DNA from: a virus
Direction: 5' to 3' (one strand)
Virus record (IMG/VR): IMGVR_UViG_3300042731_004037
Location: 98,417 to 162,416 of that record
Length of the DNA stretch: 64,000 bases
The notes beneath the pieces were generated by a model. That model was not told the DNA's origin, did not search any database, and saw only the letters and a program-made list of their open reading frames with translations. The position numbers were made by a program, and so were the translations under genes. Shown here in pieces: positions 1-64,000 of this stretch (positions within the stretch are counted from its first letter, which is position 1; every line of letters starts with the position of its first letter).

Positions 1-51
1 CAAGCCGTCAATGTGAAAGTTTTAGGTGAAGTATTAGAAAGTAAGGAGTAA
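1..51 (+). CDS. C-terminal end of an upstream gene (partial)
   Basis: The first 16 codons of the window are open in frame 1 and end at TAA (49-51), three bases before the next start codon. The codon use matches the downstream genes and the spacing is that of a tightly packed operon, so this is probably the tail of a real upstream structural gene. Only the last 16 residues are visible and no function can be assigned. Confidence 0.5.
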   Translation, partial: QAVNVKVLGEVLESKE

Positions 52-54
52 GAT

Positions 55-828
55 ATGATAGACAATAAAGAATTATGGTTGCGCAATCCAGGTACTTCGG
101 ATGTTAGTTTGAGTGATTTGGGTGTTAAAGTTCGAGCCGGAAAAACTGTTAATGTGTATAAGGTTAATCCATATATAACTGTTGCACAAGTCAATCTGTC
201 TATAAAAAATGGATCTTTGCGTAGACGACTTGATTCTAACACATTACATGTTGTGCGTAAACAAGTTAATCCTGTTCCGCCAGATTTGAATCGTATTAAA
301 CAAAGTGATGGTACTGTTCATGCAAAAAAAACTAAGACCTCTGTGGTAATCGAGACAAATTTTGATGGTGGGAATGAAGATGATGTTTTTGATTTTGCTG
401 ATTATGGTATAGGTGATCTTAATCCGGTTATACATGAAAAACAAGAAAACGGTTCCGTAGTGACAAACACAAAATCGGAAAAAGAAGAAAAATTAAAAGA
501 TGATGCTGTTTTAAAACCAGAGATCGAATATGGAACATCTCAACAGTCACAGGTAGTAATGAAAGTCACGCGTGAAGCAATGGTAAATCCTATTGGGCCT
601 ATTGCAAAATCTTCAGTAGTAACTGCAGAAAAGCCGTTTACAGTGATCGACCCCGATATTGCGGATAATAAAAATCATCAAGAAGTACAGGAAGAAATAA
701 AATCTGTTGATGAAGTTGCAGTTAAGACGCAAGATGGTTCAGTGATTATGGAAATTAGAGAGGAAGATAAACCAAAAGAAAATAAAAATGTTGTTATAAA
801 AAGACCAAAATCTAGCAAAGAAAAATAA
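55..828 (+). CDS. Hypothetical virion-associated protein
   Basis: 257 residues, ATG start with AAGGAG about eight bases upstream. I do not recognise the family. The first ~65 residues look folded, with alternating hydrophobic strands and a basic patch (RRRL near residue 58). The rest is rich in Lys, Glu, Asp and Val and looks extended or disordered, ending in a Lys-rich tail. There is no signal peptide or membrane segment. Its place at the head of a run of structural genes suggests a minor virion or neck component with a compact anchor and a flexible charged extension. That is inference from context only. Confidence 0.6.
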   Translation: MIDNKELWLRNPGTSDVSLSDLGVKVRAGKTVNVYKVNPYITVAQVNLSIKNGSLRRRLDSNTLHVVRKQVNPVPPDLNRIKQSDGTVHAKKTKTSVVIETNFDGGNEDDVFDFADYGIGDLNPVIHEKQENGSVVTNTKSEKEEKLKDDAVLKPEIEYGTSQQSQVVMKVTREAMVNPIGPIAKSSVVTAEKPFTVIDPDIADNKNHQEVQEEIKSVDEVAVKTQDGSVIMEIREEDKPKENKNVVIKRPKSSKEK

Positions 829-850
829 ATTCTAGCTGGAGGCACATTGT

Positions 851-1735
851 ATGGCCATCGGAATTCGTGGTAGAGATGTAGATCTTTACGTGAGATTTGT
901 AGATTCAGTTGGTAACCCAGTTAATGCTGATGATACACCTCAGGTGGAGATTTACGATTCTACTGAAACAATACAAAGAAGGTTGTCTAATATTGGCGTT
1001 GGTTTGATTTCAGATAACCAAGATGGATTATATTATTTAAATTATGATATTCCAGAGAATGCGCCGGATGGATATTGGTATCACAGGTGGGTCGCTGAGA
1101 TTGGTGGTACTGAGGTAGAGAATACTTTCGAATTTATGGTTATATCTTCTGGTGATGTTATAGAAAGTGATTTACCAATTTTTTCACCTGGAGATCCGGT
1201 GCCATGGAATTTTACTAAAGAAGAAGTTTATGGGATTAATATACTTTTGAAAATGGTAAAATGTAGAGTCAAAAATGATGGAACCCGAAAAGTAAGAGAC
1301 GGTAATGAATATGTTGATGTACCCTGTTCTATATTTACGGACACTGAACTTATTTGTTTTTTAGTAAATAGTCTATCGAGTTTCAACCAATATCCTCATT
1401 TTAGTCAATTTAAATTTTCTGATCCACAAATATACGAAATATTTGCTGAAGTAGTTGTACAAGGTGCTGTTTTGTTGGCCCTTGCCGCTCAGGCGCTTAT
1501 TGAAAAAGGTCGGGAGTTTAATATAACAGACAATGGCGTAACCTATCAGCCGCCAGCTGTGTCTGAAATATTAAATACGCAATATAGTACACAACTGCAG
1601 GATTATAAAGAAAAATTGAAAATGATAAAATGTTCACTTAAACCAAACCCTCTTGGTCTCGGCACATTTCGCGTTACAGCAATAAGTCCAGCATATTTGC
1701 GCCTCCGACATTTGAGAGAACGTCGGATAATATGA
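851..1735 (+). CDS. Virion protein with Ig-like N-terminal domain (putative neck/connector)
   Basis: 294 residues, preceded by GGAGG ('tggaggcaca'). Residues ~5-100 have the strand pattern of an Ig-like or invasin-type beta-sandwich: extension-like sequence, a PDGYWY turn, and a final EFMV strand. Residues ~120-294 are mixed alpha/beta, with a hydrophobic helix (AVLLALAAQAL) and a basic C-terminus (RLRHLRERR). Such two-part proteins occur in large myovirus structural modules. A neck or head-tail connector role is inferred from position, not from a recognised signature. The stop codon lies within a perfect 6-bp hairpin (TAATAT-GATA-ATATTA, 1728-1743) immediately ahead of the downstream endonuclease gene. 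Confidence 0.6.
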   Translation: MAIGIRGRDVDLYVRFVDSVGNPVNADDTPQVEIYDSTETIQRRLSNIGVGLISDNQDGLYYLNYDIPENAPDGYWYHRWVAEIGGTEVENTFEFMVISSGDVIESDLPIFSPGDPVPWNFTKEEVYGINILLKMVKCRVKNDGTRKVRDGNEYVDVPCSIFTDTELICFLVNSLSSFNQYPHFSQFKFSDPQIYEIFAEVVVQGAVLLALAAQALIEKGREFNITDNGVTYQPPAVSEILNTQYSTQLQDYKEKLKMIKCSLKPNPLGLGTFRVTAISPAYLRLRHLRERRII

Positions 1736-1757
1736 TAATATTAGGATGTGGCTGTTA

Positions 1758-2597
1758 ATGAAACGTAAATGGTCTGAAGACGAAACCAAGTATATGAAAA
1801 GCCATTTTGCTTCAGTTATGCCATTAGAAGCAGAAAAAATGTTAGGAAGAAAGTGGAGTGCAATATATCAATATGGTAATAAAGTATTAAAAATACGGAG
1901 AGATGAAAGCATAATAAGTTATTTACATAAGAAATCTAATACAGGGAAAACAAAAAAATATAATATTAACTCTAAATATTTTTCCGCTGTGACCAGAGAA
2001 AATGCATATATACTGGGACTTTTGTTAACTGATGGATGTATATCAAAACGTAAGAATAGGGATTATTATATATTATCATTGGGACTTAAACATGATGATA
2101 AATATATACTTGAAAAAATAAATGACAAGATGAACAGTAATTATATAATATATGAGAATAAAAATATGTCACGTTTGGTTATTAGAAATCAAGAAATATG
2201 TAAAGATTTAATGAACTTGAATATGACTTTAAGAAAGACTAAAACACTTAGGTGCCCAAAGATTCCAGATAACTGTATTGGTGATTTTCTTCGAGGGGTT
2301 ATAGATGGCGACGGAACAGTTCAAGTAAAAAAGCCGCGAACTACTATATTTACAACAAGCAATGGTTTTTCATACGATTTATTGTCGTTATATAATAAGA
2401 TAGGGATAGATGCCAAAGTATATAATATAAACAGAAATGGTTCTAAAATATACCATGTGGCCGTTAATGGAATAGTTAAGAATATAAATTTATTTAATAT
2501 ATTATATAATGATTCTGATTTATTTTTAGAAAGAAAGTATGATAGATTTATGAAGATTTATAATAAATATTCAAGCCAAACAATTAACTTGTCATAA
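1758..2597 (+). CDS. LAGLIDADG homing endonuclease
   Basis: 279 residues from ATG 1758. I prefer this start because AGGA lies 11 bases upstream, whereas the in-frame ATG at 1746 has none. The N-terminus (to ~50) resembles a helix-turn-helix or SANT-like DNA-binding module (WSEDE...WSAIYQYGNKVLKI). Two LAGLIDADG helices are clear: ILGLLLTDG near residues 85-93 and FLRGVIDGDG near 177-186, each with the acidic residue that binds the catalytic metal. This is a single-chain, two-motif enzyme that would cut a long DNA target and spread itself by gene conversion. It sits free-standing between two structural genes. The AT-rich, Lys/Asn-rich composition is typical of phage homing genes. The folded non-coding stretch right behind it suggests an intron or other RNA partner. 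Confidence 0.9.
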   Translation: MKRKWSEDETKYMKSHFASVMPLEAEKMLGRKWSAIYQYGNKVLKIRRDESIISYLHKKSNTGKTKKYNINSKYFSAVTRENAYILGLLLTDGCISKRKNRDYYILSLGLKHDDKYILEKINDKMNSNYIIYENKNMSRLVIRNQEICKDLMNLNMTLRKTKTLRCPKIPDNCIGDFLRGVIDGDGTVQVKKPRTTIFTTSNGFSYDLLSLYNKIGIDAKVYNINRNGSKIYHVAVNGIVKNINLFNILYNDSDLFLERKYDRFMKIYNKYSSQTINLS

Positions 2598-2623
2598 TCG
2601 AAAAAACATTTGAGGAGAATATT

Positions 2624-2656
2624 ATGAGTAATATTAAGTATTTATGGTTTCTATAA
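2624..2656 (+). CDS. Ten-codon ORF with strong RBS (leader peptide or gene-start remnant)
   Basis: GAGGAG at 2612-2617 lies six bases before ATG 2624. The frame reads MSNIKYLWFL and stops at TAA 2654-2656. The first residues resemble the start of the next gene (MSKYNFF, ATG 2908), so this may be the stranded 5' end of that gene or a co-converted copy left by endonuclease-driven insertion. A short leader peptide is the alternative. Evidence is only the RBS and the similarity of the first residues. Confidence 0.25.
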   Translation: MSNIKYLWFL

Positions 2657-2659
2657 ATA

Positions 2660-2871
2660 ATTTGTAATCAGCCAGAAGCAACGATTGGAACATCGGAATA
2701 GGAAAGATTTCTATTGGAATGTTTCAAGGAGGAAGCCTATAGTCTCCTCTACCCAAGAACTTATTGGTCACAAATGACCATATTTTAGGGAACTATATAT
2801 TCTTGAGTACGGAGGAAATTTGGTCGAAAAATCTACAGCTAATTTCCTATATTAAGACGAGACTATAAAAT
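2660..2871 (+). ncRNA. Strongly structured RNA candidate beside a homing endonuclease (group I intron-like traits)
   Basis: The 310-base stretch 2598-2907 has no long ORF but folds readily by eye. Helices: GAAGC 2675-2679 with GTTTC 2721-2725, enclosing CGAT/ATCG (2682-2685/2692-2695) and AATAG/CTATT (2697-2701/2711-2715). A nine-base perfect helix TATAGTCTC 2738-2746 with GAGACTATA 2859-2867 encloses two arms: CAAGAA/TTCTTG (2754-2759/2800-2805), capped by TGGTCA/TGACCA (2765-2770/2775-2780), and AGGAAATT/AATTTCCT (2813-2820/2841-2848). Bases 2666-2682 resemble the group I intron Q element, and the following GTTTC fits a P6 strand. However, the GACTA-like (R) and TAGTC-like (S) elements occur in the wrong order, so I do not call an intron. 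TATAAATA (2652-2659) just upstream resembles a T4-type late promoter. Confidence 0.4.
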
Positions 2872-2907
2872 TAAATAGAAAATATAATATAGTGTTTGGA
2901 GAGCTTG

Positions 2908-3195
2908 ATGAGTAAATATAACTTTTTTGAAAGAGTGACAGTCTCATCCGTGTGGTTCGAAGATGTCGAATTATCTTGGGGTTTTAATAGTGCTGGTATA
3001 GCTTTGTTAAATGAGAATACTACATCTGGTAGAATTATAGAATATAGTTTTGATGGTGTTAATGTACATGGTACATTAGATCCTGATCTTCCATCGGCGG
3101 GAATTGTGTTTGATAATAGACATGAGTGTAAAATATGGTTGAGACTTTCTTCTAACGGCACAAGTTGCATTGTAAGAGTGGAAGTATGGGGATAA
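2908..3195 (+). CDS. Small beta-rich virion protein
   Basis: 95 residues from ATG 2908, chosen because GGAG (2898-2901) is well spaced for it; an in-frame TTG at 2896 overlaps that RBS. The chain is made of alternating hydrophobic and polar strands with no long helix and ends in a strand-like IVRVEVWG. It lacks Cys pairs, signal or membrane segments. It lies 12 bases ahead of a fibre-like protein and probably belongs with it, for example as a fibre base or decoration subunit, but the function is unknown. Confidence 0.6.
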   Translation: MSKYNFFERVTVSSVWFEDVELSWGFNSAGIALLNENTTSGRIIEYSFDGVNVHGTLDPDLPSAGIVFDNRHECKIWLRLSSNGTSCIVRVEVWG

Positions 3196-3207
3196 TGGAG
3201 AAATACA

Positions 3208-4440
3208 ATGTCTGGATTTATTAAAATTGTTACAGGATCTTCTAGTAATGTTTTAGATACAACAGTGTCTGAACATTACAGTCAACATTCTGAGGCAATA
3301 CAGGATATATTAAAAGGTTTAGATGGTTATGGCAATATATCTGGTTATGGTGCCGATGGTTACGTTGCTTTCTTCACAGGCACTCCCACTATAGCTGGTG
3401 ACAATGACCTAAAGTGGAACCGTGAAACAAACAGATTAGAGATTGGCGGGACTGGTGTTAAATTACATGATACATGGCTTACATCCGATTCCGAAGGTAA
3501 ACTAATAATATCCAACAGCGCTGGCGACCAAGGAGTAATCTTTGATACTACTACTGATGGTCAGTTAACTCTTACTGATGAAAGTGCTGGTGCATTAAAT
3601 CTAAGAATAGATGGACGTATTTTTGACGGCGCAGGACCATTAAACCTTGGAAAATCTGCGGTTACAAGTCGTTCACTTACTACTGAAGATGTACTTATTG
3701 GCGGAAAGTTAGAAGTTGATGGGGTTGCAAGTTTTGATGATTATGCCCTTTTCTATAGCGCTACAGGTTTCTATAATCATTTAACCATGACCAGAAATAA
3801 GTTACTATACGTTGGTCCTGAGGGAATGTGGCTTGTCCTTTCTACAGAATATTCACCATATCCAGGCGGATTCTTCCTACATCCTAGTTCGAATCACTTA
3901 CTTGTCGGAAGTCAGACGTATTACGAATATAATTATGGTTATTCTGTACCAGATGACCCTACGATTATATTGAAGTCAAGCGAAAATCCAGCAACAGATA
4001 GCACTCAAGATTCGCGGTGGACCTGGAACCGCCTCGCTTTAGGTGGCAACGGCGCAGGTCTTGGCTGTGTGAATCAAACAATAGCCTACGATGATTTTAC
4101 AGACGGTGGAGGAGTTGTAGGAACATTAGACTTAGATGAACAAATACCTGATGGCGCAGTGGTCGTTGCGTGTATTCTTCATACACTTACTGGCTTTACT
4201 GGTGGAGTTAACTCTACAGCAACGATACAAGTAGGTGATGGTACAGTTGTAGATAGATACAATACAGGCACACCAGATGTATATACTTCTAATGCTTCGG
4301 GCGTAGATATGGGTGACCCTAGCGGAACGAAATGGCACGATGCAGCTAAAACAGTAACTGTCACCATAACAGTTGATAATGACTGGACTTCGGTTTCTGC
4401 AGGCGAATGTACGATTGGTATTTTGTACTGGAGTCCTTAA
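3208..4440 (+). CDS. Fibre-like virion protein
   Basis: 410 residues, ATG with GGAG upstream ('taatggagaa'). The N-terminus contains Gly/Tyr-rich turns (LDGYGN, ADGYVAF), followed by repeated short beta-strands of the kind seen in phage fibre shafts (residues ~60-190). The C-terminal ~100 residues form a beta-sandwich-like domain ending in GILYWSP, a common style for fibre tips. Aromatic residues cluster at ~200-260. Guanine and cytosine look more frequent here than in neighbouring genes, especially towards the 3' end, which may mean a separately acquired receptor-binding tip. Head or tail location cannot be told from sequence. Confidence 0.65.
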   Translation: MSGFIKIVTGSSSNVLDTTVSEHYSQHSEAIQDILKGLDGYGNISGYGADGYVAFFTGTPTIAGDNDLKWNRETNRLEIGGTGVKLHDTWLTSDSEGKLIISNSAGDQGVIFDTTTDGQLTLTDESAGALNLRIDGRIFDGAGPLNLGKSAVTSRSLTTEDVLIGGKLEVDGVASFDDYALFYSATGFYNHLTMTRNKLLYVGPEGMWLVLSTEYSPYPGGFFLHPSSNHLLVGSQTYYEYNYGYSVPDDPTIILKSSENPATDSTQDSRWTWNRLALGGNGAGLGCVNQTIAYDDFTDGGGVVGTLDLDEQIPDGAVVVACILHTLTGFTGGVNSTATIQVGDGTVVDRYNTGTPDVYTSNASGVDMGDPSGTKWHDAAKTVTVTITVDNDWTSVSAGECTIGILYWSP

Positions 4441-4465
4441 ATAAAAAAGGGGAAGGGAGAAACAA

Positions 4466-4705
4466 ATGTCAACACAAGTTGTATCAGTAACAGTATCAAC
4501 AGAAGTTAACAATACAAATCCAAATGTCGAAGATTTTTGGGACAAAGTAAAGAGCTTTCTTATGTCAGCTGCGGAAGATGAGTTAGGATTAACTCCTGGC
4601 TCGGGAGAAGTTGAAGTTGGGACTGTTGTTAGCTTAGTAATGGGTGAGACAACAACAGCGATAACAGCGACCTTTAGTTTTGCAGGAACCTGGACACCAG
4701 ACTGA
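4466..4705 (+). CDS. Truncated beta-rich protein (N-terminal part of an eroded gene)
   Basis: 79 residues with a strong RBS (GGGGAAGGGAG) before ATG 4466, ending at TGA 4703-4705. The sequence is Val/Thr-rich, with an amphipathic helix (DFWDKVKSFLMSAAEDEL, ~25-42) between strands. The same reading frame continues past the stop with sensible protein-like sequence (see the following pseudogene entry), so the present protein looks like the front half of a longer ancestor. It may still be made and functional. No family is recognised. Confidence 0.5.
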   Translation: MSTQVVSVTVSTEVNNTNPNVEDFWDKVKSFLMSAAEDELGLTPGSGEVEVGTVVSLVMGETTTAITATFSFAGTWTPD

Positions 4706-4949
4706 TGGATATTAACTGGAAAAAGTTTCTCGCATGAAACTTGGAGATAGATATATCCACGCCCACTGCAACTAAGCTCTGGGACAGATAACAGAACATA
4801 TGCAAGAACAGAAGCATTAAACTTAGGAGCTGATACAGCTTAATGATTTGGTGTTGAATGCTGGGCACACTGTGTCTGTTTGTAGAGCATTAACATTAGT
4901 TTATACTGGTAGTTATTGGATGGAAACATCTTATGTATCAAATGGGTAA
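4706..4949 (+). pseudogene. Remnant of the 3' half of the preceding gene
   Basis: Directly after TGA 4703-4705, the same frame reads WILTGKSFSHETWR, then TAG (4748-4750), then a plausible stretch ending ARTEALNLGADTA, then TAA TGA at 4840-4845. Another frame from 4827 gives a 40-residue C-terminus-like sequence (NAGHTVSVCRALTLVYTGSYW and on to SNG) ending at TAA 4947-4949. A coherent chain broken by two different in-frame stops and a frame change is the signature of a decaying gene. Programmed readthrough is less likely because both TGA and TAG would have to be read. Sequencing error in the source assembly could also contribute. Confidence 0.4.
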
Positions 4950-4984
4950 TGGATAGGGCAAATAAACATGAGGTTCGAATAAAA

Positions 4985-5158
4985 ATGGATACTAATGATA
5001 AAAATTTTGAAAAATTTTTGATGATACTTAAGGCTTACGTTGATCAATTAAATCGGACACTAAAAGCAAGAATTCCAGAAGAGATATATAAGACAAAAAA
5101 GCAATGTGAAGAGATTGTTTGTTTGGCTGGAGAACTCGATGACTGTTTCAGAAAATAA
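4985..5158 (+). CDS. Small helical protein
   Basis: 57 residues from ATG 4985, with GAGG about 11 bases upstream. An in-frame ATG at 4949 and TTG at 4916 are alternatives without better ribosome sites. The chain is almost entirely helical and charged, with heptad-like hydrophobic spacing, and has two Cys near the end. Its 3' end overlaps the start of the next gene by 20 bases, which suggests translational coupling. The function is unknown. It may partner with the coiled-coil membrane protein that follows. Confidence 0.45.
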   Translation: MDTNDKNFEKFLMILKAYVDQLNRTLKARIPEEIYKTKKQCEEIVCLAGELDDCFRK

Positions 5159-5621
5159 CAAGCTGGCCGAAGAATTAGCTAAAAGTTTAGAATCTGCTAC
5201 AAATTTGATGCAAAATTTGTTAGGTGATATAAAAGATAATGCTTCTTCTTTGGTATTAGTTAAAGTAAAATTAGATTCATTAAGCAGTAGTGTTGAGTCG
5301 TTGTCACATATTGTACGCGAAGGAAATGGTAAAGGTTCTATGATTACGCGTCTAGCTTTAATGGAAAAATCATTAGAAGATATGGAAAATAATTTTGATA
5401 AATTTGCTGATGATGTACATAAATCTATTAAAGAATTAAGAGATGCTATAAACAATGAAAAACTTTTACGTGATCAGGAGCAAAAAACAGAAAAAGAATT
5501 TAGGCGTGAACGAATGCTAGCAAAATTAAAAGTAGCTGGTGTTGTTGCTCCAGGAGTTATAGCTCTTGTAATTCTTATTATTAAAATGTTAACAGGAGAC
5601 GTACCATCGCCAGCACCCTAA
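5139..5621 (+). CDS. Coiled-coil protein with C-terminal membrane anchor (XhlA-like/holin-associated candidate)
   Basis: 160 residues from ATG 5139. GGAG at 5129-5132 fixes this start over the upstream GTG at 5106. Residues ~5-125 form a long charged coiled coil. Residues ~133-152 are a single hydrophobic membrane helix (VVAPGVIALVILIIKML), followed by a short Pro-rich tail outside it. This coiled-coil-then-TM layout resembles XhlA-type lysis accessory proteins and other phage membrane-tethered proteins, though XhlA itself is usually shorter. The neighbours are small helical proteins and a metallopeptidase, so a lysis or cell-surface cassette is possible. The lysis role is inference. Confidence 0.5.
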   Translation: MTVSENNKLAEELAKSLESATNLMQNLLGDIKDNASSLVLVKVKLDSLSSSVESLSHIVREGNGKGSMITRLALMEKSLEDMENNFDKFADDVHKSIKELRDAINNEKLLRDQEQKTEKEFRRERMLAKLKVAGVVAPGVIALVILIIKMLTGDVPSPAP

Positions 5622-5633
5622 AGGAGAAAGTAA

Positions 5634-5870
5634 ATGAAAAAACTAGAAAGTTTGTCAATTAAATATGTTGGATACAGTAATCCATCGACAGAGGAAGAAG
5701 TAGAATTAGAACTGTTAGGACTTGCTACAGCTATTGCTGCTGCTAAACAACGAATTGCTGTTCTTAACCAAAGTTTAAAATTACAGAATATGATGAAATC
5801 TTCGATGTCAAAAGAGGGAGATGATGAAAAAGCTGTCTATGAGGCATCTGACACTGAAAAAGATAAGTAG
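5634..5870 (+). CDS. Small helical hypothetical protein
   Basis: 78 residues, RBS AAGGAG before ATG 5634. A predicted helix spans roughly residues 18-55 (EEEVELELLGLATAIAAAKQRIAVL), followed by an acidic/basic tail. There is no membrane segment because the Ala-rich core is interrupted by charges. Its last 50 bases overlap the start of the metallopeptidase gene in another frame, so the two are likely translated together. The function is not recognised. Confidence 0.5.
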   Translation: MKKLESLSIKYVGYSNPSTEEEVELELLGLATAIAAAKQRIAVLNQSLKLQNMMKSSMSKEGDDEKAVYEASDTEKDK

Positions 5871-6342
5871 CAGGTCGGACCCAGATATTGAAAAACTTAT
5901 AATTGAAATGAAAGAACAAGCCAAACAAGACCCTGCTATTATAAAAAAATTTAAAGAATATGATGTCCCAATAGATGACATAGATGATGTTTCTGTACAA
6001 TTCTGCGATTTAGATGTATCAGCTAAAACAAAAAATAGAGAAATATTTTTAAATGAAAAAATGTTAGATGATGATAGCGATGTTAAAGATCCTACACATT
6101 ATTTAATTCATGAGTTGGTTCACTATTTACAACAATCAACTGGACAAAATTGCAAACACAATAAAAATAAGGATTATTTAGACCTAGATACAGAAGAAGA
6201 AGCATTTAAAACTCAAATAAATTTTAAAAAGAGGGAAGAATCTGAAAAGGAAGCAGATGATTATGTAGAAAAACTGTTGGACCATCATGATTTGGTGGGT
6301 ACGGAACGTGATAAGAAGAAAAAAGAGCTGATGGAAGAGTAA
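5821..6342 (+). CDS. HExxH zinc metallopeptidase-like protein
   Basis: 173 residues; ATG 5821 (or ATG 5824) follows GAGGGAG closely. The core is YLIHELVHYLQQ with H97, E98 and H101 as zinc ligands and base, the gluzincin/metzincin-type HExxH helix. Possible third ligands are the glutamates at ~126-128 (EEEAF) or E144 (EKEADDYV). The N-terminal part contains a strand-rich stretch ending IFLNEKML, which resembles the edge strand seen before HExxH in small putative metallopeptidase families. No signal peptide or peptidoglycan-binding domain is visible, so it may act in the host cytoplasm (maturation of a virion protein) or be virion-borne. It overlaps the previous gene and lies 12 bases before the next one. 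Confidence 0.65.
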   Translation: MMKKLSMRHLTLKKISSRSDPDIEKLIIEMKEQAKQDPAIIKKFKEYDVPIDDIDDVSVQFCDLDVSAKTKNREIFLNEKMLDDDSDVKDPTHYLIHELVHYLQQSTGQNCKHNKNKDYLDLDTEEEAFKTQINFKKREESEKEADDYVEKLLDHHDLVGTERDKKKKELMEE

Positions 6343-6354
6343 CGAGGACCTATT

Positions 6355-7734
6355 GTGACAAGTTCGGTTGGATGCAGACCAAAACCTACATGGGATTTTT
6401 ATGTTGGCCTTAGAGTTGTAGAGGATGTTGGCAACGGGATGGGTCTAAAGCTCACATGGGGCCAAGCAACTCCAAATAACGTTTCCAACATAATACATTA
6501 TAATATATATTATTCTGACACTCGTTTTGGAGTTTTTGATAATTGGCCTCAGGCTATAACGAGAGATAAACAGGCGGTGATCAACGTTGACCCAGGCAAT
6601 TTATACTATTTTGCCGTTAGAGCGACTGAGTTTGATATAGAAGAGTTCGACATAGAAGATCTAGATCAAATTAGTAATAATGTATATCAATATCCTAATA
6701 CTGTCATATTACAGGAAGATATTGATGCATACGGAGCAACAGTAGAAGTTGGTAGTACACAAGGTTATCCAAACAAAGGGTTCCTATTAATTGATACTGA
6801 AATTTTACAATATAGCACAAAAACAGATACGGCATTTATAGTTGAAGACATACAACGGGGTGCTTATATTACATATATAGATACACATCTTGCAGGAACC
6901 GAAGTAAAATTATGGCATGGCGTTGAAGAGCAAAATACTGTAATTTTTCAAGAAACTGCTGCCTGGCACCAATCATACGGAACACCCCGTAATACAGAGG
7001 CTATTGGTGAATATAATGTAGATGAAGATGGATATAGATCAAAATCACAGGATTTGTTGACAACAGACTTATCCGTATCTGATCAAAATACATTAGATTT
7101 CCCAAGTTATGATTATAATAGTTATCATAGACCAAGTTTACAAGCTACTTTTAGTGGAGAATGTGTTAAAAGCTATGTAGGTGGAGAGTTTGATAACGGA
7201 AGAGGTCTGTTTTTTCAAGATCGTAATCTAGCAAGATTGGATGCTATGTTACAGGTTACTGGTGAAACAGTAATTTTATTAAAACGAAAATGGACTGGAA
7301 AGCGCTGTAGATGTCAAGGATTGAGAAGAGAACATCCTCGCACAAGATGCCCATACTGTTTTAATGTTGGGTTTGATGGTGGTTATGATAGATATGTTAA
7401 TCCGAGACCAATCTCAGAATACAGCCAAAATACGCAAGGTTTTATTTTAGCTAGAATACCTCCTTATACAGATGATTTGGAATTAATGGCTGCTCAAGGA
7501 GCCAGGCAATCAGTAGAAATTCCAAATTGTTGGACCATTAATGTACCTACAATTAAAGATAGATCTATTATAATTAGGTTTAATGAAGATGGTACGGAAG
7601 AGTTTCGTTATGAATGTTTAGATGTAGTCAGAAATAAATTATTTTTTGGAAAAACTGGAAAACAATCATTTAGAATTAAAAGACTTGACAAAACGGACGT
7701 AGTCTACCAATTTCCAATAGAAACGTTAATATAA
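6355..7734 (+). CDS. Virion protein with fibronectin type III domain and Cys cluster
   Basis: 459 residues from GTG 6355, with GAGG upstream ('acgaggacc'). Residues ~12-100 match a fibronectin type III fold: a LKLTW strand, YNIYYS in the middle, and LYYFAVRAT near the end, the classic FnIII landmarks. The middle is beta-rich and acidic. C318, C320, C332 and C335 (CRC...CPYC) form a zinc-ribbon-like cluster in a basic patch. The C-terminal ~120 residues are another beta-rich domain. FnIII domains are frequent on phage surfaces and tails, where they may bind carbohydrates weakly. The zinc cluster is unusual and probably structural. It stands just upstream of the fibre island, so a fibre adaptor or neck role is reasonable. 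Confidence 0.65.
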   Translation: MTSSVGCRPKPTWDFYVGLRVVEDVGNGMGLKLTWGQATPNNVSNIIHYNIYYSDTRFGVFDNWPQAITRDKQAVINVDPGNLYYFAVRATEFDIEEFDIEDLDQISNNVYQYPNTVILQEDIDAYGATVEVGSTQGYPNKGFLLIDTEILQYSTKTDTAFIVEDIQRGAYITYIDTHLAGTEVKLWHGVEEQNTVIFQETAAWHQSYGTPRNTEAIGEYNVDEDGYRSKSQDLLTTDLSVSDQNTLDFPSYDYNSYHRPSLQATFSGECVKSYVGGEFDNGRGLFFQDRNLARLDAMLQVTGETVILLKRKWTGKRCRCQGLRREHPRTRCPYCFNVGFDGGYDRYVNPRPISEYSQNTQGFILARIPPYTDDLELMAAQGARQSVEIPNCWTINVPTIKDRSIIIRFNEDGTEEFRYECLDVVRNKLFFGKTGKQSFRIKRLDKTDVVYQFPIETLI

Positions 7735-7763
7735 CGGTAAATATGTTTATCTGGAGATAATAA

Positions 7764-10469
7764 ATGGCAAACGAATCATATTCGGTATATCCTGAGCATT
7801 TAGACAGCTATGGTACTATGCCTTTGCGTCGTGATGGTGTGCATGAAATAGTTGCAGCAGATGTAAATAGATTGCGCGATGCGATAATTAAAATCGAATA
7901 TGAATTAGGAGTGCAACCCAGTGGAACTTTTGCAACAGTCGCTTCGCGGCTTGATAATATTGGAGATGCTAAAGCTCTTATATTAGCACATCTTGCTGAC
8001 ACCGAAGATGCTCATGATGCAAGTGCTATTTCTATCTTAGATGAAGAAGATCATTACTTTGGCGATGATGTAGAGGAAGCTCTAGAAGAATTGTCATCTT
8101 TATTACCGCCACAACCAGACAATATTGGAGAAGATAATAGTAAAGTTCCCAATGATGGAATTCCAACAAGTTACGATGGATATGGAACAAAATTTATATT
8201 TAACATTTCTTCTAGTGATACCATTCAAAAACGAACTCAACCGTCTTCTGTTGATCCTGGTATTCGCGGTATTCATGTTTTTGAAGTTAGTATAAATACA
8301 CCGGATGGCGATGGTTATTTAAAGATGGCACATGCTTCCAGTATTAGTACTTTATCCTGGATGGCCCCTGGCGACTCTACATTTGGAAATTCTGTTGTAG
8401 TCAGAAATGCTACATGGGAACTCGGACAGGGTGAGGTTTTGATCTTAACCTCTAGTGATACGAATAAAAGAATAAGGGTTACCAGAAATAATACATCTTT
8501 GGTAAATCCAGGTGAAGGTGTTGAATTGATAGAACATTTCGAAATTTATGGCCTTGAATCTGTACATGGATACTATTCTCTTCCATCGGAGGGATTCAAG
8601 TTTACGCGATATATTACAAGAACGGCAACCAATATATCTGGCAACAGCCGATTACAATCTATGATAGGTGGAATGGTATTTCCGGCAGATCGTGGAACTC
8701 TAGTACTACAACGAAAACTGCGTGGAGTGTCCGACTTTTTCCCAGTTGCTGTATTGGATTTGGGTACTGCATTTGATAACACAACTCGTACAACAGGACA
8801 AAAAGTTTATACCCCTACGTTAGAAAATTTTGATACGATAACATTATATGATAGATATCCAGTAAAAAAAGATTATTCATCAGTAAACGAAAATTCTGAT
8901 GGAGAACAACCATATGATAATTTTGAAAATGATTTTACACGTTTACAGATTGCTAAATATTTAATACCAATTTCCAATGATGATGTTGTTGGCGGAGCTT
9001 TATCATCACCGAATGATATTACTGAAGTTGAAGCTAATGATAATATATCAAGCTATAGGATATTACATTTTAAAGAAAATTCAACCGCTAGTTATACAGG
9101 TAATCCAGCTTCTACTGATCTATATAGTTCAACAGATACTACATGGGTAATAGATGATCACGATGGCCATTCTCCGATAAGATTTTCTAATGTATACGTT
9201 GATAGTAGCCCAACTAGACCTGGGATAGAATTAATCAATTTGCGCCCTGTGTCTGATACCCCATCAATAGATGGGACAACGATGAGATCAGGTATAAAAT
9301 ACTATAATGGTGCAGATGATTTATTTGAATTCGAATTGAGAAGTGATAATAATGTTTTTAATAAAACGTATAAATATAATGACATTTTGACATTTGAAAC
9401 CAATGTACTCAATTTTCCGAATGGAATTAGTGATGGATACTGGGGGGCTAACGTTGCTGTAACAGAATTGCTTGATGACGGATATATGAAATGGTCATCT
9501 AGTAATCTTCCATCTTTTGGTGACCAAACATATTATATAGTAGATGATACTACTTTAATCAATGGAACAGCTACAAATGAAAGTCGTCGCCTTTATCCTG
9601 CGTCAGATCGATTTAGTACTCATACTTATATAAGTGGTACAATGAATGATCCATTTGGGCCAGGAGACGGATACACAGCATTTGGTGCAGAATCTATTCA
9701 TCGTATATTAGTAAATAGCCATTCTATTACCAGATCAACCAATACCACAGAGTATTTCACTGATGAATCTAAACGCATGGCCGATTCAGTAAGTTTTACA
9801 AAAACTATGATTATAGATGGATATGATGATTTATCTTCTTTTGATTATCAGTCACCATTACCAATAGATAGTCTACAAGTTGGTGGTAGATTTACCGATA
9901 CAGAATATAATATACCAGGACTAATTTACCCACAAACTGATTATTATAATGTCAGACATCGAATACGTCCATATCAAGTTGATTTAGCAAGCATGGATTA
10001 TTCAACCAAAACAGGGGATTTGTCTTATAGAAGATTATTTACACTGGGATATCCCATAAATAGTGGGAAATTGAGAGTCGTTAGTAATGGAGAATCACCT
10101 ATATCATTCTGGGATATACAGCATAATAATCAGAACAGATTCGGAAGAATTGAAGTTAAAATTCCAGGAACTGGGACCAATAGTACAGAATGGTTAGATA
10201 TTAGTCGTTTGTTCGAGACCGGGCAATATTATGGACCAGGGCAAAGTGACGGATATGGGGCTTTGTATGGAGAAGTTACCGGTAACTCAGGAGATTTTAC
10301 TGTACCTTTTACGTTTGGTCCTAGAAACACTGCTGATGCTATATTTGAAGATTCTAATAATACATATAATTATGCCATTGCCGTTAAAGTAACTTATTTT
10401 GGGTCTACATTGGCACAGCGAGAAATTTCTAAACAGAAAATTTTGACGATGTTACAACTATTACCGTAA
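7764..10469 (+). CDS. Tail/virion fibre with shared N-terminal module
   Basis: 901 residues, RBS TGGAG before ATG 7764. Residues ~25-75 carry a module (V/I-N-x-L-R-D-A-I...IE...GV-x-P-x-G) that recurs at the N-termini of the proteins starting at 18119 and 21236, so it likely docks all three to the same or related virion site. A helical and acidic linker follows (to ~125), then about 770 residues of beta-rich fibre sequence with many DGY and DGYG turns. No catalytic motif or transmembrane segment is visible. The repeated anchor plus divergent distal part is the usual arrangement for phage fibres with different receptor specificities. Confidence 0.7.
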   Translation: MANESYSVYPEHLDSYGTMPLRRDGVHEIVAADVNRLRDAIIKIEYELGVQPSGTFATVASRLDNIGDAKALILAHLADTEDAHDASAISILDEEDHYFGDDVEEALEELSSLLPPQPDNIGEDNSKVPNDGIPTSYDGYGTKFIFNISSSDTIQKRTQPSSVDPGIRGIHVFEVSINTPDGDGYLKMAHASSISTLSWMAPGDSTFGNSVVVRNATWELGQGEVLILTSSDTNKRIRVTRNNTSLVNPGEGVELIEHFEIYGLESVHGYYSLPSEGFKFTRYITRTATNISGNSRLQSMIGGMVFPADRGTLVLQRKLRGVSDFFPVAVLDLGTAFDNTTRTTGQKVYTPTLENFDTITLYDRYPVKKDYSSVNENSDGEQPYDNFENDFTRLQIAKYLIPISNDDVVGGALSSPNDITEVEANDNISSYRILHFKENSTASYTGNPASTDLYSSTDTTWVIDDHDGHSPIRFSNVYVDSSPTRPGIELINLRPVSDTPSIDGTTMRSGIKYYNGADDLFEFELRSDNNVFNKTYKYNDILTFETNVLNFPNGISDGYWGANVAVTELLDDGYMKWSSSNLPSFGDQTYYIVDDTTLINGTATNESRRLYPASDRFSTHTYISGTMNDPFGPGDGYTAFGAESIHRILVNSHSITRSTNTTEYFTDESKRMADSVSFTKTMIIDGYDDLSSFDYQSPLPIDSLQVGGRFTDTEYNIPGLIYPQTDYYNVRHRIRPYQVDLASMDYSTKTGDLSYRRLFTLGYPINSGKLRVVSNGESPISFWDIQHNNQNRFGRIEVKIPGTGTNSTEWLDISRLFETGQYYGPGQSDGYGALYGEVTGNSGDFTVPFTFGPRNTADAIFEDSNNTYNYAIAVKVTYFGSTLAQREISKQKILTMLQLLP

Positions 10470-10483
10470 GGAGCAGATTTTAA

Positions 10484-13400
10484 ATGGCAACTTTTACAAA
10501 CTTAGACCAAGAAAAAATTGCCGGAGCCGATAAGTGTGAGCAACGAAAGGCTAATACTTTAGGGTCGGATAAATCATATGTTGAAGAGCCATTTGGTAAT
10601 TCGGAAATAATTCTACGGAATGATATATTTAGTGAAACCCCTACATCCGATACTTTGTTTACATCTCCGGAATATGGTGATTGGCCAAACGGCGCAGTAG
10701 CATCCAGACGTCAAAAAATTCGTTTACATTCTTTAGCTACATCTGGCATGTCTGGGCTATCATCTATCCAGACTTTTGTTGCAGTCCATTCTACGCCTGC
10801 ATCAGATAATCCAGAGGATATAGAATTTGTACGTGTAAAACATATAGTTCCACCTGATTTATCAATAGGTAAAACAAATGCCGCTCATGCCGATCCTAAT
10901 TTTCGTGGTTTTGAGTTAGCGCTATTTCCAGCCCATTCTGTGACAGATTTGTCATCTCCAACCGGATCTAGTTTGGATGCCTATGATGGGTATGGTTCTA
11001 TTCCGATTACCGCTGATCCAACAGCTGAATATGGCATTGGTAATAATGCAAGGTGGACTGTAGATTATGCTAATGGTATAATAAGATTTACTGGTGCTCC
11101 GCTAAATGGCATTAATAGTATAATGAATCCATTCGGAGTATACGGAGATATAGATGGATATGAGCGTCCAGAAGATGAAGGACGCTTAACTATGTTCGCA
11201 ACTTTTTATCAATATACAGGTCCGACTTTAATAGATAATGATGATGTTAATATAGTAACAGTTGGTGATGGTATTAATAGTTTTGGAACATATTATGGTC
11301 AAACAAGTACCGTTATGCAGATGGCGGTTGATTCATTATCACCGTATGGAGGGACAGTATATCTTAAAGAGGGAGATTATGTATATACTGATACTGTTAA
11401 TATACCCTCGAATGTCAAAGTGATTGGTTTAAGTAAGCGAGCTGAAATAACTCGTCCGAATAGTTTGCCCGCATTTTCAGTGCAAGGAAGCGATGCGTCA
11501 ATTAGTGGGCTCACTATAAAAACTAATGGATCAACTGAAAAACGGGCCGCTATAGAAATAACAACAACTTCTGCCTCTCAAACAATTCAGAATATAAAAA
11601 TTAAAAACAATGAATTGTGGGCCACACATGATGCTTATGGTATTGGATTTGCTCCCAAGCATATTAACACAACATATAAAAATATCGATATATATAGTAA
11701 TATCTTCGATTCACCATCATTCGATCGACCAGTTTATATAGGAAATTATATCATCGACGGGCTTTCAGTTACTCCAAGTGTGTCTATAGATAATATCAAT
11801 ATAACTTCTAACAATTTTAAAATTTCAGAATCGGCTGTTGATGGATATGCAATATATTTTGAAAGCGGTATTTCAGATGGAGGTATATTAGAAAATATAC
11901 GAGAGATCCATATTACAGAAAATAATATAGCACTAACAGCTGATATAGGATTAGATATAGACACAATTTTAGAAAATGTGCGTATTTGTAATAATTCAGA
12001 ATTTAGGAATATATATATTAATGGTTTATCTGGATCAATAATTAAAGACAATGTGTTTAATGATATCCACCTAGATGGGTATATTGTGGATTCTCAATTC
12101 AACAATAATATTATTAATTCCTTTGGTATATATAATTCAGTTAGTGATTTTAATTTCGTTGGTAATATTTGTTTCGGTAAAGCACTTTTTAAAGCTGATG
12201 ATACAACATCAGATTGGGAAATTAATAATGTTAATATATCTGATAACAAATTCCATGACGATTTAGATATATCTGGATCATTGCATGGATTTGGGCAACA
12301 TAATATCAAAAATCTTATCATTGATAATAACTCTGTAACTTCGTCAATTAATTTTGCCACATCTGCCAATTCTGCGGGAGGCAATATTACATATTCTGAC
12401 TTAAAAGTTACAAATAATATGATTGGTGATGCTGATACTACCATAGTTGACTCAATTAATTTTGGGGATGACGCCTATGTTGGTATCTATTTAAGTGCTT
12501 GCATTTTCTCTAACAATATAATGCATGGCGACATGGTTTTTAATGAACGTGTATACTTAGATACGGACACTAAAGGTATTGAATTAACTGGAAACACATT
12601 CGTCGGATCGAAAGGAATATATTGGTATTCTCACAAATTGCACAATATTTCTATATCGAATAATAGAGTTAATCATATCGATTTGTTTTACGATATATAT
12701 GCAGGAGATTCGGCTGATGGTAGCAGTTCAGATATAATTGTAATAAAAGATAATGTAATGATGGGCAGTAGTAATATTACCTTACATGATATGATAGCAA
12801 ATAGTAGTGGATTTACTTTACAAGGATGTACTATAGAAAATAATGTGTTTGATACAACTGGGTCAATCATTGTAATGGAATCTACGACTGATGCTAATGA
12901 TTATACATTCGAAGATTTATCTGTATCTGGAAACAAACTGGTTGCTGGATCTATTAACATAGGCGGTACTTTAGATTCAGATAGTAATTTTAATGATCTA
13001 TCTATTAAAAACAACTGGGTAACTGGTGGAAATGTTGCAATTGCTGCTGCTACTGGAAATAAAATACAAATATCTGGTAATCATGTTTCGTCTGACTTAA
13101 TATTAAATGGTAATATTACAAACGCCATGATATCCAATAATGCCGTATTAGGAGCGATAGATTTAAATGGTGATTTGGATGAAACAAGTATTACATCAAA
13201 TATGGCTGGGTCAACAGGATTTGATTTTGCTGGCACAATTGATAACTCTATAATTTCTGAAAACACATCTTCTGGTAAAATCGAATTACATGATTCTTGT
13301 GATGAATCAAAAATATGCAACAATCGCCTAGAAGGTGACCTTACTATTGTGGCAATTAGCAATAGTACAATCGATTCCAATAGTATCCTAGGATCATCTG

Positions 13401-16400
13401 GTATATCGTCAACAACGTGGAGTAATACTGTATTTTCAAACAATGAAATAGAAAATAATTTGAATGTGTCAACGTCCGTGTCTAACTCTGTGTTTGGAAA
13501 TAACACTGTGAGAGGAAATGTTACATCTGTGGGTGATATAACAAAGTCAACAATTACTGGACTCATGGTTGCTGGCACATTTGGTGCCGGATCTGTTACT
13601 TCTACTAAGATAGACTCTAATACAATTGGAAATGCATCTATAACTGGACATGTTATACAAATAACTGGTTCAATAAATAATTCAAGTATATCGAATAATA
13701 CAATACTACGTGATTTTACAAATACTGGAATCGGGGGAATTAGTATATCTGGTTCAGTATCTTCGTCATGTATTAATGGAAACTCTTGTAGTGGTGACCT
13801 AATAATATCTGGAACTTTAGGAAATCACTCTACATTAAATAACAATAACGCTAGAGTTTTTAATCTAAGTACGACCAGTTATACATCTATTATAGGTAAT
13901 GTGGTTGATTCTGATGGGTATGATCTCGCACCATACGCAGCTCTAATTATAGGTGATTTAACTAATGTCGCTTGTTCTAATAATATATTTAGATCAACTT
14001 CAACAACTGCAGATATTTCAGTTGGTGATTGTAGTGATGTAACATTTTCTGGTAATTTGCTATTTTCTGAACCCTCACAAAAAATAGTATTCGGTGCTAT
14101 TACAGGCACAGAAATTAGTGATTGTAAATTTGTTTCTAGTTCTGTTGAAGTTACATCTATGATATCTTCTTCGATTGATAACTCTGTTCTAGATGCAGGG
14201 TTCACAATGCCTTCATTGGCCGGAACATTGTTAAATAATTCGTCTATAACAAATACTGAAATTGATGGAGCGGTCAGTTTTACCAATTCCGGAACAAACG
14301 CAATATTTTTAAACTCTACATTTGGTTATAATACTTTGACTAATTCTAGCTCTAACGCATTTGTTATTCAATCCGGAGATAAAATTTTTGAAAAATCACA
14401 TTTTGACGGTAATACTATAATTGGTGCTGTTACTATGGATGTGAATGAAGATTCGTCAGGGCATTACTTGTTATTAGATTCAACTTTTTGTAATAATATA
14501 TTTGCTAGCGGATTAGGATGTCTTGGAGTTGATTCGGCCAGTTATTCTACATACGTATTGGATTCAGTTATATCTAATAATCAATTTGACGGTTATTTAT
14601 CAATTGGTACAGATCTTAATACAACTACGAGTGGAAATTTATTTAATAATACTATATTTAATTCAAATAGAATCGGTAGTTATTTTAATCTTGGACCAAG
14701 TGGTAGAACCATAGTAACGTATCAAAACTCTGTTATTTCTGACAATTCTTTTGGTAGTGATATATCTATAAGTGGATCATTAGCCGGATGTTCCATAAGT
14801 AATAATGTCATGAAAGACAATGTTACTATAGGCACATTAAGTGGTACCGTTATGTCTAGTAATATGATTGGATCGGATGGGGATGGAAATCTGACATTAA
14901 GTGGATTATCACAAAATTCTACTTGTGTCTCTAATATCGTAAATGGAACATTTGAGATCGATGATAGTATTGAAGATGGATATGTGTCTAGTTCTAATAT
15001 AATTAATAATACTATTAATTCTACATTTACAATTGATGGAGCGATCACCGATGCACTAATTGATAATAATAATATTGTTGGAGTATCCACTATAAGTGGT
15101 ACATTATCAGATTCATCATTTAGCTCTAATCATTCAGCATCTACTGTAACATTTTCAAATTCATTAGATTCTTGTGTTATTAATAATAATATTGTAGATG
15201 ATTCGTCCGATTTGGTATTTTCTGGTGCTGTGGGAGGAACAGCATCTTCTGGTTGTGTAATTAGTAATAATCGATGCAACAATCTTAATATGAATGGTGA
15301 TTGTGATTATGCTGATATAATTTCTAACTATGTTAATGGAACATTCACATTGTCTGCAAGTGCTAAAGAAAGGCTGTCTATTGTTGGTAATAAATTTAAT
15401 ATAATATCAGCTTCTGCTGCTCCTTTATCAAATAGTACTGTGGGAAATAATATTGTTGATTCTACAGTTGGGTTAAATTCTTTAACAAATTGTGTATTAA
15501 ACGGAAATGTATTCTCAGATAATGTAACAATTTCAGGGAATGTAAGTAAAAGTATTATAGAAAATAATATAATGTCTGGAATTAGTGGGTATATATCAAT
15601 AACTTTATCTGGGACATTTACAGATAGTGTGTTTTCTGACAATCAATTATATCAGACTTTATCATTTACATATTCAAGTGATAATTCCATAGTTAGATCG
15701 ACCATATCTTCGAATAATATCTATGGGGCCATTCAAATTGCTGATCGTATATATGATTCATTAATATCTGATAATATGATATATGGTAACGGTAATAATA
15801 CTTCTTTAGAGGAAATTTATTATTCAGTTATAAATAATAATAAATTCGAAGATACTGTTGATATAACGGGCGCTGTTTATAACTCCAACATAACTGGTAA
15901 TAATTTTAGCGGATCAACTGATGCATTAGACTTTTTATCATCACTCGTTAGTACAACCTTTTCAAGCAATTATGTAGATAATATAGATTTTACTGGGGTA
16001 TTGAATGATTGTGTTATTACAGATAATATATTTTCTAGTGTTGTAAATTTTGATGCTACTTCAACTTCATTGCAGGATTGTACAATTTCTTGTAATCAAT
16101 TTGACGATACTGTGACAATTGATGGTGATCTTGTTCGATGTATAGTTACTGGAAATCAGATAGCATCAACACTGAGCGTGGATGACTTGAATGTTGTAAG
16201 TGTAACATCCAATGTGTTTAATGCGGCTTTTAATTCAAGCTCTTGGACCGATGTTTCTTGTTCTGGAAACACATTTAATAGTACCGCTTCAGCTGGTAGT
16301 AATACGATTACTGAATCAAGTATTGGAAACAATATTTTCAATAGCACTTTTACATCAGGCAAATGGATCGATGTTGCTTGCAATGGTAACTCTTTCAATA

Positions 16401-16909
16401 GTTCATTAACAGTCACAGATACTGGAACTGATACGGCATGTATTACTCGTGTTGCATTTCAAGGAAATAATTGTAAAGGTCTTATACATTTTGCAAAAAC
16501 AGGAGATGGTACCGCGGACAATTTTATACATAGCACTTTTTCTGGTAATGTGTTTCAAACCGGGCTAGCTCTCGGATCTAGTGGGGTTGCTAATGAACAT
16601 ACTAGAATTGCTATCACTGGTAACTCTGGACCGGGGTATATTACTATTTATACTGGTCCAGGTACAGAAATGGATAGCTGCATGATAATAGCCAATTCTA
16701 TGACTGGAGCTTTAACTTTATCATTATCTGCAGCAGGTGATTACGATTGTCCGGCATTAAATGGTACATCCGATCCAATGATAGCACTGAATTGGTTTAG
16801 TTCTTATAGTGGTATTAATTTCACGAACCATGCTATAGGATGGGGTAATAGTTCCAGCGCAAATACAGGAACAACATTTGGTTCAAACATGACATCTGCA
16901 GCGACTTAA
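10484..16909 (+). CDS. Giant right-handed beta-helix virion protein
   Basis: 2141 residues, start ATG with GGAG upstream. The first ~260 residues form a distinct head that lacks the 'LRDAI' module of the neighbouring fibres. A pectate-lyase-like entry follows (~275-350: GGTVYLKEGDYVYTDTV, then a VIGLS coil). From there to ~2090 the chain is a long series of coils with the pattern S/N-x-I-S-x-N-x-F/V-x-G, dominated by Asn, Ser, Asp, Ile and Thr. These are right-handed parallel beta-helix rungs with asparagine ladders. No obvious catalytic Asp pair is recognisable in the monotonous repeats, so it may bind rather than cleave polysaccharide. This length is very large for a tail adhesin. Several long opposite-strand ORFs inside it are shadows of the repeats. 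Confidence 0.8.
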   Translation: MATFTNLDQEKIAGADKCEQRKANTLGSDKSYVEEPFGNSEIILRNDIFSETPTSDTLFTSPEYGDWPNGAVASRRQKIRLHSLATSGMSGLSSIQTFVAVHSTPASDNPEDIEFVRVKHIVPPDLSIGKTNAAHADPNFRGFELALFPAHSVTDLSSPTGSSLDAYDGYGSIPITADPTAEYGIGNNARWTVDYANGIIRFTGAPLNGINSIMNPFGVYGDIDGYERPEDEGRLTMFATFYQYTGPTLIDNDDVNIVTVGDGINSFGTYYGQTSTVMQMAVDSLSPYGGTVYLKEGDYVYTDTVNIPSNVKVIGLSKRAEITRPNSLPAFSVQGSDASISGLTIKTNGSTEKRAAIEITTTSASQTIQNIKIKNNELWATHDAYGIGFAPKHINTTYKNIDIYSNIFDSPSFDRPVYIGNYIIDGLSVTPSVSIDNINITSNNFKISESAVDGYAIYFESGISDGGILENIREIHITENNIALTADIGLDIDTILENVRICNNSEFRNIYINGLSGSIIKDNVFNDIHLDGYIVDSQFNNNIINSFGIYNSVSDFNFVGNICFGKALFKADDTTSDWEINNVNISDNKFHDDLDISGSLHGFGQHNIKNLIIDNNSVTSSINFATSANSAGGNITYSDLKVTNNMIGDADTTIVDSINFGDDAYVGIYLSACIFSNNIMHGDMVFNERVYLDTDTKGIELTGNTFVGSKGIYWYSHKLHNISISNNRVNHIDLFYDIYAGDSADGSSSDIIVIKDNVMMGSSNITLHDMIANSSGFTLQGCTIENNVFDTTGSIIVMESTTDANDYTFEDLSVSGNKLVAGSINIGGTLDSDSNFNDLSIKNNWVTGGNVAIAAATGNKIQISGNHVSSDLILNGNITNAMISNNAVLGAIDLNGDLDETSITSNMAGSTGFDFAGTIDNSIISENTSSGKIELHDSCDESKICNNRLEGDLTIVAISNSTIDSNSILGSSGISSTTWSNTVFSNNEIENNLNVSTSVSNSVFGNNTVRGNVTSVGDITKSTITGLMVAGTFGAGSVTSTKIDSNTIGNASITGHVIQITGSINNSSISNNTILRDFTNTGIGGISISGSVSSSCINGNSCSGDLIISGTLGNHSTLNNNNARVFNLSTTSYTSIIGNVVDSDGYDLAPYAALIIGDLTNVACSNNIFRSTSTTADISVGDCSDVTFSGNLLFSEPSQKIVFGAITGTEISDCKFVSSSVEVTSMISSSIDNSVLDAGFTMPSLAGTLLNNSSITNTEIDGAVSFTNSGTNAIFLNSTFGYNTLTNSSSNAFVIQSGDKIFEKSHFDGNTIIGAVTMDVNEDSSGHYLLLDSTFCNNIFASGLGCLGVDSASYSTYVLDSVISNNQFDGYLSIGTDLNTTTSGNLFNNTIFNSNRIGSYFNLGPSGRTIVTYQNSVISDNSFGSDISISGSLAGCSISNNVMKDNVTIGTLSGTVMSSNMIGSDGDGNLTLSGLSQNSTCVSNIVNGTFEIDDSIEDGYVSSSNIINNTINSTFTIDGAITDALIDNNNIVGVSTISGTLSDSSFSSNHSASTVTFSNSLDSCVINNNIVDDSSDLVFSGAVGGTASSGCVISNNRCNNLNMNGDCDYADIISNYVNGTFTLSASAKERLSIVGNKFNIISASAAPLSNSTVGNNIVDSTVGLNSLTNCVLNGNVFSDNVTISGNVSKSIIENNIMSGISGYISITLSGTFTDSVFSDNQLYQTLSFTYSSDNSIVRSTISSNNIYGAIQIADRIYDSLISDNMIYGNGNNTSLEEIYYSVINNNKFEDTVDITGAVYNSNITGNNFSGSTDALDFLSSLVSTTFSSNYVDNIDFTGVLNDCVITDNIFSSVVNFDATSTSLQDCTISCNQFDDTVTIDGDLVRCIVTGNQIASTLSVDDLNVVSVTSNVFNAAFNSSSWTDVSCSGNTFNSTASAGSNTITESSIGNNIFNSTFTSGKWIDVACNGNSFNSSLTVTDTGTDTACITRVAFQGNNCKGLIHFAKTGDGTADNFIHSTFSGNVFQTGLALGSSGVANEHTRIAITGNSGPGYITIYTGPGTEMDSCMIIANSMTGALTLSLSAAGDYDCPALNGTSDPMIALNWFSSYSGINFTNHAIGWGNSSSANTGTTFGSNMTSAAT

Positions 16910-16929
16910 TATATATGAGAGGTAAGAAA

Positions 16930-17022
16930 ATGGATCGAGATATAAACGGAGCTCTAGGAATTTTACTTAGGGCATTGAGAGATTCACCTTGCTTAAACAG
17001 TAGCGTTGTTGGTGAAAATTAA
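16930..17022 (+). CDS. Small ORF of 30 residues
   Basis: ATG 16930 is preceded by GAGAGGTAAG, a good ribosome site, and reads 30 residues (MDRDINGALGILLRALRDS...) to TAA 17020-17022. It fills the only gap between the beta-helix giant and the spanin-like gene. Residues ~6-17 would form a short amphipathic helix. Its stop lies inside a 22-base sequence repeated upstream of the fibre gene at 18119. It is too short to assign and may instead be a leader. Confidence 0.35.
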   Translation: MDRDINGALGILLRALRDSPCLNSSVVGEN

Positions 17023-17036
17023 CAAAAAAGGATCGG
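17015..17036 (+). repeat. 22-base direct repeat, copy 1 (gene-leader repeat)
   Basis: AAAATTAACA, six A in the run, then GGATCGG: identical over 22 bases to 18088-18109. Each copy sits just upstream of a start codon (17043 and 18119) and contains the AAGGA ribosome binding site, so it marks a duplicated translation-initiation region or the breakpoint of an inserted gene. Confidence 0.6.
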
Positions 17037-17042
17037 TAGATT

Positions 17043-18041
17043 ATGAAAGCTTTAATAATATTGGGAAATAAATATTTTCTTTGGGTTTTAATAAGTTTGT
17101 TAGTTTCCGGCGGATTTTTTATGAGAAGCTGTCAAATGAAAGAAAATGAAAGATTACAAACCTATAATAGACAATTACAAGGAAAGCTAACTGATAATGA
17201 AAGAGAATTGCAAGAATTAAATATAGGACTTGGAATATCGCGATCTAAACTGGTAACACAACACGATCTTATTGAACAGCTTAAAAGGGATAAACAAGAA
17301 GTAGATAAAAATTTTGAAGAATTTAAGAAAAAGCACGACCTTCAGATCAAAAGTCGTGATATAACTATAGCAAGATTAAGACAAAAAATAGATGGTGGGA
17401 CAACCGAGGTAAATATTGTACAATGTGATAGTTTAGATGATTTGGGAAATTGCATTATAAGTTATAACTGGGAAGACACGCTTAAGCGATTCCGATTAGA
17501 GGATCCAAATATATTTCAAAAAAATAATGAAATCTTTAGAAGTGAACAAATATTTAAAATATATGGTGAAATTTGGCAACAAGAAGAAGGTTTTTTACAA
17601 ACACGTCGATTAATATTGAGGGAAATGTTTAAGAATAAAGAAGGTGAATACAAACCCATTCCTAATGCTAAAGCTAAAATAGTAGATTCTGAATTTCAAT
17701 ATTACAACAGTCCAACTATAAATCCAGAATCTAGTTGGAAGGACCTATTTAAACTACGTGTAACCGCAATAGGGGCAATTAATATATTACCAAACTGTAA
17801 TACCAATTTCGGACTCGGATTACAATTTTTTGAATGGAAATGGCTAGGCGTACATACTTACACATCATTAAGTTTTAATGATGTTGATAATTTAGCACAG
17901 CATGTTGGTATTTCTTTTAATCCAAAAGTATTTGACCTAGACTTAAATATAGGAGCAATATTATCTGTTGGAACGCCTTTTACTAAAGCTTTTAATCAAT
18001 ACTTATTTAATACTGGTTTGGTATTTTATTTGCACCAATAG
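17043..18041 (+). CDS. Membrane-anchored coiled-coil protein with beta-rich C-terminus (spanin-like candidate)
   Basis: 332 residues, AAGGA before ATG 17043. Residues ~11-27 are a hydrophobic membrane helix (YFLWVLISLLVSGGFF) next to MRSC. Residues ~34-120 are a strong coiled coil (LQGKLTDNERELQELN and on). Short N-terminal TM plus long periplasmic coiled coil is the layout of inner-membrane spanins. The C-terminal ~100 residues alternate strands with aromatic girdles (FGLGLQFFEWKWLGVHTYTSLSF) and end in LVFYLHQ, like a small outer-membrane barrel or envelope-facing beta domain. A single chain spanning the envelope would be an unusual lysis device. A membrane-tethered assembly factor is the alternative. 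The gene is flanked by the two copies of a 22-base repeat, so it may be a separately acquired cassette. Confidence 0.5.
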   Translation: MKALIILGNKYFLWVLISLLVSGGFFMRSCQMKENERLQTYNRQLQGKLTDNERELQELNIGLGISRSKLVTQHDLIEQLKRDKQEVDKNFEEFKKKHDLQIKSRDITIARLRQKIDGGTTEVNIVQCDSLDDLGNCIISYNWEDTLKRFRLEDPNIFQKNNEIFRSEQIFKIYGEIWQQEEGFLQTRRLILREMFKNKEGEYKPIPNAKAKIVDSEFQYYNSPTINPESSWKDLFKLRVTAIGAINILPNCNTNFGLGLQFFEWKWLGVHTYTSLSFNDVDNLAQHVGISFNPKVFDLDLNIGAILSVGTPFTKAFNQYLFNTGLVFYLHQ

Positions 18042-18087
18042 CATATATTTTTATTAAAAATACGATTTTGTGCAACTGTTATTAGTA

Positions 18088-18109
18088 AAAATTAACAAAA
18101 AAGGATCGG
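18088..18109 (+). repeat. 22-base direct repeat, copy 2 (gene-leader repeat)
   Basis: Identical to 17015-17036 and again placed directly before a start codon (18119), including the AAGGA ribosome binding site. The two copies bracket the gene at 17043-18041 about 1.07 kb apart. This would allow deletion or exchange of that gene by homologous recombination. Confidence 0.6.
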
Positions 18110-18118
18110 AACAAGTAG

Positions 18119-21100
18119 ATGGGTAGAAGCAGTTATCCTGGTACAATTGACTCGGATGTTGAAATCCCAAGAGTAGAAAACAATATTACCGAAATAGGTG
18201 CCGAATCAATTAATTCTTTGCGTGACGCTATATTTTCAATAGAGGATACGATAGGTGTAAATCCGCAAGGTAATATGGAAGATTTAGTAACTAGAATTAA
18301 TGAGTCTATTGATGCGAATGGTCGTATTAAATTATCTGCTTTACAAGAACGTGGATTGGTAACTCTTCCAATAACAAACGCTCATATATCAGCAGGTGCG
18401 GCCATTGAGGAAGTAAAATTGGATTTAGATTATCCGACTGCAACTTTGAATGGGAAAATTTCTTCTAATATTGTTGATATAAACACATTAAGAACGACTT
18501 TTAATATATTGATTAATCAATTCACTAAACATTTCGGCGGAACTGGATATAAACACGACGGTTATCATATAGACTTAACACAGCCAATAAGAAGTAGTGA
18601 AGATGTTGAAACAATTATAAATGTATTGAATAACGCATTTACATCACATGAACAATCTTCTATTGGCGCTCATAAAGCTTATGGTATCTCTACTAATAAT
18701 GAATTTATAAATTTTTCTGCTAATGATGTACAAAGCGCTCTGATAGAATTAGATAATTTGGGATCCACTGTTACCGAAGACCATCAAGATAAGGGACATA
18801 CTACGGGTGTTATATTAAATGACAGAGGAGAGCAAGGTGATCAAGGAAATTTAAAAGAAACCACTTTAGCTGGCACTATATTTCAAACTGAAACAAGTAA
18901 AGCAACTAATATTTTTCAGGTAATGCGGCCAAATGTTGCCAGAGTAACCAGTAAGAATTTAGATTTACATGCGCTAAGCATTGGGTCTGCTCAATACTTA
19001 AGGATTCAGGCTGGCGGAATTGGTAGATCTTATTTGGATGTCAATCTACAAGCTATTATACCGACTGATGATTTAAATGAAGTCGTTAATGCAATTAATA
19101 CAAAAGCGCAGGGGTGCGAAGAGCATTATCCGATTTCGGCCTATAATACTGGTGGACATCTTACTATTGCACATACTATGCCAGGAAAGGAGTTTACGAT
19201 CCAGGTATTAGATTCTGTGCAATTTTCTGCAGCGACAGCTCTTGGGTTTGGATCTGTTACTGGTACCGTATTTGAATGGACTAAAGATGTTAATGGAGCC
19301 TATATAGGTGGGCAAAAAATATTTGATATAAAGTCGCTTGTAAAACGTCATTATGTACATAACACTAAACCATTAAATACTTTATCTCTTGGATTAGGTG
19401 ATTTATCCGAATTAGGAATTATTATAGGAAATGAGGGCCGCCTTTTATGCAATATTACAAATCACAGTACGAGTTCAGATTATAATGGTACGCATTACAT
19501 TCTTGGATTTCCAAACGATGAATCGATTGTACTAAGTTCGGACATTGCTTTGGGAGAATTTGATATTGAAATACCGGCAGATGCTGTTAATTTCGAAAAT
19601 AGCGCTAATGGTGAAATTTTTGATATTTTTATAGAACCAGATGGCGACGGATATGGCATAATTACTAAGTCTCTTAGAGTACAATACCATCCAATATCTG
19701 GAGTAGACATTAAGGTTATCAGTAAAGATTTCCCGACATCGGAAGTGGAATGGCAGATAAGTGATGCCACTAAAATTTATTTGTATGAGAATGGCGATCG
19801 TGGAACTGCGTCCAATATACCATCTGGTTTTCTAGGCGAACTTAAAGCATATGCACCAGATAATATTAATAGTGCCTTATTTGAAGTTACTGGTATTCCA
19901 TCTAGCTCACGTGAGACAATGAGTGTGTTTGCTTTTGGGGGTACCGATGATAAATTACATATAGCATCGGTTCATTATTCTGGGAATTGGAGCATTGAAA
20001 CCTTAAAATATGCTATAGATCATCGTCCTCTTGGAACTAGTATTAATAACATATCAGAAGATACTCTTAATCCAGTTCCAATAGAAGACATTACGAAAGA
20101 ATTAAGAAATAATGGTATTATACGTGGATTTGAGTATATTTCGCATGGTGATAATTATCTTAAAATTCGTGGCGGCCGGGCTTTAGTAGACGGTAGAATT
20201 GTAGAGGTTAGTACGAAGGATGTAGAAGTAGACGATCTTAGTGCATCACAAAAATTGTTGCTACTTGACCATCACGGTAATTATATAATAAAGACTGAGT
20301 ATGATTCTGGATTTACATTTGAAGAACTTACATCCGGAGATGGGTATGGTGACGATAGGGGTGTCGCTATAATAGGACAATTCGAAGCAAATGGGTCATC
20401 AATAGATGGATATTTTATAGACCGTCGTTTAATGATTAACAAGTTGGACAAAAAGATTGTAGATTTGAAAGCTAATTTAGAACAAAAAGTAACACAGATT
20501 CGTAATACAGTGCAAGGCAGTTCATGGGGATTTACCGTAACTGAAGCATCTGGTGGTATTGATGGTTATTTAGCTAGTATTGAGATGGGATCTAACAATG
20601 GATTTTCTTATATACCAGGTCAATATGAGACACCATTATCAGCTAGAGGGTTTGGGGCCGGTAGTGCCATAATTACTACTAGAAGGTTTGAATTTAGTGA
20701 TCCAGATACCATGCAAACTACAATTTTTAGGGCCATTGGTCTGACCCATTTAAATGTATTTATTGAATTAATTTATACAGGAATCAAGACTGGTATCAAT
20801 GGTCCATTTGGTGTCAGCGACACTGTGTATATCGACGTTGGGATAGCAACTGAAAGAGGAATGGAAAATTTGACTGTTTCAGAAGCGTATGCTACGGTCA
20901 AGACTATTTATACTGGAGTTCTTCCATCCAAATCTCAAACAGAACGATATGTTGTATCTATTCCAGTATCTGAGCTTGGGCTCCCAGAAAATATTATGTT
21001 CGATGTAGTTCCGCGTGTTAGGATAGTTAACTCTAATTATGTTGATGGTGGACCAGGATCTGATCCGGAACCAACAATAAGATTCGACAATGTAAGAATA

Positions 21101-21190
21101 GTAACCTCAAGTTATAGTATAGCAGGAGCAATTAATGAAATAGACGGAGATTCAACTTCGATAGCAGCAACTGTGGGAGAAATATTTTAG
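18119..21190 (+). CDS. Fibre protein with shared N-terminal module and flagellin-hook-like motif
   Basis: 1023 residues from ATG 18119 behind AAGGA. Residues ~10-75 hold the shared module (IPRVENNITEIGAES, then SLRDAIFSIEDTIGVNPQG) found also in the proteins at 7764 and 21236. Residues ~285-385 resemble the 'hook IN' domain of flagellar cap proteins: a strand, a VVNAINTKA helix, a strand pair, then ATALGFG near residue 372. Residues ~640-690 (ELRNNGIIRGFEY, GGRALVDGRIVEV) are shared with the 21236 protein and resemble a fibre shaft unit. The last 200 residues are a different beta-rich tip. No enzyme motif was seen. It is probably one of several trimeric fibres on the virion. Confidence 0.7.
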   Translation: MGRSSYPGTIDSDVEIPRVENNITEIGAESINSLRDAIFSIEDTIGVNPQGNMEDLVTRINESIDANGRIKLSALQERGLVTLPITNAHISAGAAIEEVKLDLDYPTATLNGKISSNIVDINTLRTTFNILINQFTKHFGGTGYKHDGYHIDLTQPIRSSEDVETIINVLNNAFTSHEQSSIGAHKAYGISTNNEFINFSANDVQSALIELDNLGSTVTEDHQDKGHTTGVILNDRGEQGDQGNLKETTLAGTIFQTETSKATNIFQVMRPNVARVTSKNLDLHALSIGSAQYLRIQAGGIGRSYLDVNLQAIIPTDDLNEVVNAINTKAQGCEEHYPISAYNTGGHLTIAHTMPGKEFTIQVLDSVQFSAATALGFGSVTGTVFEWTKDVNGAYIGGQKIFDIKSLVKRHYVHNTKPLNTLSLGLGDLSELGIIIGNEGRLLCNITNHSTSSDYNGTHYILGFPNDESIVLSSDIALGEFDIEIPADAVNFENSANGEIFDIFIEPDGDGYGIITKSLRVQYHPISGVDIKVISKDFPTSEVEWQISDATKIYLYENGDRGTASNIPSGFLGELKAYAPDNINSALFEVTGIPSSSRETMSVFAFGGTDDKLHIASVHYSGNWSIETLKYAIDHRPLGTSINNISEDTLNPVPIEDITKELRNNGIIRGFEYISHGDNYLKIRGGRALVDGRIVEVSTKDVEVDDLSASQKLLLLDHHGNYIIKTEYDSGFTFEELTSGDGYGDDRGVAIIGQFEANGSSIDGYFIDRRLMINKLDKKIVDLKANLEQKVTQIRNTVQGSSWGFTVTEASGGIDGYLASIEMGSNNGFSYIPGQYETPLSARGFGAGSAIITTRRFEFSDPDTMQTTIFRAIGLTHLNVFIELIYTGIKTGINGPFGVSDTVYIDVGIATERGMENLTVSEAYATVKTIYTGVLPSKSQTERYVVSIPVSELGLPENIMFDVVPRVRIVNSNYVDGGPGSDPEPTIRFDNVRIVTSSYSIAGAINEIDGDSTSIAATVGEIF

Positions 21191-21235
21191 TACAATGAAA
21201 TTTGGATTTTTAGAAAAAATTAATGAGGCAGCCAG

Positions 21236-24200
21236 ATGAGCACTTCGTATCCATTAGAATTAGATAGTGATCTAGAAATACCGCGCATTAACCAAAATGT
21301 CAGTGAAATTAGTGGCGATGTTATTAATTCTCTGCGAGATGCGATTTTTATTATTCAAAAAACGGTCGGATTAAATCCACAAGGCAATCGTTCATCTTTT
21401 GTGGATAGAGTTAATGTATCAATAGATCCCAATGGGCGAATAAAACCGTCATCTCTTGAAAATATTGGACTACTAACATTACCTGTTTTAAATAAACACA
21501 TCGGTGCAACCGCTGGTATACAAGAATCAAAATTAGCATTAGATTATGGAACGACATATTTAAAAAATCTTGTCGATTCTATGCGTACTGATCTCAATGG
21601 CATATCTTCCGGTTTGTCTAGCTCAACATCTATGTTAAATATTCACACATTGGGGCGCGGCTATTATCATGATGGGTATAATATAAAAATAAACGTTGGT
21701 AGTAGTATTGGCGTTGCTGGACTTGAAGCTACTACTATAGGAGATGCTATAAACGAATTATCCGGTATTATTATCTCTGGCAACGATACTATAGTACCGC
21801 ATATTAATAGCAACATACCGTCTCAATTTAAACATATTGCATCTGAAATTGGCATTGATACAACCGATTTTGTTAGCATAGACAGAACATCAATAAATGT
21901 GCAAGAAGCATTAGACAGTATGGATGCAAGTGCTGGGGCTCTTGGTGTTGCTCATATTGACGAATTTCATTCGAATGGAATTTTAAAAGAAATTAATTCT
22001 GGCAATTATTATAATTCTAATCGTCGCTTGGTTGACACTATATCTGGGGCCTCTTATACTGAAGGGACTAGTGTTATTAAGATCCCTAATATAACATCGT
22101 TTGCTACTTTAGGGGTAGAAGCTGGCGATATTTTGGAAATTGTCCAACAAAGTGGTATAATTGATAGTGGAACATATCAAATTAGTGCTATTGGCCCATT
22201 AACCAGTTCTAAAACACTTGGTAATTTACCACAATTAGATAATGATGAATTACTTGTGTTTCACATTTTTTCTGAAAGTAGATCCTATGGAGATAATGTT
22301 GTTGTAAACATATACAAACCATCAGCAATTTCTAGCGAATATGCCCCATTAGCTTGTACTTCAATTGGTAATGAAAATATTGTAGATACGATTTCTATTA
22401 TGAATCCTTGCTCTGCCAGAGCTACGAGTATAGGATTTAATGGATCTATTTTGAATTCCGATGGATATGAAATTGCTATTAAAGTGGGTATGGGTAATTC
22501 TCTTTATAGAGAAATAATAATTCCTGGGTTACATCAAGAACGATTGGGGACTGGTCAAGCAGATCCAGTGGATTCTAGCTCTGTAGCAGAAAGAATTAAT
22601 GCCTATGTGAGTGACCCTGATTTAGGGTACCATTTTCCAATTACAGCATTTAGGATAGGAAATGAGTTAGCTATTGCACACAATTGGATTGGTCCAGATT
22701 ACACACTTGAAATAGTTGATGGTTATACTGGTAATTATCCATTAGGATTTGATGCCTATGGTGCTAATATCGTCGATCAGAAGATTTATGGAAATAATAA
22801 TACCAAATATTCAATTAATGGCGTTTCTCTGACCGGATTATCTGACACCTTCGATGGATACGCTAGTATAACTAGCGAATCAAGTACATTTATGTTATGG
22901 AAAAATGGATTACTTGTGAATCCAATCAGATATGGTATTGGGCCCGGGTCGATTTTACATATTACTGGGCACCCAACATTAGATACTAATGGTAGTTATG
23001 TCGTTCTTTCATCTAATTCAACAAGTGTGTCATTATTTAGTAAAGAAAAAATTGATTCTCCTAATAATCCTACAACTTTTAATGTTAGAGTATCATCTTC
23101 TAATATTCCATTAGATATACTAGAAAGTACAGAAACTGATATGGGGCTAGTACAAGTTCTTATTAGTGCTGGTGGGGAGACATTTGTTCATCAAAAATTA
23201 ATCTACGGAACTACACTTGGCTCGGGCGTTCAGATTATAAATATATCTGATTCATTTCCAATTGGCGATGTAATGATATTAGTAACCCTGGACGGTGATT
23301 TTGTAGATTTTAATATTGTAGATGATACTGTCTCTGGAGAAACTGTAAGGATACATGAAAATTTTATAGGTAGTTTTAAATTATATCATCCAAACGGTCT
23401 AGATTATATGCTTTTTAAAATCATTCCAGGAAATATACCAGGGGGATTAGAAATTGCAACTATAAGTGAGTCTATTCCACCAGATGAGGCCTTTTTATTA
23501 GCTACTGTACATTTTGATGGTACCCATTCGATTACAAATATAATAGATAATCGTTTATTTGGTAATATTAGTTCGAATGAAATAAGAGATGACTTTATCG
23601 AGATATTCAGTCAAAGGCCAACATCTGAGTTGCGCTCTAATGGTATTGTACGTGGTTTCGATCTTCTTGATATTCCATATTATGATTCTGTTACTGATAT
23701 GGCAGCTTTACCGTTGCGTGGTGGAATTGCCTATGTCAATGGGGTTCGTTTAGCAATAGAGACTCAAAAAGTTATAGTAAATGTGCAAGATTCAGAAGGA
23801 ATAATATTAAACAATTCTATACGAATAGTTGGAATAAATGATTTTGGATCTATACAAGTATTAAGTGATGAACTTGGTGAAATACTGACTGATGGATATA
23901 ATGCCGATGCAACATTTGGTAAAATATTGCCATTGTATCAAATAACCGTAAATAATGGTAATATTGAAAATGTGGTAGATATTAGAAAATTTACCAACAA
24001 TCTAGATGATAAAATAGATATCATAGTTGATGAAACAAATAATGTAATTGGAAACTTTAGAAGTCTTGAAGGCGCATTGTTGTATGCGAACCATTATCCA
24101 AATAAAGAAAAGTTAATAATACGAATAATAAATCCAGTCTATCCTAAAAATCCATTAGTCGTACCAAATGGTGTTTCTATTATTGGAAATGTACCATTTG

Positions 24201-26305
24201 GTGGAAACGGGAAAAGTCAAATAATAAATGAGTTAGAACATGGTGATAATTTTATTACTCTAGAGGGAAATAATAATCTCGAAAATATCGAAATTCTAAG
24301 CGCTACTGTTGGTTTGCAGGGATCACTTATATTGATTGATGGTTCAAATGTTAATATCGAAAGATGTCTGTTTAGATTTGGCGATACAATATCGACCAAT
24401 AGTTATGATATAGGTATCACAATAAACGCATCAGACAATGTAAGTATCATTAATAACAAAATTGATAATATTTATTCTGGTATAATATGTGATACTGGAT
24501 GTAATAATATGATAATTGATAATAATAATATTACTAATGTTTCTGGAATTGGAGTTTCTAACGGGATAAAAGTTGGAACATCTGTTCGATCATCCAATAA
24601 TATACAAATAACCAGGAACACTATCAAGGCACTTGATGTAAATAATACAGATATTCGTGGTATTTATGTAGATATAGGCGAAAGTATAGAGACATTAAGA
24701 ATTAATAATAATACTATAACTGGGGAACTAGATAGTGGGGAAGAAAATCGAATATCTAATGGAATTAGGGTTATAAGTGAATCAGCAACTGGTAATAAAA
24801 TATCATATCTTTCATTATTTAATAATTATATAAATAACATTAAATTGCGAGACAGCTTTGTATATGGCATTTACATAGAAGATGTCGAACATGCGATGTT
24901 GCATGGTAATACTATATCGAACTCGATAGTTTATGATTCAAATTATGACAATACAGCTCTTGTTTGGATAGACGATAGTGTTGATTCTATTAACATAGAA
25001 AATAACATGTTGATCAACAGTGAGGCTCGTTATGGTATTTACGTTAAGAATACTTCTACATTGGCGTCAATCATTGGTAATACATTAGATAGAATCGGAA
25101 ATACTAATGCTAGATATATATATGGTAATGCACATAGGGCAAATATATCAGACAATAAATTAATTGGCCCAGGAAATTATGGAATTTATTGGAAAGGCGA
25201 ACGCAGTAAAATTTCTACCAATCATTTTAGTACGCCCGACCCATCAACTGATTATTCTTTCAATTATGGTATTTATGCTGAATCCAGTTACATTGATATT
25301 GTGAATAATTCTATTATGGATATGGTAAATGAGAATTCAGTTGGTATATCTAATAAAAGCACGGCTAACGAAGGAATGAAAATAATTGGTAATACTATTG
25401 AAGGAACAACCATGTCAGTTCTTATTAATTTGAATGGTAATTATCATATTGTTTCTGGCAATAGATTAAAGAATGATAGTAAAGCAACCGCTGATACTGT
25501 GTTTATTAATATGGAACAAAATATGGACAGTACAACAATAACAGGAAATATTTTAGAAGGTCAAGGGACACATGGTATATATGCGGCCAACAAAGTAACA
25601 AATGTCACTATCACAAATAATTCTATAATTACGACTAATTTAACTGGTGCCCCAATTAGAATGCCGAATGTTGAAGTATCAGGATGTATGTTTATTGGAA
25701 ATAGTTTACCAGATACGTCTACGTATAGTGCTAGTAGCTTGCAAATTGGGCCAACCATTTCTCAATTATCACTTTATACAAACAATAATACTATAGGAAT
25801 AAACCGTGGTTTACCTGATGCTGTTGGCTTACCAGCTTCGTCAGCGGTCCCAGGATATGATGGATATGAAGCACAGTGGAGAATGGATGGTACGAGAGAC
25901 TATTGGACTATATCAGATAATTCTGGCATATATACACGATATTTATATTTTCCTATATCTAATATACCGAATGGCTCAACATTGACTGGAATACAAGTAC
26001 AAGGAAGAAACGCTCCACAATCTGGCAGTGAATATTTTAATGCAGAAATAATAAAGAGAAAATTACTTGAATCCGAATTTGAATCCGAAGTAATAGGAAC
26101 TACAGTTGGTTCTAATGAAATGAATGTTAGTGGTTATTTCGGATATGCCCATATAACGGGTGGCGCCGGAGAAATTAGCGGTTTAACAGAGGTTATTAAC
26201 CATAACGCTTTTAGATATTATGTTCGGATTACACATTTTTACGTGAATCCAACAAGTATGGATAATATTAGAGTTTATGGGGTTACTATAAGATTTAGAT
26301 ATTAA
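21236..26305 (+). CDS. Fibre with shared N-terminal half and beta-helix tailspike-like C-terminal half
   Basis: 1689 residues; ATG 21236 follows GAGG (21223-21226) at a nine-base gap. Residues 1-~920 are organised like the 18119 protein: the SLRDAIFIIQKTVGLNPQG module, a hook-IN-like region around residues 410-510, and the ELRSNGIVRGFDLL / GGIAYVNGVRLAI unit. From ~960 to ~1560 a right-handed beta-helix takes over (PNGVSIIGN, then repeated NNxI-type rungs), as in pectate-lyase-like tailspikes. The last ~120 residues form a beta-sandwich cap ending YGVTIRFRY. The gene looks like a duplicate of its upstream neighbour that gained a polysaccharide-binding or depolymerase-type body. Active-site residues cannot be placed by eye. 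Confidence 0.75.
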   Translation: MSTSYPLELDSDLEIPRINQNVSEISGDVINSLRDAIFIIQKTVGLNPQGNRSSFVDRVNVSIDPNGRIKPSSLENIGLLTLPVLNKHIGATAGIQESKLALDYGTTYLKNLVDSMRTDLNGISSGLSSSTSMLNIHTLGRGYYHDGYNIKINVGSSIGVAGLEATTIGDAINELSGIIISGNDTIVPHINSNIPSQFKHIASEIGIDTTDFVSIDRTSINVQEALDSMDASAGALGVAHIDEFHSNGILKEINSGNYYNSNRRLVDTISGASYTEGTSVIKIPNITSFATLGVEAGDILEIVQQSGIIDSGTYQISAIGPLTSSKTLGNLPQLDNDELLVFHIFSESRSYGDNVVVNIYKPSAISSEYAPLACTSIGNENIVDTISIMNPCSARATSIGFNGSILNSDGYEIAIKVGMGNSLYREIIIPGLHQERLGTGQADPVDSSSVAERINAYVSDPDLGYHFPITAFRIGNELAIAHNWIGPDYTLEIVDGYTGNYPLGFDAYGANIVDQKIYGNNNTKYSINGVSLTGLSDTFDGYASITSESSTFMLWKNGLLVNPIRYGIGPGSILHITGHPTLDTNGSYVVLSSNSTSVSLFSKEKIDSPNNPTTFNVRVSSSNIPLDILESTETDMGLVQVLISAGGETFVHQKLIYGTTLGSGVQIINISDSFPIGDVMILVTLDGDFVDFNIVDDTVSGETVRIHENFIGSFKLYHPNGLDYMLFKIIPGNIPGGLEIATISESIPPDEAFLLATVHFDGTHSITNIIDNRLFGNISSNEIRDDFIEIFSQRPTSELRSNGIVRGFDLLDIPYYDSVTDMAALPLRGGIAYVNGVRLAIETQKVIVNVQDSEGIILNNSIRIVGINDFGSIQVLSDELGEILTDGYNADATFGKILPLYQITVNNGNIENVVDIRKFTNNLDDKIDIIVDETNNVIGNFRSLEGALLYANHYPNKEKLIIRIINPVYPKNPLVVPNGVSIIGNVPFGGNGKSQIINELEHGDNFITLEGNNNLENIEILSATVGLQGSLILIDGSNVNIERCLFRFGDTISTNSYDIGITINASDNVSIINNKIDNIYSGIICDTGCNNMIIDNNNITNVSGIGVSNGIKVGTSVRSSNNIQITRNTIKALDVNNTDIRGIYVDIGESIETLRINNNTITGELDSGEENRISNGIRVISESATGNKISYLSLFNNYINNIKLRDSFVYGIYIEDVEHAMLHGNTISNSIVYDSNYDNTALVWIDDSVDSINIENNMLINSEARYGIYVKNTSTLASIIGNTLDRIGNTNARYIYGNAHRANISDNKLIGPGNYGIYWKGERSKISTNHFSTPDPSTDYSFNYGIYAESSYIDIVNNSIMDMVNENSVGISNKSTANEGMKIIGNTIEGTTMSVLINLNGNYHIVSGNRLKNDSKATADTVFINMEQNMDSTTITGNILEGQGTHGIYAANKVTNVTITNNSIITTNLTGAPIRMPNVEVSGCMFIGNSLPDTSTYSASSLQIGPTISQLSLYTNNNTIGINRGLPDAVGLPASSAVPGYDGYEAQWRMDGTRDYWTISDNSGIYTRYLYFPISNIPNGSTLTGIQVQGRNAPQSGSEYFNAEIIKRKLLESEFESEVIGTTVGSNEMNVSGYFGYAHITGGAGEISGLTEVINHNAFRYYVRITHFYVNPTSMDNIRVYGVTIRFRY

Positions 26306-26323
26306 TATTATGGAGAGTAAGAA

Positions 26324-26923
26324 ATGACAAGATCTGGAATTGATATGTTAGAAGAAATATTATCTCATTTGGTGAATTTAGAAAAAAGATTAGATGTAAT
26401 GGATAATAATATAAAAACTATTATAAATAGTACAAATTTGGCCGAGTTGGTTGAGAAAGCAACCAATACGCCTTTAGATGGGTGGGCCCGAGCCACAGCA
26501 CCTGGTATATCTGATGTAAATAAAAAGATAGACAAAATAAAACAAAAATCTGGATTTCAAAATTTTAATTTTGAACCAGTTGACGCGGCAAAATTAAAAG
26601 ATAATCGCATAAAAAATAAAACAAATAGGCCTGTTTTAAAAAAATCAAAAAGTATTATGGTAAAAGGAAAATTAAAAATTGCAAAAGGAGAAAGTGCGGT
26701 TCCATTAGCCAATGCATCAGTAAAAATATACGATGAAAAAGATAAATTGATAAAACAAACAAAAACAAATAGGGCTGGGCATTGGATGAGCCAATTACCT
26801 TCCGGTAGATATGTTGCTTTATTTGAAGGAGAAATTAATGGAAAGAAATTGCTTCCTCAAAATATTAATTTTGAAGTTCCAGAAAAACTTCCAGATGGCC
26901 AAACTGAATTAGAAATAACATAA
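26324..26923 (+). CDS. Virion protein with Cna-B/carboxypeptidase-regulatory-like domain
   Basis: 199 residues, GGAG before ATG 26324. The N-terminus (~1-55) is helical and could oligomerise. A basic linker follows (~85-110). Residues ~110-199 form a small beta-sandwich with the landmarks of carboxypeptidase-regulatory or Cna-B-like domains: VKGKLKIA, ANASVKIYDE, TKTNRAGHWMSQLPSGRYVALFEG. Such modules act as rigid spacers on phage and bacterial surfaces. It follows the fibre genes and precedes the neck/sheath genes, so it may be a fibre adaptor or virion decoration protein. Confidence 0.6.
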   Translation: MTRSGIDMLEEILSHLVNLEKRLDVMDNNIKTIINSTNLAELVEKATNTPLDGWARATAPGISDVNKKIDKIKQKSGFQNFNFEPVDAAKLKDNRIKNKTNRPVLKKSKSIMVKGKLKIAKGESAVPLANASVKIYDEKDKLIKQTKTNRAGHWMSQLPSGRYVALFEGEINGKKLLPQNINFEVPEKLPDGQTELEIT

Positions 26924-26937
26924 TTGTTGAGGAAAAT

Positions 26938-27714
26938 ATGACACTTGTTTCACATCGTGCAATATCTGATATTTTTAATTTACAACATGTTGTACAACAA
27001 ACTGGAATATTTCATGGTAAAAGTATTTTAATCGATACACTTCGTGAAATTTTTTCACAAGATAGAGAGTATAAGTATGTTTCCTCTGTTTTTGGGTTTC
27101 CCAAGACTCCTTATCATTTAGGCCTTGATCCTAATGCCGGATTAGATGATGAAGAAACTACGCGAATTTTTATAGGAAGTACATACAGATATGATATAAA
27201 ATTTAATCCATCTATTATTGTTAAAAATACTGGTAGTAGATATGTTCCTATTTCATTTAACCAAAATTTATTAGGTGTTATTAATAGAAAAGAAATAATT
27301 ACAGATGGTTATGGCAACAGTTCTGTTATTTATACTCCTGCTTATCATACACTTGTCGGAGCTTGGGATCAGACATTTGAAGTTAAAATTGTATCAGAGA
27401 ATGAAATAGATCGTGAAGAAATAGCTGATATTGTTCAAGTAACTCTTATGGGTACAAAACGCATGGATTTACAAAGGGCAGGGCTATTTATAAAATCTCT
27501 TTCTACATCTGGTGAGATTGAAGAACCATATGCTAATGATTATTTATATATGGTTTCAGTCAATTTGGATACGAGAAGTGAATGGAAAGTGCATATACCA
27601 ATTAGTAATATTGTGGAGCGGATTGGTGTATGTTTGGCATTTGGGACAATAGATGGAGAAACATCTGATGCTTTGACTGTTAATGAACAGATTACCATGG
27701 CTGATATAATATAA
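26938..27714 (+). CDS. Neck/tail terminator candidate
   Basis: 258 residues, GAGG before ATG 26938. It is mixed alpha/beta with no signal, membrane or catalytic motif. It contains one DGYG turn (ITDGYGNSS, ~122) seen repeatedly in the structural proteins here. Apart from a homing endonuclease gene inserted after it, it lies directly before the tail sheath gene, where contractile phages usually keep the tail terminator or sheath-tip protein. That role is inferred from synteny only. The next functional phage gene starts about 1 kb later because of the insertion. Confidence 0.5.
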   Translation: MTLVSHRAISDIFNLQHVVQQTGIFHGKSILIDTLREIFSQDREYKYVSSVFGFPKTPYHLGLDPNAGLDDEETTRIFIGSTYRYDIKFNPSIIVKNTGSRYVPISFNQNLLGVINRKEIITDGYGNSSVIYTPAYHTLVGAWDQTFEVKIVSENEIDREEIADIVQVTLMGTKRMDLQRAGLFIKSLSTSGEIEEPYANDYLYMVSVNLDTRSEWKVHIPISNIVERIGVCLAFGTIDGETSDALTVNEQITMADII

Positions 27715-27774
27715 ACCTATCAAATAATGTATAAAATCTATCAATATTTACATATTAGGTGTAGATAGAGGTTT
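27713..27774 (+). promoter_or_regulatory. Hairpin that can hide the ribosome site of the HNH gene
   Basis: AAACCT plus ATC at 27713-27721 can pair with GAT plus AGGTTT at 27764-27774, with two bulged bases, and a small AATAT/ATATT hairpin lies inside. The right arm contains the AGAGG ribosome binding site (27767-27771) used by the ATG at 27780. RBS-sequestering leaders are known for phage homing endonuclease genes such as those of T4, where they limit toxic expression. Here it is inferred from base pairing only. Confidence 0.4.
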
Positions 27775-27779
27775 ATTTA

Positions 27780-28703
27780 ATGGATAGTAAGAAATGTATA
27801 AAATGTGGTAAAATAAAAACATTATTAGATTTCTCTTTTCGGAAGGACACAAGTAAATATCGTAATTGTTGTAAAAAATGTGATAATATACGTCATAAAG
27901 AATATTGTATAAATATAGATGAAAGAAGAGCTAAAAGGAAACAAAAATTACAGAAATATAGAGAAGAAGTAGAGTCTGGAAGTAAACAGTGTCGAAAATG
28001 CGATGAAATAAAACCTATATTTGAGTTTTATTTTAGAGAAGATACTAAGAAATACAGGTCTGAATGTAAAACTTGTACTAATATAATAAATAATAAGATA
28101 TCTAAAAATGAGAATTCTAAGAATAGTAGAAGAGCATATTATATTAGAAATAAAGAAAAAATAAATATCAATCAAAAAATATATAGATCCAAAAATAGAA
28201 ATAAAATAAATGCCCAAAAAAGTGAATATCGCTGTAATAATAAAGAAAAAATAATAGAACGAGACAGACAATATCGTGTCAATAATAAAGAAAAAATAAT
28301 AGAACGAAATAAAAAATATTATAAGAAAAATAAGCTTAAAATTTTATCTCGGGCTTGTAAATATCGTAATAATAGAGAAAGAACCGATATACAATATAAA
28401 TTGGCATGCAGATTACGGACAAGATTAGGCGATGCTATACGAAATAATCAAAAATCTGGATCAGCAGTCCGAGATTTGGGTTGTTCGATAGCAGATCTAA
28501 AACAATATCTAGAAACCAAATTTCAATATGGAATGACTTGGGAAAATTATGGATTTGGCGGTTGGCATATAGATCATATTCGTCCGTTAGCGAGTTTTGA
28601 TTTGACGGATAGAAAACAATTTCTTGAGGCATGTCATTATACTAATTTACAGCCATTATGGGCAACAGATAATTTTAAAAAAGGATCAAAAATAAGCTAT
28701 TAA
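27780..28703 (+). CDS. HNH homing endonuclease with duplicated zinc ribbons
   Basis: 307 residues, ATG 27780 with AGAGG eight bases upstream. Two CxxC...CxxC zinc-ribbon repeats lie at the N-terminus (C6/C9...C31/C34 and C71/C74...C96/C99), each followed by basic sequence. A Lys/Asn-rich helical linker follows with short near-repeats (NNKEKIIERxxxYRVNNKEK). The C-terminal nuclease has WHIDHIRPL (H263, D265, H266), N289 in HYTNLQP and the final ATDNFKKGSK, a complete HNH beta-beta-alpha-metal site. This is a free-standing mobile endonuclease between the terminator-like gene and the tail sheath, predicted to cut one of these genes in related phages lacking it. Confidence 0.9.
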   Translation: MDSKKCIKCGKIKTLLDFSFRKDTSKYRNCCKKCDNIRHKEYCINIDERRAKRKQKLQKYREEVESGSKQCRKCDEIKPIFEFYFREDTKKYRSECKTCTNIINNKISKNENSKNSRRAYYIRNKEKININQKIYRSKNRNKINAQKSEYRCNNKEKIIERDRQYRVNNKEKIIERNKKYYKKNKLKILSRACKYRNNRERTDIQYKLACRLRTRLGDAIRNNQKSGSAVRDLGCSIADLKQYLETKFQYGMTWENYGFGGWHIDHIRPLASFDLTDRKQFLEACHYTNLQPLWATDNFKKGSKISY

Positions 28704-28718
28704 TAGGAGAATTGAACG

Positions 28719-31286
28719 ATGGCAAATATCCCTGGACTCGCTGGCTATTCACAAATAGGAGTCTTTTCACGTGTGCGCACTTTCAGACGTGGTATATCGA
28801 TACCAGGAGGCTTACGTATTTTAGCTATTATAGGACTAGGAGAACGTGAAGAAACGGTAGTTCTCAGCGCTGAGGGCGATGGTGCTGACGGTGTAAACCC
28901 AGATTTCTCTGGATCCAGTGCCTCCGATGGAAGACATTTTGAACTATCTAAAATCAATCTAGTATCTAAAAGAACATCGGTATATTTAAATGGCATTCCA
29001 TTGACTGGATTTGAAGATACGATAGATACTGATCCTTTCGATAATAGATATGACTATCGTTTAGAACCATCCACTGGTCGTTTAGAATTACAACGAGCCT
29101 CTCTTGTTGACCAGGGTGGTATGTATGCTCCTCCTGGTACGTCAAATGTTGGTGATGGGTCTATGTCTACTATTGAACTCATTGATGCCAATGCTCCGAC
29201 CGAAACATGGACATTTAGAGCCACGAGTGTAATACGAGATGCTTACGGTGACCCAGTCCCAGGAGTCACTGTATTTACGGCTACAGGGTCAGAATCAGGC
29301 CAACCAGTTGATGCCTATGGGGCCCCAGTCGTTTTTATTAGTGATGGTGAAGTTCGCGACAACGGAATCCTAAGAGTTGCAATTACTGAGGGATCAGTAG
29401 CCTTCGAACGTGGCGACCGTTTCACTGTTAGAGTTTCAAGTCGCGTTTTATCTGAAGGAGACCTGTTGGAAGCTAGATACATAGCCAATGAAGATTTATT
29501 GGATCCACAATTTTTCGTAGATTCGAATAAACTTTATGCAAAACATGGTACTCCATCTGCTACGAATACTTTGTCTCTTGGCGCTGAAATGGCTTTTGAG
29601 AACGGTGCCTTTGGTATTCTTGCATTACAAACAAAACCTCCTATTCCGAGAAGAACTACTGAGGTACTCTTAGAGTCTGATAATCCATTGTCAACCTCGA
29701 CAGAGGGTTTTCCTCCAGTTGGAATCCCACTGTCTTCAAGTGACATAGATGCTTTTAGGTACACTATTGATGGCGGTATACCTGATACAGATACAGTTGT
29801 TAATATTTTTGTGATAGATAGAGATGATAGTAACACAGAAACTCAAATATTTCCAACTAAAGTAGAATTTTTTAATTCCGGTATTACATCTGATCCATTT
29901 AATGGTTTCATAGATAATCCGAATTATACGTATAGTTACACAGTTATTTTAGATGGCCAAGTTGAAGACGAAGGGCACGATGGTATAACTGTTGCTGGTC
30001 AATACACTTTTCAAGCCGACTCGGCATCTTTTGCGGCTTATAATATAGAGGCTGGAGAAGTTGATACTCTTAAAAAATTAAGAATTTTGAGTCGCGATAG
30101 ATATGGAAATGATGCTAGTGATGTAGCCGGAGAATATACTATTACTGCAGTTGGTGATGGAGCTGGTGACGACTCGATCATTACAGTTACAAAAACTGGG
30201 TTCTCTGGGTGGACTGCTTCATTAACTGACCTTAGGTGGGAACTGGTAGATGATGCTGATCAGTCAGCTAGATTGTTACTAACTGGTGATTTATATACTA
30301 ATGGAACAATCAGGCAACGAGATGGTCTAAAAATTAGTTATATTGATCAAGATGATGCTGACTTTTACGACAATAATTGGGCTGCTGCACTTGAATCACT
30401 TGAAGCAATTGATGTTCAGATGGTAGTGCCGCTACCAAATTGTTGTTATAGTGCTATCCAACAGGCTACAGTATCACATTGTATTTTGATGAGTAATACA
30501 GCAAATAAATATGAACGAGTGGCATTGATAGGTGCTCAACCTGGTGTTACAAATGCGGCTTTAGCTGGCAGAGAACTAGTAGCGGTTGAGGATATTGGCG
30601 TTGTTGAAGGCATACAGGGTGACGACGCTGAAGAAGTATTAGCAAATAATATTGAAGATTTACAAAATTTTGACGTTAGTACCAATTATGGCCATACTTT
30701 TAGATGTGCATATTTCTGGCCAGATGAAATCATTAGAGTAATTAGTGGTACTCGTACTACAATACCTGGATTCTACATGGCAGCTGCTGCTGGTGGATTG
30801 TTAGCATCAGAACCGAATGTTGCACAGCCCCTAACCAAGAAAAATTTGACAGGATTTGTGATTTTACGTAGTAAGATCTTACGACCAATTGAATTAAATG
30901 AACTTGGTGACAATGGAGTTATAGTAGTACAGCCAATAGTTGGTGGCGGTAAAATGTTACATGGTAAGACAACTACATCTAGTGGTCTGGCAGAAGAAGA
31001 AGAGTTATCAATTGTATTTATTCGAGATAGAACTGCTAAAGTATTACGAAATGTTCTTCAAGGATTTATCGGTCAACCAGAAGATCCAACATTAGTTGCT
31101 TCAATTGCTGCAATGGTAACTAAGGCTTTGCAGGCTCTGATTGCACAAGGAATATTAACTACATTCAGGAATTTGAACGTTGGCCGCGATGACGTGGATC
31201 CAAGGCAATTTAATGTTTCCGTTGAGGTTTCTCCTAACTATCCTGTGAATTGGATTTTTATCGATGTTTCGGTAGGATTGTTATAA
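28719..31286 (+). CDS. Contractile tail sheath protein
   Basis: 855 residues, AGGAG before ATG 28719. The C-terminal ~130 residues show the most conserved sheath subdomain: VNVLQGFIGQ-like helix, IAAMVTKALQALIAQGILTTFRN, and the final strands FNVSVEVSPNYPVNWIFIDVSVGL. These build the handshake between neighbouring sheath subunits. The first ~120 residues also fit a sheath N-arm. The middle (~170-470) holds extra Ig-like or beta-rich insertions, which explains the size relative to ~450-660 aa in P2 or T4. It forms the tube-enclosing sheath that contracts on infection. The gene is bracketed by an HNH gene upstream and a LAGLIDADG gene downstream. Confidence 0.9.
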   Translation: MANIPGLAGYSQIGVFSRVRTFRRGISIPGGLRILAIIGLGEREETVVLSAEGDGADGVNPDFSGSSASDGRHFELSKINLVSKRTSVYLNGIPLTGFEDTIDTDPFDNRYDYRLEPSTGRLELQRASLVDQGGMYAPPGTSNVGDGSMSTIELIDANAPTETWTFRATSVIRDAYGDPVPGVTVFTATGSESGQPVDAYGAPVVFISDGEVRDNGILRVAITEGSVAFERGDRFTVRVSSRVLSEGDLLEARYIANEDLLDPQFFVDSNKLYAKHGTPSATNTLSLGAEMAFENGAFGILALQTKPPIPRRTTEVLLESDNPLSTSTEGFPPVGIPLSSSDIDAFRYTIDGGIPDTDTVVNIFVIDRDDSNTETQIFPTKVEFFNSGITSDPFNGFIDNPNYTYSYTVILDGQVEDEGHDGITVAGQYTFQADSASFAAYNIEAGEVDTLKKLRILSRDRYGNDASDVAGEYTITAVGDGAGDDSIITVTKTGFSGWTASLTDLRWELVDDADQSARLLLTGDLYTNGTIRQRDGLKISYIDQDDADFYDNNWAAALESLEAIDVQMVVPLPNCCYSAIQQATVSHCILMSNTANKYERVALIGAQPGVTNAALAGRELVAVEDIGVVEGIQGDDAEEVLANNIEDLQNFDVSTNYGHTFRCAYFWPDEIIRVISGTRTTIPGFYMAAAAGGLLASEPNVAQPLTKKNLTGFVILRSKILRPIELNELGDNGVIVVQPIVGGGKMLHGKTTTSSGLAEEEELSIVFIRDRTAKVLRNVLQGFIGQPEDPTLVASIAAMVTKALQALIAQGILTTFRNLNVGRDDVDPRQFNVSVEVSPNYPVNWIFIDVSVGLL

Positions 31287-31302
31287 AAATCAATAGAATA
31301 AA

Positions 31303-32127
31303 ATGGATAGAAGAAATCTTAATAAGGTCGGTTGCAAAGGATACAATATTGATAACAAAGAAATAGTAAGATTATATTTGGTAGATAATCTTACTATGAA
31401 AGAAATAGGCGAAAAATTCAATATTTCCCGTTGGACCGTGTTAGACAGATTAAGAAAACTTGGTATAAGAAAAAATATGCGCCATTTTGTAAACCATGAT
31501 TCTTTTAATAAATTTACAAAAGAATCATGTTATTGGGCAGGTTTTATAGCGGCAGATGGCAATGTTTCTAAAAACATGATCCATGTTGAATTGCAATATT
31601 CTGATTATAGACATTTAGAAAAACTATGCAGATTTGTAAATCGGGATACAATGTTATGGGAAAGATCTAGATTAAGAGGAATAAAAACATTTAAATATGT
31701 AACTATGTCAATTGTGTCTAATAAAATTGTCAAAGATGTTGCTGAAAAATTTAACATTGTACCAAACAAAACATTTGTTTTACAACCTCCAAATATTCCT
31801 GATAATATGATTAATCATTATATTCGTGGATATATTGATGGTGATGGTTCTATAGGTTGGCACAAACATAGTAATAAACCAAGAATACACATAGTTTCTG
31901 GATCTAAATATATAATAAAATGGCTTAAAAGTATAATTGAAAAAGAAAACATTACTGGTAATCCAAAAATTAAATGCCTTGGAAACAAACACAATTTAGA
32001 ATATTCTGGTCTACAAACTTATTCAATTCTAGATTGGCTGTATGCTGGTTCAACAGAACAAACTCGTTTAGATAGAAAATATGAAAGATATAAAAAATAT
32101 AAATTACAGGAGTGTACCAAGAAATGA
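31303..32127 (+). CDS. LAGLIDADG homing endonuclease with helix-turn-helix N-terminus
   Basis: 274 residues from ATG 31303; its own ribosome site is weak. Residues ~18-55 are a helix-turn-helix (NLTMKEIGEKFNISRWTVLDRLRKLGI). Two LAGLIDADG helices follow: WAGFIAADGN at ~78-87 and YIRGYIDGDGS at ~173-183, each with its catalytic acid. It inserts between sheath and tube genes. The stop TGA (32125-32127) overlaps the ATG (32124) of the tube gene, and the tube gene's AGGAG lies inside this coding sequence, so the insertion has provided or preserved the downstream start region. It is similar in layout to the endonuclease at 1758 but clearly divergent. Confidence 0.9.
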   Translation: MDRRNLNKVGCKGYNIDNKEIVRLYLVDNLTMKEIGEKFNISRWTVLDRLRKLGIRKNMRHFVNHDSFNKFTKESCYWAGFIAADGNVSKNMIHVELQYSDYRHLEKLCRFVNRDTMLWERSRLRGIKTFKYVTMSIVSNKIVKDVAEKFNIVPNKTFVLQPPNIPDNMINHYIRGYIDGDGSIGWHKHSNKPRIHIVSGSKYIIKWLKSIIEKENITGNPKIKCLGNKHNLEYSGLQTYSILDWLYAGSTEQTRLDRKYERYKKYKLQECTKK

Positions 32128-32777
32128 CTGATAATGGTTTCCCAAACACCGGAACCTTCATAAATGCCGGAAATCGTACTAATTCGGGCCTTTCAACACA
32201 AATTATTATAAAGGTTTATAATTCGCCAGTAGGTGCTCTACAAAACTTGTCTGTCGCTCAAAATAGACCGTTATACCGTATACCAGAAATTGGCACAGAC
32301 GGTATAATTGAAATTGTTCCAAATGCGGCAACAACGTATGAATTAACTGCTAATCGAATTGTATTTGACCAATTACGCTTACCTGAATCATTTTCACGAG
32401 GATTTAGATTTATTGCAGCCCAGAGGGTCCCATTTGACATAGATGTTATTGATATCAGCGGCACAGATCCAAACGCGCCGGATGATGACAGCAATAAGGT
32501 TGTATCGACTTATAAAAATTGTTGGTTTACTAGATACGAAACGCCATATGCTGCTGACAATTATATTATCACTGAATCTGCAACTATATGGTGTGAAACT
32601 GCTTATCTAGTACAAATCGGGCGAGATGGCTCATTGCGTCCAGTTGAACGGCAGACTGATAATGCCGGCATAGAGGCTGATGTTAATTATGGAAATCGCC
32701 GTGGCTCTCTTGATGCTGCAGGATTGGTTAATTCTCTATTCGAAGGCGAAGAAGCTGTTGAATACCCATCGACATAG
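32124..32777 (+). CDS. Tail tube protein
   Basis: 217 residues from ATG 32124; AGGAG at 32108-32112 supports this over the GTG at 32112. It has the size and composition of a contractile-phage tube subunit and lies in the standard sheath-tube-chaperone-tape measure order. The sequence is mostly strands (STQIIIKVYNSPVGALQNLSV), with a helix region before ESATIWCETAYLVQIG, in the manner of the gp19-type tube fold. The C-terminus is acidic and probably flexible. The subunits would stack as hexamers inside the sheath to form the DNA conduit. Confidence 0.8.
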   Translation: MTDNGFPNTGTFINAGNRTNSGLSTQIIIKVYNSPVGALQNLSVAQNRPLYRIPEIGTDGIIEIVPNAATTYELTANRIVFDQLRLPESFSRGFRFIAAQRVPFDIDVIDISGTDPNAPDDDSNKVVSTYKNCWFTRYETPYAADNYIITESATIWCETAYLVQIGRDGSLRPVERQTDNAGIEADVNYGNRRGSLDAAGLVNSLFEGEEAVEYPST

Positions 32778-32848
32778 TAATTCTATATAAAGTTCAAAAT
32801 GAGTAAGCTCCCTCCGTTTGATTTTATCCATTGGTACATTAACACAAA

Positions 32849-32879
32849 ACACGCGCCTGTCACAACACAGGCGTTGTGT
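32849..32879 (+). terminator. Hairpin terminator after the tube gene
   Basis: A perfect seven-base GC-rich stem CGCCTGT/ACAGGCG (32854-32860/32867-32873), extended by ACAC/GTGT (32849-32852/32876-32879), is followed by a short T-containing tract (ATTAATTTTAT). It lies 70 bases past the tube stop. The remaining part of the 250-base gap (32778-33027) is very AT-rich and holds no ORF with a ribosome site. It may include a promoter for the chaperone genes, but I could not place convincing -35 and -10 boxes. The stop or attenuation would limit readthrough from the highly expressed sheath/tube pair. Confidence 0.6.
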
Positions 32880-33027
32880 ATTAATTTTATAGATATCTTT
32901 AAAAAGAAAATTGTCAAAATTCTATAATGGCATCACTTATTATGTGAAAACAAAAAAATATTTGAATAAAAAATAGTAAATAATAAAAATGGATTATTGA
33001 AAAATAATTTTATAAAGGAGAAAGTTC

Positions 33028-33600
33028 ATGGCTACACTTAGACATCAAGATATGAATACGACAAGAGAAGAGCCGAGACAGACTAAACCACATACGTATG
33101 TTGTTGATGATGCAACACAACCATCTGTTTCGTCTATTGATGAACGCATGGCGCAATTTGAAGCACCTGTACAACCACAAAAAACCGAAATAGGGTTCCC
33201 TCTTCCTCCAAAAAAGCCAGTTTCAAAAACACTAGAAAAACTGATATTTATAGGAAGATTAACAGAAGAAGTGGAAATAGATAATATAAAATTTGAAGTG
33301 AGTACTCTAACGAATCGGGAAAATAATCAGATAGTCAAGATGATGTACAATTTCTCGGATGCGGCAGATTTATTTACTTTGAGAATTCTTACACTTGCAA
33401 ATGCAGTTAAGAAAATAGATGGTATGTTTCTTGATGATATAGATATTGATGGTGAGTTTGAAAGCGATTTTCATAAACGAACTTCTATAATTGATAATCT
33501 ACAAATTTCTGTGGTTAGCAAATTATATGAAGCATATGAAAAATTAACTGGCGAAGAAGAAGAAATATCTAAAAATGATGAAGAACTAAAAAACTTGTAA
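33028..33600 (+). CDS. Tail assembly chaperone (gpG-like)
   Basis: 190 residues, AAAGGAG before ATG 33028. Residues ~1-60 are Pro-rich and extended. The core (~65-160) is mixed, with the typical TLTNRENNQIVKMMYNF and LFTLRILTLANAVKKIDG helices, and the C-terminus is acidic. Position between tube and tape measure and the length fit the short chaperone of the lambda G/GT type, which coats the tape measure during tail assembly and is absent from the mature virion. The last codons are ...GAA CTA AAA AAC TTG TAA and contain the slippery heptamer that makes the longer product with the next frame. Confidence 0.8.
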   Translation: MATLRHQDMNTTREEPRQTKPHTYVVDDATQPSVSSIDERMAQFEAPVQPQKTEIGFPLPPKKPVSKTLEKLIFIGRLTEEVEIDNIKFEVSTLTNRENNQIVKMMYNFSDAADLFTLRILTLANAVKKIDGMFLDDIDIDGEFESDFHKRTSIIDNLQISVVSKLYEAYEKLTGEEEEISKNDEELKNL

Positions 33601-33621
33601 AGGAGCCTTGGCACAGGCTCC
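33588..33621 (+). promoter_or_regulatory. Programmed -1 ribosomal frameshift signal (A AAA AAC plus stem-loop)
   Basis: In the frame of the chaperone gene, codons CTA AAA AAC give the canonical heptamer A AAA AAC at 33588-33594, two codons before the stop. Seven bases later a perfect seven-base stem GGAGCCT/AGGCTCC (33602-33608/33615-33621) with a six-base loop would pause the ribosome. The -1 frame is open from 33582 to 34046, so slippage yields a fusion of 189 + 150 = 339 residues. This is the standard way tail phages make the long chaperone. Confidence 0.9.
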
Positions 33622-34046
33622 GTTGGAAACTTTGCAAAATGTGGAATGTGCCGGTAGACCACGAACAATTTAATGAGATCAATACCGCTCAATGGATGTG
33701 GTATTATCATAATTTTTTCGAAGATGAAGAAGAGAAATACAATCAATACCGAGACTTTATAGAATATCATGCTAGTTTTATGGAGCCCGAGGCTGTACGT
33801 AAAATTAGAGAAGCGCGTGAAGAATCAGTAGAAGTTCCTCATGATGAATTTGTTGCTGGTATTGAGTATTTCTTTGGCAGACAAATTAATCTTCCTAAAG
33901 AAAAGCGTAAAAATTCGGAGACGCATAATATAGATCCAAAATCTACTATTAGACGATCAGATAATTATAAAGTGAATAAATCAAAATCTGAACACCCAAG
34001 AAAATTTGTAGATTATGAATTTTGGTTAAATCTCAATCTGGAGTAA
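33594..34046 (+). CDS. Frameshift extension of the tail assembly chaperone (gpT-like part)
   Basis: This frame is entered by the -1 shift at 33588-33594 and gives 150 residues joined to residue 189 of the upstream chaperone. An ATG at 33639 exists but has no ribosome binding site, which supports the fusion as the real product. The part after the stem is rich in aromatic and acidic residues (WMWYYHNFFEDEEEKY), like the T domain that contacts the tube and tape measure. The end is basic (KSKSEHPRKF). The stop is four bases from the tape-measure start. Confidence 0.8.
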   Translation, partial: LVKEPWHRLRWKLCKMWNVPVDHEQFNEINTAQWMWYYHNFFEDEEEKYNQYRDFIEYHASFMEPEAVRKIREAREESVEVPHDEFVAGIEYFFGRQINLPKEKRKNSETHNIDPKSTIRRSDNYKVNKSKSEHPRKFVDYEFWLNLNLE

Positions 34047-34049
34047 ATT

Positions 34050-36572
34050 ATGGCTGATGAAAATGCGCCAAATACTATGCAGGATATTAATGTAAATATA
34101 AATATTCCTGAAGCAAGTGCAGAGCAATTAGCTGATCAAACATCTAGAATTAAAGAGGCAGCAATAAATTTGCGCGAATCTGCTGGGCAATATTCACAAA
34201 TGCTTGGTAGGTTAGTTGAGTCTCCAGATGTTAAGTTACCATTACCCCCAGGAACTGATCAAGCCTTTAGACAAGCTCAACGCGGGGCTAATCGATTCAA
34301 AAGAACACTAGATAGTATGAGAAATTCACCTGGTTTTACTGCCGTAGAAAGTGGTTTACAGAATGTTATTAAAAATACTGGGCCAATGGGTAGATTAATT
34401 GAAAAGACATTTAAGGGTATATCAAACCATGCTGATGAATTTAACCGAATATTGGGTTCTGGTACAGCTCTTGGTGTGTTAATAGGGATAGAAAAAGTAC
34501 TAGGAGGAATTGATACTAGAACAAAAGTATTTTCTAAATTGCAACAAAGTTTAATCGATGTTCACAAGTATGCATTGCAGGCAAGTATGGGTATAGGCGA
34601 AGGATTTAGAGACGCACAAGGAAGTGTAGAAGATATACAAACACAATTTGGCCAAACAATGGTAACTACTAATACTTTGCGCAAGGATGTTTTAGAAGTT
34701 GGCGAAACACTTAAACAGGCATTTTCGGCTAGAGATACATTTACTGGAATCGAAAATTTAAGAGATGGTACTAATAAGATGCATTCAGCTATGAATCTAG
34801 CTAATATTGCTATTCTAGCTAGTACTGCCAGAGGAATGGAAGCTACGAAAGCTGCTGATATGTTGGCCAATGCACATTTGAACCTAGGAGAATCTGTTGA
34901 AACTGCGGCTCTAATATTCGGGCAAATTGATCAAGCGGCTGAAAATTCTGGTATGCAATTTTCCAAGGTTGCTGATCTTATTATGGGTGCTACTGATAAT
35001 ATGAAATTGTGGGGAGGAACTGTTGCATCGGTAACTCCTACCTTTAAGGCATTTTCAGATGCTCTTGGTGAAGGAAGAAAAGGGTTAGTAGAACCATTAT
35101 TTAATAGATATATGCAAGGTATTAGAGATATGCAAGTTGAAATGAGAGCATTAATTGGTCTAACTGCTGGGATGGGTGGTGGCGGTGGTGGCACAGCTAT
35201 TGGTGCAGCATTGCAAATGGAAGCATTGATGGAAAAGGGTCCGGAAGGAATGGCAGAAATGTCAGAAAAACTTATCAATACTATAAAAGAATTTACTGGC
35301 GGACAGATGTTAACTAGAGAACAAGTTTTAGAAAATCCGGCACTAGAAAACCAATTCATGATTCAACGTCAATTATTAGAACAAATGACTGGTTCCTCAA
35401 CCGCTGAAGCTAACCAAATGATAGAAATACTTCAAAAAATAGATGAAAATGGAATTGAAGGTGTTGAGAACGCTAAAGAACGTCTTAATGAATTAACAAA
35501 AAGTGGTGAGGATACTAGAAAAGCTACCACCAATGATATGGTAAATGCTACACTCAAAGTAGAAGCTGCTATTCACACACAAGGAAAACAAATAGCAAAT
35601 GTTATAAATAATCTAATGAAATCTTCTGGTGCCCGAAGAGTTGTTAGATCTGCCCAACGTGCTACAACTAAAATGGCTACTGGAGATATTAGCGGATTGC
35701 GCGGTATTAAAGAATTTATAACAGATATTAGCTCAACAGATATATCTGGAAAAGTTGAAAGATTAACTGGAAGAAGAACTAGAATGAAAGAAGAACCAGA
35801 TATTATAAGAATAGGCAAAGAATCTGGTTTGTTATTTGTTAATCAATTAATGGGAGAATTAGCTAGAAAGCGTGATGTTACTATTGCTGGTGGTCCAGGA
35901 GGTTTTAAAGAAATGCGCGGACGGCCTAATGTGGTTACACGAATGGCTGCTGGGCAAGAAATAAATACAAGATTCGTTAAAAAAGATATACAAAATACTA
36001 TTAAAGCAATTACACAAGAAATTAGCAAACTGCAAGAGATTAAACAGACAGGAAATCTTACGCAAGCCCAAGCCGCAAAACTTGTCACACTGAGACAGTC
36101 AGAACAACAATTACAAGGCATGGCTAGACAAAAGAGGATAAATTTATCTGAAGTTGGCGACGTTAATCAATATACAAAATATAATCTTCCTCCAACCATT
36201 AATCGACGTATGCCGAAAATGGCTACATTAGAAAGACGAACTGTCCCAACTCAAGATATTTTGAAACAGCCAAGAATAGATGATGTAATTGAGAAACAAT
36301 TGTCTATGTATAATAGGAATATTGCTAATAATATGGAAGAGCAACTACGACATGTTGCTAGGCGTCCGGCACGCATTCAAGTGGAAGAGGCCCAACAAGC
36401 TGCTCGCGAAATTAAAAATGTTTCTAAAGAGAATATTACCCAAACACCAGAAACAATAGAAAAAAAGATTGTACTTAAAGTCGTGCCAGATAGGCAAACT
36501 GTAACTATAGAAGTGGATGAAGCAAGAATGGCTGAAGTAGCTAAGAGGGTGACTGGAGAAATAATAGATTAA
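34050..36572 (+). CDS. Tape measure protein
   Basis: 840 residues, directly behind the chaperone pair; the RBS is weak (CTGGAG). The chain is mostly long helices with few aromatic residues. It has helical, hydrophobic or small-residue stretches in the middle (GMGGGGGGTAIGAALQM, ~375-390; NLANIAILASTA, ~250) and a charged C-terminal half with basic runs. This composition and position identify the tail-length ruler, which is threaded through the tube and ejected with DNA. At about 0.15 nm per residue, the general rule for such rulers, it predicts a tail of roughly 125 nm. No peptidoglycan hydrolase domain is apparent. Confidence 0.8.
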   Translation: MADENAPNTMQDINVNINIPEASAEQLADQTSRIKEAAINLRESAGQYSQMLGRLVESPDVKLPLPPGTDQAFRQAQRGANRFKRTLDSMRNSPGFTAVESGLQNVIKNTGPMGRLIEKTFKGISNHADEFNRILGSGTALGVLIGIEKVLGGIDTRTKVFSKLQQSLIDVHKYALQASMGIGEGFRDAQGSVEDIQTQFGQTMVTTNTLRKDVLEVGETLKQAFSARDTFTGIENLRDGTNKMHSAMNLANIAILASTARGMEATKAADMLANAHLNLGESVETAALIFGQIDQAAENSGMQFSKVADLIMGATDNMKLWGGTVASVTPTFKAFSDALGEGRKGLVEPLFNRYMQGIRDMQVEMRALIGLTAGMGGGGGGTAIGAALQMEALMEKGPEGMAEMSEKLINTIKEFTGGQMLTREQVLENPALENQFMIQRQLLEQMTGSSTAEANQMIEILQKIDENGIEGVENAKERLNELTKSGEDTRKATTNDMVNATLKVEAAIHTQGKQIANVINNLMKSSGARRVVRSAQRATTKMATGDISGLRGIKEFITDISSTDISGKVERLTGRRTRMKEEPDIIRIGKESGLLFVNQLMGELARKRDVTIAGGPGGFKEMRGRPNVVTRMAAGQEINTRFVKKDIQNTIKAITQEISKLQEIKQTGNLTQAQAAKLVTLRQSEQQLQGMARQKRINLSEVGDVNQYTKYNLPPTINRRMPKMATLERRTVPTQDILKQPRIDDVIEKQLSMYNRNIANNMEEQLRHVARRPARIQVEEAQQAAREIKNVSKENITQTPETIEKKIVLKVVPDRQTVTIEVDEARMAEVAKRVTGEIID

Positions 36573-36584
36573 TAAGAGGTTTCG

Positions 36585-37706
36585 ATGGCTTACAAATCAT
36601 ATGTATATAGTATATCAACTAATTTTCCAAATAAAAAAGTGCACTTAGGTACTTTAAACGTTGAGATCAGATCTAGTAGTGTTGCTAGAGTGTCGTATGG
36701 TAATATTGTTGCTAATTTTGTTTCTGCATCTAGGAATGGAGACAATATATCTATTACATATAGTAACGAGTTATCTTCGATTGATAAAAAGAAATTAGAT
36801 AATATAATACGCACGCATAATGGAACAAAAAAGGCAACTTCCAATGATGATAATAAAAAGTGGCATGAACAGGTCCGAGAAGATATTGGATCTTTCTTAA
36901 ATTATTTTGAAGAATCTCCAAATTATAGATCAGCATCAGGTGTTACTAATAGGGATAAACAGATAATGACATGGAGATTGCCAAATGGAAGTTCTGTTCA
37001 AATGTATATAAATCCACAAAATTTTGTTGTTGCTGAAAGTAAACAAATAAACCATACACGTACGAAAGGTGGTTTTGTGGTACAATATTGGGGAGATAAT
37101 TTAACCAGACTTACTATATCTGGGACTACCGGATCTTCTGGTATAAAGGGAATTCAAGTATTAAGAGATATATATAGGGCAGAAAATCGAGCTTTCGAAC
37201 TGATAGCGGCAACTCAAATAAATTCACTGACCGATTTAATTTCTGATGGGTTGACTATTGATAATGCTTCAGCAGTAGTATCGCATTTTGCTAATGATTT
37301 GCGTAATAGTTCTTTTATTTTACGTCCCTCTTTGGCTTCATTAGCACTAAGTATTTTGCTATTTTATCAAGGCATACAATATAAAGGATTTTTTACTGAT
37401 TTTACTATGACCGAGAGCACAGCGAAACTTGGTTTGTTTGACTATAATATAACTTTTGTAGTTACAGAAATTAGAGGAACGAGGGAAAACTTTATGGCTT
37501 GGCATAAAGAGCCACTGGCTGATAGTCCTGGAGCTCAATTAGCATCTGGTGTTTTAAATGCCGTTGGAAATTCAATTAGAAGTGCGGTCGGGTTACCAGA
37601 ACAAGCACAAAACCCGCCACAGTTCCACCCAGAATCAGCTCCACTAAGTTTTGGAGGATCTGAACTAGGAACAGATTCTGCTTCTACTATAGCTAATATG
37701 TTATAA
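36585..37706 (+). CDS. Tail/baseplate protein (tube-initiator region)
   Basis: 373 residues, AGAGG before ATG 36585. After an N-terminal beta-rich ~80 residues comes a domain with MYINPQNFVVAESKQINHTR, then GGFVVQYWGDNLTRLTISGTTGSSG, a sequence style found in tail proteins encoded right after the tape measure in several large myoviruses. Residues ~245-330 contain a hydrophobic strand/helix pair (LASLALSILLFYQG). The C-terminus is Pro/Ser-rich and flexible. By synteny it could sit at the junction of tube and baseplate hub. The family name is not certain. Confidence 0.6.
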   Translation: MAYKSYVYSISTNFPNKKVHLGTLNVEIRSSSVARVSYGNIVANFVSASRNGDNISITYSNELSSIDKKKLDNIIRTHNGTKKATSNDDNKKWHEQVREDIGSFLNYFEESPNYRSASGVTNRDKQIMTWRLPNGSSVQMYINPQNFVVAESKQINHTRTKGGFVVQYWGDNLTRLTISGTTGSSGIKGIQVLRDIYRAENRAFELIAATQINSLTDLISDGLTIDNASAVVSHFANDLRNSSFILRPSLASLALSILLFYQGIQYKGFFTDFTMTESTAKLGLFDYNITFVVTEIRGTRENFMAWHKEPLADSPGAQLASGVLNAVGNSIRSAVGLPEQAQNPPQFHPESAPLSFGGSELGTDSASTIANML

Positions 37707-37717
37707 AAGGAATAATC

Positions 37718-40700
37718 ATGGCAATCGTTTTTGGTGGTGATGCTGGAATTGTAGAAAATTCATATTATGGTTTTTTATCAGAGATTAGTAAAAAATTTGA
37801 TGATCTGGTAAATACACTAAACCAAGGATTATACAGTCCAGATAATTGGCCTCCTCCAGCGCCAATATTAGAAAAGGTACATATTGACGATGGTTTTGAA
37901 AATGTCCCTGGTACATCGTATGTTGGGTCTACAATAGATAATGTTGATGATATAAAACAACGAAGAATCTCCTCTCAGGAACCGCATGCAACTATATACA
38001 TTAAAAAGCGCGCTTTTTGGGGACTAGCTGATGAAAATGATACACGGTTTATGGATAAAGGAGAAAAATTATATTTACGTGCAACAAAAATATTATTTGA
38101 AAAAAAGTGTAATCAACTTGCCTCTTATGAAGCTTTGACAAAAGTTTCTAAACTCGTATCTGAAGATGCCGACTTAGATGCAATTAGGATAGAACAAATT
38201 ATTGACTTGTTAGACGAATTCATAGAAGATAGACTATACAATCTTGAAAAAGATGCTGCTACTGCAATTTCTATTGACCCAAATAATATATCTTTTAATG
38301 AACAAATAATTACTCAATTAAATGATTTAAAAAATAATACGACAAAAATTTCTCCGATTGTTGACGCTTTAAGAGAAATCTGTCAAAAACAGAATAAATT
38401 AAAACAAGCTGTAAATACAAACTGGGTAATAGACCCAGATCAATTAGATATTTTTAACATCGGTCGTGGTAGCGGTGTGATAGAATTAACTATGTTTAAT
38501 AACTTGTCTACGTCATTAGGCTTCGATAATATTGAGGGCCAAGTAAGTTTTAGCATACAGGATCCATACAACCTAATGAAAATTACTACTGATGATATAG
38601 AGATGTCATTATCTTCAGCTCATTCAGAAATAGAAAGTATGAAAAATACAGATAGTTCTGGAAATTGGGTATCATTAAAAGGGCCACAGACTATATTAGA
38701 ACAAGCACGTAATAAAGAAAAAATTCTTCGTGATATCAGAGAAAATAGAATTGCGGAGCTCCTTGGCACGAATAAAAGTATTATAGGTTCTTCGAATATA
38801 TCGGAAATAATTTTTGAGATAAGTCCAACATCCTATGCACAAAATAAGGTTGTTGCATATACAACATCTTTAGCAAAACCATCTTATAATAGAGATCAGT
38901 TAGTACTATCTATGATAGACTTTCCAGTTGAACAACAACTTACTGTAGAGGAAAGAGAGCTTGTTGGTGAAATTTTTAAGTTATTAGGCGAATATTCGGC
39001 AGCTGTCGAACATCTTAATAATGATTTAATGGAATTAAATTCTAACGAACATGTAAAACACGCTAGACGTAATTTACGATTACATTATCTTGGTAAATCA
39101 ATTATACAAGCAATGGATGGCTTACACATATATATTCGTGGTAATACATATAAACATGGAGAAGTTGTTGGGCCTCTTAGTCATTTGTTGAATGGATCAG
39201 CTTTTATTAAAAATGCCGCCAATGATCCAAATGCAACAGATGCTGTACTTATAGAAGAAATGCGACAATTTGGATTAGATGACCTTGGATTAGATGTAGA
39301 TTTTTATAGAACTATTAGAACTGGAAGTTTTATGCGTAATGCTGGAATGCATGTATTTGGCGGATTAGTTACATCAGTTAACGAACGATATGATGCTGGT
39401 AGTGGAGTATACATTACAAATGTTTCTGGTAAAAGTAATGCTAGATGGTTAAATTTATCCAGAGTTAATATCAAACCAAGTCTAAGCCAACCACAAGGAT
39501 TATTAGAAGATCCTCTTACAGCATTTTCGTATAAAATAGATCCCGCAACTGGACTAATATCAGAAAAACCAGAACCATTACCAGGTAATTCTGCAGTTAT
39601 GGCATCGGAAAAGGAAAGTGAAACATCTGAAACTGCAAATGTAGCAAGATTAAGATTCAAATCCGGTACCAATAAATGTAAATTAGTTTCTCTGAATAAT
39701 TGGGAACAAGATTATGCAAAAATAGAAAGTGGGCTTACACCGATTTGGAAACATGCGCCTGGAATGATATACAAGTGGAAACCAGGAACTATGGTTGCAA
39801 CTATTGATGCCAATTTAGATAAATCTTTACAAGGGAGTGAAGATGATAATAAGGCACTTAAAAGGTATGTTGGATTGACTGTAGTAGAAAATCCATTTGC
39901 TGGACTAGATGCTGCTGATATAATAAGTCTTCTAGTCACTGGATATCCACATAGCGCTGAAAGATTTTATAAAGCCGCCAATACTGTTGGGACATTCAAA
40001 GCAACCGGTTCTAATGCTAGCCCAAGTTTTTTTCATTCTTTTTTTGATATAACGAGGTCAACAAATAAAGCATTAGGAAACTTTGAACCATTCAGAGAAA
40101 TTGTAACAGATGGTATGGCTTTTACCAAACAACTAGCTTTACGTGGGACAATACAAAAAAGTTATTCAGAAATAGAACGTTTGAGAAAAGAGTTAGCTAA
40201 AGCACAAGACTATCTTTTAAGTATAAATAGAAGTATTCATGATAAAGAGACCAATCGATTAAGCAATGATATTGACGAACAGGATAGGCAAAGAAGCCAA
40301 AAAGCGTGGGAGACATATAGAGACAACCTTGTTGAACAAATAGATTCGGAAGAAGAATTTATTTATAAGAACCTAAAAAGTGCTAAAGAACAAGGTATAA
40401 TAAGGGATGTAGATGATGTAGTTTTTAATTTAGCTTCTTTGTCGAGCGGTATAGAAACTAGTGCTCATGCGGAGCAAAATAAAAATGTTAGGCTTAAAAA
40501 TAAATTTTTACAGGTCCGGTCGCAGTATGCATGTAAATTTAATGAAGATAAAAATTTATTAATTGTATCAGATGAATATGATACTAACGCTAATATACAG
40601 GCATTTGTGGTAGGATTACAAAATCAACCATTCAGTTTATTTAATAGTGAGTTTAAGCATCCAATTGAAATTTGTAGGACCGTTGCGGAAACATTGAATA

Positions 40701-42493
40701 TGGAATTCTACTGTGATTCGCAAGGACATTTAAGATTTAGACCACAACAGTATAACAAGATTCCTCTTTCATTAATATTGAAAATGTTTATGTTGAACGA
40801 CAGAAAAGGAGTACAATTGTATCCAGATTTTTTAAAACAATTGTTCAAAAGTAGAGAAATAACTACCAGAGAAGAAATAGATATAGTTGATATCGAGATA
40901 AGGATAAAAGCATATTTATTGAATCTTGGTTCTGAATACCAAGATACCGATGTTTTATTAAGCACTGTAAAGAGTGAATCAGCTAGTGACCAAATTGTGC
41001 GTGGGCAATATTTAACATCGTCTACAAACATAGATTCGAAATCAATATCCAAAGAAATAATCAAATTATCTAATAGTCTAGAACTGAAGACGGGATTTAA
41101 AGGGAAATTTCAAAATGAAGATCAGGTTGAATTAGAAGTTGAAAAGTACAATAATCCAGCGACGCCCAATGTCAATTCTATGAGATTAAAACTTGCTAAT
41201 GAAATTAAGATGTTGTTAAGCAGAAAACAACAACTTAGTGATTTAAAAGATAAACTGGATGCCCAAGGAAAGGCATATGAAATCAATTTTGCTGATTTCT
41301 CGCCAGCTTCACAAGATTCATTAAATGAATTGTTGGCTCCATTTGGTAATTTGATAGAGGACGATTATACAGACTTTTTAGGCCCCGGATCAGCTAGCAG
41401 ATTTATAATATATGATGATCAAATTATAAGTTTCGAATTTACTGAAGATGAACAGAATGCTACTTGTAGAGCAGATGTTACTGGGCAACATAATTTAGTT
41501 GGATCTCCAGGATCTCTAACCAAAAATATGCCTAATATATGGGCTGGAGCAACCGATTTTGATATGTGGAGACAATACGGTTATCGTTCCTTACCTACAC
41601 AAAACAAACCGTTTTTAAAAGATGCCCAAAGCCAATGTGCTCCTTATGCCTTATTCTTGTTATCTCGCGCTCGCAAGGATATATTACGAGGGCGTATTAC
41701 ATTATATGGAAATGAATATTATCAGCTCGGAGATGTTGTTTACATAAACGCAAAAGATTTATTATTCTATGTAAATAATGTATCACATAGTTTTGATTAT
41801 AGTAGTGGTAATTTCACAACAACATTAGACTTAAGATATGGGCATCCTCTTGGAGAATATATACCTACTCCGTTTGATATTATAGGGGAGTCATTAATCC
41901 GGAATCAAAAAAGGTTTAACAAAGTAATAATGTCCAGGGAGACCTCTAGTATTGACCTTGGAGTTCATTTAGGTATGGTAATTTTTGAGAACGAAGAAAG
42001 TGATGATGAACATAAATCTATGTTATCTAGTAGGTTCGCAAGATTCAATATACGTGAATTAAAGCGCTCTTTACTTACAGCGCATAATTATATTGTATCG
42101 AATGATAAAGATATATTTCCAAAAATAGAAATACGCGGGTGGTGTTTAGATGAAGCCAATATAGATAAAGTCCAAAAACGTATGGATGCTGTTGTTACAT
42201 GGTTTGGCCAACCAGTTGGGAGATGGCTTAAATTTGAAAGAGATGATAGATCAAGATATATTGTAATTGGTAATCAATACAAAAAGCTAGAAAATAACCA
42301 AATATATAACCATATTGTTAAAAATACTCAAGAAGAAGGTAAGAAGCCGGTAGAGCCGGTTAATTTATCTAAAGAACTTGAGGGTGAAGATTTAGAAAGA
42401 TTTAGAATACCAAGTGAAGAAGTATATAACGCTCTACCAGAGGATGATAGAGATCCAACTAATATAATAGAAATAGTATTAATGTTGGAATAA
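37718..42493 (+). CDS. Large baseplate hub protein
   Basis: 1591 residues, AAGGA before ATG 37718. The N-terminal ~900 residues include coiled-coil segments (e.g. ~815-905) and beta regions. The part from ~925 to ~1420 has the marks of hub proteins of the gp27/gpD type: a QNQPFSLFNSEF strand, PIEICRTVAETLNMEFYCDSQGHLRF, FIIYDDQIISFEFTEDEQNATCRADV, and GRITLYGNEYYQLGDVVYI followed by SHSFDYSSGNFTTTLDLRYGH. The final 170 residues are a separate charged domain. It would form the central trimer that holds the spike and starts the tube. It is much longer than the ~390 residues of T4 gp27, so extra domains have been added. Confidence 0.75.
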   Translation: MAIVFGGDAGIVENSYYGFLSEISKKFDDLVNTLNQGLYSPDNWPPPAPILEKVHIDDGFENVPGTSYVGSTIDNVDDIKQRRISSQEPHATIYIKKRAFWGLADENDTRFMDKGEKLYLRATKILFEKKCNQLASYEALTKVSKLVSEDADLDAIRIEQIIDLLDEFIEDRLYNLEKDAATAISIDPNNISFNEQIITQLNDLKNNTTKISPIVDALREICQKQNKLKQAVNTNWVIDPDQLDIFNIGRGSGVIELTMFNNLSTSLGFDNIEGQVSFSIQDPYNLMKITTDDIEMSLSSAHSEIESMKNTDSSGNWVSLKGPQTILEQARNKEKILRDIRENRIAELLGTNKSIIGSSNISEIIFEISPTSYAQNKVVAYTTSLAKPSYNRDQLVLSMIDFPVEQQLTVEERELVGEIFKLLGEYSAAVEHLNNDLMELNSNEHVKHARRNLRLHYLGKSIIQAMDGLHIYIRGNTYKHGEVVGPLSHLLNGSAFIKNAANDPNATDAVLIEEMRQFGLDDLGLDVDFYRTIRTGSFMRNAGMHVFGGLVTSVNERYDAGSGVYITNVSGKSNARWLNLSRVNIKPSLSQPQGLLEDPLTAFSYKIDPATGLISEKPEPLPGNSAVMASEKESETSETANVARLRFKSGTNKCKLVSLNNWEQDYAKIESGLTPIWKHAPGMIYKWKPGTMVATIDANLDKSLQGSEDDNKALKRYVGLTVVENPFAGLDAADIISLLVTGYPHSAERFYKAANTVGTFKATGSNASPSFFHSFFDITRSTNKALGNFEPFREIVTDGMAFTKQLALRGTIQKSYSEIERLRKELAKAQDYLLSINRSIHDKETNRLSNDIDEQDRQRSQKAWETYRDNLVEQIDSEEEFIYKNLKSAKEQGIIRDVDDVVFNLASLSSGIETSAHAEQNKNVRLKNKFLQVRSQYACKFNEDKNLLIVSDEYDTNANIQAFVVGLQNQPFSLFNSEFKHPIEICRTVAETLNMEFYCDSQGHLRFRPQQYNKIPLSLILKMFMLNDRKGVQLYPDFLKQLFKSREITTREEIDIVDIEIRIKAYLLNLGSEYQDTDVLLSTVKSESASDQIVRGQYLTSSTNIDSKSISKEIIKLSNSLELKTGFKGKFQNEDQVELEVEKYNNPATPNVNSMRLKLANEIKMLLSRKQQLSDLKDKLDAQGKAYEINFADFSPASQDSLNELLAPFGNLIEDDYTDFLGPGSASRFIIYDDQIISFEFTEDEQNATCRADVTGQHNLVGSPGSLTKNMPNIWAGATDFDMWRQYGYRSLPTQNKPFLKDAQSQCAPYALFLLSRARKDILRGRITLYGNEYYQLGDVVYINAKDLLFYVNNVSHSFDYSSGNFTTTLDLRYGHPLGEYIPTPFDIIGESLIRNQKRFNKVIMSRETSSIDLGVHLGMVIFENEESDDEHKSMLSSRFARFNIRELKRSLLTAHNYIVSNDKDIFPKIEIRGWCLDEANIDKVQKRMDAVVTWFGQPVGRWLKFERDDRSRYIVIGNQYKKLENNQIYNHIVKNTQEEGKKPVEPVNLSKELEGEDLERFRIPSEEVYNALPEDDRDPTNIIEIVLMLE

Positions 42494-42505
42494 TTGGAGA
42501 TATTT

Positions 42506-44479
42506 ATGGGAGTTCCTATATTAAGCTTACGTGTGGCAATGGTTCGTAGTGTTACACGTACATTTGTACAATGTGATTATCTCGGTAATACTGGAGAGAA
42601 AACAATACGATGTCCAATATCCTACCCATATATCAGTAATGGTGGGGGTTTTCTACAAGGTATTGAAATTGGAACTTTAGTGTTAATAGGAACTGGTCCA
42701 AGCGAAGAAAAGTTTATTGTATCTTATTTGCCATGGCGAACTACTTATTACAATATGGACGGCGTCCAAGATGTTCCATTTTATCAACAACCTATTCCTG
42801 AATTAGAAGAAGGCGAATTAATGATTCGTTCTAGTCGTTCCGGATCTTTTATAGATTTACCATCGTATGGTAATATTATCTTAGATGCTAGATCTGGAGA
42901 TGATGAAGGTGATTTAGAATTATCTACTTCAGCTAAGGCATTGTTTTCAAGGTCCAATAATAAATATGAATTTACAGAAGCTGGTAGATCAATTGATGGA
43001 ATAATAAAAAGAGATAAAAATAAGACAGAATATGAGTTTGACACTAGTATATTAAATTTTTTATCTGGCGATCTGTATGATGATTTGTTAAGTCCTATAG
43101 GTCGATCCCCGACAGATGAAGTGCAGAATCGAACTACAACAATAATTAGAGATTTTATACGTAATCCTGCTCTTGTAGAAAAACGTAGCATAATATATGA
43201 ATATGCCAATAGTTTTGGTGTTAGAAATATTACATCGGAAGCTAAGGCCATGATTACAATGGAGAATACCGATGGTACAGAAAATCTAGTAGTTGTTAAT
43301 GGTGACAGATCTAATCGAAGAACAGACGTGTTAAACCTTAACATGTTCAATTATAACCATCTTGCAGAGCATGTACTTGGTACTGTAGTAGATATTTATG
43401 GTAATGTATTGGATATTAATCGTAATATCATTAATATACCTGATGTTAATACACTTGATACAAAAAATGGTACAACAAAATCATTGCAAAATTTATATAG
43501 ATATATGCGAAGATCTATAAAATATCATTTTGAAATTAATTCAAGAAAAGAAATAGATGGCAATGAACCACCTAGAACTATAGATAATATCTCAGAATAT
43601 GGGCGAGAACACAGTCGCTGGAGTATTGATGTTGATGGTGAAGGTTTGACAAAAATTAATATCCCGGCCTCTTCTAATACCGGAAATATACCTTTGTTAG
43701 CTAGATATTTAAACTCTGTTTCGTCCGATAAAGATGGGAATGCCATAGAATCGGATCGGAATAGCGGAAGTTTTAAAGACGAAGATTTTATTGATATTCG
43801 TGCTATTCCGTTTGGACAAAAAACACAACAAATTTTAAATTCAGAATATTCACCAACTACAATAAACGATAGTAATATTACTACTGCTGGGACAGCTTAT
43901 CATGATTTAATGACAATTGCTTCATTGATATTTTCCGAAGGAAAATGGAAAAGTTCTGGAGATCGTATGACATCATCTATAAATAATAAAATTGGATCTA
44001 ATCAGGCCAATGCGGGCGGAAAAAGTTTGCACACTAATTTAGATGGTAGTGCCGAAATATCTATAGGATCAGATTCGGCAGACAAAAAATCTCTTGTATT
44101 AGACTTGGAAGGGGCAGTAATATCTTGTTATGGCACTGATAATAGAGGAAGGAGCCTCATACATCAATCGGATGGGGACGTTCTTATGCAAATTGGTAAC
44201 AACAATAATCCTGGTAGACTTGAAATACATTTGAACACTGGGAAAAACAAACCAAGCCAAAAAATAATTATTGATGAAGATGGTATGACTATAGATGTTC
44301 AAGGGAATATGTTATTATCGTCTAGCGGAAACTTGACTCTTGGGGCCGGCGGATTATTAACATTAGCAGGAGAATTAATTTGGAATTATGGATCTTTTGA
44401 TTCATCCGTTGATGGAACACGTTCTGCAACAGGATTTGAACGAATGGTATTGCGTAATGGAATACCTGATCACATGTAA
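42506..44479 (+). CDS. Baseplate spike protein (OB-fold gp5/VgrG-like)
   Basis: 657 residues from ATG 42506 with GGAGAT upstream; an in-frame TTG at 42494 is less likely. Residues ~8-80 fit an OB-fold (ARTFVQCDYLG-type start, ...GIEIGTLVLIGTGPSEEKFIVSYLP), as in spike proteins that sit on the hub. The middle is mixed. From ~510 to ~640 repeated short strands (LVLDLEGAVISCYG, RLEIHLNTG, KIIIDEDGMTIDV, NLTLGAGGLLTLAGE) make a triple-stranded beta-helix needle typical of gp5 and VgrG. A lysozyme domain like T4 gp5's is not visible. It probably pierces the outer layer when the sheath contracts. Confidence 0.75.
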   Translation: MGVPILSLRVAMVRSVTRTFVQCDYLGNTGEKTIRCPISYPYISNGGGFLQGIEIGTLVLIGTGPSEEKFIVSYLPWRTTYYNMDGVQDVPFYQQPIPELEEGELMIRSSRSGSFIDLPSYGNIILDARSGDDEGDLELSTSAKALFSRSNNKYEFTEAGRSIDGIIKRDKNKTEYEFDTSILNFLSGDLYDDLLSPIGRSPTDEVQNRTTTIIRDFIRNPALVEKRSIIYEYANSFGVRNITSEAKAMITMENTDGTENLVVVNGDRSNRRTDVLNLNMFNYNHLAEHVLGTVVDIYGNVLDINRNIINIPDVNTLDTKNGTTKSLQNLYRYMRRSIKYHFEINSRKEIDGNEPPRTIDNISEYGREHSRWSIDVDGEGLTKINIPASSNTGNIPLLARYLNSVSSDKDGNAIESDRNSGSFKDEDFIDIRAIPFGQKTQQILNSEYSPTTINDSNITTAGTAYHDLMTIASLIFSEGKWKSSGDRMTSSINNKIGSNQANAGGKSLHTNLDGSAEISIGSDSADKKSLVLDLEGAVISCYGTDNRGRSLIHQSDGDVLMQIGNNNNPGRLEIHLNTGKNKPSQKIIIDEDGMTIDVQGNMLLSSSGNLTLGAGGLLTLAGELIWNYGSFDSSVDGTRSATGFERMVLRNGIPDHM

Positions 44480-44490
44480 GGAGATTGTAT

Positions 44491-46452
44491 ATGGGAGATT
44501 TTCATTTTATCGATGATCCAACAGCATTACAAATAATAGCAACCATTTTAAATATGGCTGGTCCTAACTTTAATGCTCCCTACGATTCGTCTGCTCAACC
44601 GACAGATGGAGTAGCCAAAAGTGATGAATCATTAACACAGTATAATTGTCCTGGCGGAACTACAATTCGTAGTATGTCAAATCCAGCATCTACGCCTACT
44701 ATGGGATGGGTAATAAGTAGTTTGTTGACATCTTTAGGACCAGTTATTTCGGCCTATGGATTATTATTGCCAATTCTTGGGGTGATACGAGGTATAATAG
44801 AGATTTTGTGTTGCTTGATGAATCCATTTTGTGTAATTCCGGCCGTTATTAGGCTATTCACCAAATGGATACCACCATTCATTTCATTGTTTCCGCCAAT
44901 TGCTGGAGCAGTAATTATTGCTAGTACAATTAAATTAATATTGGCTATGGTGTATTTTATATTGACTGAAATAGTACCAACAATCCAGTTAGTAATCAAA
45001 AATATAAGAATGGTTGTAGAGGCATTTTCTTCTGGTAATGAAGCTAAAGCTAATGCTGGTAAACAAAAACTTGCCGCTTTGTTAATTGATTTCTTGAATA
45101 GGATAGGTATTCTATCTGTAGCAAAACCATTGCTTGACCTAGTATTTTTAATTTTAGGATTAGTATCTGGATTTCCGTGTGGGAGTGGGAAAACATCTAG
45201 TAAGAAATTACCCGTAATGACACAAGGAACACCATCTTTTGACCAAACTATTGAAGATACTTCGTGTTGTAATAATTCACAATGTCCACCAGAAATCGCA
45301 AATCCACCGAGTGGTAGAGCCGTGCTAACACCTACCTTTTTTGGTGATGCACCACCATTGTGGTGCTGGCAATTAGTTCCAATAACTGGGCATAGTAATA
45401 TAAAAAAACTTAGACCCTATTTACAAGATTTAAAATCTCAGCTTAATCCACAATTAGATGAGCCAATAGATGAGGCTGTACCAGTAGGATCAAAATATGA
45501 CGCTGCTCATTTTAGATTAAGAATTCTTGGTAGACGTGGACAAAAATATTGTGTAACATCGACAACACCAACAGAACCAATTGGCAGTATTGTCGTACCA
45601 ATAGCATCTATTACAAGTAAAGGAAAAGTATTAGTAAATAATGTAAATTTAACATCTTATCGTGGCATAGTGGATTATTGTATTGAACCAAATTATGAAC
45701 AATTAGTTGGCAGAAATATTATTGCTGTTGGTTGTCATCCAGACGTATTGCGCGTGAAAAACAATATACAACAGCGATTCGATAATTTAGAGATATCTGG
45801 ATTGTCGAAATACCCTGAGCTTGGAGATATTCCTGAAATATATACAGATATGTCAGATAAATTAAATAATAATTTAAAAAGAGTACAATCATTGGTCGAA
45901 GACCCATCATTAGATGATATACCAATCATTGAAGAATTAGGAGATGAAATGGTGAATTTATTATTTGCTGTTGTGGGAAAGATGACCGATAGATTAAACA
46001 TATTATTATCTAGGATTACCGATAAAATAACAAGTACATTTGAGGTTGATAAACATATAGTAAAAGCTGGTGGTATTGATAAAGCGCTTATACAAATAGT
46101 ACCAAGAGAAGCGGGTGGCGTTGCTGTCGCTCAGAATTTACCTACTGGTTCAGATATAAGCGTTGAAATATTTACTGATTTTGGTACTTTACAAAACCAG
46201 TATAGAGATAACAATACCGGTATGATAACTGCTGAATTAATATCTCCATTCCCTGGAATAGCCAATATAACAGCTAAAGTAAACACGGATTTTATAACTA
46301 ATTTTGACGGTGAAAATGAATCGATTAAGACTGAACGCGTCAAGTTTGTTGCTGATGCTATAATGCCTAAACGACGTACTATATCTAGACCATCTCATAA
46401 CAGGAAAGTGAGCTCTGGCATAATTAATGAGAGGGAGCCTGGAAATAGATAA
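44491..46452 (+). CDS. Baseplate-region protein with hydrophobic segments and Ig-like C-terminus
   Basis: 653 residues from ATG 44491 with AAGGAG upstream; a TTG at 44485 overlaps that spacing. Residues ~72-175 are strikingly hydrophobic and could form three or four membrane helices (SYGLLLPILGVIRGIIEILCC-like, PPIAGAVIIASTIKLILAMVYFIL). A Cys-rich loop lies among and after them (CCLMNPFC, CCNNSQCPP near 260). The C-terminal ~130 residues read as an Ig-like sandwich. Membrane-type sequence in a baseplate protein is unusual and might insert in the host envelope during DNA entry. The location among hub, spike and wedge genes supports a virion role, but no family is recognised. Confidence 0.55.
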   Translation: MGDFHFIDDPTALQIIATILNMAGPNFNAPYDSSAQPTDGVAKSDESLTQYNCPGGTTIRSMSNPASTPTMGWVISSLLTSLGPVISAYGLLLPILGVIRGIIEILCCLMNPFCVIPAVIRLFTKWIPPFISLFPPIAGAVIIASTIKLILAMVYFILTEIVPTIQLVIKNIRMVVEAFSSGNEAKANAGKQKLAALLIDFLNRIGILSVAKPLLDLVFLILGLVSGFPCGSGKTSSKKLPVMTQGTPSFDQTIEDTSCCNNSQCPPEIANPPSGRAVLTPTFFGDAPPLWCWQLVPITGHSNIKKLRPYLQDLKSQLNPQLDEPIDEAVPVGSKYDAAHFRLRILGRRGQKYCVTSTTPTEPIGSIVVPIASITSKGKVLVNNVNLTSYRGIVDYCIEPNYEQLVGRNIIAVGCHPDVLRVKNNIQQRFDNLEISGLSKYPELGDIPEIYTDMSDKLNNNLKRVQSLVEDPSLDDIPIIEELGDEMVNLLFAVVGKMTDRLNILLSRITDKITSTFEVDKHIVKAGGIDKALIQIVPREAGGVAVAQNLPTGSDISVEIFTDFGTLQNQYRDNNTGMITAELISPFPGIANITAKVNTDFITNFDGENESIKTERVKFVADAIMPKRRTISRPSHNRKVSSGIINEREPGNR

Positions 46453-47774
46453 TGTCTAATCAAAATAATGATTTCAACTTTGAAAACTTTTCTGTTCGAG
46501 CTATTCGTTATATAGATTCGTTAAGGTCATTTGGTAAGTCAGGTACTAAACCAAATGAATCTAGAATTAATGCTTTTTATAGGGCTCTTGGCCTTCCGAC
46601 TGTCATTCCAGAAAATGAACGAGATTGGATTGATGGAAAAACAGATGAATTTAACAATGGAAATATCAATAATTTGAATTTTATTTCATATAAGGCTGAT
46701 TTAGATGAACGTATCGGATTATTCGATAGAAAGGCGACAAATGAAGAAATTAATAACTTTTTAGATTTAAATAGACAAAATATTAAATCTAGTTTATCAA
46801 AAAATGAAAGCAATTATAGATATCGTGGAGTATTATTTCCTATGATTGTGGATGGTAGAATAAATATATTTCCACAGAGTAGACGAGTTGGCGGAGCTTT
46901 TATGTCGAATAGAGATTTAAAGCATGAGATGATAAAATATAAAAAACCATTCATAGAATCAATATTATATTTTAAATTGAAAGGGGAAAATTCTATTGAT
47001 AGTTCTAAACAGGTCAACACAAGTGCTGCTTTTCAAAATATTGCATTAGGAGACCTAAGCAATAATGCATCGATAAGGTTGCGCAAAACCTTGTATACTG
47101 TCTCTCATACATTTGAAAGAACTGTTCAAAAGATAAATTATTTAAGAGGATTAAGTGGAAAAGTTGTTATTCCTAACGTTCCTAATATTGCGCAGCAAAA
47201 CCTAAGTATGCAAAGTATTGATGAACAAATTGGACTATTAGATTACAGAATAAATCAACAAACAATAAAAGAAAGTTTTCAAAATTCTGTTTTATCTTTA
47301 TTTCAGTTCGACGACAATATAAACCTTGATACTCGTAATTTACAAGGGGAAGGTTTGGTTGATTTATTCCTTGAAATGTTAGTTCCCCAAAATAGGACCA
47401 AGAAACAGAGACGCAATCTTAATATTCAGCAAGATAAGGTTCACTTGGAAATTAAAGAAATATTTAGATCTATGGATCTTATGTTCGGAACATTTAGTGG
47501 AATCTCTGGAATTGATATATTAGTTACAATAATTGCACTTTTTGAATTAGACTCAACATATTTGACGGGTTTGTTGAATAAAAAATCGCAAGACAGATTG
47601 AAAGATATAAAAGGACAAAATCTTCCTGCTGTAACAAATGCTAAAGGCTTAAGTGAGTCAATTAATAAATTACAAACTGAAATTACTAAAATATTTGATG
47701 AATTATCTGGATACATAAAAACTATTAAACATGAAGACAAAGTACGTAATAGATATTCAGAAGGAGAACAATAA
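46452..47774 (+). CDS. Baseplate-associated hypothetical protein
   Basis: 440 residues; the ATG overlaps the previous stop by one base (TAATG), and GAGAGGGAG lies some way upstream. The protein is mainly alpha-helical, with Asn/Lys/Ile-rich composition. Residues ~60-120 contain repeated short charged helices. A hydrophobic stretch (ISGIDILVTIIALFEL) occurs near ~355. It is encoded between the hydrophobic baseplate protein and the gp25-like wedge, a position often taken by wedge or hub-wedge linker proteins. I do not recognise the family. Confidence 0.5.
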   Translation: MSNQNNDFNFENFSVRAIRYIDSLRSFGKSGTKPNESRINAFYRALGLPTVIPENERDWIDGKTDEFNNGNINNLNFISYKADLDERIGLFDRKATNEEINNFLDLNRQNIKSSLSKNESNYRYRGVLFPMIVDGRINIFPQSRRVGGAFMSNRDLKHEMIKYKKPFIESILYFKLKGENSIDSSKQVNTSAAFQNIALGDLSNNASIRLRKTLYTVSHTFERTVQKINYLRGLSGKVVIPNVPNIAQQNLSMQSIDEQIGLLDYRINQQTIKESFQNSVLSLFQFDDNINLDTRNLQGEGLVDLFLEMLVPQNRTKKQRRNLNIQQDKVHLEIKEIFRSMDLMFGTFSGISGIDILVTIIALFELDSTYLTGLLNKKSQDRLKDIKGQNLPAVTNAKGLSESINKLQTEITKIFDELSGYIKTIKHEDKVRNRYSEGEQ

Positions 47775-48203
47775 ATGTCATTCGATTTGGCACTTATTAA
47801 TGGTGATTTGAAAATTATATCCGATGGTAGTATAAAAACTGTTCAAGACACAGATAAGCTCAGACAAGATATTTTAAAGATATTAATAACATTACTTGGG
47901 TCAAACAGATTTCATCCATGGTATGGATGCGTATTATCAGACAATATAATAGGTAAAAATTTGCCAGATAATATAATTTTAAATGATATACGCACTAGTA
48001 TATTTCAGAGTTTAGATAAATTAAAAAAATTACAACAGCAACAACAAACAACTCAAAAGGTTAGTTTGGCTGAACTTATAAATAGTATAGGAAATATTGA
48101 TGTATATCGAGATCCAAGCGATCCACGACAGATAAAGATAAGGGTTGAGGTATATTCCAGACGATTAACAAAAATAGAAGAAATATTTTCATTAGAATTA
48201 TAA
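47775..48203 (+). CDS. Baseplate wedge protein, gp25-like
   Basis: 142 residues, GGAG before the start and abutting the previous stop. The pattern DLALINGDLKIISDGSIKTVQDTDKLRQDILKILITLLGSNRFHPWYGC is typical of gp25/W-type wedge proteins: a beta hairpin, a helix with KLRQDI, and the HPWYG turn. The C-terminus RIRVEVYSR-type strand ending EEIFSLEL also fits. A Gln-rich insertion (QQQQQTTQ, ~95-102) from a CAA/CAG run is an oddity. This protein joins the sheath's first ring to the wedge and is essential in contractile systems. Confidence 0.85.
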   Translation: MSFDLALINGDLKIISDGSIKTVQDTDKLRQDILKILITLLGSNRFHPWYGCVLSDNIIGKNLPDNIILNDIRTSIFQSLDKLKKLQQQQQTTQKVSLAELINSIGNIDVYRDPSDPRQIKIRVEVYSRRLTKIEEIFSLEL

Positions 48204-48216
48204 TTGGAGACACGCA

Positions 48217-51200
48217 ATGGCTATTTTTAAATCTTTTAACGATTTGGTTATATCAGCTATAGAATATTTGCGACTTGTACAACCTGAGCTAGATACAAAA
48301 CCTGGAACGGTATCGCGTGATGTTTTTGTGGACACACCATCCCAACAAATCGCTAATTTATATTCACAACTTAGAACTATATCAAATTTATCATCAATAT
48401 TTTCTATATCTGGGACAGATCTAAACAAATTGGCATCTAACTATAGTGTCTCTCGCATTAGTGGCGGTAGCGCTAGTGGGACTGTGGTATTTACTACAAA
48501 CAATATGGATGTAGATATACTAATTTCCAGCGGATCTATAGTTACTGCACGTAATGGCGTTAATTTTGCTACCCAGGAAAACGTAATTATGACTGCAACT
48601 AATGCTAATGTGTATAGAGCTACAGCTACCCGTTTACGCGCCGATCTTGAACTTGCTGGTATTACAGATGAATTTGCTGTAGAAATTACTGTTCAATCAC
48701 TAACTGCAGGTACTTCTGGAAATATTGGTAGATTCTCTATCACATCACATAATATAGATTCTATCTCAAATGTAACTAATCTAAATTCGTTCAGTGGAGG
48801 TAGTAATTCTGAGAGTGATGATGAATTTAGATCCCGTATTCTTAGTATTTTTGCTGGCAGTAATACCGGAACATCTCTCGGTTATACAAATGCTGTTGGT
48901 ATTGTTCCTGGTATATTAGATTCAGAAATAGTAGTTCCTGGGGATCCATTATTAATTCGGGATGGCACACAAGTTTCAACAAATAGTGATGGGAATTTGG
49001 TTGTATCTGACCCTGGTAGTGGTGGGAAAGTAGATATATATATTCTCGGTAGTAATTTAGAAAGTCAGATAGATTCATTTATATTTAATGATCAAAGTGG
49101 TAAAAATGATCCAACCGATCCATCCAATGATTACATATTAGGACAAAAAGGGCAAGATACAACACTGAATGCTGCCCAACGCCGGGTTACTTTAATTTCT
49201 TCTAATGATTTACCATATCAACCAATTGATAATATAATTAGCGTTAGTGGCAGTTCTTCGGGTGCTAATTTTGTAGAAAAGTATACTGATGAACAAGGCC
49301 GCGAACATGGTAATTATGAACTTGTAACGGACACGGGAAATTTTAGTGGTAGTCCGTTTGGTTTTGATAAATTACATTGGGTATCAGATTATATTGAATT
49401 AGATAATGAAAACGTTACAAAAGGTGTTTTCAATGGAATAGATTCATTAAATTTTTCGGATGTAGGTGAAATTAGGGACATAACTCAGGATTATTTAGTT
49501 ACTAATGAAAATTCTATTACAAGTACATCTAATAGAAGTTATGTTACATTACGTCATACTCCAATCAGAAATGTTAGTAGGATAGTAAATCTTACAACTG
49601 GAGAAAGATATATTGTTGAATATCAAAACCCGGATGGTGAAGAAGGTGGTTTAAACACTACTGGGAAAATTATGATCAGCGGTAGTACACTTCCAGTTGG
49701 TACTGATATATTGCAAGTAGATTATACATGGGTTAAAAACTTTGATAATGTGTTTGATTTCGATAGCCTAGGTAACTATAATGAGTCTCGCCGGGTTCAA
49801 GATTCTGTTGATTGGGGCTTTGGTAATTTAGTAAAGAACGAGCCGTCAACCGTTGTAGATGATGGCTATGGTAATTTGGCTATTACAGTTACACACCCAA
49901 TATTCAAAGTATTATCAGTAAATTCATTCGATACTAGTATTACTAATATTAGTAATGGTACGGTAACTACAAATGATACAGTAACAAATGTTGTCGACAT
50001 AAGACGAATATCAGATAATGCAGAATTGTTTAATACAGATGCTAGAGGTGGAACATTATCTGGCACATCAGCCATTGTGTTGCCAACCGATTCAATTGCA
50101 GAAGATGGTGATACAGTAAAGGTTAGATTCAATGCATCTGACATGTTTGCTCCAGATGGGTATAATGAAGGTACATTTACTGGTACAACGATAATATTAC
50201 CAGAAAATGTGACATCGTTCGGCACCAGTGTTTTGGTTAATTACATAGCAAATGTATTAACTCTAGTTCCAGAAGATGAATTAAGTAATTTACCGTTCAC
50301 TAAAAATAATAATAAATTTCTAGTAGCCGGAGAAGTGAGTGGGGAACAGCCAACATCCAATTTAATTGATGATGATAATAATTTCACTAGCAATCTACGC
50401 CGAGCCGGATCCAACATTAAAGTGGCTGTTTCATCAATTCCGTCAGAAGGAATAATAACTATATCAGGTACAACTGTACATAAAGTAACGGACGCATTAG
50501 TAGTTGTAACATCTGGATCCGGATACGAAATAGATTTGCAGTCAGCAATTAAGACAGATCTAAATACAACCTCAATATCGTCAAATATTCAGATTATGAA
50601 GTTAGTTAGTCTAGAAAGAGTACTACTAGATAATTCTGGCCAAGTAGATTATATAGATAATAATTATGATATAGTAAATTATTATCTTAAAAATAATTCG
50701 TATGATTTAGATGTGTCACTAGAAAATTCATCTATCAGTAAGACGAAAGTAGTCTTACCACAAACATCCGAAAATGTTGAAGCTAGATTGAATACTGGAG
50801 ATATTGTTCGAGCAACATTCTATTATATTTATACTAATAATTATGAACAATTATATTTTTCAAAAGATGGAACACATATTACTGATAAATATTTTATAGA
50901 TATAAGCAGAGTATCACTTGCATCAGGATTCAAAGATTCTTCTGGCAGTATATCTGGAAATATAACTGTGTCAAATTTTAATCAACCTGTTAATAATACA
51001 GTATATAATGTAAGCTATGATTATACCGCACCTAAGGAAAATGAACGTATAACAGTTACATTTAATCATAATACCTTGGCAAATGATGCTACCAATGCTA
51101 TTGAAAATGTCAGGCCTATTACTGCTGACGTCTTAGTGAAAATTGCTGAGCCGGTTATTATTAATGTATATTCAAAAATTGTGTTATTATCAGAATACCA

Positions 51201-51447
51201 AACTCAGTCATTAACAGTGGTACAAGATGCTATAGAAGCTGTAACAAGTTTTCTGACAGCTAGTAGTCTTGGAACAACAGTGGATGCGTCTGATGTTATT
51301 AATAAATTGTATTCAGTTAATGGAATTGATCGCGTAAGAATTATTAATTTTAGTGTCGGAAACAGTGGAAATTTGTTAAGTGTTACTGCAGAAAAAAATC
51401 AGTATTTAGATGCTGGAACAGTTACTATAGAGGTAGAGGAACGATAA
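48217..51447 (+). CDS. Baseplate J-like wedge protein (gp6/gp47 family)
   Basis: 1076 residues, GGAG before ATG 48217. The first ~250 residues show the baseplate-J core: TKPGTVSRDVFVDTPSQQIANLYSQL, GTDLNKLASNYSVSRISGGSASGTVVF, and SDDEFRSRILSIFAGSNTGTSLGYTNAV. The last ~100 residues match the C-terminal J domain (PVIINVYSKIVLL... VNGIDRVRIINFSV). Between them about 700 residues of beta-rich inserts with DGYG-type turns make it more than twice the size of P2 gpJ (~300) and larger than T4 gp6 (~660). It forms the wedge dimers that ring the hub and drive sheath contraction. Confidence 0.85.
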   Translation: MAIFKSFNDLVISAIEYLRLVQPELDTKPGTVSRDVFVDTPSQQIANLYSQLRTISNLSSIFSISGTDLNKLASNYSVSRISGGSASGTVVFTTNNMDVDILISSGSIVTARNGVNFATQENVIMTATNANVYRATATRLRADLELAGITDEFAVEITVQSLTAGTSGNIGRFSITSHNIDSISNVTNLNSFSGGSNSESDDEFRSRILSIFAGSNTGTSLGYTNAVGIVPGILDSEIVVPGDPLLIRDGTQVSTNSDGNLVVSDPGSGGKVDIYILGSNLESQIDSFIFNDQSGKNDPTDPSNDYILGQKGQDTTLNAAQRRVTLISSNDLPYQPIDNIISVSGSSSGANFVEKYTDEQGREHGNYELVTDTGNFSGSPFGFDKLHWVSDYIELDNENVTKGVFNGIDSLNFSDVGEIRDITQDYLVTNENSITSTSNRSYVTLRHTPIRNVSRIVNLTTGERYIVEYQNPDGEEGGLNTTGKIMISGSTLPVGTDILQVDYTWVKNFDNVFDFDSLGNYNESRRVQDSVDWGFGNLVKNEPSTVVDDGYGNLAITVTHPIFKVLSVNSFDTSITNISNGTVTTNDTVTNVVDIRRISDNAELFNTDARGGTLSGTSAIVLPTDSIAEDGDTVKVRFNASDMFAPDGYNEGTFTGTTIILPENVTSFGTSVLVNYIANVLTLVPEDELSNLPFTKNNNKFLVAGEVSGEQPTSNLIDDDNNFTSNLRRAGSNIKVAVSSIPSEGIITISGTTVHKVTDALVVVTSGSGYEIDLQSAIKTDLNTTSISSNIQIMKLVSLERVLLDNSGQVDYIDNNYDIVNYYLKNNSYDLDVSLENSSISKTKVVLPQTSENVEARLNTGDIVRATFYYIYTNNYEQLYFSKDGTHITDKYFIDISRVSLASGFKDSSGSISGNITVSNFNQPVNNTVYNVSYDYTAPKENERITVTFNHNTLANDATNAIENVRPITADVLVKIAEPVIINVYSKIVLLSEYQTQSLTVVQDAIEAVTSFLTASSLGTTVDASDVINKLYSVNGIDRVRIINFSVGNSGNLLSVTAEKNQYLDAGTVTIEVEER

Positions 51448-51448
51448 T

Positions 51449-54400
51449 ATGGCTTTTGCTTATGTGCGTACACTTGAACTGACGGTATCAAGTATACAGA
51501 TACTATTTAACGATGATGTAGACACAAATATCGGTGTCAATAATATATCTATTGTGTCTGGAATTGATAGCATTAACAACCCAGAGATAAAATCTGTTAG
51601 CGTTGAAAATGATATAGTAAAAATAACATTTCGACCATTGTTCCCAAACGTTCAATATAAAATAACATTTAGTAGTACCAATACTACTCCTTTTCAAACA
51701 GTTAATGGAGAAATAATTACTGAGGATGGTAACAGAAATTCATTCTTTTTTAATAGTCCTGGGGAAGAACAAAATGATATTAGAGATGCAATGTTTAATG
51801 ATGTTTCTACTTTGTATGAGACAGGAGAAACAACGCTAGTTAGAGATTTAATTTCATCTACTGCTGACGAATTACAAAAAGCAAGAGATTCTATAGAAAC
51901 TGTACGTTCAGGTAATTATTTATCTGTTCTAGTGACAGATGAATTAAAAGAAAGAGATGATGGTCCAATAGACAAATTAGATAATGGTGGCGCCTTTGAA
52001 ATACTTCGTGTTGCTAGAACGCCTACTGGGTCCAACAAAATCACATATATTGAGTTTAATGCGAATAGATCTCAATCTTTTAAAATTAGGAGTTCTACAA
52101 TAGTAAACTCAATAGTGTCGACCGTTACATCCGATCCCATAAGTTTACAGTCTATTGATGTTATAAATGAAAAAATTACTGATGATATAGATATTACAAA
52201 TCATTTTAATGGACTCAATATCAAGGTATCAAATTTACCAGTTATTCAGGTTATTTCGGTTTCCCTATTTAGAGATGGAGAATATATTGAGTATGATATA
52301 GAAAGATTTGGGTATACATTGAAAAACAATAGGTATGATACAAATTCTGCATCTAGTAATGTAAATTTTGATGATAATGAAATAGAACTATCATTAAGCT
52401 CAGTTACTGGATCGGAAGGCGGATTTTTAATCCCAAGATCTGGGGATGAAATATATATATCATATATATATAAAAAATTAGGACGCGATGTGGACACAGA
52501 ATCTATTTTATTTACACGAATGAAAAATGTTGTACGTGAAGCTACGCCTCCAGTTATAAACAAATTTTCGCTTAACCATGCTCCAATAGTTACACAATTG
52601 GATGAAATAGCTTCCACAAATTCTGTAGAATTTCTCAACACACAGTCATCTAATGGGAAGCTTGCATTTACAACTGTACACCCAGCCTTCAAAAAAGAAT
52701 TACCTTACGATATAACTAGATTGCCATCAAAAGTTGGGGAATATACAATAAACCATAACACTGGTGAAGTGTATGTATATGGTGAAGATGAACATAATTC
52801 TGGTACTGGTGAAAACGCTCCTGTTGCTAACTATACATATCGTGAAATATTTTCCGAAGATTTGGATTATACATTTAATAGTGATAGAGATGAAATAGCA
52901 ATAAGATCTACTAGAAATATTTCTGGAATTGAAGCTAAGATAACATTTAGTTATGAAGATACATTTGCTGAAGGAACAGATTATAATGTATTATCTCATG
53001 TTGAGGTTCTTAATGAAAGGGTTAATAATAAATTAATTGACTCTTTTAAAATTGAAACTAACCATTTCCCCGTAACAGATGTCTTTAGAATTTTAAACGA
53101 AACAACTGGTGAGTTATATACTTTAGATCGCTTTAATAACACATCTGTTTCTTTTTCCGGTAGGAATGCCCCAAGACAACGTGATGTAACTAGGGAACGT
53201 GTTACTTTTTCTCGGGTTCCACAAGAAATATTATTGGTGTCCGATGAACTAACAAATTCATCAAGTATTAGAATTTTTAAAATAGATTTATCCAACAATG
53301 GAATATCCGATAGTCAAAATAGATTTGTTGGTGCCAATTTTAATACATCAGTGATATTTTCCAGAACAGATTTGTTTATTAGAGAATTTTTCTACGAAAA
53401 CAGATTATACACAAATGTTAATACAAATATTAATAAATTACAGAAAATTGGAGACTATATAATTGATTATACAAATGGAATTGTATATGTCGCTGTTACA
53501 TCTGATGAAGGAACCGATCTTGGTGATATAAGTTATCAGTATTCTTGTGTCGATACCGTAAATGATCATATTTTGAATGTTAACAATATATATCGGAGTA
53601 AGAGTTCTTCAGAAATCAATGTTAATACATACAATATAGGAAATATTACCGATACAACTGCAAATATTGTTGGATTAGAACAAGTAGGGGAACGGTTTAT
53701 AAATAATAATTCAACACGCACATTATTGATTGGTACACACCAAAGTGGCGAAGATGGAATAACATTAAATGGATCCTATTCTTTTGTATCTAATAGTGGT
53801 GTATTTACGTCAGATGATATAGGAAGGATATTAATAGTTGGGTCATCATCTCAAACACCAGTACAAGAAGTAGAAATAACAAATATAATTAACGACCATG
53901 AAATAACTGTATCTCAAAGTTTTAATTATACTAAAAACGGCAGAATATGGACGATAGTAGACATATCTTCTAATTCACCAAAAACTATTACTCTTGGACA
54001 TGATATTGTATCAGTAAAAAATATTTATACCGTAACACAATTAGGCACATTGCCAGCAGAAGATTTAGATGGATATTTTGATATTAATCGTGATTCAATT
54101 GATGGTAATGTTATTACACTTGGGAATAGTAATCCATTGAAAGTTGGCGATGCGATTATTGTAGATTACAATCCAGGAAATTTATTTATAGATTATAGAT
54201 ATTTACAAGATGAGCTAATAATATCGTATGAATATGGCGCTAATAGTTTAGACTGGAGTATTAGTGATTCATTAAATAATGGTGATGAATACTATATAAC
54301 CTACAAATATGGTGCTCTTCGAGAGTCACTATTATCAAACTTTGGATCACTTACACAAATTGACCAACTTACAACATTTTCACCTAATTTAGATAGAGAA

Positions 54401-57400
54401 ATATATAGGTCAATTGTTGGAGGTGCTCTTCAATCATTTATTAAAGGACCAACAATTCCGTCATTAGAGAGGTTAGTCGAATCTTTTACTGATGTAACTC
54501 CAAACATAAATGAAGCTGCCTTTGATAATTGGGTTCTTGGAAGGGATAATCTGCATTTGCGCAGTCCTATTTATGATAGTAATCAGACATTCGATCTTGG
54601 TAAATTTGATAATGGTGCTATTATTTCGGATAACAATATTCAAGTTCCAGCTTTAGCTCATCTTAGATTAGATGAAGGTACGTTGGAAACTTGGATACGG
54701 CCAAATTGGAAGGGGCTTTCAAATGATGCTAGTCTAACATTCTCGAATTTACTTATAGATGGGTATGAAGATTTATCTAGTATATATATTGGTTTTTCTG
54801 GTGCAAATCCAGTTGAAATGCCATTTACTTTATCTATAAACAATAGTGACATTTCTGTATCTGGAGAACCTTCTAATATTAATAATGATACTGGGTTTTT
54901 TATTTGGTTTGATGAATTCACAGATTTATGGAATGTTCGTTGGCGTGAAAATGCTAATAATATAGTAGAATTTACTGGATCAATTTCAACTGATGGAGAG
55001 TTTTTTAATATCGCAAAGCCAACCGGCCCAGATGGATATGAAATAAATGAAATTACAGATGTTATAACGAGCACAACTAATGGCATTAGTTTTACAGCTT
55101 TTATAGATGATGTAGATGATATAGGCGGATCTTCTCCATATTATGTAGATGGTATATCTTTTTCATCTGGAAAATTACATTATATTTTTGATATTGCTGA
55201 AGATTCAGCAACAAACAGAATGTCTTTATTCAAAGATGGAACAGGGTACTTAAATTTTCAGGTATTTGATAATAGACTTAAATATGGTAAACACGCCGGC
55301 TTGTACAATATTTCAAAAAATATTAGAGATTGGCAAGCTAACCTGCTACATCACATAGCAATCTCTTGGAAATTTAATTCTTCAGATGAACAAGATGAAA
55401 TACATATGTTTGTCGATGGAGAAGAAGTCACAAATCTCTTTAAATATGGTGGAAACCCGAAAGCTAACTCATCTTATGATTTTGGTAATATTGCCGAAGA
55501 GATTATTACGATGTCATCTGTTAACCCAATTGTCGGCGGAATTGATGGTTCAACGGTTTCAGGATCTAAGATATTTTATTCACCATCATCAGATTTCACA
55601 GAAATTGGAATACAGATTGGTCATCAATTATATTTATTAGATGAAACCGCAGATGGGATAGGAGAACCCAATTTTGGTGCACCATACACAATAACAGGTG
55701 TTGGAACTACCACATTAACATTAAATAGAGCATTTACACTAACACTCGGCAATTTACAATATAGTATTAATTCGTTAACATCTACTGTGTCGACACCAGT
55801 AAATATACAAGATTTTGTGGTAATATCGGTTGATTCAGACGGTAATGAAACAGAATTGTATGGCGTTGATGCAGAATATCCAGATTATTCTGTCAGAAGA
55901 GGTGGAAATAATACACACGTAATTACAATAAATAATGGAGTCTCTACTGGAGACTCAGTAATAATTCGTCCATTAGGGTTAGTATTACAGAGATGTAAAG
56001 AAAAAGTATATGTATATGATGGCGGTTATGATGAGATAAGACTGAATTCGTCTGCACCAGTATCACTTGGTGATGTTAAAATAACTGCTATAATATTAGA
56101 TAGAACTTTGATTAAAGCTGGTGGTGGATTTGGTTTAGTTGGTACTATAATTGGGGCACAGCTTGTAACAATGTTGCAGTCCTACTTTGATAATGTCTGT
56201 CAACCAAGTAATCAATCATCTGGTAGGAAACTGTCTGTTAAACTTTCCGGTGACAATTTTAACTATAATATTCCTGGAAATCAAGTAATCATATCAGGCA
56301 AGACATTTTCGGGAGCTGTTAAAGAAACAATACTTTTTACAGAAAGCACCACAATAATTACTGATGAATATTGGAAAAGTATTGATTCAATAACTGTATC
56401 TGTAATTCCAATTGATGCGTCACAATATGTTGGGTCAATAGAAATTAGAGAATACAACCCTATAACTATATCCGAGAATAATGGTGATTTTGCAGAGGTT
56501 GTTGAGTATTCTAATGGTATATTCAGATTAGAAACATATGGAACAGCTGGACAACCATTCATACTTAATGGATGTATGTACGAAGTTGATTATCCTTCTA
56601 GGTTACGAATCAGGTTAGATGCTATTCCAGATACTTTTTATATTGGTAGCGATTACACAGGTAGTAATAACTTTGATGGTATTATTGATGAATTTAAAGT
56701 AATAGATATAATGTCTGATGATACAAGACCAGGAGAGATTGCTAATTCTAACGTTCCATCTGTAACAACTAGCTATAATTTATCACAGTCCCAAGATAAT
56801 AATGAAAATACACTATTACTAATGCATTTTGGCGATGAAGTGGCCGATGATTCTGTGTTTAGAGACAGATACAATAGCGGTTTTGAATCAGCTTCTAGTG
56901 TGAATGATTCGTTTGGGACTTCAATCAAGTTTGTTCAAGATAAACCATATATAATAAATAATGCTAATTATATTTTCAATTCTGAAGAAGGAACTGTTGA
57001 ATTTTGGTTAAGTCCGTTAGATGATTCACGTGGTGACCCAAATTTTCATTATTATATAGACATGTCCGCTGTTGTAGAAGAAGAGATAGAATCTATCTCA
57101 TCGTTAAATGTTATTACTAATCAAAGAATAAGAGAAGTGGAAAGCATTAGATTAATAACAGATATATATAATACTGGAACAAATTATTATACTGGTGGAT
57201 ATGTATCAAATGTAGATTATAAGACTATAACTTTAGGAATACCATTACCAGCACAAAATGTAGCATTAAAAATTACATATATTCCATTAAATAGTCAGGG
57301 AGACAGAGTTAGTTTGTTTAGGGATCCAAATGGTCGTATATGTTTTTTTGTGAAAGCATCTGGTATTGAACATATAATTTCTGTCCCAATGGCATGGAAA

Positions 57401-58009
57401 CGACACACATGGCATAGAATAATGGCAATGTGGAAAATGAATAGTGAAAATAACCAAGATAGATTAAGATTATTTGTTGATGGTAGTGAGAGAGGAACAA
57501 TAAAATATGGCACTGGCCTTATTTATGGCACTGGAATTATATGGGGACAAGCTGAGGTTAGACCCGGTGTTAATAAATTTTTGGTAGATAATATAGATTT
57601 AACTGACACGTTTTCTAAGATTTATATAGGCACAGATGTATATGGATTAAAGGGAGCGAGAGCCCGTATAGATAATATGAGATTTTCTGAACTTCAGAGA
57701 TTACAATCCATAAAAAGGACAACTACTGATACTATAGATATTAATTATATACAAAATCATGAATTTGCTTCACCAGTTGTAGAAGATATATATACTACAG
57801 GAATATATAATTTTGATAATACAGAGAACGATATAGAATATCTTGCTACAATTATAAATTCAGAAAGGGGTATTTTTAGATTTTCTGTTGAAGTAGTAGA
57901 TTCATTTGACAAGATTATAGGGAATACAGATTTAGAAGAACTATTAGAAGAACTTATTAATGTTATTAAACCTTCACATTGTGAGAGTATTATCTCTTAT
58001 AAAAAGTGA
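51449..58009 (+). CDS. Giant baseplate/tail protein with Ig-like and two LamG-like domains
   Basis: 2186 residues, starting two bases after the J-like gene (RBS GAGGTAGAGGA in its 3' end). Residues ~1-95 resemble an SbsA-type Ig domain, and ~105-170 carry helices of the kind that follow J in gpI-like wedge proteins. Long beta-rich segments follow. Two concanavalin/laminin-G-like domains are evident: EGTLETWIRPNW ... HHIAISWKF ... IHMFVDGEEV (~1065-1330) and EGTVEFWLSPL ... WHRIMAMWKM ... LRLFVDGSERG (~1840-2080). LamG-like folds commonly bind glycans or proteins, so this is probably a wedge-attached adhesin. It is far longer than any classic wedge protein such as T4 gp7 (~1030). Confidence 0.75.
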   Translation: MAFAYVRTLELTVSSIQILFNDDVDTNIGVNNISIVSGIDSINNPEIKSVSVENDIVKITFRPLFPNVQYKITFSSTNTTPFQTVNGEIITEDGNRNSFFFNSPGEEQNDIRDAMFNDVSTLYETGETTLVRDLISSTADELQKARDSIETVRSGNYLSVLVTDELKERDDGPIDKLDNGGAFEILRVARTPTGSNKITYIEFNANRSQSFKIRSSTIVNSIVSTVTSDPISLQSIDVINEKITDDIDITNHFNGLNIKVSNLPVIQVISVSLFRDGEYIEYDIERFGYTLKNNRYDTNSASSNVNFDDNEIELSLSSVTGSEGGFLIPRSGDEIYISYIYKKLGRDVDTESILFTRMKNVVREATPPVINKFSLNHAPIVTQLDEIASTNSVEFLNTQSSNGKLAFTTVHPAFKKELPYDITRLPSKVGEYTINHNTGEVYVYGEDEHNSGTGENAPVANYTYREIFSEDLDYTFNSDRDEIAIRSTRNISGIEAKITFSYEDTFAEGTDYNVLSHVEVLNERVNNKLIDSFKIETNHFPVTDVFRILNETTGELYTLDRFNNTSVSFSGRNAPRQRDVTRERVTFSRVPQEILLVSDELTNSSSIRIFKIDLSNNGISDSQNRFVGANFNTSVIFSRTDLFIREFFYENRLYTNVNTNINKLQKIGDYIIDYTNGIVYVAVTSDEGTDLGDISYQYSCVDTVNDHILNVNNIYRSKSSSEINVNTYNIGNITDTTANIVGLEQVGERFINNNSTRTLLIGTHQSGEDGITLNGSYSFVSNSGVFTSDDIGRILIVGSSSQTPVQEVEITNIINDHEITVSQSFNYTKNGRIWTIVDISSNSPKTITLGHDIVSVKNIYTVTQLGTLPAEDLDGYFDINRDSIDGNVITLGNSNPLKVGDAIIVDYNPGNLFIDYRYLQDELIISYEYGANSLDWSISDSLNNGDEYYITYKYGALRESLLSNFGSLTQIDQLTTFSPNLDREIYRSIVGGALQSFIKGPTIPSLERLVESFTDVTPNINEAAFDNWVLGRDNLHLRSPIYDSNQTFDLGKFDNGAIISDNNIQVPALAHLRLDEGTLETWIRPNWKGLSNDASLTFSNLLIDGYEDLSSIYIGFSGANPVEMPFTLSINNSDISVSGEPSNINNDTGFFIWFDEFTDLWNVRWRENANNIVEFTGSISTDGEFFNIAKPTGPDGYEINEITDVITSTTNGISFTAFIDDVDDIGGSSPYYVDGISFSSGKLHYIFDIAEDSATNRMSLFKDGTGYLNFQVFDNRLKYGKHAGLYNISKNIRDWQANLLHHIAISWKFNSSDEQDEIHMFVDGEEVTNLFKYGGNPKANSSYDFGNIAEEIITMSSVNPIVGGIDGSTVSGSKIFYSPSSDFTEIGIQIGHQLYLLDETADGIGEPNFGAPYTITGVGTTTLTLNRAFTLTLGNLQYSINSLTSTVSTPVNIQDFVVISVDSDGNETELYGVDAEYPDYSVRRGGNNTHVITINNGVSTGDSVIIRPLGLVLQRCKEKVYVYDGGYDEIRLNSSAPVSLGDVKITAIILDRTLIKAGGGFGLVGTIIGAQLVTMLQSYFDNVCQPSNQSSGRKLSVKLSGDNFNYNIPGNQVIISGKTFSGAVKETILFTESTTIITDEYWKSIDSITVSVIPIDASQYVGSIEIREYNPITISENNGDFAEVVEYSNGIFRLETYGTAGQPFILNGCMYEVDYPSRLRIRLDAIPDTFYIGSDYTGSNNFDGIIDEFKVIDIMSDDTRPGEIANSNVPSVTTSYNLSQSQDNNENTLLLMHFGDEVADDSVFRDRYNSGFESASSVNDSFGTSIKFVQDKPYIINNANYIFNSEEGTVEFWLSPLDDSRGDPNFHYYIDMSAVVEEEIESISSLNVITNQRIREVESIRLITDIYNTGTNYYTGGYVSNVDYKTITLGIPLPAQNVALKITYIPLNSQGDRVSLFRDPNGRICFFVKASGIEHIISVPMAWKRHTWHRIMAMWKMNSENNQDRLRLFVDGSERGTIKYGTGLIYGTGIIWGQAEVRPGVNKFLVDNIDLTDTFSKIYIGTDVYGLKGARARIDNMRFSELQRLQSIKRTTTDTIDINYIQNHEFASPVVEDIYTTGIYNFDNTENDIEYLATIINSERGIFRFSVEVVDSFDKIIGNTDLEELLEELINVIKPSHCESIISYKK

Positions 58010-58102
58010 TTTCCCTTTTTGTGTGATCATAGATCTTTATTACGGCAAAGTTAGGTTTTGTCAACAAAAAAAATGACAGATTGTAAAAAATAGGAGAATA
58101 AA

Positions 58103-60928
58103 ATGACTAGATCTATACTTCCATATGTTAATTATTATGATGGGCAAGAAATTAATGAGACAGATATGGATGTTGAACAGGCTGCATGGCATGATAGTCT
58201 TGCCAATAATACTGATTTTCAAGCTGGCAGTGGGATCGAACAAGAGTTTGCGGTCCAAAGAGTTTTATTTGACACAAACGATGTGCCCTCTTCAGTACAA
58301 AGCTTGATTAATAATCAAAATTTTGACGGTGAGCCGATTTATCCGGTTGATACATTTGGTCTCACTGTATATGAACAGCCATCAGATAGTTCCTCTGGTA
58401 ATCAATTAGAAGTCGAATTATCTAGTTCGTCGCTAGATGGAACTCCAACGACAAAAGTGTTTTTATTTGGACAAACATTTGGAGGCGGTTTTATTCATGA
58501 AGTTATTGTGTTTGAACAAAATGAATCACAGCTAACTAGACAATATTTCACAAATATAGTCGCTATAATGGCACAGGATTTTAGGGGCAATCAAAATACA
58601 ACTATTGATGGTATAAAAAGTCGAAATTACAGTGGTCGGTTACGAATATTAGAATCATTACCAATGACACTGGCCAGAGATCCTATTATGGCTGAACAAT
58701 CTGTAGAACCAAATATGAATTATGTTAATTTTAAACCAGCAACAGCTTCAAAAACATTGGATATTTTATTAGATGAAATTGCTGATACAGAGTCATTAGA
58801 TGCTGATGACTTAAAAATTAATGTTACAGCTACAACGACACGTGGTCTTTCTGCAAATGATAGCACTGGGCTAATTATTGGGCAAAAATTTAAGGCGACT
58901 ACAAATAATATACAAAAAATATCTATTCTATTATCAATTGAAGAAAACACTTTAGCATTACCAGGACATGAATTTGATTGGTCTGGAGATATTGTTGTAG
59001 GTGTAAGAGCTTTACAAACTACGACAACGTGTCCCACTGATACGATTCCTAATACATCGATAGAGTTTGATCCGCAACCATCTCCTATTGCAGAGGTATC
59101 CTTTGATCAAGATGAGTTGGCTGAGTTAGGTATTGCATTAACAGATTCTCCTCAGATAGTAGATTTTATATTTACCCAGTCATTATTAGCGAATCCTAAT
59201 ATTGAACCAAATATTGAAGTGGGTAAATATTATATAATCACTATACGTCGTTCTGGTAATATTAGTGTTGGAAATGTTATTTTACAAGAAGCGGCCAATA
59301 CAAATGCTGCACCAACTGATACTGATGAGATGAGAATGTCAATATTTTCTCAAAATAAGTGGGTTGATGTACCTGAAAGTGACTTGTGGTTTAAAGTTTA
59401 TACTAATGCGGTAAGAATAACTGATGGGACAGCCTTTGATAGTGGTGTTCGAATAACATCTCCACGTGTTTCTAAGAATACAACAACTAATTTGGATGAG
59501 TCATATATAGAAGGGCATCACAGTCTGATAGATGTCTCGTCAACAGCAAACAATTATGTCGTGTTACAAAAATCTGTAGAATATACAGATAGTGTTCCTC
59601 ATCCATCAACAGGTAATTTAGTATTCACCCGTATCAAAGATGTGCCAGATGTATCCATTATATCAGAAACAGATTTGACAACATTAATTGATGCAGGTAA
59701 TGAACCTATTATAATAGGATCTGTAGTAGACACAAATCCAGTAGACAATCCATCTATTAGTGGTTATACTGAATTTCCTGGTTTAGTTAGATCCAACACA
59801 TTTACAATTATACAGCCTAATTCAGATATAACACTGAATAATCTTATCGGATCAATCTTAGTTCCAAATGTTAATGAACCGGATTTAAAATATCGTATTA
59901 TAAAAACAGAAATATTTACTGATGCTTATGGCGATGTTAATGGGGATGGTTTAATAGACCTTAACGATGTGGCTCGAGCCCAAGCATTAGATGGATATGG
60001 GAAAGACCTAGAATCTGGTTCACTGGCTTCAATAGATCAAAGAAATGCTATAGTGTCTAGTACAGTTACGATCGAAGAAATTTTAAGGGCCGATGTAACT
60101 GACAATGGATATATAAACATTTTTGATCCGCAGATGATTCAACAAAATATTGCTCTTGGTACCGGATTTACGGCTGGAAGTACTTTTACTCGTGCAGTAC
60201 TAACAGTAGAGAATTTGACCAATCCACTTACTACTACTCCTAATATACTATCATTGGATAGTTCATTTAATGCTGTGCCATTTAATTCTATTGGATTTAG
60301 GATCGACTTTGTTCCACTTTGGTTTTCATATAATTTAGAACTGACCGATTTGAGAAGATTTATTCCAAAAACATTTACTCAATTAGAATCTAGTGATATA
60401 ACATCAGATATTCCAACGGGTGGTAAAAACACGTCATTTATTCCAGGAGATGTATTGTTAGGTGGAGATATATTATCAGTAGATGGAACAACATATCCAA
60501 TTGACTTAGAAATTAATAGTATTGTCATTGATCTTCCGGAGGGATCAACGCAAGGAGAGGTAGATGTATTTAGTAATTTCGTTAAAAATCAAATGTATTT
60601 TTATGATGGTACGCTAGTAACTAGTGGAGCTCTTGATGCGAATCAGGTAAAAATAATTCCTAGTGTGCAATCATTTGTTAAGGATTCAGATGGTTATGAT
60701 TTTCAATCGGTTGACGGGTATGAGGCAATTGAAACAACTGTTGCCGTATTATATACACAGAATTCTGGAATATTAAGAATACGAGCAAATAATATTAGGA
60801 ATATTGTCACTCGTCCAGAATTGCGGACTAAAATTGTTCTCACAGTGTATTTGAAAAAAGCTGGGTTTATAAATGACGAAGTTTCGGTAACTTCTTCTAG
60901 ACTTCAAGAATTATTAACACTAGTGTAA
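58103..60928 (+). CDS. Tail fibre-like protein with a dockerin-like calcium-binding pair
   Basis: 941 residues, AGGAG before ATG 58103. The N-terminus (SILPYVNYYDGQEINETDMDVEQ) is typical of proteins that start phage fibre operons after the J/I wedge genes. The middle is beta-rich. At residues ~610-623 GDVNGDGLIDLNDV and at ~663-675 ADVTDNGYINIFD form two EF-hand-like loops in the style of type I dockerin repeats: D611, N613, D615, D619, D622 and D664, D667, N672, D675 as likely calcium ligands. They are ~53 residues apart rather than the usual ~35 because of an insert containing a DGYG turn. The final ~250 residues are a beta-rich distal domain. The 93-base gap before the gene is AT-rich, with only a weak promoter-like pair. 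Confidence 0.75.
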   Translation: MTRSILPYVNYYDGQEINETDMDVEQAAWHDSLANNTDFQAGSGIEQEFAVQRVLFDTNDVPSSVQSLINNQNFDGEPIYPVDTFGLTVYEQPSDSSSGNQLEVELSSSSLDGTPTTKVFLFGQTFGGGFIHEVIVFEQNESQLTRQYFTNIVAIMAQDFRGNQNTTIDGIKSRNYSGRLRILESLPMTLARDPIMAEQSVEPNMNYVNFKPATASKTLDILLDEIADTESLDADDLKINVTATTTRGLSANDSTGLIIGQKFKATTNNIQKISILLSIEENTLALPGHEFDWSGDIVVGVRALQTTTTCPTDTIPNTSIEFDPQPSPIAEVSFDQDELAELGIALTDSPQIVDFIFTQSLLANPNIEPNIEVGKYYIITIRRSGNISVGNVILQEAANTNAAPTDTDEMRMSIFSQNKWVDVPESDLWFKVYTNAVRITDGTAFDSGVRITSPRVSKNTTTNLDESYIEGHHSLIDVSSTANNYVVLQKSVEYTDSVPHPSTGNLVFTRIKDVPDVSIISETDLTTLIDAGNEPIIIGSVVDTNPVDNPSISGYTEFPGLVRSNTFTIIQPNSDITLNNLIGSILVPNVNEPDLKYRIIKTEIFTDAYGDVNGDGLIDLNDVARAQALDGYGKDLESGSLASIDQRNAIVSSTVTIEEILRADVTDNGYINIFDPQMIQQNIALGTGFTAGSTFTRAVLTVENLTNPLTTTPNILSLDSSFNAVPFNSIGFRIDFVPLWFSYNLELTDLRRFIPKTFTQLESSDITSDIPTGGKNTSFIPGDVLLGGDILSVDGTTYPIDLEINSIVIDLPEGSTQGEVDVFSNFVKNQMYFYDGTLVTSGALDANQVKIIPSVQSFVKDSDGYDFQSVDGYEAIETTVAVLYTQNSGILRIRANNIRNIVTRPELRTKIVLTVYLKKAGFINDEVSVTSSRLQELLTLV

Positions 60929-60934
60929 CTTTTA

Positions 60935-60960
60935 GCATAATTGGTGTATAATGTATTTGA
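60935..60960 (+). promoter_or_regulatory. Candidate promoter ahead of the glycosyltransferase pair
   Basis: The 78-base gap 60929-61006 contains a perfect TATAAT at 60947-60952 but only a poor -35 match 17 bases upstream (around 60924-60929). The gap separates the tail genes from the glycosyltransferases, a logical place for a new transcription start. There is no terminator-like hairpin before it. Confidence 0.25.
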
Positions 60961-61006
60961 ATAAGAGCTTGGAATCTTGTTCAAAATTTAAGGAGAGAAA
61001 AGTTCA

Positions 61007-62206
61007 ATGAATATAAGAACTTATACATGGATCCAAGGAATGTTATCGTGGGCCTATGTTTCTGCAAGATTGTGTCAGGCTCTAGAAGAATTAGGGCACA
61101 ATGTGTATACGATATCTACTAATGGTATTCGTAATAGTGACCCATATTTTACTGAAAAAAAGATGATAGAGTCTACAATAGCTCTTCAAAAATTCGGGAT
61201 TGGACGGCGGCCAATAGATATGGATTTTTGTTATACTGTACCCTCTAATTTTCCAAAGCGATTCCTCACTAATTCCAAACACAAGTGCGCAATTTATAAT
61301 TATGAAACACATTATTGGGATCCAAAATGGGCCCAATTCTATTATATAGTGGATTATTATTTTCCTAGCTCAAATTTCTCAGCTGAAATATTTCATATTA
61401 ATAGAATACCACAAGAAAAAATATATGTTATACCGCATGGTGTTGACACAAGAGTATTTAATCCAAATATTTCAAAGATTAAATTACGTACAAGAAAAAA
61501 ATATAAGTTTGTTTCGGTAGTTGCGCCACATTATAGAAAAAATATTCCAGCACTTCTAGATGCGTACTGCAGAGCATTTACTAAAAAAGATGATGTTTGT
61601 CTTGTTTTGAAGACAAAAGTATACAGACATTCGGATGGAATTTATCATATGCAAAACAATCCAAAAGGTCGTAAGGCATTTGAAATAATTTTGGGAGATG
61701 TGTTTAGAGAATTAGTAAAAAAACATGGTAAAAATATTCCTGAAATTGAATTATTAGATGGACATGTTGAAAATGTAGCTAGTATATATAATTCATGTGA
61801 TTGTCATATCAGCACCACTGGGGCTGAAGGATTTTTTATGCCAGGAATTGAATCGTTCAGTTGTGGGCTACTAAATATAGTTCCAAATTATTCTGGACAT
61901 TTAGATTATATGGATAAAAAAAATTCTCTATTGATAAATACAAAATTGCGGCCGGCTAAAAATGTAGAACAATATTGGGCATTTGATCCTAGAAGTCAGA
62001 TAGGGGAAGTTGATATAAACCATACTGCTGAATTAATGAAAAAAGCTTATAAAGAACACAATGTATTAATGAAAAAATTTAAACCTAACATGGATAAAAT
62101 GGTCAGAAAATTTAGTTGGGAATACGCAGCTCAACTTATGATAGATGCTGTTGAAGGAAAATCTGAACATTATATTCCTGGTACATATAATTGGTGGCCG
62201 AAATGA
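61007..62206 (+). CDS. Glycosyltransferase, GT-B fold (family 4-like)
   Basis: 399 residues, AAGGAGAG before ATG 61007. The N-terminal half starts with a Rossmann-like strand and a loop that would lie over the acceptor (WIQGMLSWAYVSARLCQALEELGH). The C-terminal half has IYVIPHGVDTRVFNPN, KFVSVVAPHYRKNIPALLDAY and the donor-binding motif with E274 and E282 (GAEGFFMPGIES, E-x7-E) characteristic of retaining GT4 enzymes. It would transfer a sugar from a nucleotide sugar to a cell-surface, DNA or virion acceptor. Its gene overlaps the next glycosyltransferase by four bases (ATGA), so the two are coupled and likely act in one pathway. Confidence 0.85.
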   Translation: MNIRTYTWIQGMLSWAYVSARLCQALEELGHNVYTISTNGIRNSDPYFTEKKMIESTIALQKFGIGRRPIDMDFCYTVPSNFPKRFLTNSKHKCAIYNYETHYWDPKWAQFYYIVDYYFPSSNFSAEIFHINRIPQEKIYVIPHGVDTRVFNPNISKIKLRTRKKYKFVSVVAPHYRKNIPALLDAYCRAFTKKDDVCLVLKTKVYRHSDGIYHMQNNPKGRKAFEIILGDVFRELVKKHGKNIPEIELLDGHVENVASIYNSCDCHISTTGAEGFFMPGIESFSCGLLNIVPNYSGHLDYMDKKNSLLINTKLRPAKNVEQYWAFDPRSQIGEVDINHTAELMKKAYKEHNVLMKKFKPNMDKMVRKFSWEYAAQLMIDAVEGKSEHYIPGTYNWWPK

Positions 62207-62949
62207 AAAAAGTAAGTATAGTAATTCCTGTTTATATTATAGATCATAGATTTTTTTTAATTACAAAATATTGTATAGATTATATAATGACAAATATATA
62301 CAATATAGATGTCGAATTAATCATTGTTGATGATTGTTCTCCCAATAAAAAATTGGTTGAAATATTAAAAAAGAAATGCGACAAACATGTAAAATGGATT
62401 CATAATAGGGAAAATGTAGGATTTGCGCATTCTATAAACACTGGTATAGCGAATGCAAAATATGATTTAATATTGCTGTTAAACAATGATATAACATTTA
62501 CTAAAAATGGTTGGCTTGAAAGAATGATTGATAGTATAGAAAATGGTGGAAATGATGTTGTATCAGCAGATGTAGGTGTTATTAGTAAGAGAAATTGGCA
62601 GTATATTCCTAAGTCCAATAGAGAAACTGTTAAAAATAAAATATTTAAGTATCCAGTCGGATGGTGTATGATGGTTAAAAGGAGTGTGTTTGAACAAGTT
62701 GGACTTTTCCCGACCAATTTTGGCAGAGGTTATTGGGAAGATACCATGTATGCTATTATATTGGATAAGCTCGGATACAAGATGGGAGCCATTGTAGATT
62801 TAGGAATACATCATGAAGAGCATAAAACGTTTAAAGCTATAGGTGCCAATTTGTCAAAATTATATGAAAAAAATAGAGAAATATTTTTGAAGATTCAAAA
62901 TGGTCAAGAAGATTGCCAATTGCCGAAAATAGAAGATTATTTGATCTAA
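62203..62949 (+). CDS. Glycosyltransferase family 2-like (GT-A fold)
   Basis: 248 residues from ATG 62203, overlapping the previous stop by ATGA; a TTG at 62191 in frame is less likely. The chain opens with KVSIVIPVY, then LIIVDDCSPN (D43, D44 for nucleotide binding), NREN-GFAHSINTGI, and LLLNNDITF (N95, D96, the DxD-like metal site). Later GWCMMVKRSVFEQVGLFP and GRGYWEDTMYAIIL (ED catalytic base) match rhamnosyl/galactosyl-transferase-like GT2 enzymes. It has no membrane segment. Together with the GT4-like partner it would add at least two sugars to an acceptor during infection. Confidence 0.85.
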   Translation: MKKVSIVIPVYIIDHRFFLITKYCIDYIMTNIYNIDVELIIVDDCSPNKKLVEILKKKCDKHVKWIHNRENVGFAHSINTGIANAKYDLILLLNNDITFTKNGWLERMIDSIENGGNDVVSADVGVISKRNWQYIPKSNRETVKNKIFKYPVGWCMMVKRSVFEQVGLFPTNFGRGYWEDTMYAIILDKLGYKMGAIVDLGIHHEEHKTFKAIGANLSKLYEKNREIFLKIQNGQEDCQLPKIEDYLI

Positions 62950-62959
62950 GAAAAAAATA

Positions 62960-63298
62960 ATGAAATTACCTGAATTTAATATTATGAGAGACGATGTTAT
63001 GGGAGGAGTGCGTATATGGTTCAGTTATCAATATAATTTAGTACCTATTTTACCAGCTATCGAGCATGAAATATGTAAACAATTTTTAGGAGAGACTATG
63101 ACACATAATATGTTAGATACCATGCGTATTAAGATAGCCTGTGTGCTGGAAGAAATGTGTCGTAATGGTTATATATTTAAGCTTGCTAATGACGAGTGGC
63201 GTGTCAATATAGTTGAATTTGTTGCTAATAGACTATCACATACTATTCGTTATGGTAAAATGACAGAGGATGTCCCTTGGTATAATATTCTTTTCTAA
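62960..63298 (+). CDS. Small helical hypothetical protein
   Basis: 112 residues from ATG 62960; a ribosome site is poor (AGAAAAAAATA). The protein is mostly helical, with a central amphipathic helix (TMRIKIACVLEEMCRNGYIF), two Cys and a C-terminus rich in aromatic residues. No signal, membrane or enzyme motif was found. It follows the glycosyltransferases with a ten-base gap but need not be related, since it could also be a late structural or regulatory protein. Beyond it, 63299-63362 is AT-rich and holds only the ribosome site of the next gene. Confidence 0.45.
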   Translation: MKLPEFNIMRDDVMGGVRIWFSYQYNLVPILPAIEHEICKQFLGETMTHNMLDTMRIKIACVLEEMCRNGYIFKLANDEWRVNIVEFVANRLSHTIRYGKMTEDVPWYNILF

Positions 63299-63362
63299 TA
63301 TTTATACCCAAATATAGCCAAATCTATTAATATTTTATAAAATTATTATAAGGAAACCCCCA

Positions 63363-64000
63363 ATGATCAAGTCTACCAAGTTATCCACAAAATTTACTAA
63401 TAAAATTAAATTGGATAATTTAAACTTGTTCATCGACGAATATCGTCGGGTAGTTTCCCAATTCATTGATATCGTTTGGCTTCAACCTAATATCCCAAAA
63501 CTATTACCTAAAACCACAACTTCCCAAATCACAACCTGGCTTTCAGCCAGGGCTGTTCAAGCCGCTGCCAAACAAGCTTCCGGTATAGTGCGAGGTACTC
63601 GTAGGAGACAACAAAAACGTTTGTATGTTTATAGCAAGTTATTAGCAGAAAATAAAACCAAACAGGCACGAAAACTAAAATCTATAATAGACGAAACCAA
63701 TGTTTCTAAACCTAACATTAACCAAGTAGAACCAGAATTAGATTCACGCTTTATTAAACAAGACTGGCAGAATCAAACATCGTTTGATGGTATAATTACC
63801 ATAACTTCATTAGGAAACAAATTAAAAATTCCTATTCCAGTAAAAGCTACTAAACATTTTAATAAACTAGCCGCCGCAGGCGGCCAGCTAAAACCCGGCC
63901 TTAGGCTTTCCAAGAAAACTATAACCCTGGTGTTTGATTTACCAGAAGTCAAACCTAAACAAACAGGACAACCATTAGGATTAGACATAGGGGTATTAAA
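63363..64000 (+). CDS. tnpB: TnpB-like (IS605 OrfB/Cas12 ancestor) nuclease, N-terminal part, runs off the window
   Basis: ATG 63363 with AAGGAA ahead; the frame is open for 212 codons to the window edge with no stop. The N-terminus is helical and basic, followed by a Lys/Arg-rich stretch (GIVRGTRRRQQKRLYVY, ~75-91), then strands KLKIPIPVKATKHF and KTITLVFDLPE before GQPLGLDIGVLK. The last holds D208 in the RuvC-I motif LGLDIG, the first catalytic acid of TnpB-type nucleases. RuvC-II, the zinc ribbon and RuvC-III would lie beyond the window. Base composition appears richer in G and C than the phage genes (many GCC, ACC and CCC codons), which suggests recent transfer. TnpB uses a guide RNA from the element's right end to cut DNA. 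Whether a TnpA transposase or the RNA is present cannot be seen. Confidence 0.75.
   Translation, partial: MIKSTKLSTKFTNKIKLDNLNLFIDEYRRVVSQFIDIVWLQPNIPKLLPKTTTSQITTWLSARAVQAAAKQASGIVRGTRRRQQKRLYVYSKLLAENKTKQARKLKSIIDETNVSKPNINQVEPELDSRFIKQDWQNQTSFDGIITITSLGNKLKIPIPVKATKHFNKLAAAGGQLKPGLRLSKKTITLVFDLPEVKPKQTGQPLGLDIGVL

Follow-up and report, generated by a model that had tools for sequence, protein, structure and literature searches.

Dockerins are one partner in a protein-protein coupling that ranks among the tightest, and they are found in bacterial cellulosomes and on surface proteins in other microbes. In type I dockerins, the connector between the two calcium loops is compact, at about 20 residues, a length that is typical and not strictly defining. 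Positions 10 and 11 of the loops are the recognition positions, and isolated dockerins fold upon calcium binding. The clostridial type I dockerins (PF00404; Xyn10B, 2ccl/1ohz; ScaB, 4uyp; Clo1313_0689, 8x39) have a pair of D-x-[ND]-x-D-G-x-[ILV]-[DN]-x-x-D loops with helices, and the phage module described here has the same loop pair and helices. Non-cellulosomal dockerins are likewise present on extracellular proteins of ANME archaea and their sulfate-reducing partners (PMC9012536, PMC10553843).

In phages, dockerins are already known as annotation and are not new in that sense. "Dockerin type 1" labels have been given to other metagenomic phage proteins, and dockerins are merely mentioned in passing for gene 40 of VvAW1 (PMC3558961) and Gp02 of HSE2 (PMC5967307). 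Our literature search found no study of dockerins in phage tails or jumbo phages. Here we describe a dockerin-fold module inside a tail-region protein of a virus and of its relatives in IMG/VR.

Results

The dockerin-bearing gene lies in a contractile-tail block

The window, by which we mean the whole 64,000-nucleotide stretch of DNA analyzed, forms the right-hand end of a virus record of 162,416 bases. It contains a contractile-tail block with a sheath, baseplate proteins, a LamG-like 2186-aa protein, the 941-aa protein that carries the module, and glycosyltransferases. The genes of interest are as follows (window coordinates).

28719-31286: tail sheath, upstream of the dockerin-bearing gene
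47775-48203: baseplate protein (baseplate wedge), upstream of the dockerin-bearing gene
48217..51447, + strand: BaseplateJ-like protein, a conserved neighbour (PF04865, E 3.6e-21; phrog_6, baseplate wedge subunit)
51449..58009, + strand: 2186-aa protein with concanavalin/LamG-like domains, the direct upstream neighbour (PF13385, E 5.2e-12)
58103..60928, + strand: 941-aa tail/baseplate-region protein (ORF), second gene after BaseplateJ, with more than 70 homologues in IMG/VR
61007..62949, + strand: two glycosyltransferase-like genes, directly downstream (weak PF13439 and PF13692; PF00535, E 1.1e-23)

The 941-aa gene is located within the contractile-tail block, with the sheath, wedge, and BaseplateJ genes upstream of it. 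Gene order around it is maintained among relatives. We found the 2186-aa LamG-like gene 5' of the dockerin-bearing gene at every locus with enough flank, and both glycosyltransferase-like genes keep their position 3' of the tail block in most relatives. Several glycosyltransferases also occur in a newly described lineage of large phages, the subject of the moraphage paper (PMC12619734), which may or may not be the group seen here. Elsewhere in the window, an endonuclease gene, possibly for a homing endonuclease, sits within the structural block (31303-32127; phrog_4645, E 4.6e-45), and an ORF that runs off the end of the record (63363-63998) looks by eye like an IS605-type TnpB; Pfam gave no match to this ORF fragment.

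Structural comparison indicated that residues 194-437 of the 941-aa protein form a beta-sandwich domain shared with the baseplate of Staphylococcus phage phi812 (9eui chain Q) and the central-fibre chains of mycobacteriophage Douge (8zdq) at Z 13-14, a likeness that covers a separate domain and says nothing on the dockerin region. The same residues match the lectin-like domain of Cwp84. These matches support a baseplate or tail-tip location for the 941-aa protein, which is presumably a component of virions, and the dockerin module possibly has a glycan-binding domain as its neighbour. PHROGs gave no usable annotation for the dockerin-bearing protein. When we ran tblastn with the window protein and three distant members against 50,697 phage records, we found no homologue in any isolate, and none was found in plasmids. 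A dockerin-only query gave one weak match, to an unannotated fecal phage record.

Two calcium loops are conserved across divergent relatives

The module and its parts map to the following positions.

59924..60178, + strand: predicted dockerin-fold module, residues 608-692 (Dockerin_1 match, AlphaFold, structural match to dockerins 4uyp, 8x39, and 2ccl)
59933..59968, + strand: calcium loop 1, DVNGDGLIDLND, residues 611-622 (D1 and D12 in 68/68; D5 in 64/68, Asn in 4)
59969..60091, + strand: enlarged connector, residues 623-663, with helix 1 and two extra helices (predicted helices; loop spacing)
60092..60127, + strand: calcium loop 2, DVTDNGYINIFD, residues 664-675 (D12 in 68/68; D1 in 65/68, Asn in 3)

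The predicted ligands at loop positions 1, 3, 5, 9, and 12 of the window protein are D, N, D, D, and D in loop 1 and D, T, N, N, and D in loop 2, which gives the module the two loops of a type I dockerin. The middle stretch, KDLESGSLASID, was tried as a third, degenerate loop and rejected since its final Asp is not conserved in L007.

A search for relatives with the window protein alone found nothing. We reached them through the neighbouring BaseplateJ protein, which led to L007, a contig on which the genes run in the same order and the loops read DVNNDGTIDSDD and DVTDDGIIDITD. Alignment queries from there returned 8, 18, and then 88 related stretches, and 80 of the last set were kept, on contigs of up to 472,749 bases. 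We then assembled a conservation set of 68 non-redundant, readable proteins that cover the dockerin region, with L048 left out.

Both loops were present in the alignment in all 68 members, including homologues down to about 30% identity. Positions 1 and 12 in loop 1 and position 12 in loop 2 were Asp without exception (68/68), and positions 3, 5, and 9 of the loops were nearly always D, N, S, or T. Only 27 columns of the whole protein never vary, and D611, D622, and D675 are among them. The members fall into four groups: one with a loop spacing of 53, one with a spacing of 46 and proteins of about 1000 aa, one with a spacing of 46 and proteins mostly of about 1500 aa, and one with spacings of 137-181. 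Because identity between these groups averages only 24-45%, the conservation is not one sequence counted repeatedly. The earlier note had proposed two near-type-I dockerin calcium loops in this gene; the loops at 59933-60127, where the note had placed them, bear this out, and their conservation among the relatives was decisive.

Each record has one dockerin, always in the same gene and at a fixed internal site, and we found no duplication or relocation. Identity within subgroups, for the dockerin versus the rest of the protein, was 0.73 versus 0.63-0.72, 0.63 versus 0.50-0.58, 0.60 versus 0.50-0.59, and 0.46 versus 0.45-0.56. As these values are similar, the dockerin is neither hypervariable nor a recent graft.

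A few loci deserve separate mention. L048 (7601-8290) has a frameshift just before the module, with loop 1 kept and the loop 2 ligands lost (DVLDVGLVTTAS), and in L013/L047 the gene is broken up between two frames but has an intact module. These frame breaks could be assembly errors or signs of decaying genes. One copy, L039 (JAJRUL010000238.1), comes from a contig of 4.3 kb that was binned with a genome of Candidatus Zixiibacteriota. As a hint of the host, this bin is weak at best, and the contig may be mis-binned virus DNA.

Profile scores and the predicted fold match dockerins

We scanned the window protein with Pfam. In hmmscan, Dockerin_1 matched residues 609-683 over profile positions 1-56 of 57 with 17.7 bits (E 0.0041), which falls below the curated cut-off of 22.9 bits for PF00404. 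A genome-level search gave this site, counted together with its frame neighbours, 23.4 bits, just above the cut-off. Homologues scored up to 45.4 bits, others reaching 40.4 and 36.2, all above the curated cut-off; L052 is among the strongest matches. In addition, a profile built from 46 family segments matched solved dockerins, with the best E values being 2.9e-11 for the Clo1313_0689 double dockerin and 1.9e-8 for a cellulosomal GH48 dockerin. Thus, the profile search suggested by the earlier note gave a marginal hit for the window itself and clear hits for its relatives.

We modelled the protein with AlphaFold. The full-length model (17 sequences) had a pLDDT of 69.7 and a pTM of 0.60, and because it is only moderately confident, the relation of the module to the neighbouring domains is uncertain. 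A model of residues 560-752 (52 sequences) had a mean pLDDT of 85.7, with the module mostly at about 92-95 and the connector at 71-74. Helices are predicted at residues 620-628, 644-651, 657-663, and 674-685, and strands at 597-608 and 694-704 directly flank the module. In this model the two loop-helix units are paired, in line with the paired arrangement expected from the earlier note.

VIA-align of the module model returned 25 dockerins at Z 6.0-9.3 and all other structures at 4.3 or below. The best match was 4uyp_B, with a Z of 9.3 over 67 residues. Foldseek with the single-domain model gave modest E values (best, 0.017), yet its top 17 matches were all dockerins. We rest the fold assignment on the VIA-align Z-scores and the family-profile search and not on the Foldseek E values. 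Judged by sequence profile and predicted fold, the module is a genuine dockerin-fold domain.

We also considered whether DxDxDG-type loops could resemble a dockerin by chance, with no real domain present. The ligand conservation in 68 members, the scores of relatives of up to 45.4 bits, and the confidently predicted dockerin fold led us to reject this as highly improbable, even though the window's own Pfam score is under the curated cut-off and DG-rich motifs are common in this block of proteins, in which DGY is enriched.

We found that the tripeptide DGY is strongly enriched in the large tail-type proteins of the window (7764-26305 and 48217-60928) and also in L064, L066, L090, and L104. Compared with the numbers expected from dipeptide frequencies, we counted 38 versus 7.0 in window ORFs of at least 250 aa, 26 versus 5.3 in L104, and 17 versus 4.3 in L064. 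Neither the sheath nor most of the core proteins contain DGY. Since many synonymous codon combinations encode it, the target of selection appears to be the peptide. In the 941-aa protein, DGY occurs at residues 863-865 and 871-873, within a low-confidence loop (858-878) where distant relatives have DGYxxDGY. The tripeptide may signal modification or processing, and genes for glycosyltransferases are found right beside these proteins' genes.

The connector between the loops is long and accepts insertions

In the window protein, 75 residues are stretched over 56 profile positions. The earlier note had pointed to an enlarged spacing between the repeats, and we found this to be real and general: across the 68 members, loop-to-loop spacing is 46 residues in 38, 53 in 8 (the window's clade), and 137-181 in 22. 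The last subgroup comprises 22 loci after duplicate removal (L080, L088-L098, L100, L102-L104, L106, L107, L111-L113, L115, and L116), and its members carry about 90-135 extra residues between helix 1 and loop 2. By eye, this inserted stretch is probably beta-rich, and it amounts to a domain of some 110 residues. A Pfam scan of two members gave no match within the insert. The connector is presumably an outward-facing, permissive site that accepts up to a whole domain.

The module lacks the compact connector of about 20 residues. Because the connector length is unusual and cohesin binding is only putative, we filed the module as a dockerin-fold variant and not as a standard type I dockerin.

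Cohesin binding and calcium switching are less probable roles

The earlier note had read the module as a dockerin-type domain of paired calcium loops in a phage tail protein, which might attach an enzyme or adhesin through a cohesin partner. The first part holds, as a paired-loop domain in the tail/baseplate block; attachment through a cohesin found no support. We found no match to Cohesin (PF00963) in 21 viral records, namely the window's own (G000), 8 relatives, and 12 further large relatives; many of these exceed 300 kb, the records may be fragments, and the profile may miss diverged cohesins. The module is also internal, single-site, and single-copy, and its rate of change is close to that of the remaining protein.

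If it is a true dockerin, the module would bind a cohesin-type beta-sandwich, located either on a virion protein, such as an accessory fibre or enzyme, or on the host surface, where a cohesin would serve as the receptor contact. In predicted fold and in profile, it is like the dockerins that bind cohesins. Surface cohesins occur in non-cellulolytic microbes, for example ANME archaea and their bacterial partners (PMC9012536, PMC10553843), and a role in adhesion would fit a module that adjoins a lectin/CBM-like domain in the tail. The failure to match Cohesin in the 21 records speaks against this role and is weak evidence given cohesin divergence. In both loops, the recognition positions 10 and 11 differ freely from one subgroup to another and also inside subgroups, and the module, which is internal, was never duplicated or moved. 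We consider cohesin binding unlikely.

Less probable still is a calcium-dependent switch, the other role offered by the earlier note, in which gain or loss of calcium would shift the conformation of the tail protein and trigger contraction or receptor engagement. Strictly conserved ligands, the calcium-dependent folding of isolated dockerins, and the location of the gene in the baseplate region are consistent with a switch, but nothing in them distinguishes it from a permanent structural site. Almost every ligand set appears to be complete, in agreement with binding that is tight and constitutive.

A structural joint is the favoured role

Because the module occurs once in each record, at a single internal site flanked by strands, and evolves at about the pace of its surroundings, it has the appearance of a fixed component of the protein. 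The ligand positions, invariant across four divergent subgroups, also argue for a structural joint. Among the structural, cohesin-docking, and calcium-switch readings, we favour the structural one, with a probability of about 0.62: the module would serve as a built-in, calcium-stabilised structural joint of the tail protein. The data show the sequence, its conservation, the fixed internal position, and the gene neighbourhood directly, and the fold is a prediction. We infer the structural role, as we do calcium binding, presence in the virion, and a single origin.

Such a joint could work as follows. An ancestral tail protein probably acquired, once, a dockerin-fold domain made of two paired units, each a 12-residue calcium loop and the helix after it, and would have retained it since then as an integral part. 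The module most likely folds when it binds two calcium ions, either in tail assembly or once outside the host cell. The beta-strands on either side of it (597-608 and 694-704) probably belong to one beta-domain. Once folded, the module would set how the lectin/CBM-like domain before it is oriented to the C-terminal domains, or it would touch an adjacent tail subunit. Its connector probably points outward and would tolerate insertions up to the size of a whole domain.

Discussion

If the module is only a calcium-stabilised joint, it shows structural reuse of the dockerin fold, in a form whose connector has room for whole domains. Docking of a partner, if it occurs, would represent a new assembly principle in virions and a dockerin-type system outside cellulosomes. 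A speculative and rather doubtful extension is that widespread uncultivated large contractile-tailed phages use a dockerin as a core virion part, as a calcium-locked docking joint to a baseplate partner that is not a cohesin or is a strongly diverged cohesin-like protein. The module offers an easy way to find these phages by sequence, and it predicts a calcium need of their tails.

What is new here is that the module is conserved in a tail protein across a broad group of uncultured large phages, that its connector accepts a domain, and that a cohesin is undetected. ANME archaea and their partners have cohesins in their genomes (PMC9012536, PMC10553843), whereas none was found in the phage records here. 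Unlike the clostridial dockerins, the phage module is internal between beta-strands of a tail protein, with no cohesin found in the record and no link to an enzyme, and its loop spacing is 46, 53, or 137-181 residues, the connector having additional helices or an inserted domain. The predicted fold of the module nevertheless superposes on the clostridial dockerins over 60-67 residues with an rmsd of 2.0-2.5. A further likeness is to A0A6J5RS54 (UniProt/BFVD), a longer protein (1332 aa) of an uncultured Caudovirales phage with the automatic name "Dockerin domain-containing protein," which Foldseek matched with an E of 1.1e-71 at 24% identity over most of the protein, the dockerin region included.
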